From the IMG/VR virus record IMGVR_UViG_3300042863_000707, positions 1 to 36,124 of that record: a stretch of 36,124 nt of DNA; one strand, 5' to 3'. Below the pieces are notes generated by a model. It was not told the origin of the DNA. It did no database searches and worked only from the letters and a program-made list of their open reading frames with translations. The translations under genes were made by a program, and so were the position numbers. This DNA comes from a virus. Position 1 is the first letter of the stretch, and each line of letters opens with the position of its first letter. Positions 1-36,124 of this stretch are shown here, piece after piece.

Positions 1-2505
1 TTCCACTTGTTCCACTTGTTCCTGAAGAACCATCTGTTCCGCTAGTTCCTGAAGAACCATCTGTTCCACTTGTTCCACTTGTTCCTGAAGAACCATCTGT
101 TCCGCTAGTTCCTGAAGAACCATCTGTTCCACTTGTTCCACTTGTTCCTGAAGAACCATCTGTTCCGCTAGTTCCTGAAGAACCATCTGTGCCACTTGTT
201 CCGCTAGTTCCTGAAGAACCATCTGTGCCTGATGTACCACTTGAACCACTTGTTCCGCTAGTTCCTGAAGAACCATCTGTACCTGATGTTCCACTTGAGC
301 CAGATGTTCCGTTAGTTCCTGAAGAACCATCTGTACCACTTGTTCCTGAAGAACCATCTGTACCACTTGAACCACTTGTTCCGCTAGTTCCTGAAGAACC
401 ACTATCACCACTTGAACCTGAACTTCCACTAGTTCCTGAAGAACCACTATCACCACTTGAACCTGAACTTCCACTAGTTCCTGAAGAACCACTATCACCA
501 CTTGAACCTGAACTTCCGCTAGTTCCTGAAGAACCATCTGTACCACTTGTTCCGCTAGTTCCTGAAGAACCATCTGTCCCACTTGTTCCGCTAGTTCCTG
601 AAGAACCATCTGTACCACTTGTTCCGCTAGTTCCTGAAGAACCATCTATTCCACTTGTTCCACTTGTTCCTGAAGAACCGCTATCACCACTTGAACCTGA
701 ACTTCCACTTGAACCAGATGTTCCGCTAGTTCCTGAAGAACCACTATCTCCTGAAGAACCACTTGTTCCGCTAGTTCCTGAAGAACCACTATCACCACTT
801 GAACCTGAACTTCCGCTAGTTCCTGAAGAACCATCTGTTCCACTTGTTCCGCTAGTTCCTGAAGAACCACTATCACCACTTGAACCTGAACTTCCACTTG
901 AACCAGATGTTCCGCTAGTTCCTGAAGAACCGTCATTCCCTGAACTTCCGCTTGAGCCACTTGTTCCTGAAGAACCACTACTTCCACTTGAGCCACTTGT
1001 TCCTGAAGAACCACTTGAACCTGAACTTCCGCTAGTTCCTGAAGAACCACTATCACCACTTGAACCTGAACTTCCGCTAGTTCCTGAAGAACCGCTTGAA
1101 CCTGATGTTCCGCTAGTTCCTGAAGAACCGTTTACCCCACTAATACCACTAGACCCTGATGTTCCGCTAGTTCCTGAAGAACCGTCATTCCCTGAACTTC
1201 CGCTTGAACCACTTGAACCTGAACTTCCACTTGAGCCAGATGTTCCTGAAGAACCACTATCACCACTTGAACCTGAACTTCCACTAGACCCTGATGTTCC
1301 GCTAGTTCCTGAAGAACCGTCATTCCCTGAACTTCCGCTTGAGCCACTTGTTCCTGAAGAACCACTAACACCACTAGACCCTGATGTTCCGCTAGTTCCT
1401 GAAGAACCGTCATTCCCTGAACTTCCACTTGAACCACTAGTTCCTGAAGAACCGTCATTCCCTGAACTTCCACTTGAACCTGAACTTCCACTTGAGCCAG
1501 ATGTTCCGCTAGTTCCTGAAGAACCTGATGTTCCGCTAGTTCCTGAAGAACCGTCATTCCCTGAACTTCCGCTTGAGCCACTTGAACCTGAACTTCCACT
1601 TGAACCTGATGTTCCTGAAGAACCGTCATTCCCTGAACTTCCGCTTGAGCCACTTGTTCCTGAAGAACCACTATCACCACTTGAACCTGAACTTCCGCTA
1701 GTTCCTGAAGAACCACTATCTCCTGAAGAACCGCTTGAGCCTGATGTTCCGCTAGTCCCTGAAGAACCGCTATCTCCTGAAGAACCGCTTGAACCTGAAC
1801 TTCCACTTGAGCCTGATGTTCCGCTAGTTCCTGAAGAACCGTCATTCCCTGAACTTCCGCTTGAACCACTTGAACCTGAACTTCCGCTTGAGCCAGATGT
1901 TCCTGAAGAACCGTCATTCCCTGAACTTCCGCTTGAGCCACTTGTTCCTGAAGAACCACTACTTCCGCTTGAACCTGATGTTCCGCTAGTTCCTGAAGAA
2001 CCACTATCTCCTGAAGAACCGCTTGAGCCTGATGTTCCGCTAGTTCCTGAAGAACCGCTATCTCCTGAAGAACCGCTTGAACCTGAACTTCCGCTTGAAC
2101 CTGATGTTCCACTAGTTCCTGAAGAACCGCTATCACCACTTGAACCTGAACTTCCACTTGAACCTGAAGAACCGCTATCACCTGAAGAACCACTACTACC
2201 GCTTGAACCTGATGTTCCGCTAGTTCCTGAAGAACCGTTCACCCCACTAATACCACTAGACCCTGATGTTCCGCTAGTTCCTGAAGAACCGTTATTTCCT
2301 GAACTTCCACTTGAACCTGAACTTCCGCTTGAGCCAGATGTTCCGCTAGTTCCTGAAGAACCACTACTACCACTTGTTCCGCTAGTTCCTGAACTTCCGT
2401 CATTCCCTGAACTTCCACTTGAACCTGATGTTCCGCTAGTTCCTGAAGAACCACTTGAGCCGGATGTCCCACTTGAACCTGAAGTTCCTGAACCACCCCC
2501 TGATG
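1..2505 (-). repeat. Collagen-type coding repeat array with 9-base period
   Basis: The DNA is a mosaic of 9-base units encoding Gly-X-Y, with GGA or GGT for Gly followed by Ser, Thr, Asp or Asn codons. Larger blocks are duplicated. A roughly 55-base block encoding GISGVNGSSGTSG occurs at 1128 and again at 2235 with a single t/c difference. The separation is 1107 bases, exactly 123 nine-base units, which shows the Gly-X-Y phase is kept throughout. Blocks encoding GSSGSSGND are repeated many times between 930 and 1960. Such arrays typically change length by slippage or unequal recombination. Confidence 0.9.
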
Positions 2506-3127
2506 CGGTAATACCTGTAACAACTACCGTAGTACCATCACTATTATATAAATCTAATTGACTAGTTGCAGAAAAATAAGTTCCCCCTGTTAAACAACAA
2601 TCTTCAGGAAATATTCTCCATCTAGCATTTGTTCTTGTAGTCCCTGATACACCTTCAATAGTTGAACCTGTCCACGCATTTATAAAATTTTGACCTGCAA
2701 CACTATTATTTTTAACTTGGGTGTCATAAGGGTTAAATGTAACCGTACCTGTTGCACCTGTGGCTGCGTTCCATAGTGTTTCATAATTATCAATCTGATA
2801 TTGATATGCAAATCCTGTTTCATTAACATAAGCAATCATACCAATTCTTCTTCTTCCTGATGAAAAATTATCCGAATTTAAATTAATGTATGATGGGTTA
2901 AATGGTGTCCCATTACCAATATATAAATTGATTGGTATTGTGTTTGCGGATAAAGTTTGTAACCCAATTCCCGAAAAGGTTAATGAAAGGTCACTAAGAT
3001 TAGCAACTTCCATCCATCCACCAATACCAAGCACACTGTAATCTGTGCCTTGTACTGAATTTCTAGCGACAGTATAAGGACCTATTGAAAGTTGAGCATT
3101 TAATGGATTTTTATATGGAAACGGCAT
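1..3127 (-). CDS. Collagen-like Gly-X-Y repeat virion protein (C-terminus beyond window)
   Basis: The minus-strand frame opens at ATG 3127-3125 and stays open to base 1, so at least 1042 residues are present and the C-terminus lies outside the window. Residues 1 to about 207 form a non-repetitive head beginning MPFPYKNPLNAQLSIGPYTV, with a later segment containing a CC pair. From about base 2505 leftward the protein is an unbroken Gly-X-Y series (GTS, GSS, GTD, GND, GIS, GVN), as in bacterial and phage collagen-like proteins, which form trimeric rods in tail fibres or adhesins. I infer a fibre or host-attachment role. It is the last visible gene of a minus-strand unit, 29 bases after the Thr-Pro-rich gene. 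No catalytic domain is visible. The family call is firm for the repeat, but the exact virion role is not established. Confidence 0.85.
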   Translation of the reverse strand, partial: MPFPYKNPLNAQLSIGPYTVARNSVQGTDYSVLGIGGWMEVANLSDLSLTFSGIGLQTLSANTIPINLYIGNGTPFNPSYINLNSDNFSSGRRRIGMIAYVNETGFAYQYQIDNYETLWNAATGATGTVTFNPYDTQVKNNSVAGQNFINAWTGSTIEGVSGTTRTNARWRIFPEDCCLTGGTYFSATSQLDLYNSDGTTVVVTGITASGGGSGTSGSSGTSGSSGSSGTSGTSGSSGSSGNDGSSGTSGTSGSSGSSGTSGTSGSSGSSGSSGSSGNNGSSGTSGTSGSSGISGVNGSSGTSGTSGSSGSSGSSGDSGSSGSSGSSGSSGDSGSSGTSGTSGSSGSSGSSGSSGDSGSSGTSGTSGSSGSSGDSGSSGTSGTSGSSGSSGSSGTSGSSGSSGNDGSSGTSGSSGSSGSSGSSGSSGNDGSSGTSGTSGSSGSSGSSGSSGDSGSSGTSGTSGSSGSSGDSGSSGTSGSSGSSGDSGSSGTSGSSGSSGNDGSSGTSGSSGSSGSSGSSGSSGNDGSSGTSGTSGSSGTSGTSGSSGSSGSSGSSGNDGSSGTSGSSGSSGNDGSSGTSGTSGSSGVSGSSGTSGSSGSSGNDGSSGTSGTSGSSGSSGSSGDSGSSGTSGSSGSSGSSGSSGSSGNDGSSGTSGTSGSSGISGVNGSSGTSGTSGSSGSSGTSGSSGSSGDSGSSGTSGSSGSSGSSGTSGSSGSSGSSGTSGSSGSSGNDGSSGTSGTSGSSGSSGSSGDSGSSGTSGTSGTDGSSGTSGSSGSSGDSGSSGTSGTSGSSGDSGSSGTSGTSGSSGSSGSSGDSGSSGTSGTSGIDGSSGTSGTSGTDGSSGTSGTSGTDGSSGTSGTSGTDGSSGTSGSSGSSGDSGSSGTSGSSGSSGDSGSSGTSGSSGSSGDSGSSGTSGTSGSSGTDGSSGTSGTDGSSGTNGTSGSSGTSGTDGSSGTSGTSGSSGTSGTDGSSGTSGTSGTDGSSGTSGTDGSSGTSGTSGTDGSSGTSGTDGSSGTSGTSGTDGSSGTSGTDGSSGTSGTSG

Positions 3128-3156
3128 AAATCTTTTTTATTATAATTATTCGAAAA

Positions 3157-4497
3157 TTAAGTTTTAGTCTCCCCTTTGAAATAAAAATTATTTGTTGATG
3201 GTGTAGATGGTGGTAATAAAGTCGATACGGAACAATATAATACACGGTAAACTCCCGCAGGAATTGCCGCCCCTGAAGTTACTGTAATGTCAGTAGTTGA
3301 AATTGTTGTTGCCGGAGTTAATAAAAGGTCAAAACTGCAAGGGTATGACATATATCCAACACCTATTGTCATATTGTTCATAACACCCCCAACACCTGAT
3401 AAAGGTATCCACACAGAATAAAAATAATATTCGTTAGGGTTTATATTTAAAGTACTAATTGTAATAGTTTCAAATGTGTATTGGTTAATTGAACATCCAT
3501 ATCCGTCTGTATCTACACCAGGGGATTGTTTAATCAATCCATTAAATGATGTTACTGGTGTCATAAAATTACCATCAGAACCTAAAGTAAATCCTGAGTA
3601 AGAAATATACTTATCCATCATATAACTATAGTAAGGGTTTGTTGGGTCAGCCCATCCACCACTACTATACCCATACCAATCAACATTAGTATCTATAGTA
3701 ACACCATCACTTAAGTAATACATATAACTACCTAATTTATACGCCGATGTTGATGAACCACCATTGTCTTGAGGTTCAGGGACCACATAAGCAAATATTG
3801 GGGGTACTGTTGGCGTAGGAGTTGGTGTTAAGGTTGATGTAGGTGTTGGGGTGTTAGTTGTGGTTGATGTAGGCGTTGGGGTGTTAGTTGGGGTAGGAGT
3901 ATTTGTTGGTGTTTTTGTTGGTGTAGGTGTTACAGGTGTTGGTGTTACTGTTGGCGTAGGTGTTACAGGCGTTGGTGTTACTGTTGGTGTTTGTGTTGGT
4001 GTTGGTGTAGATGTTGCACAAGGGTTATATGTTGGAGTAGGAGTTGAAGTTGGGGTTGGTCTTGGAGTTTTACTTGGTTTAGGACAACCACAAGGATTTG
4101 TACAAGTTGCACTTGGTGTTGGGGTATTGGTTGGAGTATTGGTTGGCGTGGGGGTAACTGTTGGGGTTGGAGTCGGAACCTTACATGGGTCTAAAGTTGG
4201 GGTTGGAGTATTTGTTGGTGTTACCGTCGGTGTACTTGTCGGTGTATTTGTTGGCGTTGGTGTTGGTGTCGGTGTTGGTCTAGCAACAGATAAGAAGTTA
4301 GGACAGTCTGAATTAACCGATAAAATAGTGTAAGTCCCATAAATTTCTCTTGGGGGTATTAATAAGTCGGGTTCAAATAAAAAAGGTAATAATACATCAC
4401 CTAAATTAATCGCATCCATACTGTTGTCAGGTTTAAATACGACATTAACAATTTGACCATCATAATTGGTACTAGATATTACAATTGTTTCGTTCAT
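3157..4497 (-). CDS. Thr-Pro-repeat-linker virion protein, putative fibre or receptor-binding protein
   Basis: This 446-residue protein has three parts. An N-terminal domain (residues 1 to about 72) resembles a small virion attachment module. A long low-complexity linker (about 73-238) is made of PTPTPT, TNTPTST and PTVTP repeats, interrupted by a Cys-containing [10 protein letters not shown] segment. A C-terminal globular domain of about 205 residues is rich in Tyr, Gly and Ser, with several Cys. I do not recognise the end domains. The layout of anchor, extended linker and distal head fits a fibre-like protein, and its neighbours also look like adhesins. The start overlaps the preceding stop as ATGA, which implies translational coupling. 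The Thr-rich linker could be a glycosylation target, but this is inference. Confidence 0.7.
3800..4282 (-). repeat. Thr-Pro low-complexity coding repeat
   Basis: GTTGGNGT-type hexamers and dodecamers on the plus strand encode Pro-Thr repeats on the minus strand. The repeat is irregular, with Asn, Ser, Val and Lys substitutions and two short Cys-containing interruptions. It creates a spurious Val-Gly reading frame on the plus strand. Confidence 0.85.
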
Positions 4498-4730
4498 ATA
4501 TTAGTCTCACTTATTCTTAACGCACCATTAATTCCTGAAAAAATATTTTGACCACTAATAACCAATAAACCACCAAGTAATAACTCATACACAATTTGTT
4601 GTATACTTGATTTGTATGACGAACCTGCAGGATTTTGTAATGTATCTCCCGTAATAACAATGTGTGCAATGTCATCTGGCGATACTATCAGTGATTGGGG
4701 TCTTTTGGTCAGTCTTTGATAATTCGGCAT
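4494..4730 (-). CDS. Small conserved-type protein of unknown function in fibre operon
   Basis: This 78-residue protein starts [20 protein letters not shown] and contains a hydrophobic stretch ([15 protein letters not shown], about residues 46-60) too short and polar-flanked to be a confident membrane span. I do not recognise the family. It ends in a 4-base ATGA overlap with the Thr-Pro-repeat gene downstream, so the two are probably translated together. A candidate phage promoter element (4747-4755) lies 16 bases upstream of its ATG. A small virion or assembly protein is the likeliest guess from context only. Confidence 0.6.
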
Positions 4731-4746
4731 CTTATTAGTCTATATG

Positions 4747-4755
4747 TATAAATAT
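4747..4755 (-). promoter_or_regulatory. Candidate phage promoter element ATATTTATA
   Basis: Read on the minus strand this is ATATTTATA, 16 bases upstream of the ATG at 4730. It matches the element found before several other first-in-block genes in this window (consensus GATATTTATA). The promoter role is inferred from recurrence and position only. Confidence 0.45.
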
Positions 4756-4777
4756 GAATATTTTTATAATTTGGTTT

Positions 4778-5086
4778 TTATTGGGTTTCAACTGTATAAA
4801 TATTTGCATCCATAAAAATAAAAGATTCCCCATTTTGGTAATCACTAAGAGATGTGATTAAACCACAATAAATTATTCCAAACTTCTCACACCCCAAAAA
4901 ATCAATAATTTTAACACCAACAGATGGTGCCGAATCAAATTGTGTAGGTAGTAACATTGATATTGCGGGTGGTACAGAAACGTTAACAGTTGCCAACAAA
5001 ACACATTGATTACCATAGACATCACATACATATAAATTATACGGTAATGTAACTCCAAAAACTCCAGTAATCTCAATTTGCGTCAT
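4778..5086 (-). CDS. Hypothetical virion-associated protein, about 102 residues
   Basis: I chose the ATG at 5086 (protein MTQIEITGVFGVTLPYNLYV...). The in-frame upstream extension begins with TTG at 5143 and would put the start inside a terminator hairpin. The protein is beta-rich with four Cys (VCDVYGNQC, LGCEKFGIIYC) and hydrophobic strands, and ends FMDANIYTVETQ. It resembles small virion proteins in composition, but I recognise no family. It is the first gene of a unit that continues into the 78-residue gene, the Thr-Pro protein and the collagen-like protein. An element CTATTTATT lies 4 bases upstream of the ATG, so the leader would be very short if that element is a promoter. Confidence 0.6.
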   Translation of the reverse strand: MTQIEITGVFGVTLPYNLYVCDVYGNQCVLLATVNVSVPPAISMLLPTQFDSAPSVGVKIIDFLGCEKFGIIYCGLITSLSDYQNGESFIFMDANIYTVETQ

Positions 5087-5090
5087 ATTG

Positions 5091-5099
5091 AATAAATAG
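5091..5099 (-). promoter_or_regulatory. Candidate phage promoter element CTATTTATT
   Basis: On the minus strand CTATTTATT lies 4 bases before the ATG at 5086 and just downstream of a terminator hairpin, where a new transcription unit would be expected to begin. It is a weaker match to the GATATTTATA element. Confidence 0.35.
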
Positions 5100-5130
5100 T
5101 TGGTGTTTACTTTAACTCTTTTATAAAACA

Positions 5131-5160
5131 AAAAATCCCCCAAAACTTCGGAGGATTTTA
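5131..5160 (-). terminator. Rho-independent terminator after the papain-fusion gene
   Basis: On the minus strand AAAATCCTCC, a short loop GAAGTTTT and GGGGGATTTT form a 10-bp stem with one mismatch, followed by TTTTTTG. It lies about 80 bases downstream of the stop codon at 5242 and ahead of the next gene, separating two transcription units. Confidence 0.75.
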
Positions 5161-5241
5161 TTTATATCTTTAGTTTTTTTGTTAGTTTAAATTCTTATGA
5201 TAATATTGGTGTCTAACAAGGAACGAAGGTTAACGTTGTAA

Positions 5242-8200
5242 TTAGAAAGGTTTCTCTATTGCTAAACAGATTTCACCCCTTTCTATTATTAGTCTTTTCA
5301 TATCTGAAAAACTTATATAGGCATGTCCTGAAACTCCCCAAGCTTTCCCCCAACTATTTTTAATTCTAAATTGTTTTGTGATGGTGTTCACTCCATTAAT
5401 AACATAAGCGTGTCCTCCCGCAATATGTCCACTTAAACGAATTAAACCATTTTTATTAGGAAAAAACATATTATAATACCAATTGGTTCCAACAACGACT
5501 GGTCCAACATTTAACACAGTATTAATTAGTGTGTTAATATCAAACGCCCATAAGTATGATGATATTTTACCTGAACTCATTAGATATTTTGCACCACCTC
5601 TAACAGACGTACCGTTATACCTTTCACCCGGCCATTCATCAACCTTTTGAGCTTCACGATAAATCAACGATGGTTGGATTATTGGTAAAGCTCCTCTATG
5701 AGTTATTGGCCCATCACAAATCCAATGTGCCCAAGCATAACCAACACATTGCGGTGTGTTGCCTTGATTACCCCACCAAACATTACCATCCCATTCTTTT
5801 TTAGTTATAGTTGTTTTAGGTATTGTTAATTTATCTTGAATTAAATATTTGTTATCTCTTTTGTCCTCAATAAATATTCTACCTAATTTTTGCTCATTAA
5901 ATAAAGTTAGATTATTTGGGTCACAATCACAATTGATATCAACAACTGTTACAGTTCCTCCACCATTAAGTTTAATTACATTGATAGCACATTTATAAGT
6001 TATGGTAACATATAATGGTACATCAATAACTTCAACAGTATTATCACAATATAAAATTTGATACGTTGAACCAGTTCCAGGTCCAAATCCACTATATAAT
6101 TGGAATGTTTTGCAACAAGGTGAACAATCTCCAATACCGGTAGTCGTAAGAAAAAGTGGACCCTCACTACCACTACCGCCACCATATAGACAACTACCTA
6201 TAAGACTTGGTAGTGCCACCCATTGAGCCATTGACCCAATTGGTGTTGGACTATTTATAGGAAGATATGCGAGTGGGTCAGGTAATGGATAATATGTGGT
6301 CATATCCTCTAAAATCCAATAATTATTTATATTATCCCAAGAAATCCTCATTAATAAGGTGGGGGGTGCGAGAGCAAAATAAGTAAAATAATATGATGAT
6401 TTACCATTAATCTGAGGTGAAGGATTTATATTTGATGGTAATACAATTGTACCACTACAAGTCGTTCCTTCATCAATAAAACGAATACACTCTCCAGGTG
6501 TATAAACCGTAGGCGTAGGCGTAGGTGTTGGTGTTGAAGTTGGTGTTGAAGTTGGGGGCCAGCTTACCGATGGTTGTTTTGTTGGTGTAGGCGTTGGCGA
6601 ATATGTGGTTGTAGTTGTTGTTGGTGAATATGTGGTTGTAGTTGTTGTTGGTGAATATGTGGTTGTAGTTGTTGTTGTTAAATTTGAGGTTGTAGTTGTT
6701 GTTGTTAAATTTGCCGTGGTGGTTGTTGTGGTTGTCTCATCGGATATTTTGTAGGTAAAGTCGTTAGGTAAACAAACCGATGTTGAGCAGTCAGGACAAT
6801 CAGGATTAAACATTCTGAAAATATTTTTTAATAAATTAAAGTTGTGTTTTACCTCAGGTGCCGATAATGGGGTAACATACATTCTAAATTGTGAAATAGC
6901 ACCATCAAAAGTTCCCGCAAAATTTTGCTCAATTAATATATTAGTTTTTAATCCACTAAATGTTGTTCCTGATAAATCATTAATTGGGAAATTTTCAGGG
7001 TCTTGTATATATGGTCCGTAAGGTTGTGTTATTGATGAAAAAGTTAAATTTTCTCTAAGTCCTTGAGTACCCCCACCCCACGATATATTAAACGGAACCC
7101 CAACTTGTTTTTCTTTGTCAGTATCTAATCCTCTTGGGATGATTTCCTCAAAATTTTCTATAGTATGGAATAACTTACCATTAACATAAATTTTAAGTCT
7201 TCCGTTTCTGTATAATTTATCAATTAACCATTTTTCATTTAACCTGACCAGTTCGATTTGTTCTGATGGTTTACAGTCAATTTGTGTGTATGGTACAGTT
7301 ATTAATGACGATGCATTATTGGCTAGTGACTCTAAATAAAGTTTTTCAGTTATATCACCAAGTCCTCCTCGATACCATAAATCGCAAGTATCTAACCATG
7401 TATATCTTTCCCATACCGCGTCTACTTGGAACCAATGTTCCTCATCTAACCACGCAGGATTCTCTAATAAACATGTAGGGTAAATTGGCGGCGTACAATA
7501 ATCAACAATAGTGTGTCCTGTAGTGTAAGTAATTCCACTTGTTTCACAAGAGCCTGTAGTAACACAATCTCCTGTAAATTTTAACATTCTAACACCAATA
7601 CCAGGGTTTTTTGGGTCGCCACATAATCTAAAAGATAACGCGTTTGACATAGAATCATATATTGGGTTTGTCTCACAAGTATTTTCAATTGATGTAAATC
7701 CTGTATTACAATTATAACAAGTCGTGGTTGGTGTACAAACATCACATGATGGAGAGCAAACAGGTGGTAGTTCACAATCAGGTATTGGGGTTGGCGTTGG
7801 TGAAGGTGTTGGGGTTGGTTCAATAACCGTACTACATACGTGTGTTTGACACTCCCATCCACAAGTTTCGCATGGGTCTAAATTACAATCACAACCACAC
7901 GTAATTTTTTTTTGTGGGTCTCCCTTACAACTACCACAACCATAATTAACGTGAGGGTCATGGATATTATTCACTGACCTAGGTGGATAAACAAAAATAC
8001 ATCTACTATCCGTAATTGTTCTATTACAACATGCACATGTTTGTAGTTCAGTTAAACCTGATGTAACTCTATTATAACCTGAAAAACATAATGGACTACC
8101 ACTTGCATGGTGATAAAATTTATTTTCAGCTCTAGTCCCAAAATAAAAAAAAGTATTTTTATTATTTGGATAAATTTCATTAAGAGTTGTTTCATTTGGT

Positions 8201-8889
8201 AATGGAGTGTGTTCGTTGAATAATCTTGGTTTTAATACCATCTCAACCGACCACCCTTTATTCATTCTTTCAGGGAAAACTTCATAATCAAACCCAAATA
8301 ACTTATAAAATCCTTGATAAAACCCACCGTATAATTCGTGGTACCTACCTTCAAAAGGGCTTGATTTACTAACAACTTCGTATAACACGGTTTTATTGAA
8401 TCCTGAAAATCTTACATTAGGTGACATAGTGTGACCTGTAACTTGGTGTAACTTAAGTCTTCGGTCATAGTACATTCTATTAAATTTCAAATAATCAGAG
8501 TATAATCCTTTAGTAAATGTTATCGTTTCACCGGTCATTTGGTCGACTAATCCATTATCAATACCTGTTAACCCAATATCACATGATGTTGATGATGAAT
8601 AACAAGTTAAATCTTCATTATTTGGGTTGTAATAATTTTGAGATACAAAAATATTATTATTATTGTATTGTTTATACAAAAGTGTTTGATTTTGAACACT
8701 TAAAGGATTGTTAATGTCAAAATAAATTGGGAGTCTGTCTCCATATGTTTGAGCAATCAAATATGGTGAAAAAACAACTTCTTGATTGTAGTCTTGTTCA
8801 TCTGAGGTCAAAGACATATCACTAGAGTCTAAATTAAGTTTTAGAGACCAATTTGGACGATAATACTGATTTATATTTTGACTTGCCAT
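5242..8889 (-). CDS. Giant LamG-like tail/adhesin protein with C-terminal papain-family cysteine peptidase
   Basis: The protein has 1215 residues. Two halves of a concanavalin/LamG-like domain are suggested at about 205-270 (WSVEMVLKPRLF) and 560-690 (RLKIYVNGKLF, then FDGAISQFRMYVTPLS), split by a Cys-rich insert at about 276-405. A Thr/Pro-rich linker spans about 710-800, and a further Cys-containing domain follows. Residues about 1030-1215 form a papain-like (C1) peptidase with Gln1042, Cys1048 in QGNTPQCVGYAW, His1160 in GGHAYVING and Asn1178 in IKNSWGKAWG. The Gln-to-Cys spacing of six matches papain Q19-C25. The full catalytic set is therefore present. I infer a virion surface protein that may cleave host surface proteins or process itself. 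It is transcribed from the divergent promoter region at 8890-8939 and followed by a terminator. Confidence 0.9.
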   Translation of the reverse strand: MASQNINQYYRPNWSLKLNLDSSDMSLTSDEQDYNQEVVFSPYLIAQTYGDRLPIYFDINNPLSVQNQTLLYKQYNNNNIFVSQNYYNPNNEDLTCYSSSTSCDIGLTGIDNGLVDQMTGETITFTKGLYSDYLKFNRMYYDRRLKLHQVTGHTMSPNVRFSGFNKTVLYEVVSKSSPFEGRYHELYGGFYQGFYKLFGFDYEVFPERMNKGWSVEMVLKPRLFNEHTPLPNETTLNEIYPNNKNTFFYFGTRAENKFYHHASGSPLCFSGYNRVTSGLTELQTCACCNRTITDSRCIFVYPPRSVNNIHDPHVNYGCGSCKGDPQKKITCGCDCNLDPCETCGWECQTHVCSTVIEPTPTPSPTPTPIPDCELPPVCSPSCDVCTPTTTCYNCNTGFTSIENTCETNPIYDSMSNALSFRLCGDPKNPGIGVRMLKFTGDCVTTGSCETSGITYTTGHTIVDYCTPPIYPTCLLENPAWLDEEHWFQVDAVWERYTWLDTCDLWYRGGLGDITEKLYLESLANNASSLITVPYTQIDCKPSEQIELVRLNEKWLIDKLYRNGRLKIYVNGKLFHTIENFEEIIPRGLDTDKEKQVGVPFNISWGGGTQGLRENLTFSSITQPYGPYIQDPENFPINDLSGTTFSGLKTNILIEQNFAGTFDGAISQFRMYVTPLSAPEVKHNFNLLKNIFRMFNPDCPDCSTSVCLPNDFTYKISDETTTTTTTANLTTTTTTSNLTTTTTTTYSPTTTTTTYSPTTTTTTYSPTPTPTKQPSVSWPPTSTPTSTPTPTPTPTVYTPGECIRFIDEGTTCSGTIVLPSNINPSPQINGKSSYYFTYFALAPPTLLMRISWDNINNYWILEDMTTYYPLPDPLAYLPINSPTPIGSMAQWVALPSLIGSCLYGGGSGSEGPLFLTTTGIGDCSPCCKTFQLYSGFGPGTGSTYQILYCDNTVEVIDVPLYVTITYKCAINVIKLNGGGTVTVVDINCDCDPNNLTLFNEQKLGRIFIEDKRDNKYLIQDKLTIPKTTITKKEWDGNVWWGNQGNTPQCVGYAWAHWICDGPITHRGALPIIQPSLIYREAQKVDEWPGERYNGTSVRGGAKYLMSSGKISSYLWAFDINTLINTVLNVGPVVVGTNWYYNMFFPNKNGLIRLSGHIAGGHAYVINGVNTITKQFRIKNSWGKAWGVSGHAYISFSDMKRLIIERGEICLAIEKPF
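6596..6676 (-). repeat. Three tandem 27-base repeats (YSPTTTTTT)
   Basis: Three 27-base units start at 6596, 6623 and 6650 and differ at one base. Each encodes the nine residues YSPTTTTTT in the Thr-rich linker of the papain-fusion protein. Two degenerate units follow to about 6735, in which the Tyr-Ser-Pro is replaced by Asn-Leu. Confidence 0.9.
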
Positions 8890-8899
8890 CTTTTTTATG

Positions 8900-8908
8900 A
8901 TAAATACT
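8900..8908 (-). promoter_or_regulatory. Left half of a divergent candidate promoter
   Basis: On the minus strand AGTATTTAT lies 10 bases before the ATG at 8889. It forms a perfect 9-bp inverted repeat with 8918-8926, with a 9-base spacer. The symmetry gives each divergent gene the same element in its own direction. Confidence 0.5.
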
Positions 8909-8917
8909 CCAAATCGA

Positions 8918-8927
8918 AGTATTTATT
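8918..8927 (+). promoter_or_regulatory. Right half of a divergent candidate promoter
   Basis: AGTATTTATT on the plus strand lies 12 bases before the ATG at 8940 and mirrors the element at 8900-8908. It could start the long plus-strand block. Confidence 0.5.
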
Positions 8928-8939
8928 GAAAAATATGTT

Positions 8940-9776
8940 ATGATAAATTTTAACAAAGAATACTACAGTAATAATTATTACTTCTTTCTAAAAGATAGGG
9001 GTAACCAAATCTCCTTATACTATTCTATTGCTAACACTTTAAGTGAATCTAGAAAAAAAGACAAAAAAATAGACTTCGATAAAAAAGATGCAAAAAAAGT
9101 TAAAGATGTTGTATATAATGTTTTAAACTCAAAAGAAAAACAAACAACAAAAGATATTGAGGATAAATTAAAAGATGTAAAAAAATCTTCAGGTGAGATT
9201 GGAGAGTTAGTTGATTCTGATGGAACAATGTTAAGTTCAAAAATTCCTTTAATAAATTTAACCCTTTCACCAAGAAAAACAATGGACCAGACTGTTGTTA
9301 TGGCTAGAACAACTAATGACCCTGTAACAAGAGGTTACCGTGTTTATTATGGTGAGAGTGAAGACAAAAAAGAAAATATTGTTTCGGAAGTTGATTATTC
9401 AGAAGCCTTTGGGTATGTTGAGACCGAAGGAAAAGATTTTAGACAAACGGTAAATATATTGAAAAAAATGGGTGTTGAAAATCCGGTACAAAGAGCGAAA
9501 GAATTTGGTAAATTACCTAAAGCTAAAAAAGTTAATGGCAAATTAAAACAAAGACTTTCTGAAAAAGATAGTATTGAAGAACAACAAAAAGAAAAAATGA
9601 TTAAAATGGTTGAGGATATCTTAACTAAGAAATCTAAAGATAGTTCAGACGTTGTAAAACGTGATGAAAGCGTTAGTAAGATATTAGTTAAAAATTTACA
9701 ATCAATTAAAAAATTAGCGGATAAAGAAGGTATCAGTATTTCTAAATTAATTAACATATTAAAATCAAATGAATAA
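8940..9776 (+). CDS. Hypothetical lysine-rich protein, first gene of the plus-strand block
   Basis: This 278-residue protein is highly charged. It has Lys/Asp-rich helical N-terminal (about 38-90) and C-terminal (about 200-278) regions around a more beta-like middle that contains MARTTNDPVTRGYRVYYGE. I see no signal peptide, membrane segment or catalytic motif and do not recognise the family. Its last 8 bases overlap the next gene, and both belong to a compact run of five genes ending at the terminator at 11543. A virion or head/tail assembly role is possible from context but unproven. The ATG at 8940 follows a candidate promoter element. An ATG at 8934 leads immediately to a stop. Confidence 0.7.
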   Translation: MINFNKEYYSNNYYFFLKDRGNQISLYYSIANTLSESRKKDKKIDFDKKDAKKVKDVVYNVLNSKEKQTTKDIEDKLKDVKKSSGEIGELVDSDGTMLSSKIPLINLTLSPRKTMDQTVVMARTTNDPVTRGYRVYYGESEDKKENIVSEVDYSEAFGYVETEGKDFRQTVNILKKMGVENPVQRAKEFGKLPKAKKVNGKLKQRLSEKDSIEEQQKEKMIKMVEDILTKKSKDSSDVVKRDESVSKILVKNLQSIKKLADKEGISISKLINILKSNE

Positions 9777-10239
9777 GGACTTATACGGAAATAAATTTTC
9801 CCTACCTGAGGAGGTTGTAAGTTATTTACAACAGTGCCATGATGCCGCAGGAGGTGCTGACGAAAGTGTTGAGGGTTATAAGAGAAACAAAGAACTAAGA
9901 GATAGTCGTGAGGTTACATATCAACAATTAAAACGAATGAAAAATTGGTTTGATAAGTTTGAGGGTGATGAAAATGATTTATCTTATATATTGAATGGTG
10001 GCCATTATGTTAAGAATTGGGTTCACAATACTTTAACTTCAATGAGAGATAATGTATACAATACTAAAAAGAATAAATCTGAGGTTTTGCCTAATCAATT
10101 TATTCAGCCACATGAAAAGAATGACATGACAACAATTAATAGACCAAGTAAAAGTCATAAAGCAACTGTTGATAAATATGATACCGCTATTATGGAGAAT
10201 CTAATCAGAATAAACAATTTAATTAAAAAAATAATATAA
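9769..10239 (+). CDS. Hypothetical protein, about 156 residues
   Basis: The sequence MNKDLYGNKFSLPEEVVSYL opens a mostly helical protein containing RMKNWFDKFEG and ILNGGHYVKNWVHNTL segments and a helical tail ending INNLIKKII. It overlaps the upstream gene by 8 bases and is followed after one base by the next ATG, which argues for a genuine co-translated gene. I do not recognise the family. Phage genes of this size next to structural genes are often virion or assembly components, but nothing in the sequence fixes a function. Confidence 0.65.
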   Translation: MNKDLYGNKFSLPEEVVSYLQQCHDAAGGADESVEGYKRNKELRDSREVTYQQLKRMKNWFDKFEGDENDLSYILNGGHYVKNWVHNTLTSMRDNVYNTKKNKSEVLPNQFIQPHEKNDMTTINRPSKSHKATVDKYDTAIMENLIRINNLIKKII

Positions 10240-10240
10240 T

Positions 10241-10534
10241 ATGGCGACAATAGACCCAATTGTGTTTGAACAACCTAAAAATGACTTGTCATCAATCGCT
10301 GACATGGAAAGAGCAAAGTTATTCCCAAAGAATGATTATAAACCAACAAATCAATATTCGGCAGTTAATCCTGACGCTATCGCTGATGGCGATGCTCAAG
10401 GTAAAGGTACTGGAGGATTTTTAGATGTTTATAATCAAGGTGCGGGAGCAATTCAAGACATCTTAGAACGAAAGGCTGAGATAGTTATTAATGAATTTAA
10501 ACCTAACTCACCATACACTACACCAAGTGCGTAA
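10241..10534 (+). CDS. Small hypothetical protein, 97 residues
   Basis: The protein MATIDPIVFEQPKNDLSSIAD has a disordered, Asn/Pro-rich N-terminal half, then a Gly-rich GKGTGGFLDVYNQGAGAIQD stretch and a short helix. It shares one base with the following gene (TAATG), a typical coupled junction. No known domain is recognised. Composition suggests a small structural or scaffolding-type protein, with low certainty. Confidence 0.6.
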   Translation: MATIDPIVFEQPKNDLSSIADMERAKLFPKNDYKPTNQYSAVNPDAIADGDAQGKGTGGFLDVYNQGAGAIQDILERKAEIVINEFKPNSPYTTPSA

Positions 10535-10917
10535 TGAAACTTTACAATACAGTTAAATCCCTTATTTTAGAAGTAGCATCGATTGATTCAATCGTTGATG
10601 CTATAAAAAAAAGAGATAAGATAGTAATTTACTATGATGGTGATGAACCAGGTGGTAGAGGGTTAAGAGAAATTGAACCTGTTTGTCTTGGGTATAGTAA
10701 GTCAGATAATCCTGTTTTAAGAGCTTGGGATAATGAAGGGTCTTCTCATACCGCATATAAGGGAGAACAACCTTTACCAGGGTGGAGATTATTCAGAGTT
10801 GATAAAATATTATCATTTAAACCAACGGGAGAAAAATTTGAATCGTCTAAACCAGGGTATAATCCATCAGGAGACAAAAGCATGAATAGAATTATTATTA
10901 ACGCAGTGTTTAATTAA
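10534..10917 (+). CDS. WYL-domain-like protein with possible capsid-targeting N-terminus
   Basis: The 127-residue product contains a pattern typical of WYL-type Sm-like beta-barrels: KKRDKIVIYYDG (residues 25-36), REIEPVCLGYSK (45-56), a PVLRAW strand (60-65) and GWRLFRVDKILSF (83-95). WYL domains usually sense ligands in bacterial regulators and defence systems, but here no DNA-binding domain is attached. The first 13 residues, MKLYNTVKSLILE, form a helix ending L-x-E before VAS. This resembles the prohead-protease-cleaved targeting peptide of T4 internal head proteins. If that is right, a WYL-like protein is packaged in the head and delivered with the DNA. The fold call is moderate and the packaging idea is inference. 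Confidence 0.6.
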   Translation: MKLYNTVKSLILEVASIDSIVDAIKKRDKIVIYYDGDEPGGRGLREIEPVCLGYSKSDNPVLRAWDNEGSSHTAYKGEQPLPGWRLFRVDKILSFKPTGEKFESSKPGYNPSGDKSMNRIIINAVFN

Positions 10918-10938
10918 CAACCTCCAATAATATAAGAT

Positions 10939-11523
10939 ATGACAAACGAAAACGACTTAATAGAAAAATTAATGATATCTAAAGCTATTATGGATAAGCA
11001 TAATAACACCCCAAGGTCGGGTAATAATTTAAATATGACAAGTCCAACGGTAGAAAATTATGAAGCTCCACAAGCTAAATATAATTTACCACAAGAATTT
11101 ATGCAGGAATCAGTTACTCAATCATCCCCATCACATCAACAACCAATAACTAAAGATAGAGTAATGTCTTCTAAATTACCTGATGAGATTAAAAGATTAA
11201 TGATAGAACACCCCATCAATCAACCAAACTCAATGGCGGGGCCGTCATTATCTAATGATTTGATTGATAAAGCGTCTAGATTAATGAATCTTGATGCTAA
11301 AGGAAGTCCAAAAGGCCATCAACCAAATAGAATGGTAGAACAATCAATACCAACTCAAGATTTATCAACTTTAAAAGAATTATTAAGAGAGGTTGTTGAA
11401 GAAGTGCTACAAGAAAATGGATTAATTGCCGAATCCACCCAAAAATCAAATGAAATATTTTCCTTTAAGGTAGGTAAACATATATTTGAGGGTAAGGTTA
11501 CTAAGATAAAAAAAATACCTTAA
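10939..11523 (+). CDS. Hypothetical protein with disordered N-terminal half and C-terminal beta module
   Basis: This protein has 194 residues. Residues 1 to about 130 are low-complexity, rich in Asn, Gln, Pro and Ser, and probably disordered. A helix LKELLREVVEEVLQENG follows (about 144-160), then a short beta module FSFKVGKHIFEGKVTKIKK (about 174-192). The helix followed by L-Q-E resembles the prohead-protease-site helices seen in other proteins of this window, though here it is internal. The gene is the last of its block and is followed by a strong terminator. Function is unknown. A head or assembly protein fits but is not shown. Confidence 0.6.
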   Translation: MTNENDLIEKLMISKAIMDKHNNTPRSGNNLNMTSPTVENYEAPQAKYNLPQEFMQESVTQSSPSHQQPITKDRVMSSKLPDEIKRLMIEHPINQPNSMAGPSLSNDLIDKASRLMNLDAKGSPKGHQPNRMVEQSIPTQDLSTLKELLREVVEEVLQENGLIAESTQKSNEIFSFKVGKHIFEGKVTKIKKIP

Positions 11524-11542
11524 AGAGAAGTTTACATTAAAT

Positions 11543-11577
11543 AAAAAACCCCCTCATAACTATGTGGGGTTTTTTTA
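11543..11577 (+). terminator. Strong (bidirectional-type) rho-independent terminator
   Basis: AAAAAACCCC (11543-11552) pairs with GGGGTTTTTT (11567-11576) around a loop of about 14 bases, and further T residues follow. It lies 20 bases after the stop at 11523 and separates the small-gene block from the glycosyltransferase cluster. Confidence 0.85.
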
Positions 11578-11636
11578 TTTTAATACGGTTGATATTTCTT
11601 TAATTTCTTATTATATTTTTTAGAGAATTTTATAAT

Positions 11637-12857
11637 ATGAAAGAAAAAATTAATGTTTTAGTACTACCAAGTGATAAAAGTGGTGTTGGGAAATTTCGCT
11701 CGGTCGACCCCCACGTACACTTACAAAATCTATATCCCGATGACTTTCACGTAGACATTGACTACGAACCAAGAATTGGTGACCCGAGTTATTGGAGTAA
11801 ATACCAAATTGTACACGTACATAGAAATATTGGAAGTAACTACGATAATACACCTAATATTATTAGAAATTTAAAATCAATTGGGGTTATTGTCATTGTT
11901 GATATTGATGATTATTGGTTACCGACAAAAGAACATCCTATTCATCAAATAATTGTACAACAAAAAATTAACGAAAAAATTGTTGCAAATTTAAAAGAAG
12001 CCGATTATGTTATGACAACAACGGATATTTTTGCAAATGAAATTATAAAATTTAATAAGAACGTTGTTGTATTCCCTAACGCAATTAACCCAAAAGAACC
12101 TCAATTTAATCAACCGACTGTCAAATCAGATAGAATCAGAGTTGGGTGGTTAGGTGGTTCATCTCACTTACATGACTTAATGTTATTACAAGGTTTTACA
12201 CAAAAAAACGGTTCTGAAATTAATAACAAAATTCAATATGTTATTTGTGGTTTTGACACTAGAGGTAGTGTTACTGAAATTAATCCGCAAACAGGTGAAC
12301 AAAAACGTAGAGATATTTTACCTCATGAAACTGTATGGTCAAAATATGAAGAAATTTTTACAAACAACTATAATTTAGTGGATGAAGATTATAAAAAATT
12401 TTTAATAGAATATAAAGAAGGTGATTATGTTTCTAACAAAGAATTACCTTATGTTAGAGTATGGACTAAACCTGTAACATCTTACGCAATGAATTATTCA
12501 AAGCTTGATATTTCTTTATCACCAATTAAAAATCACATCTTTAATAGAATGAAATCCCAATTAAAAGTTATTGAGGCAGGATTTTATAAGAAAGCGTTAA
12601 TTGCTTCAGAAATTGGTCCTTATACAATTGACTTGAAACATTGTTTAAAAAATGGTAATTTTGTTGATGGTAACGCAATGTTAGTTCCTGAACATAGAAA
12701 TCATAGTGATTGGTCTAAACATATTAAAAAGTTAATCCAAAACCCTAATTTAATTACTGATATGGGGGAAAGATTATATGAAACAGTTAAAGACAAATAC
12801 GATTTAAATAACGTAACTAAAGATAGAGCAGAATTTTATAAATCATTAATTAAATAA
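11637..12857 (+). CDS. Glycosyltransferase, GT4/GT-B-like
   Basis: The 406-residue protein has a GT-B-like plan. An N-terminal Rossmann half begins KINVLVLPSDKSGVGKFRS. A VDIDDYW segment at about 88-94 follows, then FPNAIN at 146-151 and GWLGGSSHLHDL at 170-181, where the second Rossmann half with a Gly-rich loop begins. A C-terminal region contains KAGFYKKALIAS-like elements (around 314-325) equivalent to the nucleotide-sugar-binding loop of GT4 enzymes. The reaction would be sugar transfer from a nucleotide sugar to an unknown acceptor. It opens a cluster with four more glycosyltransferases, a cytidylyltransferase and two methyltransferases. The donor and acceptor cannot be read from sequence. 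Confidence 0.8.
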   Translation: MKEKINVLVLPSDKSGVGKFRSVDPHVHLQNLYPDDFHVDIDYEPRIGDPSYWSKYQIVHVHRNIGSNYDNTPNIIRNLKSIGVIVIVDIDDYWLPTKEHPIHQIIVQQKINEKIVANLKEADYVMTTTDIFANEIIKFNKNVVVFPNAINPKEPQFNQPTVKSDRIRVGWLGGSSHLHDLMLLQGFTQKNGSEINNKIQYVICGFDTRGSVTEINPQTGEQKRRDILPHETVWSKYEEIFTNNYNLVDEDYKKFLIEYKEGDYVSNKELPYVRVWTKPVTSYAMNYSKLDISLSPIKNHIFNRMKSQLKVIEAGFYKKALIASEIGPYTIDLKHCLKNGNFVDGNAMLVPEHRNHSDWSKHIKKLIQNPNLITDMGERLYETVKDKYDLNNVTKDRAEFYKSLIK

Positions 12858-12862
12858 ATAAT

Positions 12863-13321
12863 ATGTATAATAAAAAAGGTAAAGTTGGGTTCACCGCAGG
12901 TAATTTTGATTTACTACACCCAGGTTATATTTACACTTTTGAAGCGGCAAAAGAACATTGTGATTACTTTATGGTTTTTTTACAAAGAGACCCGTCCGAA
13001 ACAAGATTTACAAAGTATAAACCAGTTGTTCCATTATATGAAAGATATAAAACTTTGATGTCAATAAAGTATGTTGATGACGTTGTAACATATCAAACTG
13101 AAGAAGATTTAGTAAAACTAATTGAGTTTTTTAAACCTGATGTTAGAATTTTGGGTGACGATTATATTGGTAAACGATTTACAGGAGACCATCTACCAGT
13201 TAATGTCGTTTACACTACAAGGTCTCACAATTGGTCAACAACTAAAATTAAAGATTTAATCACAATACAAACATTAAAACAAAATCCTGAAATAATAAAA
13301 AATTTAGATACAAATGATTAA
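12863..13321 (+). CDS. Cytidylyltransferase-family nucleotidyltransferase (TagD/RfaE-like) with altered HxGH motif
   Basis: The 152-residue protein matches the compact cytidylyltransferase fold. GNFDLLHPGY (13-22) stands at the nucleotide-binding HxGH motif, ERYKTLMSIKYVDDVV (60-75) and LGDDYIGK (97-104) lie in the middle, and RSHNWSTTKIKD (120-131) corresponds to the RTxGISTT motif. These enzymes form CDP- or ADP-activated alcohols or sugars for cell-wall and LPS pathways. The second catalytic His of HxGH is Tyr22 here, which could weaken catalysis or change substrate. The gene lies 5 bases after a glycosyltransferase, consistent with making an activated donor. It overlaps the next gene by 8 bases. 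Confidence 0.8.
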   Translation: MYNKKGKVGFTAGNFDLLHPGYIYTFEAAKEHCDYFMVFLQRDPSETRFTKYKPVVPLYERYKTLMSIKYVDDVVTYQTEEDLVKLIEFFKPDVRILGDDYIGKRFTGDHLPVNVVYTTRSHNWSTTKIKDLITIQTLKQNPEIIKNLDTND

Positions 13322-14033
13322 AATACCTATTACTAAAATTTTGTTTCTTGACATAGAAACCGTTGGGATTGAAAAAGACTTTGACACTTGTGTTAAAAAT
13401 CATCCCGAGATTGCACATCAATTTGATAAGTATTTAGATTGGTTTTTAAAACGATTCCCCGAAGACTCAACTAAGGGAGAAAATGAAGATGAAAGACAAA
13501 ATATTATATTTTCAACAAGAACCTCATTGGTTCCCGAATTTGCAAAGATTGTATGTGTTAGTGTCGCCTTTGTTATGGATAATGGTGAAGTTAAAAAACA
13601 AACCTTTTTTGGTGATGATGAGAAACAATTATTACGTGATTGTCAGAAATTATTGGACCGTTGCGGAAAATTGGATTTCTTTTTGTGTGGTCATAATTTA
13701 AAGAATTTTGATATTCCGATGATTGCCAAAAGAATGATTATTAATGGATTACTTCCACCATCAATTCTACCATCATACGATACAAAACCATGGGAAATTA
13801 AAGCTATTGACACTAAAGAAATTTGGCAATACGGTGCTTACACTGCAATTGGTTCATTAGACTTAATGTGTGCGTCAATGGATGTTCCATCTTCAAAAGA
13901 GGGCGAAATTACTGGTGATAAAGTACACGATTCATATTGGAATCACGGAAAATTAAAAGAAATCTCAGAATACTGCGAACGAGATGTTAACGTATTAATT
14001 GAGGTGATAAAAAAATTAAAAGAACTTAAATAA
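13314..14033 (+). CDS. DEDDy 3'-5' exonuclease related to PolB exonuclease domain
   Basis: This stand-alone 239-residue exonuclease has LDIETVG (Asp13, Glu15) as motif I, GHNLKNFD (126-133, Asp133) as motif II and Y220-C-E-R-D224 as the YX3D motif III of the DEDDy class. The closest described group is the predicted 3'-5' exonuclease similar to the polymerase B exonuclease domain, common in Bacteroidota. It would remove nucleotides from DNA (or RNA) 3' ends with two metal ions, in replication, recombination or host DNA turnover. It overlaps the upstream gene by 8 bases and shares one base (TAATG) with the dUTPase. No polymerase domain is attached. Confidence 0.85.
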   Translation: MIKIPITKILFLDIETVGIEKDFDTCVKNHPEIAHQFDKYLDWFLKRFPEDSTKGENEDERQNIIFSTRTSLVPEFAKIVCVSVAFVMDNGEVKKQTFFGDDEKQLLRDCQKLLDRCGKLDFFLCGHNLKNFDIPMIAKRMIINGLLPPSILPSYDTKPWEIKAIDTKEIWQYGAYTAIGSLDLMCASMDVPSSKEGEITGDKVHDSYWNHGKLKEISEYCERDVNVLIEVIKKLKELK

Positions 14034-14635
14034 TGACAGAAGAATTTGATTTAGATTTTTTAAAGAAAAAAGCGGAAGAGTTAAAATTAATGTTATCAAC
14101 GCCAGAAAATGATGATATTGACTATAATCAAATACTTGACGAGTTTGGTATTGATGTCAAACAATTAGAAGTTGATATGAAAAACTATAAACCTAAACTG
14201 GATTTAGGATTTACGAAACTACATCTTGATGCGGTTACACCAAGTTATAATTACGCAAGTGATTCTGGCTTTGATTTATATTCAGTTGAAGATGTGACAA
14301 TTGAAGGTCTTGGTAGAGGGTTAGTCCCAACTGGACTATCGTTTGATATTAAAGATGGTTATGAAATCCAAGTTAGGTCTAAAAGTGGATTGGCAATTAA
14401 TCAAGGTTTAATGTGTTTAAACTCACCAGGAACAGTGGATAATGGATACACAGGTGAAGTAAAAGTGATTATATTCAACACAAATAAAGAACCTTTTACA
14501 ATTACTAAAGGTATGAAAGTTGCTCAAGCAGTTTTATGCCCCGTAGTTAATGGTGGTTGGGTTTATTTAGATGAAAAAAATGAAGTGGCCAAAAAAGATA
14601 GAAACGATAACGGATTTGGTTCTACAGGTATATAA
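14033..14635 (+). CDS. dut: dUTP diphosphatase with N-terminal extension
   Basis: All five trimeric dUTPase motifs are present: ASDSGFDLYS (75-84), RSKSGLA (115-121), GTVDNGYTGEV (133-143), AQAVLCP (164-170) and the P-loop-like RNDNGFGSTG (190-199). The enzyme hydrolyses dUTP to dUMP and pyrophosphate, keeping uracil out of phage DNA and feeding dTMP synthesis. At 200 residues it is about 50 longer than usual. The excess is an acidic, helical N-terminal extension (1 to about 55, with FDLDFLKKKAEELKLML) that I do not recognise and that may mediate an interaction. It is coupled to the exonuclease gene upstream. Confidence 0.95.
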   Translation: MTEEFDLDFLKKKAEELKLMLSTPENDDIDYNQILDEFGIDVKQLEVDMKNYKPKLDLGFTKLHLDAVTPSYNYASDSGFDLYSVEDVTIEGLGRGLVPTGLSFDIKDGYEIQVRSKSGLAINQGLMCLNSPGTVDNGYTGEVKVIIFNTNKEPFTITKGMKVAQAVLCPVVNGGWVYLDEKNEVAKKDRNDNGFGSTGI

Positions 14636-14643
14636 TTAATATT

Positions 14644-15267
14644 ATGCACAAAACTGCTGAAGATAACTCAAAAAGATTTTTTACGAATTACATTTATAAT
14701 AAAAAAGATTCGGGTAAAATATTAGAAATTGGTTCTTATATTGGAGGGTTTAACATCCGTTCATTATCCCCTGAAAATATGGAATATATTGGGGTTGATT
14801 TAGGCTCAGGACCTGGTGTTGATGTCGTACTTGAAGACCAATATGTCTTACCTTTTGGAGATAACTCTTTTGATTATGTTATTAGTTCATCTTGTTTTGA
14901 ACATAGTGAATTTTTTTGGTTGAATTTTTTGGAAATTATGAGGGTTCTGAAACCTTCAGGTCTTTTTTATTTAAACGCACCATCAAACGGGGATTTTCAT
15001 AGATATCCTGTTGACTGCTGGAGATTTTTTCCTGATAGTGGAAACGCCATGTCTAATTGGGGTAAACGTAATGGGTATAATTGTGAGGTTCTTGAGCTCT
15101 ACACTAGTGATAAAGAAATGGATATATGGTCGGATTATGTTTCTATTTTTATAAAAGACTCTGAACATATTAATGAACACCCAAATAGAATTCTAAGTAG
15201 TTTTAATAACTACACCAATGGTTCTATTTACCCTCATAAAAATTTTACAAATTTAAAAAAATGGTAA
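14644..15267 (+). CDS. Class I SAM-dependent methyltransferase (Methyltransf_11-like)
   Basis: Motif I LEIGSYIGG (27-35) is the SAM-binding Gly-rich loop. IGVDLGSG (about 50-57) supplies the acidic residue for the ribose, and LPFGDNSFDYVISSSCFEH is the typical post-II/motif IV region of small-molecule methyltransferases. The continuation MRVLKPSGLFYLNAPS matches the end of the Methyltransf_11 fold. The protein has 207 residues. It overlaps the next methyltransferase by 7 bases, and both sit among glycosyltransferases, so sugar or glycan O-methylation is a reasonable inference. DNA methylation is unlikely, since no DPPY-like motif is present. Confidence 0.85.
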   Translation: MHKTAEDNSKRFFTNYIYNKKDSGKILEIGSYIGGFNIRSLSPENMEYIGVDLGSGPGVDVVLEDQYVLPFGDNSFDYVISSSCFEHSEFFWLNFLEIMRVLKPSGLFYLNAPSNGDFHRYPVDCWRFFPDSGNAMSNWGKRNGYNCEVLELYTSDKEMDIWSDYVSIFIKDSEHINEHPNRILSSFNNYTNGSIYPHKNFTNLKKW

Positions 15268-15824
15268 ATAAAGAAAAAATTAATAAACTATATGTAATGA
15301 GAGATGAGCATTACACCAAAGGTTTAATGGATTTAATACAATATCTGAATGAATTTGGGGATACTACTAAAATGAGAATGGTTGAGATTGGTTCGTATGC
15401 TGGTGAGTCTACTAAAATATTTGCGAAACATTTTAAAGAAGTTATCTCAATAGACCCATTTCTTAATGATTATGACTTAAATGATATAACTTGTTATCAT
15501 ATGGATTTAAATAAGGTATACGAAGAATTTATATCAAATACTAAAACATTCAGTAATATCCGTTTAATCAAACAAACATCTGATGACGCAATTAATGAAT
15601 TAATTAATGAAAGTTTTGATTTTATTTATATTGATGGTATTCACACTTATGCCCAAGTAAATAAAGATATTGATAATTATAAACCATTAATTGTTAAAGG
15701 TGGTTTTATTGGTGGTCATGATTTTCATCCTGTATGGAGTGGGGTAGTCCAATCAATTAAAGAAAAAGTGGGTGAACCAAATAAAACGTTCCAAGATACT
15801 AGTTGGGTAATTAAAATTAATTAA
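15261..15824 (+). CDS. Class I SAM-dependent methyltransferase (Methyltransf_24-like)
   Basis: This 187-residue protein has MVEIGSYAGEST (40-51) as motif I, VISIDPF (61-67) as motif II and FDFIYIDGIHTYAQVNKD (119-136), which contains the D-G-x-H signature of the Methyltransf_24 group often found next to glycosyltransferases. GGFIGGHDFHPVWSGV follows near 152-167. The first methyltransferase in this pair is a different subfamily, so this is not a simple duplication. Its product would be methylation of a sugar or other small acceptor. The neighbouring gene begins 2 bases after its stop. Confidence 0.85.
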   Translation: MVNKEKINKLYVMRDEHYTKGLMDLIQYLNEFGDTTKMRMVEIGSYAGESTKIFAKHFKEVISIDPFLNDYDLNDITCYHMDLNKVYEEFISNTKTFSNIRLIKQTSDDAINELINESFDFIYIDGIHTYAQVNKDIDNYKPLIVKGGFIGGHDFHPVWSGVVQSIKEKVGEPNKTFQDTSWVIKIN

Positions 15825-15826
15825 CA

Positions 15827-16369
15827 ATGTTTTTAAATATTATTACACCGTGTAGTAGACCTGAGAATCTACATGTAATTAGTGAAACTATTAATATACC
15901 AAAAGAAAATTATAGATGGATTGTTGTCTTTGATATGGATGAACTACCAAAAAAGGAATTAATCCCATTAAATTGTGAGCCACATTTATATAGAGAAAAA
16001 GGTAGTGTAGTTGGTCATGCCCAACGAAATTATGCTTTAAACATAATTGATGATGGTTATATATACTTTAATGATGATGACACCTCAGTACATCCTGAAT
16101 TATGGGAAACAATTAAGAATTGTAATTCTGACTTTATTTCATTTATACAATTAAACAAAGATGGAACCACAAGACTTGTTGGTAAAGTAATAGATGTTAG
16201 ACAGATTGATAGTCACAATTTTATTATTTCAAGAAATACTGTTGGGGTTAGTCAATTTTTTATAAACAAGTATGATGCTGATGGGCATTTTGCAAAAGAA
16301 TGTTATAACAAATCATTAACTAAAACACACTTTAATAAACCATTATCCATCTATAATTTATTGAGATAA
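15827..16369 (+). CDS. Small GT-A-fold glycosyltransferase-like protein
   Basis: The start MFLNIITPCSRPENLHVI is the typical first strand of GT-A/GT2 enzymes, and YFNDDDTSVHPELW (81-94) carries an Asp-rich DxD-type metal and nucleotide-sugar site. GHAQRNYAL (63-71) is the usual stretch before that motif. At 180 residues it is shorter than most GT2 enzymes and contains little beyond the nucleotide-binding half plus a short acceptor part ending in a His/Lys-rich tail. It is probably a metal-dependent transferase, but it could be a non-catalytic partner of the larger enzyme encoded 6 bases downstream. Confidence 0.7.
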   Translation: MFLNIITPCSRPENLHVISETINIPKENYRWIVVFDMDELPKKELIPLNCEPHLYREKGSVVGHAQRNYALNIIDDGYIYFNDDDTSVHPELWETIKNCNSDFISFIQLNKDGTTRLVGKVIDVRQIDSHNFIISRNTVGVSQFFINKYDADGHFAKECYNKSLTKTHFNKPLSIYNLLR

Positions 16370-16375
16370 CCATAT

Positions 16376-17887
16376 ATGATAACAATAATATATTCAACCC
16401 ATAAAGACGAAACATATAATAACAAATTTAAACAACATTTGTTACAAACTGTTGGGTTAAAAAATGTACAGATATTAGAATTCCAAAACAATAATCAGTA
16501 TAGTTTGGCTGAGGTATATAACAAAGGTATATCACAATCTATATATGATATTGTTGTTTGTTGTCATAACGACATTAAATTAGAAAAAAATTGGGGTAAG
16601 AAACTAGTTAGTGATTTTGAAAATAATCCTGACTATGGAATTATTGGTAAGGCGGGGTCATGTTATTTCCCTGAATCAGGGGTATACTGGGAGGAAATGA
16701 GAACAACTATGGTTGGTCATGTTTATCACCACCCTGTAGGTCAAAATAAATGGATTAACAAATATTCTGCAAAAATACCTCAACTGATACCTGTTGTAAC
16801 TATTGATGGGTTATTTATGTCATTCGACAAAACAAAAATTAAAAACACGTTTGACGAAACGATTGGGAAATTTCACTTTTATGACCATCCGTTTTGTTTA
16901 AGTAATTATATTGAAAATGTTAAGATTGGTGTTACGTTTTCTTTTGACATCACACATGAATCTGTAGGACAACCGAATAACGAATTTTTTGAAAGTAAGG
17001 TTAAATTTTTAGAGAAATTCTTGTCTATATTACCATTAGATTTAAAACCTAACAGTGTTTACGTTCCTAAAGTAATTGAAAAACCAATTAAAAATATTGG
17101 TAAAGTTGCAATTATTATCCCAACAAAAGATAAGTTTGAATTAATCCAAAATTGCGTTGAATCATTTTACGAACATTGTAACCCCACTCTTTTCCATATT
17201 TTTATCGCCGACACTGGCTCCTCTGATGATAGTAAAACAAAATTAAAAGAGTTAATTAGTAATAAGAATAACATCACTTTAATTGAATATGATTATTACA
17301 ATTTTGCAAAAATAAATAATGATGTGGTTACAAACCATATACCTAATGAGTATGAATTTATTTTATTTTGTAATAACGATATTAAAATACTGAATAATGT
17401 AATATATAACATGTTAAAGATATTCAAAGACACCAATAAAACTGGAACCGTTGGGTGTCGATTACATTACGAAAATAACACAGTACAACATAATGGGATT
17501 ACTGTTTTTGTGGACAAATTAAAAAGACTACAAGCAACTCATATTGGGTTACGTACATACTACGGATATTATACAAACATATCCAAGGTAGTAGGTTCAA
17601 CAGCGGCATTACTAATGATTAGAAAAACAATGTTTGAAAAATGCGGTTATTTTAATGAGGTCTACCAATCTTGTTTTGAAGATGTTGAATTAAATTTAAA
17701 ATGTCTATCCTTAGGTTTTGAAAATTTAATTGATGGTAATTCAGTTGCTTACCATTATGAAAGCCAAACAAGGGGGGTTCAACAATCAAATGACATAGAA
17801 TTAAAGAACGACTATCAAAATGGATTAGTGCCGTTTGTTAATAAAAATTATGATAAATTAAAAAAATACATACCAGTACTACAGTAA
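16376..17887 (+). CDS. Two-domain glycosyltransferase (tandem GT-A/GT2)
   Basis: The protein has 503 residues. The first domain (1 to about 235) starts ITIIYSTHKDETY and has VVCCHNDIKLEKNWG (60-74) as a DxD-like site, plus GLFMSFDK later. The second domain (from about 243) begins VAIIIPTKDKFELIQNCVESF, continues FIADTGSSDDSK, and has FCNNDIKIL at its metal site and CGYFNEVYQSCFEDVELNLK, the usual GT2 acceptor/catalytic ED segment. This resembles bifunctional glycan-assembly transferases that add two sugars in turn. The acceptor is unknown. It ends the tightly packed part of the glycan cluster; an 86-base gap precedes phoH. Confidence 0.85.
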   Translation: MITIIYSTHKDETYNNKFKQHLLQTVGLKNVQILEFQNNNQYSLAEVYNKGISQSIYDIVVCCHNDIKLEKNWGKKLVSDFENNPDYGIIGKAGSCYFPESGVYWEEMRTTMVGHVYHHPVGQNKWINKYSAKIPQLIPVVTIDGLFMSFDKTKIKNTFDETIGKFHFYDHPFCLSNYIENVKIGVTFSFDITHESVGQPNNEFFESKVKFLEKFLSILPLDLKPNSVYVPKVIEKPIKNIGKVAIIIPTKDKFELIQNCVESFYEHCNPTLFHIFIADTGSSDDSKTKLKELISNKNNITLIEYDYYNFAKINNDVVTNHIPNEYEFILFCNNDIKILNNVIYNMLKIFKDTNKTGTVGCRLHYENNTVQHNGITVFVDKLKRLQATHIGLRTYYGYYTNISKVVGSTAALLMIRKTMFEKCGYFNEVYQSCFEDVELNLKCLSLGFENLIDGNSVAYHYESQTRGVQQSNDIELKNDYQNGLVPFVNKNYDKLKKYIPVLQ

Positions 17888-17973
17888 TTTACACAAATGA
17901 TTAATAATTAAAGTAATGGTATAATGAATTTATCAATATATAACCGATTAAGATACCCAATAACAATTTAACT

Positions 17974-18711
17974 ATGGCTGAACAACGAAAAAGAAAACCA
18001 ACAATAACCCCCACTCCGGAGACCACCAATAAACCGGTGAGTAAAAAAGACTTAATTAGTCAGATTATTAAAAGAAAAACTAAAGAAAAGTTTTTAAGCG
18101 TAAATCAAAAAAAGTATTATGACATTTTAACTAATAGTCAAATTACTATTTGTTCAGGACCTGCTGGTGTTGGTAAAAGTTATATTGCCATGAAAGCTGC
18201 GGTGGACTTATTGTCAGACCCAACAACACCTTATGAAAAAATTATTATCGTAAGACCTGCGGTTGAAGCAGAAGAAAAATTAGGGTCACTTCCTGGCAAT
18301 GTTGAAGAAAAATTAGACCCTTATATTTTCCCATCGTATTATTTATTAAATAAAATTATTGGTAAAGAAGCTAGAGAAAAATTAAAAGAAATTGAGGCAA
18401 TTGAAGTTTTTGCGTTAGCGTACATGAGAGGTATGAATATTGACAATTCAATTCTATTGTTTGAGGAGGCTCAGAACTCAACTCCAAGTCAAATGAAATT
18501 ACTATTGACAAGAATTGGGTTTAATTCTAAGTTCTTCCTTTCAGGTGACTTAGAACAATTTGACCGACATAAAGACAAAACTCAAACAGGTTTATGGGAC
18601 GCACTACAAAAGTTTCAAAATTTAGATGACATCGGAACATTTGAATTCAACCACGAAGATGTTGTTAGAAATCCTTTAATAAGTAAAATCTTAAAAAGAT
18701 ACGAAAACTAA
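17974..18711 (+). CDS. phoH: PhoH-like P-loop ATPase
   Basis: The 245-residue protein has Walker A GPAGVGKS (62-69), the PhoH signature IIIVRPAVEAEEKLGSLPG (90-108), Walker B LLFEEAQN (161-168, usually DEAQN) and the sensor-like SGDLEQFD (190-197). The first 30 residues are a basic, Thr/Pro-rich tail. PhoH-family ATPases are common in aquatic phages. They have been linked to RNA metabolism and phosphate starvation, but the phage role is not settled. The gene has its own 86-base upstream gap and a strong terminator just after it, so it may be transcribed alone or as the end of the preceding unit. Confidence 0.95.
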   Translation: MAEQRKRKPTITPTPETTNKPVSKKDLISQIIKRKTKEKFLSVNQKKYYDILTNSQITICSGPAGVGKSYIAMKAAVDLLSDPTTPYEKIIIVRPAVEAEEKLGSLPGNVEEKLDPYIFPSYYLLNKIIGKEAREKLKEIEAIEVFALAYMRGMNIDNSILLFEEAQNSTPSQMKLLLTRIGFNSKFFLSGDLEQFDRHKDKTQTGLWDALQKFQNLDDIGTFEFNHEDVVRNPLISKILKRYEN

Positions 18712-18721
18712 AATTATTATT

Positions 18722-18768
18722 AACCCAATAAGTATAAATTTAATTTAATTTACTTATTGGGTTTTTTA
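18722..18768 (+). terminator. Rho-independent terminator after phoH
   Basis: AACCCAATAAGTA (18722-18734) pairs perfectly with TACTTATTGGGTT (18751-18763), a 13-bp stem with a 16-base AT-rich loop, followed by TTTTT. It lies 10 bases after the phoH stop codon. Confidence 0.9.
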
Positions 18769-18779
18769 CATATTTTTTT

Positions 18780-19382
18780 ATGTATATGAGAATAGGTATA
18801 GAAATTAATGGAGTTCTACGAAACACATTGGATAAAATAGAACAAACCTATCAAAAATATATGATAGATAAAACGGACGGTCTTGAAGATGAGGATTCCT
18901 TTAAATATGAGATAAATCTTCCCGTAACAAGTTTGGACCTTAGAAGTCATTTCACCTTTCAATCTGATGATGAATTATTCACATTTCTGTATGAAGAATT
19001 CCCAATGGAAGTATTTGGTCATTCACAGTCATCAGAGTATTCAACATTTAACGATTTAAATGAAATATATGTTAACTTAAGGGACAATCACGATTTATTA
19101 ATTGTTTCCGATGAGATAGGTAAATCAAAACCAGCCTCATTATTCTTCCTATCAAAATTTGGTTGTTTAGTGGAAAAAGTAAAATTTTATAGTAATTCAA
19201 CAATTAACTCCATGTGGAATGAAATTGATGTTTTACTTACGGCAAATCCTGCATTATTATTAGACCATCCATCAGATAAGATATTAATTAAATATGAAAC
19301 AATTTATAATAATAATGTTAAGTCGGAACACACAATAAACACAATCAAAGAATTAAAAGATAAATTAAAAACTATTTTATAA
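18780..19382 (+). CDS. HAD-like protein with degenerate catalytic motifs
   Basis: The beginning MRIGIEINGVLRNTLDKIEQ has the spacing of HAD motif I (DxDGVLRD), but the nucleophile and general acid positions are Glu and Asn. Later LLIVSDEIGKSKPASLFFLSKFG (about 102-124) resembles motif II plus the lysine region, and IDVLLTANPALL (about 148-159) takes the place of the acidic motif IV. With its key Asp residues missing, this is probably a catalytically inactive HAD-fold protein. It has 200 residues; either ATG at 18780 or the one at 18786 could be the start. It ends one base into the next gene (TAATG). The function is unknown; a binding or regulatory role is possible. Confidence 0.65.
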   Translation: MYMRIGIEINGVLRNTLDKIEQTYQKYMIDKTDGLEDEDSFKYEINLPVTSLDLRSHFTFQSDDELFTFLYEEFPMEVFGHSQSSEYSTFNDLNEIYVNLRDNHDLLIVSDEIGKSKPASLFFLSKFGCLVEKVKFYSNSTINSMWNEIDVLLTANPALLLDHPSDKILIKYETIYNNNVKSEHTINTIKELKDKLKTIL

Positions 19383-19657
19383 TGTTAAAAATATTAGGAG
19401 AACATTACTATTTGGATTTAGACAAGATTGATGAATACATTCAAATAAATCAAGATTCATTATCGTCTTCTGGCGAAACTGAGAGTACACAAATTAATAT
19501 AGTAAAATACGAAACAATTAAACTAATGTTAGAAGTGATTATGGATGTCACAGATGAAATTGATGAAACCTTAGCAGGTAAAGGTTCAGAAATATCAATA
19601 CCATTTAAATTAGCGTTTAACACACTTTTAAATAAAAAATTACTAAACAAATACTAA
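19382..19657 (+). CDS. Small hypothetical acidic protein, 91 residues
   Basis: The protein begins MLKILGEHYYLDLDKIDEYI. It has a Ser-rich acidic middle and a helical second half (IKLMLEVIMDVTDEIDETL, then a Lys-rich tail). It is coupled to the upstream HAD-like gene through TAATG, and the next gene starts 4 bases after its stop. It resembles small phage proteins that hold a short hydrophobic helix and an acidic one, but I recognise no family and assign no function. Confidence 0.65.
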   Translation: MLKILGEHYYLDLDKIDEYIQINQDSLSSSGETESTQINIVKYETIKLMLEVIMDVTDEIDETLAGKGSEISIPFKLAFNTLLNKKLLNKY

Positions 19658-19661
19658 TACC

Positions 19662-20726
19662 ATGAATAAAGAACAAATTTCAAAATTAGAACAGTCAATC
19701 CAAAACATGAAAGATAAGAAATCAAGAATCTATCTTTTAGTTCAGGATACTAAGGGTAACGCCAAATCATCAATTGCTTACATCTATAATTTAGGGATGT
19801 CATTATTAAATGAAGGGTATAACCCAATCATTTTACATGAGAAACCTGACTACACTGGCGTATCAGGATGGTTAGGGGAATCATACATGACATCATTACC
19901 CCATAAATCAATTGAAGGCGAAAACTTAGAAGTTTCACCTGAAGACTTTATTGTTATTCCTGAATTATACGGATTTGTGATGAGTCAAATTTCTAAATTA
20001 CCTTGTGGTAAAATTGTACTATGTCAAGCTTATGACCACGTATTGGAAACCTTGCAACCAGGACAATCTTGGTCACAATTAGGTTTTTACAAATGTATTA
20101 CCACATCAGAATCTCAAATGGAGTTTTTAGAAAATTTAATGAAAGGTATTTCTTATGATATTTTAAGACCGTTTATTTCAGAATCATTCACCAAACAAAC
20201 ATTACCCCCAAAACCAATCATTGCGGTTCATTCAAGAGAACAAAGAGATTCCGTTAATTTAATTAAATCTTTCTATATAAAATTCCCACAATATAGATGG
20301 GTTACTTTTAGAGATATGAGAGGTTTATCTGAAGAAGAATTTGCCAAAGCATTAAAAGAAAGTTTCTTATCTGTATGGATTGATGACAAAAGTGCTTATG
20401 GTACATTCCCATTAGAGTCAATGACTTGTGGAGTTCCTGTCTTAGGTTTAACACCAAACTTACTACCCCCTTGGATGTCAGAGAATAATGGTATTTGGAT
20501 TAACAATAAGAATCAAATGGTAGATTTTGTTGCGGACTTCCTACAAAATTGGTTAGAGGACAATGTTAACCCTAATTTATATGAGGAAATGATTAAAACT
20601 GTTGAGAATTTATCAACAAAAAAAGAATTCGATGAGGTTTCTGTAAAGTTATTTAACGATTACGTTAACACAAGACTTACTTCATTTGAAGAACAATTAA
20701 CTAAACTAGAAATTATTGAAGAATAA
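19662..20726 (+). CDS. Glycosyltransferase, GT4/GT1-like
   Basis: This 354-residue protein has two Rossmann-like halves. The first contains SRIYLLVQDTKGNAKSSIAY (about 20-39) and GYNPIILHEKPD. The second carries GTFPLESMTCGVPVLGLTPN (about 246-265), the E-x(n)-E-like donor-binding loop of GT4 family transferases, after FRDMRGLSEEEFAKALKE. A coiled C-terminal helix follows. It would transfer a sugar from a nucleotide donor to an unknown acceptor. The next gene starts one base after its stop, so the two transferases are probably made together. Confidence 0.8.
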   Translation: MNKEQISKLEQSIQNMKDKKSRIYLLVQDTKGNAKSSIAYIYNLGMSLLNEGYNPIILHEKPDYTGVSGWLGESYMTSLPHKSIEGENLEVSPEDFIVIPELYGFVMSQISKLPCGKIVLCQAYDHVLETLQPGQSWSQLGFYKCITTSESQMEFLENLMKGISYDILRPFISESFTKQTLPPKPIIAVHSREQRDSVNLIKSFYIKFPQYRWVTFRDMRGLSEEEFAKALKESFLSVWIDDKSAYGTFPLESMTCGVPVLGLTPNLLPPWMSENNGIWINNKNQMVDFVADFLQNWLEDNVNPNLYEEMIKTVENLSTKKEFDEVSVKLFNDYVNTRLTSFEEQLTKLEIIEE

Positions 20727-20727
20727 T

Positions 20728-21540
20728 ATGGAAAACACACAAAAATTTGACGTATCGGTTATTTTACCAATTAAGTCAGGAAAAGCAAACGGATTTACTG
20801 AATACTTTGAAAAATGTATTGAGTCATTAAAAAATCAAAAAGTTGGTATCAATGAATTAATTATCGTTCACACTAACGAAACGTATATTGTTGATTATAT
20901 CAATCAATTTGATTTTGGAACTTTAAACGTTATTAAAGTTGAGTGGACAAAAGATGCAAACTACGCATCACAAATAAATTACGGTGTAAGGTCCGCAAAA
21001 TCTAAATGGGTTTCTCTATTTGAGTTTGATGATGAGTATTCGAGCATTTGGTTCAAAAACGTTGAGGTTTACTCTAATGCGTATTCAGAGGTTGACGCGT
21101 TCTTACCTATTGTTGTTGATACAGACCAAACAGGTAAATTTGCTGGATTTACTAATGAAGCGACATTTGCGGCAAACTTCACACCTGAAATGGGTATTTT
21201 AACTAATGAAACTTTATTAGAATATCAAAATTTTCAAATTTCTGGTATGGTAATTAAAACATCATCGTTTATTGATTTTGGTTTAATTAAATCCTCATTC
21301 AAATTAACATTTGGTTACGAATTCTTCTTAAGAATGACACATAATTCAGTTAAATTTATGTCAATACCTAAGATTGGTTATAAACACACTAACCTGAGAG
21401 ATGGTTCTATTTTTTGGAATTATAAAAATGGCGACGATAGATTAACAGAAGACGAAGTAAGATTTTGGATTGACTCTGCCAAAAAAGAATACTTTTTTAT
21501 TAATGACAGAGCCATAAAGTATGAACCACAAACAGTTTAA
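20728..21540 (+). CDS. GT2-like glycosyltransferase
   Basis: I place the start at ATG 20728, immediately after the upstream stop; a TTG at 20716 would only add four residues. FDVSVILPIKSGKANG (6-21) is the first strand of a GT-A domain, NELIIVHTNE the second, and FEFDDEYSSIWF (about 97-108) the DxD-type metal site. A later GYEFFLRMTH segment (about 195-204) fits the acceptor side. The 270-residue length is typical for GT2. It shares one base with the sigma-factor-like gene (TAATG), a notable link between the glycan cluster and the late-gene switch. Confidence 0.8.
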   Translation: MENTQKFDVSVILPIKSGKANGFTEYFEKCIESLKNQKVGINELIIVHTNETYIVDYINQFDFGTLNVIKVEWTKDANYASQINYGVRSAKSKWVSLFEFDDEYSSIWFKNVEVYSNAYSEVDAFLPIVVDTDQTGKFAGFTNEATFAANFTPEMGILTNETLLEYQNFQISGMVIKTSSFIDFGLIKSSFKLTFGYEFFLRMTHNSVKFMSIPKIGYKHTNLRDGSIFWNYKNGDDRLTEDEVRFWIDSAKKEYFFINDRAIKYEPQTV

Positions 21541-22289
21541 TGACAGAAATTATTAATTTAACAGGAGATACAAATGTTGAGTTAAAGAAGAAAGGTAGAA
21601 AACCTAAACAATTAAATTATTTTGATGTTCCAGAAGAGTTGGCCGTTGTTAGATTTTTAGAAGCAACAACTTACGAAGAAAGAAATAAAATTTATAACGA
21701 TTTTTTAAAAAAACCTTTAGATAAGATGATATCTTCAATAATACGAAGATACAAATTATATAGAAAAGACATGGACTTTACGGATATACATGTAGACACT
21801 CACTCATTCTTAATGACAAAAATTGAAAAGTTTAAACCCTCTAGGGAGAAAAAAGCTTATTCATATTTTGGTACAATCTGTAAGAACTATCTTATGGGGC
21901 AAATCATTAAGGACCAAAAAGAAACTAACCGAAAAATATCATATGAGGATATTTCCACAAGTTTGGAAAATAACCCCAACTTTTCGTACAGTATTGAAAA
22001 AGAAGGTATTGACTCAGAAAAAGTAATCAAAAACTTTTTACTTGAGTTAGACAATTTTTTAAAAAATGAAAATTTATCGGATAATGAAGTCAAATTAGGG
22101 TATGCCTTACATGACCTTTTTGAGAACTATGAATCTATTTTTATTGGTAATGATAATAATAAATTTAATAAAAATATAATACTACTTTCATTAAGGGAAA
22201 TGACAAATTTGTCAACCAAAGAAATTAGGGGGTCAATGAAGAAATACAAATCGATGTATTATACTTTAGTGCAAAATATGGTTAAATAA
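21540..22289 (+). CDS. Putative late sigma factor (T4 gp55-like)
   Basis: The 249-residue protein has a basic N-terminal tail (ELKKKGRKPKQ). A helical core, AVVRFLEATTYEERNKIYNDFLKKPLDKMISSIIRRY, is followed by KFKPSREKKAYSYFGTICKNYLMGQIIKDQKETNRK (about 98-131). This matches the pattern of sigma-70 region 2 as kept in T4 gp55, where F/Y-x-Y-a-x-x-n-x-x-x-x-I precedes basic residues. A final helical part contains NLSTKEIRGSMKKYKSMYY, which resembles a region-4 helix-turn-helix remnant. gp55 directs host RNA polymerase to late promoters with a sliding clamp. The baseplate genes follow directly. I consider the sigma call probable but based on pattern only. Confidence 0.65.
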   Translation: MTEIINLTGDTNVELKKKGRKPKQLNYFDVPEELAVVRFLEATTYEERNKIYNDFLKKPLDKMISSIIRRYKLYRKDMDFTDIHVDTHSFLMTKIEKFKPSREKKAYSYFGTICKNYLMGQIIKDQKETNRKISYEDISTSLENNPNFSYSIEKEGIDSEKVIKNFLLELDNFLKNENLSDNEVKLGYALHDLFENYESIFIGNDNNKFNKNIILLSLREMTNLSTKEIRGSMKKYKSMYYTLVQNMVK

Positions 22290-22302
22290 AATTTTATAGT
22301 TA

Positions 22303-22310
22303 ATATTTAT
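22303..22310 (+). promoter_or_regulatory. Candidate phage promoter element ATATTTAT
   Basis: ATATTTAT lies 4 bases before the ATG at 22315, in the 25-base gap after the sigma-factor-like gene. It matches the recurrent element of this window. The very short distance would give a nearly leaderless mRNA if it is a promoter. Confidence 0.35.
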
Positions 22311-22314
22311 TGTA

Positions 22315-22692
22315 ATGGGAAGACCGCAAAAAAAAGAAATTAATTTAACTAAGGAGTCAATGTTATCTTTGATGCAAGAAATTTATAATGAACTTGTTGA
22401 GCAAAGAAACACGGCTATTAGAATACAAAATAAAATGTTGACAATGATGAAAGAACCTGAGGATATGACTCTAATAGGTCCTGTTATTGAAAAACAACAA
22501 AAAATTATTAACGACTGTGTTGAAAAAAAATTAACATTATCTAAACTACAATCTACTATGTGGGAAAAGTCTAACTCCGCAGGAAGTGGTGGTTTCTCAA
22601 TTACTGATTTAGGTGTGGATGATGATTTATTAGAAAATTTAATACAAAAAGATGCCTCTAAACCTGATGGGTCTTACAAAATGAAAAACTAA
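22315..22692 (+). CDS. Small helical protein, possible terminase-small-subunit-like
   Basis: This 125-residue protein starts MGRPQKKEINLTKESMLSLM and is almost entirely helical: two long helices around MKEPEDMTLIGPVIEKQQKI, then a flexible Ser/Gly segment and an acidic tail (DDDLLENLIQKD). This order of helix, Pro-turn, helix and short acidic tail recalls T4 gp16-type small terminase subunits, but the similarity is weak and could be chance. It precedes the 635-residue virion protein by 5 bases. A virion or packaging role is plausible, but I cannot establish it. Confidence 0.6.
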   Translation: MGRPQKKEINLTKESMLSLMQEIYNELVEQRNTAIRIQNKMLTMMKEPEDMTLIGPVIEKQQKIINDCVEKKLTLSKLQSTMWEKSNSAGSGGFSITDLGVDDDLLENLIQKDASKPDGSYKMKN

Positions 22693-22697
22693 CTAAA

Positions 22698-24605
22698 ATG
22701 GGCTCATTAGATTTAGGGGTTGATTATAAATCCGCACAAAAAAAGATTTCGGCAACAACCTCATACAAAGATTTAAAATCTCAATATGACACCACCTCTA
22801 AAACTGCCGGAGAGTCTTTTGATACTGCAAAAGAAAACGTTACAGAATCTTTAGATAAAGTTAAAGAACAAACTAAAAGATTTCAAAAAGAAATCAAAAA
22901 TCAATTTGAACAATTATTAGACATTAATAACCTTACTGGCGGTAAAGGTGCTAGTACAATTAGTTACGTTAAAAAAACCTTAATTAGAACTATTAAGAAT
23001 ATTGAACCTCAAATCATCGAAATTCTTCAGGAAGAAGCAATAAACGCTGTTGGCTGTGACCAACAACAAACATATGCCGCACAGGTAATCTATGTCAAAG
23101 TAAGTTCAATAGATTTAATCAATCTATTAAAGAAAGTACCTGCAAGTAAAGATGGAAAAGTCTTATACGAAAAAAACCCAATTGCAATACAACTTTATCC
23201 ATTCTCAATGAATAAAGAATTATATGAAAGAATACAAAGTGGTAACCCTTATTCAACCGATAATGGAGCACAATATATTGGTCAATCAGGACAAGCATTA
23301 TTTGATATTCAATACGTTACTATAAACGCTTTAGGTGAGACAGGACATTGGTTTAAGGTAACTCTTGCAAATAGAATAGGTAGTATTAATAAGGTTGGTA
23401 CTTTTTTAGCGGATTATTATAGAACAATTAAGGTTGTTGAGTTTACAAATATTATGGCAAATATTATGGAGTCATTAAGTGGGGCGATATCTATTAGTGC
23501 TAATGTTGGTGTTGCTCAAGCCGAAGATACTAGTAAATTTATGATGATAATCCAAAGGGTTTTAGGTTTATGTTTTGACAATAAAAAAGAAATTGATGTT
23601 AGTGGTATTGCAAAATTGGCGGAATTAGACGATATTGATGAGTCATTTTTTGAATTCACAGATATTGATTTACGTAATATAGACCAAAGAGTTACTAACA
23701 TTAAAAATGGTGTGGTTGAATTTGAAGATTGTGGTAATGTTAAATTACCGGTTAATTATGATGATATTCTAAATGATTTAGGTACATTAAATTTTATTGA
23801 GGATAAGGACTTAGTTGATGCTGCGGATGCGTTAACTCAAACGTTAATTAATAATCCCGAATGGCAAGGATTTGCTATTCAGGGTAATATTAAAGCCGCG
23901 GTAGATTTAAACTTCCTTAAATTAATTGTTCAAGGAATTGCCGCCGCTCTACTATCTCCAAAAATATTATTACCAATATTTGTAATGTTAAAGTCAATAG
24001 GTCAAACATTTGTTGATGGTGTTAATTCATTTGTTGATTTTATGAAAACCTTTAAAAAGTTTTTTATAAATTTAATATCAAAAATTGGAGCGTTATTTGT
24101 TAAAGAACTTTTTTATCTAATTAAAAAAGATATTTTAAATTTAATACAATCAGTAATCCAAGACGTTGCTAGAGAAAAATTAGATAAACGAATTATTATA
24201 ATTTTAAAATTAATTCAACTTATCATAATTGTTGCTCAGTTTATTTCAGATTGGCGTAAATGTAAAAGTGTTATTGATGAAATTCTGTGGCTGTTAAAAA
24301 TTGCGGGAACAGGTTGGGGTGGTGATATACCATTACCACTATTGTTTGCCTCCCAATTTGCGGGTGGGTATTCTGAAACTCGAGCATTTATTGGGGCTAT
24401 TGAGGAAATGCAAAAACTTGGTATTCCAACAGGACCAATGCCTGACGGAAGTCCTAATTTAGATGTTTTAAAAATGTTAGGACAGATGAAAGCTATGGCT
24501 TCGGAAGAGGCGGAAAATGGTAAGGTACAAATTGCGGTAGGGGCATTAACAATGACCCCAGCAGGTCTGACAGTTCCTGCGAGTTCTTTTGGTAAAAAAA
24601 TGTAA
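22698..24605 (+). CDS. Predicted virion structural protein with large hydrophobic helical C-terminal region
   Basis: This 635-residue protein starts with a coiled-coil-like region (about 25-75, KVKEQTKRFQKEIKNQFEQL). A beta-rich middle domain follows. The strongly hydrophobic and amphipathic stretch at about 395-535 contains FLKLIVQGIAAALLSP, LLPIFVMLKSIGQTF and RIIIILKLIQLIIIVAQF. The end (SAETRAF-like helix, then TPAGLTVPASSFGKK) is flexible. It lies directly before the gp5-like gene with a 70-residue gene between, so it is likely part of the tail/baseplate or injected with the DNA. The hydrophobic block could insert into a host membrane, but no family is recognised. Its length and order do not match a known T4 protein. 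Confidence 0.7.
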   Translation: MGSLDLGVDYKSAQKKISATTSYKDLKSQYDTTSKTAGESFDTAKENVTESLDKVKEQTKRFQKEIKNQFEQLLDINNLTGGKGASTISYVKKTLIRTIKNIEPQIIEILQEEAINAVGCDQQQTYAAQVIYVKVSSIDLINLLKKVPASKDGKVLYEKNPIAIQLYPFSMNKELYERIQSGNPYSTDNGAQYIGQSGQALFDIQYVTINALGETGHWFKVTLANRIGSINKVGTFLADYYRTIKVVEFTNIMANIMESLSGAISISANVGVAQAEDTSKFMMIIQRVLGLCFDNKKEIDVSGIAKLAELDDIDESFFEFTDIDLRNIDQRVTNIKNGVVEFEDCGNVKLPVNYDDILNDLGTLNFIEDKDLVDAADALTQTLINNPEWQGFAIQGNIKAAVDLNFLKLIVQGIAAALLSPKILLPIFVMLKSIGQTFVDGVNSFVDFMKTFKKFFINLISKIGALFVKELFYLIKKDILNLIQSVIQDVAREKLDKRIIIILKLIQLIIIVAQFISDWRKCKSVIDEILWLLKIAGTGWGGDIPLPLLFASQFAGGYSETRAFIGAIEEMQKLGIPTGPMPDGSPNLDVLKMLGQMKAMASEEAENGKVQIAVGALTMTPAGLTVPASSFGKKM

Positions 24606-24607
24606 TT

Positions 24608-24820
24608 ATGACGAAAAAAGAACAATCAGAAAAAGCCATAAAAATAATAAAAGATTACAAATCACACTCAAATAAAGATTTGACTTTTGTTATGGATTTT
24701 ATTCAAGAAGATTTTAAATTTACCAAAGACGCCGTTATTAAAATGACCGAACATTTAGATAAATTAGAATTAACTTACAATACTATTCTTAAAGAATATC
24801 AAAACAGAACTAGTAAATAA
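24608..24820 (+). CDS. Small coiled-coil protein, 70 residues
   Basis: The sequence [20 protein letters not shown] continues as helices ([20 protein letters not shown], then [19 protein letters not shown]) with no globular beta part. It sits between two virion genes, starting 2 bases after the first stop and sharing one base (TAATG) with the next start. The spacing makes it a real gene. A small tail or chaperone-type protein is a guess from context. Confidence 0.65.
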
Positions 24821-26400
24821 TGAAAATAGACGAATCTAACATACATCAAATTATATTTCCGGGAATTGTTTATGATAACGAAGACCCGATGATGTTAGGT
24901 AGACTTAGAGTCATACCTGAAACTCAAACATATACCGATATTATAGCATCAGTTCCCAATTGGAATGAGGAGATTGATAAATGGACATCAAAAGACCCAT
25001 TAATCTTCTTACCATTATTACCTTTTTATTTTAGCCAAGTACCAAAAAAAAATGAGTACGTACACATTATATACCAAAATAAAAAATTTAACTTTCAAAA
25101 CCAATTCTATATTCAAGGTCCGTTTTCATCACCAATGACAACACCTTTTGAATATTACCAAGGTTCTAAGAAATTTTTAGCGTCTGGTGATAGAATTAAA
25201 CAAGGTATCTCAATTAAAAATAGTGAAGGACAATATCGTAACAAAGATAGTTATGGCGTATTTCCTGAACCAGGCGATAACGCATTATTAGGCCGTGGTT
25301 CTGCCGATGTTGTTGTTAAAGAAAATGAGGTTTTAATTAGAGCGGGTAAAACAAAAGTATTAAGTACAACCCAAATACCTGTTGGTAATACCTTGAGGTC
25401 ATTCTTACAACTTTCAAATTTTACTCAACAAAAACTTTTATTACCTCAAGAAACCCAAACTAGATTAATTGAAAATGTTAAGGTGGTTAAAAAAATAATA
25501 ATTTGGGATATTGAAAATTTAGAAAATACTCAGAATGTCTTTAATGGGTCTGTTGGTTTATATAATGTAATTCCTAGTCAACGAGTTAATAGTAAAAATT
25601 TTAAATCCGATACTATTGTTAATTTAAGCGTTGGTACTGATTATAGTGGTCCTATTGAAGAGGTTAAATTTACCGCCACAAATTTTAACGATTCATTAAG
25701 TTTAATTAATAAATTCTGTGATGGAGTTTTTAAAAATTTTATTGACTTACCTAATTATATTGTTAATAATCAATTACGTAATATACCCCAAGACCAAATA
25801 TTCCCTTTTGTAGTTACACCATCAAAATTAACATATCAAAAAGGTACTAAATTCTCGCCATCACAAGTTGTAAATGATGTTGCGGAATTAACTAATTATG
25901 TTAAGTTTTATAGTAAAATTAAATTAAATATGGGATTAATTAATAGTGGGTGGTTTTTAGTTTGGGAAAACAAAAATGGTACTGCTGTTATTGGCCCTCA
26001 AGGGGATATTAAGATTGAAAAAGTTACACCATCCGAGTTTGTTCCTTCAGATGTATCCTATGGTATTTTAGGGTCCCAAAAAATTTATTTACTATCACAA
26101 GACTCTACAGGACCTAAAGGTAAAATTAGTTTAAGTCAAACTTTATATGGTATACCACAAGATAAATTTGTTGGTGACGAAAGTAGTATTTATAGTAAAA
26201 CATATCCAACAACAAGGGGGGATGAGTTAATGTCACTACTTAGAAAAATATTTTCATTTGTTACTGGACACGTACATCCTGTTGCCACGGCACCACCTAT
26301 TCCTGTCGCTGCAGGTAATGGACAAACCGCAGCAGAAATTAATGCAATTCTTGCTGACGCAGAAAATACCATCTTAAATCAAAATATCCGAATTAATTGA
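24820..26400 (+). CDS. Baseplate hub/spike protein with gp5-like OB-fold domain
   Basis: The N-terminus (residues about 11-95) carries [19 protein letters not shown], then [28 protein letters not shown]. This is the pattern of the OB-fold at the start of T4 gp5-type hub and VgrG-type spike proteins (G-x-V-x-x-x-x-D-P-x-x-x-G-R-x-R-V, then P.GE/NE-V-h-V). The C-terminal end contains a [15 protein letters not shown] stretch also seen near the ends of such proteins. No lysozyme domain is visible, unlike T4 gp5, and there is no obvious beta-helix. The 526-residue length fits a hub protein. It probably lies at the tail tip, where it would meet the host surface. Confidence 0.75.
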
Positions 26401-26408
26401 TATTTATA
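26399..26408 (+). promoter_or_regulatory. Candidate phage promoter element GATATTTATA
   Basis: An exact GATATTTATA overlaps the hub protein stop codon (TGA 26398-26400) and ends 14 bases before the ATG at 26423. It is one of three exact copies of this 10-mer in intergenic positions. Confidence 0.5.
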
Positions 26409-26422
26409 AGTAAAACACTTAA

Positions 26423-27913
26423 ATGTCAATTAACAACTCCTACTTTAGTAAGAACAATACTATCATATCCAACAGTTTCACCAATACTGGTAGAAACCCA
26501 GTTACGGAATTATTTTATGGTTCTACCGCAGTGTCTCAATACCCTAGTGGGTATAGTAGATTCATATTCGATTTAGACCTTTCATTACTATTTCAGAAGA
26601 TAAATGACGGCACAATTTCAACTTCAACAACTTGTACCGACACAATTGTCCACACTCTAAGAATGGTGAATACCTCAACCTTTGATATTGAGTTATTAAA
26701 TACCTCAACATCTCAAGGTAGAAAAAGGGCAACATCATTTGATTTAATATTATTTAGAATTCCTTATATCAATAATGACCCACTAACCCCACAAATTTGG
26801 GATGAGGGTGTTGGTTATGATTTTGCCGACTTAATCTACGATTATAGTGACTTTGATAAGAACTTCTCTGATAGACCATCAAATTGGTTTCAAACAACAA
26901 CCATTGGGGTTTGGACAGAACCAGGAATATATGACAACACAAATACCGCAACAGGTACGGGGGTCAATTATTCGGCAATAACTATTGTTGACGTACAACA
27001 CTTTGAGTTTGGTAATGAGAATGTTAGTTTTGATATGACTAGTGAAATAAATTCAATTATTAACGGTTCATTAACTAATGTAACCGGATGGGGAATCGCT
27101 TACAAACCTCAGGTTGAAAACTTATCGGGACTTACTGATACCTATGAAACTCAATTTTTTACAAGACATACTCAAACATTTTACGAACCGTTTTTAGAAA
27201 CAAACTATAACGACCTTATTGAAGACGATAGAAATTTATTCTCTTTAGGTAAGACAAATAAACTTTATTTGTACTTGTTTGATAATGGTAACCCAATCAA
27301 TTTAGACAACAATCCAAATGTTACTATTATGGATTCTTCGGGGACTGAAATTGCCGGATTAACAGGATTAACTACCTGCCAAAGAACTAAAGGTGTTTAT
27401 GAAGTTATTATACCACCACTTATTGGGTATCAAACACCATGTATGTTTACCGATAAATGGTATAACTTAAATTACAATGGTTTCCCATTACCTCAATCAT
27501 TTAATGAATTCACAATACAACCATTAAAAAATTCAATTCAAATTGGTACTAATTCTGTCGACCCAAAATTATATGGATTTGATTTTTATGGTATCAAACA
27601 AGATGAAAAAATATATAATACCGACATTAGAAAAGTTGGTGTTATCATAAAACAAGCTTACACAACTCAAAAACTTTTACAAAATGTTAGTGCTTATTAT
27701 AGAGTCTATGTTAGAGAAGGTCAGACAGAAGTTGAGGTTCAAGATTGGACTAAAATTAATAGAACACCAAACGAATACTATTTTATATTTGATACTAGAG
27801 ATAAAATCCCTAACGAGTATTACATAGATATTAAGGTGGATAGTAGCGGAGAGATAAATACATACAAACGACAAGTTAAATTTCAAATCGTTAATATGAA
27901 GTATTTAGATTAA
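26423..27913 (+). CDS. Predicted virion protein, DNRLRE-like N-terminal region
   Basis: This 496-residue protein has an N-terminal half with NNSYFSKNNTIISNS, then SGYSRFIFDLDLSLL. That pattern is seen in DNRLRE-type domains (a marked N-terminus, then an S/T-R-x-x-I/V-x-F-D strand), which are extracellular beta domains. The rest is beta-rich with many Asn, Asp and Thr, and there is a CQRTKGVYEVIIPP segment near 320. It lacks catalytic motifs and signal peptide. A tail or baseplate-attached adhesin is a reasonable inference. It follows the hub gene with its own candidate promoter. I am fairly sure it is a virion protein and less sure of the domain name. Confidence 0.6.
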   Translation: MSINNSYFSKNNTIISNSFTNTGRNPVTELFYGSTAVSQYPSGYSRFIFDLDLSLLFQKINDGTISTSTTCTDTIVHTLRMVNTSTFDIELLNTSTSQGRKRATSFDLILFRIPYINNDPLTPQIWDEGVGYDFADLIYDYSDFDKNFSDRPSNWFQTTTIGVWTEPGIYDNTNTATGTGVNYSAITIVDVQHFEFGNENVSFDMTSEINSIINGSLTNVTGWGIAYKPQVENLSGLTDTYETQFFTRHTQTFYEPFLETNYNDLIEDDRNLFSLGKTNKLYLYLFDNGNPINLDNNPNVTIMDSSGTEIAGLTGLTTCQRTKGVYEVIIPPLIGYQTPCMFTDKWYNLNYNGFPLPQSFNEFTIQPLKNSIQIGTNSVDPKLYGFDFYGIKQDEKIYNTDIRKVGVIIKQAYTTQKLLQNVSAYYRVYVREGQTEVEVQDWTKINRTPNEYYFIFDTRDKIPNEYYIDIKVDSSGEINTYKRQVKFQIVNMKYLD

Positions 27914-27916
27914 TAA

Positions 27917-27926
27917 GATATTTATA
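27917..27926 (+). promoter_or_regulatory. Candidate phage promoter element GATATTTATA
   Basis: An exact GATATTTATA is located 4 bases after the 27913 stop codon, with the next gene at 28006. A 12-residue frame (27938-27976) lies between, so the leader would be about 75 bases long. Confidence 0.5.
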
Positions 27927-28005
27927 ATAAAAACAAAATGTTAAATAAGATAAAATTATTAAATTTTACATTATAACCTATAGAAATTAAAAAAAAAATA
28001 AAGAT

Positions 28006-28608
28006 ATGCCAAATTATATTATAAATGAATGTATAACTAATGATGTATACATTCTTTCTGCATCAACGTTAACTTTGGGGGCCACAGTAGAGTTCGATAT
28101 TAGCGAGGCTCGATTTTGTGGTACTGTTGGGGCAGTAACAGGAAGCTCGGAAACTCTAAATATATCCTTTGTTCAATTACACGACGATTGTTGTGCGTGT
28201 TTAAGTGGTCTTACAGAGTCTTTAAATTTTAGTTTTATACGATGTGGTACAGAAGAACAAATTAATATAGAAGCAACTAACTTTTGTAGTTACTTTGGTG
28301 CTCCTACAACAGGTGTTACTTATGAAATACAATTTGGTCGTGAAACACCATTTTGCGTAACTTTTGATGGGTTAACTAATTCGGGTGAAACAAATTATTA
28401 TTACGTTTCAGGACCCTTTTTAGATTGTGAAGATTGTGTATCACCACCGCCAATAAGTGCCAACACTGAATCCACTATATGTCAAGAAGTATGTGACAAT
28501 TCGGTAATTACAATAATTCCACTACATCCAACCTATATAAATAGTGCGGGCCAAGAAGTAGTTCAAATGAACGCGGTTCTTATCGGTGGTAACGGATTAA
28601 ATAGTTAA
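28006..28608 (+). CDS. Cys-rich hypothetical virion or surface protein, 200 residues
   Basis: The protein begins MPNYIINECITNDVYILSAS and has more than a dozen Cys (for example DDCCACLSG, DCEDCVSPPP and CQEVCDN), but no signal peptide and no recognised Cys-domain. Beta-strand-rich segments such as SESLNFSFIRCG-like elements alternate with short Cys loops. The Cys content recalls the Cys-rich regions of the fibre proteins at the left end of the window (for example the papain-fusion protein), so it may be part of the same virion class. The next gene starts one base after its stop. Function is unknown. Confidence 0.6.
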   Translation: MPNYIINECITNDVYILSASTLTLGATVEFDISEARFCGTVGAVTGSSETLNISFVQLHDDCCACLSGLTESLNFSFIRCGTEEQINIEATNFCSYFGAPTTGVTYEIQFGRETPFCVTFDGLTNSGETNYYYVSGPFLDCEDCVSPPPISANTESTICQEVCDNSVITIIPLHPTYINSAGQEVVQMNAVLIGGNGLNS

Positions 28609-28609
28609 T

Positions 28610-29092
28610 ATGAAACAGATAGTTAAACTTAATGAAACACACTTAACTAAACTTATTAAAAAAGTATTAAGTGAACAAGAATCTCAAAGATACATGTTTT
28701 TTAGTAATTTAGAACAAATGAGAAGACAATGTGATTTGTTATTAGATTTAGACCATGATATGGTTGAGTCTATTTTAGAAAATGGACATGACTGGGCTCA
28801 AGACCATATTGCAGAATCTAAAAATAACTTAGACCAAGTATTTGATTTCTTAATGAATGAAACCAAAAAAGACGGTATGGAATTATCTATGTCTATTGAT
28901 GATAAAGATATGGCCATGATGGAGGGTCGTAAAAAAACAGGTACACCCCTTTGTGCAAGAGGTATTGCATCTGCAAAGGCTACATATGACGTATATCCAA
29001 GTGCTTATGCTAATGGTCACGCTATTCAAGTATGTAAAGGAAAAATGAAAGGTCTTGATGGTGAAACACATTGTTCGGGAGCTTATTGTTAA
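28610..29092 (+). CDS. Candidate internal head protein with capsid-targeting-like propeptide
   Basis: The first 22 residues (MKQIVKLNETHLTKLIKKVL ending in SE) form a Lys-rich amphipathic helix ending L-S-E before QES. This fits the T4 prohead-protease rule (hydrophobic, x, Glu) and recalls T4 internal-protein propeptides. Residues about 25-100 are helical and acidic. The C-terminal part has YDVYPSAYANGHAIQVCKGK (about 124-143) with flanking Cys, a pattern I have seen in unnamed phage proteins but cannot tie to a function. The protein has 160 residues. The same propeptide motif recurs inside the minus-strand gene at 29842. Packaging into the head is inference. Confidence 0.6.
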   Translation: MKQIVKLNETHLTKLIKKVLSEQESQRYMFFSNLEQMRRQCDLLLDLDHDMVESILENGHDWAQDHIAESKNNLDQVFDFLMNETKKDGMELSMSIDDKDMAMMEGRKKTGTPLCARGIASAKATYDVYPSAYANGHAIQVCKGKMKGLDGETHCSGAYC

Positions 29093-29133
29093 AAAAAAAT
29101 ATATAATTAATTTTTTTATTTAAATAATATCAT

Positions 29134-29141
29134 TATATTTG
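29134..29141 (+). promoter_or_regulatory. Bacteroidota-type promoter -7 element TATATTTG
   Basis: TATATTTG matches the Bacteroidota -7 consensus TAnnTTTG, 23 bases before the ATG at 29165. No clear TTTG -33 element is visible about 20 bases upstream. Host RNA polymerase could therefore read this small gene early; the match is only moderate. Confidence 0.45.
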
Positions 29142-29164
29142 TAAATAAATACTAATATAAGATT

Positions 29165-29560
29165 ATGAAACAAATTATTCACAAATTAAAACGATTAATC
29201 CAAAAACAATATATTAAATTCTATCGGTCTTCAACCCCAAAAATTACTACATACGAAAAAGATTGTGTTTCTATTTGTGAAAAATTAATAAAAAAAAATG
29301 AAACTGTTTTATTGTTAACCCCAATCTCAAACAAACGTTATATTAAAAACGAAGAAGACCAAATTTTCGTAATTTTAGAAAATTATAGCGTAAAAATAAT
29401 CAACCACGTTTATTCGTACACTGTAATATTAGGAGATAATTCGTGGAATTCTGTAGTTACTTTATTTGATTCAGAAGTTGAGTCAAGACGTAATAAATTT
29501 GAAAAAGAAATTACTTCTAATATCAAATATTCTATTAAAAAAATTTTAGAAAAAATATAA
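29165..29560 (+). CDS. Hypothetical basic protein, 131 residues
   Basis: The protein starts MKQIIHKLKRLIQKQYIKFY, a strongly basic helix, and ends with another Lys-rich helix (KFEKEITSNIKYSIKKILEK). The middle is beta-like (KNETVLLLTPISN, then VILGDNSWNSVVTLFD). There is no L-x-E cleavage motif after the first helix, so I do not group it with the propeptide-bearing proteins. A host-type promoter element is located just upstream. No family is recognised; a host-interaction role is possible but not supported beyond location. Confidence 0.6.
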   Translation: MKQIIHKLKRLIQKQYIKFYRSSTPKITTYEKDCVSICEKLIKKNETVLLLTPISNKRYIKNEEDQIFVILENYSVKIINHVYSYTVILGDNSWNSVVTLFDSEVESRRNKFEKEITSNIKYSIKKILEKI

Positions 29561-29584
29561 CAAAAACCTAATAAACTAAATCAT

Positions 29585-29845
29585 ATGAAAAAATTATTTA
29601 TCGCACTAGCATTGTTCACTTCTTGTAATTTGTTTTCACAAACAATTACAAATACGGTTAATCCAAAAACTGATACATTAGTTTATATTGGTTATGACAT
29701 CAATCAGTTTAGTGCAGAATATGCTCAAGAAATGGCCACTTGGTCTAATGAAAAAATTGATTGGTTTAATAAAACTTTTTGTTACACACGAGGAAACTTT
29801 ACAATCCCCGACAAACCTATCCAACCTTACCAAAAAGAAGATTAA
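29585..29845 (+). CDS. Small secreted or periplasmic protein with Bacteroidota-type signal peptide
   Basis: This 86-residue protein begins MKKLFIALALFTSCNLFSQT. It has a short basic n-region, a hydrophobic core and the LFSQ ending that is typical of flavobacterial signal peptides cleaved just before Gln. A Cys at position 14 makes a lipoprotein possible, but the surrounding FTSC is a poor lipobox. The mature part is short and acidic (KTDTLVYIGYDINQFSAEYA) with Asn/Asp residues. It is probably exported by the host and could act in lysis timing or superinfection exclusion. It ends convergently with the minus-strand gene, sharing TTAA. Confidence 0.65.
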   Translation: MKKLFIALALFTSCNLFSQTITNTVNPKTDTLVYIGYDINQFSAEYAQEMATWSNEKIDWFNKTFCYTRGNFTIPDKPIQPYQKED

Positions 29846-30663
29846 AGTTTATTTAGGTAATCGGCCCACTCTTTCTCTGTACCAGCGTCAATTGAACAGA
29901 AATGATTAACGCTAATTCTATTACTAATCAAATAAATTTTTTGATTCGGGTTCGCCATTTTACTTTTTTCTAAGAAATCTTTATTCATCTTAGCCGCAGG
30001 AACAACATCTAAGATTACTGTGGAAGGTTCATATGATTCTCTTGGTATGGTTGGGGATGGTGTTAAAAATATTCTTTTAAGTCCACCACCATTTAATCCT
30101 CCGTACATATCTTCTTCAGAATCTAAAGTTAACCCACTTTCTCTAAATGAATTGTTTTTACTTTGACAAAAAAGATTAAGTACCTTTCCTTTAGGTGCGG
30201 TTTGTTCTGTTAAAACTCGTTTAACAATTTTTATTAAATCGTTTTCGTTAAGTTTAATTACTTTTTTTTCACCAACAACCACAGTATCTTTTTTTATTTC
30301 AATCCATTCTTTTAATGTTGTGATTGGCACAATACTTTTTTTACCACCAGGAGTTTGATTAATATTATTCCCATCTTCATCACTAAATGTTGACATAGGG
30401 TTATTTTTAATATAGTTAGAAATCTTTTTTACTTTATTCTCCATCTTTTTAATTTTTTTTTTAGGTGTACTCATCTTACCGCCATAACTATCGTATTCCA
30501 ACTCAGCATCAATATACTTTGATACGGGTGTTGTAAATGGTTGTAATGACTCTTTACTAAATTCCCTAACACCAGGTTGCAAAGGAGAAACATAGGACCC
30601 TCTACCACCACTACTATCAGAAGTTGCCTCAAGCAATATTTTCTTTATTAATTGATTTAGCAT
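29842..30663 (-). CDS. Candidate internal head protein with two propeptide-like sites (possible fusion)
   Basis: This protein has 273 residues. The N-terminus MLNQLIKKILLE, then ATSDSSGG, mirrors the site in the major capsid protein here (FLINE before ATSDGSSG). A second Lys-rich helix, VIKLNENDLIKIVKRVLTE (135-153), followed by QTAP, closely resembles the start of the 28610 protein. This suggests two ancestral head-packaged proteins joined in one frame, with the protease able to release two parts. The C-terminal part (about 154-273) has Cys and beta-strand segments (KVLNLFCQSK, KIYLISNRISVNHFC), with no known family. The regions around 66-88 are very Lys-rich. Location in the head is inferred. 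Confidence 0.6.
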   Translation of the reverse strand: MLNQLIKKILLEATSDSSGGRGSYVSPLQPGVREFSKESLQPFTTPVSKYIDAELEYDSYGGKMSTPKKKIKKMENKVKKISNYIKNNPMSTFSDEDGNNINQTPGGKKSIVPITTLKEWIEIKKDTVVVGEKKVIKLNENDLIKIVKRVLTEQTAPKGKVLNLFCQSKNNSFRESGLTLDSEEDMYGGLNGGGLKRIFLTPSPTIPRESYEPSTVILDVVPAAKMNKDFLEKSKMANPNQKIYLISNRISVNHFCSIDAGTEKEWADYLNKL

Positions 30664-30680
30664 AGAATTTTTAATATACT

Positions 30681-30689
30681 TATAAATAC
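30681..30689 (-). promoter_or_regulatory. Candidate promoter element in divergent junction (GTATTTATA)
   Basis: On the minus strand GTATTTATA ends 17 bases before the ATG at 30663. Read on the plus strand the same site is TATAAATA (30681-30688), the T4 late-promoter core, 23 bases before the ATG at 30712. Its orientation therefore cannot be decided from this site alone. Confidence 0.4.
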
Positions 30690-30711
30690 ATCAAAAAAAG
30701 ATATTATTACA

Positions 30712-30945
30712 ATGGAAGAACAACAATTATTTGGAAAACTATTCGACACAATACCACTACTAACTGAAGACCATTTAGATGTGTTACTACAGTCTATGGA
30801 TAAAGACAACGCATCATACATATTAATACAGGCAGTTAAGAAAGCGTACCACGATGGTGTGTATTCTTTAGGTGAGTCTGAAGTTGTGTCAAGGGCAATT
30901 AGAGTTATGTCAAAACAAGTAATTAAAGACGAAACAAAAGATTAA
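30712..30945 (+). CDS. Small conserved-type phage protein, 77 residues
   Basis: The helical protein MEEQQLFGKLFDTIPLLTED continues with SMDKDNASYILIQAVKKAYH and ends with a basic/acidic tail (SKQVIKDETKD). It stands alone on the plus strand between two minus-strand genes. Its stop overlaps the convergent neighbour's stop as TTAA. The compact acidic first half and short helices do not identify a family. A TATAAATA box lies upstream, so it may be late-expressed. Confidence 0.6.
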   Translation: MEEQQLFGKLFDTIPLLTEDHLDVLLQSMDKDNASYILIQAVKKAYHDGVYSLGESEVVSRAIRVMSKQVIKDETKD

Positions 30946-31478
30946 GCATCAGTTGATGGGTCACCACCCCCTGATGTCTGTGACGACGAATTATTTGTTT
31001 TTGCCACAACAGGTGCTCCAACAGGTGCTCCAACAGGTGCTCCAACAGGTGCTCCAACAGGTGCAACATTTGTTGTTACCCCTAAAGCAGCAATTATCGC
31101 AGCAATAGTTTTAGGACCTATTTTACCATCAACCACCAACCCTGATTGTTTATTAGTATTTAACCAAGTTTGAATATCTTTAGCCGAGTAGTTTGTTTTA
31201 CCAGGAGTCGCAGGTGTTAATGCAGATTTATCTTGCGGATTTTTCGCTTGTAAATAATCAGGAGCACCATCACCATCTGAATCAGCATTAAATCCAGAAA
31301 GACCTGGACCTGCGGGTGTACCAGGAGTCGCAGTTGTTGCCGTAGTAGGGACAGGGATTTCCCCATCTTCATATGGACCCGCCTCTGAAATAATTTTTTT
31401 AATAGTTTTTTCTCTAATACTTTCATGTAAATTTAAAATCCTATTTCTTTCTTCAGTATTTAAATTAAATCTATTCAT
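30942..31478 (-). CDS. Peptidoglycan-binding-domain protein with propeptide-like N-terminus
   Basis: This 178-residue protein starts with a helix ending TIKKIISE (25-32), followed by AGPYEDGE, a candidate prohead-protease site like that of T4 internal proteins. A Thr/Pro/Ala linker and a DSDGDGAPD calcium-loop-like motif (66-74) follow. Then comes a PG_binding_1-like domain (about 98-133) with DIQTWLN and LVVDGKIGPKTIAAI, which fits the D-G-x-x-G-p-x-T signature. The tail is a GAPV repeat and a Ser/Thr/Asp-rich end. If packaged in the head, it could be released on the host wall at infection. It could instead be a plain wall-binding protein. Confidence 0.7.
   Translation of the reverse strand: MNRFNLNTEERNRILNLHESIREKTIKKIISEAGPYEDGEIPVPTTATTATPGTPAGPGLSGFNADSDGDGAPDYLQAKNPQDKSALTPATPGKTNYSAKDIQTWLNTNKQSGLVVDGKIGPKTIAAIIAALGVTTNVAPVGAPVGAPVGAPVGAPVVAKTNNSSSQTSGGGDPSTDA
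31009..31064 (-). repeat. Four perfect 12-base tandem repeats encoding GAPV
   Basis: The unit acaggtgctcca occurs perfectly at 31009, 31021, 31033 and 31045, with a partial fifth copy to about 31064. It encodes (GAPV)n in the tail of the peptidoglycan-binding protein. Perfect identity indicates recent expansion by slippage. Confidence 0.9.
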
Positions 31479-31492
31479 AATATTTCTTTATT

Positions 31493-31502
31493 AATAAATA
31501 TC
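31493..31502 (-). promoter_or_regulatory. Candidate phage promoter element GATATTTATT
   Basis: On the minus strand GATATTTATT ends 14 bases before the ATG at 31478, the same distance as the plus-strand element before 26423. Confidence 0.45.
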
Positions 31503-31565
31503 TCAAAATTTTTAATTATACAGTAATTGGTGTTTAAATAACTTATTAATATTTTTTTATAACAT

Positions 31566-31586
31566 AAAAAAAAGAAACAATTTCTT
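31566..31586 (-). terminator. Weak hairpin after the HNH endonuclease gene
   Basis: On the minus strand AAGAAA, TTG and TTTCTT form a 6-bp stem followed by a T run. It lies about 12 bases after the stop at 31599. The stem is short and AT-rich, so termination may be weak. Confidence 0.4.
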
Positions 31587-31598
31587 GTATCCTTTATC

Positions 31599-32285
31599 CT
31601 ATTCCGTTTTATTTGATTTACGAATATTCTCAATACCCCACATTGGTTGTAGGTTATCTAAGGACCAACATCTCATAAACTCTTCATCACCCATTTCAGA
31701 GATATTAAAATAAGTTATAGGTAATTTATGGTCAACATGCCATTCACCATAATTGTCCCACGTCATTGTCTCCTTGAATTGTAATTCTAAATGTGATATT
31801 AATTGTTCAGGAGTGTATTGTAATATGTCAAAGTAATGTCCGTATTTATCCACATTACTTTCTTTTAATACGGTGTAGATAGCAGTTCTGAAATTACTGA
31901 TTAGTTTATAGAGGGGGTCTCTCGCTTTACGATTTCTTTCGTAATCACGTTTTATTTGACGAATTTTATCAACATTATTTTCTCGGTATTCTTTAAGATA
32001 TTTAGTTAAATGTTCTTTATTTTGTTCTGCCCATTTTTTGTGATTTTTCTTTAGACGTTCTTTTGTTTCAGGTTTAGAAAAATATTTCTTTGTTGCAACT
32101 TCTCTACCGCCAATAAATCGTCTTCCTGACGGTCCCATAATAATACCATTTTCTTTTAATATTCTTAAAATTGTTGGTTTACTTATGCCTATTTTTTCTG
32201 AAATTGTTTGAGAACCTAAAAGTTCTTCATTATACATTTTAAGTATTCTATTTAATTCTTCTTCTGTAGGTATAAATTTTTTCAT
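31599..32285 (-). CDS. HNH homing-type endonuclease with N-terminal HTH
   Basis: This 228-residue free-standing endonuclease has a helix-turn-helix-like start (SQTISEKIGISKPTILRILK, about 25-44). A long basic helical stretch (about 70-125) may wrap DNA. The HNH core near the C-terminus has WHVDHKLPI (182-190; VDH pair) and SLDNLQPMWGIENIRKSNK (208-226), the usual LDNLQP...N...K signature. Such enzymes spread by cutting related genomes that lack them. It lies directly downstream of the major capsid gene, past that gene's terminator, a typical insertion spot in T4-like phages. No intron is visible around it. Confidence 0.9.
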   Translation of the reverse strand: MKKFIPTEEELNRILKMYNEELLGSQTISEKIGISKPTILRILKENGIIMGPSGRRFIGGREVATKKYFSKPETKERLKKNHKKWAEQNKEHLTKYLKEYRENNVDKIRQIKRDYERNRKARDPLYKLISNFRTAIYTVLKESNVDKYGHYFDILQYTPEQLISHLELQFKETMTWDNYGEWHVDHKLPITYFNISEMGDEEFMRCWSLDNLQPMWGIENIRKSNKTE

Positions 32286-32340
32286 ATAATATAAATATAT
32301 AATTATTATACCAAAAAATCAAGTGTTATATATTAAACAT

Positions 32341-32369
32341 AAAAAAAGGGACAATAAATTGTCCCTTTA
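32341..32369 (-). terminator. Rho-independent terminator after the major capsid gene
   Basis: AAAGGGACAA (32345-32354), loop TAAA and TTGTCCCTTT (32359-32368) form a perfect 10-bp stem. On the minus strand it is followed by a run of T residues. It lies 23 bases after the capsid stop codon and insulates the HNH gene. Confidence 0.9.
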
Positions 32370-32391
32370 GTCTTATTCTTTAAGATTTTGA

Positions 32392-34242
32392 TTATCTCAA
32401 TTCTCTTAAATCGAATGTACGAACACCATCAACAGTAATACGTCCATAAAAACGGTTGTTGACCATCTTTTTTGCGTATCTCGTCATTATTCCTTTTATC
32501 GGAGTAAAGTTGAACGGATTGTACATTGTAGGTGTTAATTGTAGAGGTACATACGGTGCGTAGATGTAACCTGTGTCTAACAATGATGTTCCTTTGTGTC
32601 CTACTAACACTGTGTTAGCTGGGAAGTAAGGGTCACGGTAAACTTGGTAACGTCCTGCAAGAGTACCAACTCTTTCAATACCCATGTTATACTGGTCTTG
32701 CTCAGGAGATGCGTTAGATACGTGGAAGTACTCTAAATCATCAAAAATAGCTGAAATCTCAGAAGAAACTACAATCCAGTTAGCTCCACCTCTTAATGTA
32801 GATTTGTGGATTTGTGCTGACAATTGGTTAATTGCAGTAATTAATGTTTGATTCCAATCTTTTTGAGTATAAGATGTAGTTTGAGAAATTCTTCTCCATC
32901 CGTTGTAATCCCAACGTAAGTTCCATGCTGCTCCTTTACGTAAATCTCTTAAGATTTCACGGTCAATTTCAGCCGCAACTTGTTCAGACAATAAAGCTGT
33001 TAATTCAGCTTCAGCATCGATGTTGTGGAATGCAGCAACGTCTTGAGCTAACTCAGGAGACCATTGTGCTCTTAATTTTCTTTCTGTAACAGATACAGTA
33101 ACTGAATCTAAGTCGAAAGAAACCTCACCTATTTTGTCTTCAAATTCTAATTCTTCGTAACGTCTGAACGCTGCGTAGAATGATGTTCCTGAAGCCGCTT
33201 CAGTAATAGTAGTACCTGTGTAACCATCTAAAGATGTTGAATCACAATCAGCACATACTGGACAAGATAAATCAACTTCTAAGTAGATACATCCGTTAGC
33301 ATCACATACGTTTTTAAACGAACCACCGTTACCAGTTGATGCCCAAGTAGTTTGAGTAGTGCTACCGTAAGAAACGATACCTTTACCATATTGTTGAGTA
33401 ACAACTCTGAACAATAAAGCTCCTGTTGATACTGGACATGGTGTTGTTGCAGAAACATCTAAACCTGCACCTGTGAAGATAATTAAATCAGATAAGAAAG
33501 ATTCTGTATCCATTTCATTACCATCAGGTCCGATTAATTTACCTGCTCCTGTGTCAGCAAAACCACACATTTTAACGATAACTTTTCTTGTGTTACCTGA
33601 AGGGATAGTTGCAGCACCTGCAGTATCACCTGAAATATTAGCATCAACTAATAAACCGTTAGTCCATTTTTGGATTGAGGTTGTAGCAGTGATTGCTGAC
33701 CAACGACCTTTTGAATAATCGAATAAACCTGCTGGGTCTAAACCTGGTTCAGTTCCTTCGTAGAATAAGTCATAAAGGTTTTTACTTACCGCTCCAGCTC
33801 CTGTGTAACCTGCATTTTGAGATGTTGGTCCGTTTGGTGCTCCTAGTGGTGCGTAGTGGTCTCCTGAAGATACATCACTCCATTGAGTGTTAGTACCACC
33901 TGAATAACCTTGAATTTTAGGTACAAAGTAGAATAATTTACCGATTGGTAAGTTCATAGCTTGTACTGATACGATGTCATTCGCTAATAATTTAGAAAAT
34001 ACACGTCTTACGATAGGGAATACAACAGTTTCAAATGAACCTGAAGACCCGTCAGACGTTGCTTCGTTAATTAAGAAAGACGCTTGGTTCTCATATAATT
34101 GAGCTACGTTTTCTTTTAGGTGACCTTTAAGGCCTTCTAGGAATCCTAATTTATCCCATTTGTTAATTGTATCTTCTTTGATAACTTTAAGGTGTTTTAA
34201 CCCGATGTTACCAACAAGACCTGATTCTAATAATGCTCCCAT
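32392..34242 (-). CDS. 23: Major capsid protein, T4 gp23-like
   Basis: This 616-residue protein has an N-terminal propeptide ending SFLINE (55-60) before ATSD, matching the T4 gp23 site (FLTE before AE). FPIVRRVFSKLLANDIVSVQ and AMNLPIGKLFYFVPK then mirror the first conserved region of gp23 (RRA...IAFDICGVQPM). VSVTERKLRAQWSPELAQDV, then HNIDAEAELTALLSEQ and EIDREIL (around 385-430), match the gp23 core. The end carries NPFNFTPIKGIMTRYAKK and NNRFYGRITV. It forms the HK97-fold hexamers of the head after protease cleavage. An insertion with several Cys (NVCDANGC, SCPVCADC, about 308-335) is unusual. Its place after the scaffold gene matches T4 order. Confidence 0.95.
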   Translation of the reverse strand: MGALLESGLVGNIGLKHLKVIKEDTINKWDKLGFLEGLKGHLKENVAQLYENQASFLINEATSDGSSGSFETVVFPIVRRVFSKLLANDIVSVQAMNLPIGKLFYFVPKIQGYSGGTNTQWSDVSSGDHYAPLGAPNGPTSQNAGYTGAGAVSKNLYDLFYEGTEPGLDPAGLFDYSKGRWSAITATTSIQKWTNGLLVDANISGDTAGAATIPSGNTRKVIVKMCGFADTGAGKLIGPDGNEMDTESFLSDLIIFTGAGLDVSATTPCPVSTGALLFRVVTQQYGKGIVSYGSTTQTTWASTGNGGSFKNVCDANGCIYLEVDLSCPVCADCDSTSLDGYTGTTITEAASGTSFYAAFRRYEELEFEDKIGEVSFDLDSVTVSVTERKLRAQWSPELAQDVAAFHNIDAEAELTALLSEQVAAEIDREILRDLRKGAAWNLRWDYNGWRRISQTTSYTQKDWNQTLITAINQLSAQIHKSTLRGGANWIVVSSEISAIFDDLEYFHVSNASPEQDQYNMGIERVGTLAGRYQVYRDPYFPANTVLVGHKGTSLLDTGYIYAPYVPLQLTPTMYNPFNFTPIKGIMTRYAKKMVNNRFYGRITVDGVRTFDLRELR

Positions 34243-34280
34243 TTTTTTGGTTTTTTATTTTTTTTTTAGTTTATTTTATT
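34243..34280 (-). promoter_or_regulatory. A-rich leader of the capsid gene
   Basis: Read on the minus strand, the 38 bases before the capsid ATG are almost all A with scattered T and two C, and no Shine-Dalgarno sequence. A-rich leaders of this type are associated with strong translation in Bacteroidota, which suits the most abundant virion protein. This is inferred from composition. Confidence 0.45.
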
Positions 34281-35753
34281 TTATTTTAATTTTGACATTA
34301 AATCTTTCATTCTTAAGAACTGAGGATTTTCATATGTTTTAGACTCAATCAAATTAGCCGATGACCCTGTCGATGGAGAACTTTGAATAGTTCTTTCAAT
34401 TGACTCATTCATTGGTTGATTTGTCTTAGACGAAAGGTTATCTTTTAATGTCTTATACAAGTTTTTAGATTCTTTAATAGTTTCAACACTATCAAAACGT
34501 CTTAAGATATTAATCTTTTCTTGTTTTGATGTTGAATGTTCTGTGAACAAACGTGTAGCGTATGCTAAGTTTGAGTTGAACACTGCAACTTCGTTTAATT
34601 TATTTCTAAAAATGTTAAGTGCTTTTCTGTACTCTTCATTTTTTTCTCTAAGAACTTGTAATTCTCTGTTATCAATACTTTCTTTTTGGATTGCCGTGTT
34701 AAATTTTGAATGAGCTCTTGGTTTTGGTAAACCGCCAGTTCTAAAATTAGAACCACTTCCTAAAGTTCTTGATGCTTCTTTGGTTTCAACCTTTTTAACA
34801 GTTTTCATATCACCGTCAAGATTTTCACCCTCTTTATATTCAAATTTTGCTTTACCAGTACCCATGGTTTTATTAACTGTTCTTTTTACAGTTTTAAAAC
34901 CACCTTCTTGGTTAGGTTTGTTTGAATATATTTTTTTCTTATTTGGATTTCCAATTCCGACACCTTTAGGTTTGATTGACATTTTCTTAGATTCCATTAC
35001 AGGTTCATCATCGTCGTATAGACCCATGTCTTCTTCGCCTTCTTGTTCGTCAAATTCAATTTCATAAACAATTTCTTCACTGTCCATTTCTTCTTCTTCT
35101 TCGTCAAATTCTATTTCATAAACAATTTCTTCACTGTCCATTTTAGGTTCGTCCATTCCAAAATCCATTTCTTCTTCTTCGTTAGTGTTAAATACTTTAT
35201 CGATGATGCTATTAATGTCGTCTTCGTCTTCGTCTTCGTCTTCCATGCCAAAATCTGACATATCATCCATTTCGAACATTTCTGTTTCATCAACGTATTC
35301 GTCACCTTCTCCGACAATCATATACTCTTTTTCAGAATCTTTAAGATTGATATTACCTGAATTATCTTTGGTAACCACGATATTATCTTCAGGACCCATT
35401 AAGCTGAATACACGTAAGATTTCATCCTCGTCATCAACGTCAGTAAGGTCAATAGTTTCGTCGTCATCCATAGAATCTTCATCATCCATAGAATCTTCAT
35501 CATCCATATCTAAATTATCCATATCCAAGTCCAACCCTTCTTCGTCAGACATATCGTCTTCCATTTCAGGTTCGTCCATTTCAATGTCTGTTTCAATCTC
35601 ATCTTCTTGTTCAGTCAGAGACTCTTTTACTAGTTCTTTGATTTCTTGCTTCATAGTTGAAGCAAGTATTCCTTTTGCATTTTCAGCAACTGCATCCTCT
35701 AAATTTTTCATTTGGATGATTGCTTCTTCAACTAAAGATTTTTCTTTTGCCAT
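34281..35753 (-). CDS. 22: Prohead core/scaffold protein, gp22-like
   Basis: The 490-residue protein sits just upstream of the capsid gene as gp22 does in T4. It is extremely acidic at about 50-250 (runs of Asp/Glu), then basic (about 255-350). A coiled-coil helical C-terminal region (about 365-460) contains LREKNEEYRKALNIFRNKLN, then NSNLAYATRLFTEHS, a pattern I associate with scaffold proteins of T4-like phages. Candidate protease sites such as VKESLTE (42-48) before QEDE fit degradation of the core before packaging. It probably scaffolds head assembly inside the prohead. The acidic repeats include duplicated blocks. Evidence for the family is synteny and composition, with moderate direct sequence support. 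Confidence 0.75.
   Translation of the reverse strand: MAKEKSLVEEAIIQMKNLEDAVAENAKGILASTMKQEIKELVKESLTEQEDEIETDIEMDEPEMEDDMSDEEGLDLDMDNLDMDDEDSMDDEDSMDDDETIDLTDVDDEDEILRVFSLMGPEDNIVVTKDNSGNINLKDSEKEYMIVGEGDEYVDETEMFEMDDMSDFGMEDEDEDEDDINSIIDKVFNTNEEEEMDFGMDEPKMDSEEIVYEIEFDEEEEEMDSEEIVYEIEFDEQEGEEDMGLYDDDEPVMESKKMSIKPKGVGIGNPNKKKIYSNKPNQEGGFKTVKRTVNKTMGTGKAKFEYKEGENLDGDMKTVKKVETKEASRTLGSGSNFRTGGLPKPRAHSKFNTAIQKESIDNRELQVLREKNEEYRKALNIFRNKLNEVAVFNSNLAYATRLFTEHSTSKQEKINILRRFDSVETIKESKNLYKTLKDNLSSKTNQPMNESIERTIQSSPSTGSSANLIESKTYENPQFLRMKDLMSKLK
35048..35141 (-). repeat. Duplicated 54-base acidic block in the scaffold gene
   Basis: A 40-base segment at 35048-35087 recurs at 35102-35141 with one a/t difference and a 54-base period. 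It encodes DSEEIVYEIEFDE twice. Nearby 35219-35241 is a GAA/GAC-type six-base repeat (EDEDEDED), and about 35469-35505 holds two 18-base units (DSMDDE). Confidence 0.85.
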
Positions 35754-35774
35754 TTGTATGTTTTTAATTTACTA

Positions 35775-35784
35775 TATAAATATC
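35775..35784 (-). promoter_or_regulatory. Candidate phage promoter element GATATTTATA (scaffold/capsid unit)
   Basis: On the minus strand an exact GATATTTATA ends 21 bases before the scaffold ATG at 35753. It would drive the scaffold and capsid genes together. Confidence 0.5.
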
Positions 35785-35868
35785 CCCAATGTTAAAAAAG
35801 TTTTAATTAAACTAATTTAATAATTGGTTTTTAATTTATTATAAATAGTGCCATTTTTAAAAAAAAAC

Positions 35869-35896
35869 AAAAAAGGGGACTAATGCCCCCTTTTTA
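35869..35896 (-). terminator. Rho-independent terminator upstream of the scaffold gene
   Basis: AAAAAAGGGG and CCCCCTTTTT form a stem of about 10 bp around a short loop. On the minus strand T residues follow. It ends the unit of the DUF4494-like gene before the scaffold promoter. Confidence 0.8.
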
Positions 35897-35918
35897 TTAT
35901 TATCGAAATGTGAAAATT

Positions 35919-36124
35919 TTATTCTATCACCTCATCAATTTTACTTTCAACAATTGCGGTTAATCTCCAATCCTGTGTGTAGTTTTCGTAAACTTTAGTT
36001 ACTTTGGCCTCAACATCAGTAGGGTTATAACCTTTTACTAATTTTTCTTCTCTTAATTTTTTAAGTTTTCCCGATTTTTCATCAATCATATCGGTTGTGA
36101 TTTTTGCAATAAAATACTTTTCGT
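35919..36124 (-). CDS. DUF4494-like protein (N-terminus beyond window)
   Basis: The minus-strand frame is open from the right edge to TAA at 35919-35921. Sixty-seven complete codons are visible: EKYFIAKITTDMIDEKSGKL, then KKLREEKLVKGYNPTDVEAK, then VTKVYENYTQDWRLTAIVES and KIDEVIE. This pattern (EEKLVKGYNPTDVEAKV then W-R-L-T-A-I) resembles DUF4494, a small protein family of Bacteroidota and their phages (usual text E-x-Y-L-V-x-A-x-S-F-T-E-A-E). The function of that family is unknown. The hydrophobic start of the fold is cut off. The assignment is from memory of the family pattern, so moderate. Confidence 0.6.
   Translation of the reverse strand, partial: EKYFIAKITTDMIDEKSGKLKKLREEKLVKGYNPTDVEAKVTKVYENYTQDWRLTAIVESKIDEVIE

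Follow-up and report, generated by a model that had tools for sequence, protein, structure and literature searches.

Four proteins encoded in this 36,124-nucleotide phage sequence (the window, meaning the whole stretch analysed) start with the same kind of lysine-rich helix, and the question raised by the locus is what these helices are for. A first-pass annotation had proposed capsid-targeting propeptides as used by phage T4, naming the proteins at 28610, 29842, 30942 and 10534 (proteins 1 to 4 in the following). Their N-termini were indeed confirmed as basic helices of 12-32 residues ending in [LI]-x-E, and the capsid-protein junction is as claimed, with gp23 reading LINE/ATSD (a slash marks the cut) and the LLE-type leader of protein 2 also standing before ATSD. 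Judged from sequence, such tags are likely to be removable capsid-targeting propeptides, cut by a gp21-type protease and carried by a large set of head-borne cargo proteins. The sequence evidence strongly supports this reading for proteins 1, 2 and 3 and moderately supports it for protein 4. Several tag types can be distinguished, a 22-residue type A, an 11-14-residue type B and others, spanning 7-32 residues overall and ending in L/I/V-x-E. The features concerned are collected in Table 1.

Table 1 Tagged proteins, head genes and upstream motifs in the window, with predicted cuts marked by a slash
Feature	Position	Strand	Remarks
Tagged protein 1	28610..29092	+	160 aa; all-helical family; adjoins gp23
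Type A tag of protein 1	28610..28675	+	22 residues, MKQIVKLNETHLTKLIKKVLSE/Q; profile E 9.5e-12 (a row of the profile)
Tagged protein 2	29842..30663	-	273 aa; read as polyprotein; start codon at 30663
Type B leader of protein 2	30628..30663	-	MLNQLIKKILLE/ATSD
Type A tag inside protein 2	30205..30270	-	residues 132-153, ...KLNENDLIKIVKRVLTE/Q, also given as EKKVIKLNENDLIKIVKRVLTE/Q; profile E 1.6e-10 (not a row of the profile)
Cargo behind internal tag of protein 2	29845..30204	-	residues 154-273
[AG]TATTTAT upstream of protein 2	30682..30689	-	
Tagged protein 3	30942..31478	-	178 aa; weak peptidoglycan-binding similarity; start at 31478
Leader of protein 3	31383..31478	-	32 residues, MNRF...KTIKKIISE/AGPY (...ILNLHESIREKTIKKIISE/A)
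[AG]TATTTAT upstream of protein 3	31494..31501	-	
Tagged protein 4	10534..10917	+	127 aa; putative WYL/Sm-like fold (Pfam WYL, predicted model)
Leader of protein 4	10534..10572	+	13 residues, MKLYNTVKSLILE/V, followed by ASI (/VASI); least certain tag
Major capsid protein gp23	32392..34242	-	PF07068 E 5e-74; PHROG major head protein E 1.3e-67
gp23 propeptide	34063..34242	-	60 residues, ...ASFLINE/ATSD; cut after residue 60
Acidic protein in gp22-scaffold position	34281..35753	-	immediately precedes gp23, the arrangement also seen in T4 and immuto
[AG]TATTTAT upstream of gp22-position gene	35776..35783	-	

The proposal had been tied to the existence of a gp21-like protease, and a search of the window alone for an S77 protease gave none. 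As the window is a fragment, relatives and a longer identical contig were searched as well. On the latter, which is identical over a 1342-base overlap, a Peptidase_S77 gene matching PHROG head maturation protease (E 2.2e-42) begins just outside the window, 18 bases from its edge, and two surveys of related contigs found the protease in 33/35 and 9/10 of them. S77 protease, gp22-position gene and gp23 stand in T4 order; the gp22-position protein itself gave neither a Pfam nor a PHROG match.

The predicted junctions are conserved from family to family. Of 90 relatives of protein 1, 83 carry [LIVM]xE exactly at the predicted cut, and in the other seven the motif is present but displaced by the alignment; E22 is the sole invariant column of the leader among 44 thinned members; at least 600 candidate stretches in IMG/VR encode such a relative, of which the best 80 were kept. 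The motif is likewise found in all 49 distinct relatives of protein 4, and LINE/A in all 113 gp23 relatives with the N-terminus present (132 rows). All four distinct relatives listed for protein 3 keep the junction, three of them as ISE and one as ILE, and L183 lacks the linker behind the leader. In the family of protein 2, [LIVM]xE lies at most two residues from the start of the module in 93 of 94 relatives, as compared to 8.3% at random positions, while 70 distinct leaders precede this module. The residue following E is A in 78 of 93 members of the protein 2 family, T, Q, E or N in the family of protein 1, and V or I in that of protein 4. Since it varies between families, the ATSD identity, which the first-pass annotation had called hard to explain otherwise, is the less convincing argument and was dropped as main evidence.

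Leaders and cargo are also exchanged. One family of mature proteins is found with either type A or type B leaders. Of 40 helices at protein ends, where nothing follows, 17 have lost xE, whereas it is missing in 0 of 11 with cargo behind (the latter read by eye from the output and not from a scripted count); p-values for terminal helices and junction counts are too strong because related sequences are not independent. The 23 terminal helices that keep E with no cargo to release count against propeptides. Protein 2 contains a second, internal tag in addition to those listed in the first-pass annotation. Its relatives carry different C-terminal halves, or none, behind this tag: 20 of 39 related loci, mostly copies of two architectures of 159 aa and 481 aa, match only to residue 154/157, and the cargo half occurs as a stand-alone gene in three loci with its own leader ...PLL[LM]E/QP. 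As relatives exchange, divide or lose their cargo at the internal tag, protein 2 reads as a polyprotein in which a putatively removable leader and a module are followed by a second tag with interchangeable cargo. Among 89 tagged proteins scanned, only 22 Pfam families were matched at E up to 0.01, nearly all of them by one member each, and peptidoglycan-related domains are among the matches. Protein 3 resembles PG_binding_3 with E 0.0016 and 19.1 bits, under the cut-off of 24.6.

Predicted structures were obtained for two of the proteins. In the model of protein 1 (pLDDT 73), helix 9-22 stops at the presumed cut; a fold search with this model gave no PDB match. In that of protein 4 (pLDDT 81), one predicted helix (2-25) runs across the cut, which makes it the weakest case for a removable leader. 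P4 and P3 are hydrophobic in 49/49 members of this family, with P7 partly T or A. Protein 4 scores 21.5 bits against Pfam WYL (cut-off 21.8), and the top Foldseek matches of its model in the PDB are the WYL regulators PafBC, CapW, BrxR and DriD (probability 1.00, best E value 1.7e-3, none at 1e-3 or below).

How common the tags are was assessed with a core motif, [ILVM]-K-x-h-h-x-E, scored in the first 26 residues versus interior windows of genes called greedily with ATG starts only in 20-kb pieces, genes cut at piece ends being dropped. Enrichment in the window alone is marginal (3/40 gene starts vs 4/313 interior windows, p 0.034; a second window-only p value is 0.041). Related contigs of 296 and 273 kb gave N-terminal odds ratios of 15.5 and 12.5, the counts being 13/360 N-termini vs 6/2487 interior windows (p 2e-8) in the first large contig and 13/308 vs 8/2283 (p 6e-8) in the second. 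The motif search suggested in the first-pass annotation was run on the relatives, where the tag is present throughout. Type A, MKKIIRLTESDLxxIVKRVIxE with two L/I-x-E sites, was turned into a profile of 23 rows. It matches the window twice and is present in 15 of 16 large contigs, the lowest E value being 3e-14. Out of 133 occurrences, 104 are N-terminal, 6 C-terminal and 23 internal, although some of the latter may be N-terminal with the start called too early (ends 32, 38, 64), and 71 unrelated sequence clusters follow the tag. As far as sequences can tell, the tag is a portable label of several sequence types, carried by many unrelated proteins and also found in the interior of proteins such as protein 2. 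Five of the 104 N-terminal tags, which counts against propeptides, have no [LIVM]xE at the projected end.

The T4 register with E falls within the first 26 residues of 50 genes in contig G007 (~11 expected) and of 52 in contig G024 (~9 expected). Other P1 residues are enriched as well, namely K 2.8-fold in G007, and D 2.8-fold and Q 2.7-fold in G024, which counts against the propeptide reading and lends some colour to the explanation that AT-rich N-termini, abounding in K, I, L and E, produce such starts by chance and that families share them by descent. The marginal window-only enrichment points the same way. Chance and composition are nevertheless very improbable: they do not account for a 22-residue profile before 71 unrelated clusters, nor for [LIV]xE ends that rise from a baseline of 11.1 to peaks at residues 7, 9, 13, 15 and 22. 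Phage crAss001 shows no N-terminal enrichment of E at P1 (3/97 vs 23/886), Q being enriched 6.2-fold there, and for type A this explanation is already contradicted. An expression signal, in which gene starts share a promoter or translation initiation element instead of targeting the protein, is extremely improbable. It draws on the upstream motif [AG]TATTTAT, which in two related contigs precedes 23/27 tagged genes (a class set by a regex admitting a few looser starts), 16/19 structural and 2/14 replication or metabolism genes; since the motif was first noticed on tagged genes, the contrast of structural and replication genes is the independent part. In the window, gp23 and the genes of proteins 1 and 4 have no such motif of their own directly upstream, which was counted against propeptides, whereas its sharing with structural genes was counted for them. 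The expression reading also draws on bS21, which these phages carry, and on two type A pairs that are near-identical as DNA (64/66 and 65/66). Most type A pairs, however, use different codons for shared residues (e.g. 7/16 codons the same), tags are found in the interior and at either end of proteins, and leaders differing in length and sequence keep one junction at the protein level.

Unlikely, too, is that the helices serve as docking domains for late assembly, be it of scaffold, tail or baseplate or in contractile-injection-style tube loading, and stay on the protein. Docking alone would suit the 23 internal and 6 C-terminal tags, where removal is needless, as well as the 23/40 terminal helices that retain E; peptidoglycan-related cargo domains would fit a tail equally well, and in immuto a core-bearing protein directly precedes a baseplate gene. 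What it would not lead one to expect is a near-invariant junction E under several leader types, its match with the L/I-x-E rule of the adjoining S77 protease, or the loss of E where nothing follows the helix.

In T4, IPI-IPIII, gp24 and Alt likewise bear a short N-terminal leader that ends in L/I-x-E and is cut by gp21 (Peptidase_S77), the same kind of leader preceding mature proteins that have no relation to each other, and the predicted gp23 cut of the window lies in the same place as SFLTE/A in the T4 gp23 sequence. The leaders of IPII, IPIII and gp24 share the register of the tags (hydrophobic P7, P4 and P3, Glu at P1), the three hydrophobic positions being kept in 26/26 distinct type A tags. 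In contrast to T4, the tags have a basic K-K/R core and a 22-residue form with two L/I-x-E sites, occur also internally and at protein ends, and mark far more genes per genome. Homology to the T4 leader MKTYQEFIAE was rejected, as the one match of profile A1 in T4 was a 9-residue fragment (E 0.027) and none of 241 T4 genes has the lysine-containing core. In T4 leaders, targeting is assigned to positions 4 and 7 and processing to positions 8 and 10 (PMC9026906).

Among five named S77-bearing records, profile A1 found no match in immuto, Mel-JY01 and LR756502 and weak partial matches only in T4 and LR756508; a profile search of six named records gave no full-length tag. In immuto, whose host is Flavobacterium sp. 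LMO8, three proteins have the start MEN(T)FDLKKFLVE. A tblastn search of phage records with a 23-residue consensus tag yielded no match, perhaps because the query is short. An FNE-type leader of the 642-kb phage LR756502, promising at one locus, was discarded as not enriched (14/426 vs 67/2387, 300 kb read). The giant phages phiKZ and SPN3US cut at A-x-E as opposed to L/I/V-x-E here. For their head propeptides, S/A/G-x-E is also given as the cut motif. Both phages (proteases gp175 and gp245) likewise cut many head proteins after x-x-E with an S77-type protease, eject cargo and have several cut sites per propeptide (PMC5694885, PMC9026906), whereas N-terminal propeptides of SPN3US mostly exceed 100 residues, compared to 7-32 for the tags.

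Another close system is that of the bS21-encoding freshwater Bacteroidetes phages (Chen et al. 2022, PMC9723584), the features in common being a bS21 gene in the neighbourhood of S77 protease, gp22-position gene and gp23, ~33% GC and contigs of up to 326 kb. The window very likely belongs to them, although a bS21 match was missing from 4 of the 13 contigs searched; the clade probably comprises large freshwater phages of Bacteroidetes. Abstract and Results of Chen et al. (2022) do not mention tags or propeptides, and the main text of a Baltic Flavobacterium phage paper (PMC7077304) mentions neither mass spectrometry nor immuto. A search of open-licence papers found no description of these tags and no virion proteomics for this phage group.

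From the above we infer a route in which the basic amphipathic helix would attach its protein to the scaffold core while the prohead is growing, cleavage after [LIVM]-x-E by the gp21-like S77 protease would then free the mature protein inside the head, and some or all of the freed proteins would be packaged and ejected into the host along with the DNA, possibly to act there as effectors. More tentatively, and with somewhat less than even confidence, a head-loading economy can be envisaged in which a few portable, removable tags load about 40 proteins per genome, including polyproteins cut in the head; each infection would start with a payload that mixes wall-active proteins and many putative effectors with a WYL-fold protein, which might blunt WYL-controlled defences such as CBASS or BREX, and the tag would label injected proteins in metagenomes. 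Because one cargo can stand behind several leaders, and one helix can either have or lack the residue at the cut, these phages also offer a natural test of what a capsid-targeting sequence requires. Proteins carried by phages are normally learned through virion proteomics of cultured phages. If the tag marks head cargo, cargo lists could be read from the DNA of uncultured freshwater phages, and the 71 type A clusters would be candidate take-over and counter-defence proteins. The tags may thus reveal what these phages bring into bacteria.

The N-termini which the first-pass annotation had read as T4-like capsid-targeting propeptides were all found in the window sequence, namely on the four proteins 28610, 29842, 30942 and 10534 (named by coordinate), each of which begins with a leader, or tag, ending in [LI]-x-E with a predicted cut after the glutamate (P1; marked by a slash below). 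A second tag, overlooked at that stage, lies inside the 29842 protein at residues 132-153. The window itself comprises 36,124 bases of the virus record at 33% GC and contains no tRNA or tmRNA genes; its capsid region and further features are listed in the table. The proline-rich ORF given there is probably the antisense of a minus-strand gene for a collagen-like Gly-x-y repeat, as judged by eye.

Features of the window and of related loci
Feature	Sequence	Position	Strand	Remarks
gp23, T4-type major capsid protein	window		-	PF07068, E 5e-74
Acidic protein, gp22 (scaffold-gene) position	window			directly upstream of gp23; no family matches
Endonuclease VII-like protein	window	31599-32285	-	PHROG 1035, E 9.5e-15; between gp23 and tagged genes
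1215-aa protein	window	5242-8889	-	papain-family peptidase end: PF00112, E 6e-5; phrog_16701, E 8e-51
Proline-rich long ORF	window	1-2561	+	
Protein with C-terminus ...NLIRINNLIKKII	window	9769-10239	+	resembles C-terminal tag helix without cut residue
[AG]TATTTAT	window	8919-8926	+	
[AG]TATTTAT	window	26400-26407	+	
[AG]TATTTAT	window	30682-30689	-	
[AG]TATTTAT	window	31494-31501	-	
[AG]TATTTAT	window	35776-35783	-	
29842 relative	L004	13674-14681	+	HELKH (HExxH) in C-terminal half, as in zinc peptidases; no Pfam match
Protein with MEN(T)FDLKKFLVE start	immuto, L331	1803-2318		
Protein with MEN(T)FDLKKFLVE start	immuto, L333	3806-4354		
Protein with MEN(T)FDLKKFLVE start	immuto, L333	18632-18931		

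The best-defined form of the tag (type A) comprises 22 residues, MKKIIKLTESDLxxIVKRVIxE (23 rows), and its profile matches in 15 of 16 large contigs, with a maximum of 13 matches in one contig. Across all loci, 132 of 4643 distinct ORFs carry the tag, with 133 occurrences in total; 104 of these are N-terminal, 23 internal and 6 C-terminal. The stretches of at least 30 residues behind them fall into 71 clusters. When 89 tagged proteins, 71 of them picked for type A, were aligned, the tag was the sole part with a readable consensus. Most type A copies carry two L/I-x-E sites, at residues 9 and 22; passages of PMC5694885 and PMC9026906 report multiple cut sites within single propeptides of T4, SPN3US and phiKZ. 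The core [ILVM]-K-x-h-h-x-E is concentrated at N-termini: within the first 26 residues it occurs in 13/360 genes of G007 and 13/308 of G024, two large related contigs (296 and 273 kb), versus 6/2487 and 8/2283 interior windows, and with 40-residue windows in 14/360 versus 6/1668 and 14/308 versus 7/1523, respectively. Among 2690 distinct proteins of a subset of the loci, 208 carry the core within their first 48 residues (39 mature-sequence clusters), part of them likely being chance members. The end positions of [LIV]xE, counted along residues 1-60 in 668 genes, peak at residues 7 (38), 9 (34), 13 (27), 15 (24) and 22 (24), over a baseline of 11.1; at other positions the count reaches up to 22. 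The residue-7 peak is due to a further portable start, MKIIITE/[SND]QYK, seen on many genes of G007 and G024 (loci L302-L330). Three proteins of the isolated Flavobacterium phage immuto (MW353175.1) have yet another start in common, MEN(T)FDLKKFLVE/N[KR]LT.

The junction is conserved while leader and cargo are exchanged. Leaders six or more residues long are present in 90 of 95 members of the 28610 family; among these 90, the junction column reads [LIVM]xE in 83, the other seven being VLNE/Q displaced two positions by the alignment. Type A leaders and type B leaders of 13-14 residues alternate on this mature family, and E22 is the sole invariant leader column (44 thinned members). The junction is likewise [LIVM]xE in 49/49 members of the 10534 family, and that of gp23 is kept in all 113 of 132 rows with the N-terminus present. 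For the first 29842 module, 93 of 94 relatives, which carry 70 distinct leaders, have [LIVM]xE at most two residues from where the module starts, versus 391/4700 random positions in the same relatives. At 20 of 39 loci related to 29842 the match stops at the internal tag, behind which the cargo is absent (159-aa form) or exchanged (481-aa form, whose replacement cargo gives a sub-threshold OmpA match). At three loci the 29842 cargo is instead encoded on its own, behind a leader that reads ...PLL[LM]E/QP, and in L163 and L065 this gene directly adjoins the other half. A 30942 relative in L183 retains IISE/, with the linker behind it missing. In the 642-kb phage LR756502.1 (L395), a 28610 homologue has a different and longer N-terminus, and a protein with a 10534-like middle, judged by eye, is found nearby.

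For T4, the leaders of IPII and IPIII read MKTYQEFIAE/A and that of gp24 MAKINELLRE/S, with the cuts at their published places. Hydrophobic P7, P4 and P3 and a Glu at P1 are common to these leaders and the tags. Passages of PMC9026906 assign residues 4 and 7 of the IPIII leader to targeting and 8 and 10 to processing, which correspond to P7 and P4 and to P3 and P1, respectively. This register, scored as [ILVMFY]..[ILVMF][ILV].E in the first 26 residues versus interior windows, occurs in 19/241 versus 28/1296 for T4, 50/360 versus 77/2487 for G007, 52/308 versus 70/2283 for G024, 24/213 versus 38/1318 for immuto, 25/426 versus 74/2387 for LR756502 (300 kb) but 3/97 versus 23/886 for crAss001, in which no Peptidase_S77 match was found. 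Fourteen T4 genes have it in their first 20 residues, including IPII, IPIII, gp24 and, going by its start, Alt. Lone loose matches prove little, since enrichment is at times also seen for letters other than E at P1 (K 2.8-fold in G007, D 2.8- and Q 2.7-fold in G024, Q 6.2-fold in crAss001), and no homology of the tags to T4 leaders is demonstrable.

Peptidase_S77, the T4 gp21-type head protease, is absent from the window itself. The gp21-like protease which the proposal called for elsewhere in the genome is nevertheless present: a contig 100% identical to the window's last 1342 bases continues beyond them, and its S77 gene starts 18 bases past the window end. The protein matches the PHROG head maturation protease (E 2.2e-42), its stretches SELNHP and GISSRG resemble GELNHP and GVSSRG of T4 gp21, and SILVE/YDAG near its own N-terminus fits the same cut rule. 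S77 was found in 33/35 and 9/10 related contigs of two sets. A bS21 family match occurs in 9/13 contigs (8 above cut-off), including two that belong to the same virus as the window; because of bS21, GC and size, these phages very likely belong with the bS21-encoding freshwater Bacteroidetes phages of Chen et al. 2022 (PMC9723584).

Expression timing was approached through the motif [AG]TATTTAT, scored at most 70 bases upstream in G007 and G024, with genes labelled by similarity to selected immuto proteins. It precedes 16/19 structural, 2/14 replication/metabolism and 120/594 unlabelled genes, as well as 23/27 type A and 8/14 type B genes, and is a candidate late-promoter motif. In the window it stands ahead of 29842, 30942 and the gp22-position gene, and not directly upstream of gp23, 28610 or 10534. 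In several G007 and G024 genes it begins just 12-15 bases ahead of the start ATG, which hints that their 5' leaders are very short or absent. The tagged genes may be expressed late, with no more than indirect support from this distribution.

Relatives of 29842 often end in a tag-like helix. Their 60 distinct tails comprise 9 without helix, 40 with a bare terminal helix and 11 with helix plus cargo; xE is missing in 17/40 bare tails and kept in 11/11 with cargo (p 0.009, kinship ignored). Among type A tags, [LIVM]xE is kept in 99/104 N-terminal and 23/23 internal copies and in four of the six C-terminal ones, the other two finishing VLSSK and VLVN. This fits a division in which the helix would dock and the E would allow release, although 23/40 bare tails retain the E.

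In the 28610 model, a helix (residues 9-22) ends at the predicted cut and a loop follows (pLDDT 73-75, residues 1-20); the fold search gave no PDB match. For 10534 the modelled fold looks WYL/Sm-like; its best fold matches are PafBC, CapW, BrxR and DriD (E 1.7e-3 and above). Helix 2-25 of this model continues across the predicted cut, which makes the protein the weakest of the four. Pfam matches among the 89 tagged proteins are scarce (PG_binding_1 in three; VanY, SLT, OmpA and AmiA-like in one each) and the further ones mostly weak, as is the peptidoglycan-binding match of 30942. BREX and CBASS systems with WYL regulators are known (PMC9122601, PMC9122588), and it may be speculated that a packaged WYL protein acts against host defence.

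Taken together, the tags behave like T4 capsid targeting sequences in the features tested from sequence, except for homology to the T4 leaders and for late expression, which is backed only indirectly here. They form a variant of greater portability and wider use, with putative cleavage, packaging and injection of the proteins that carry them.
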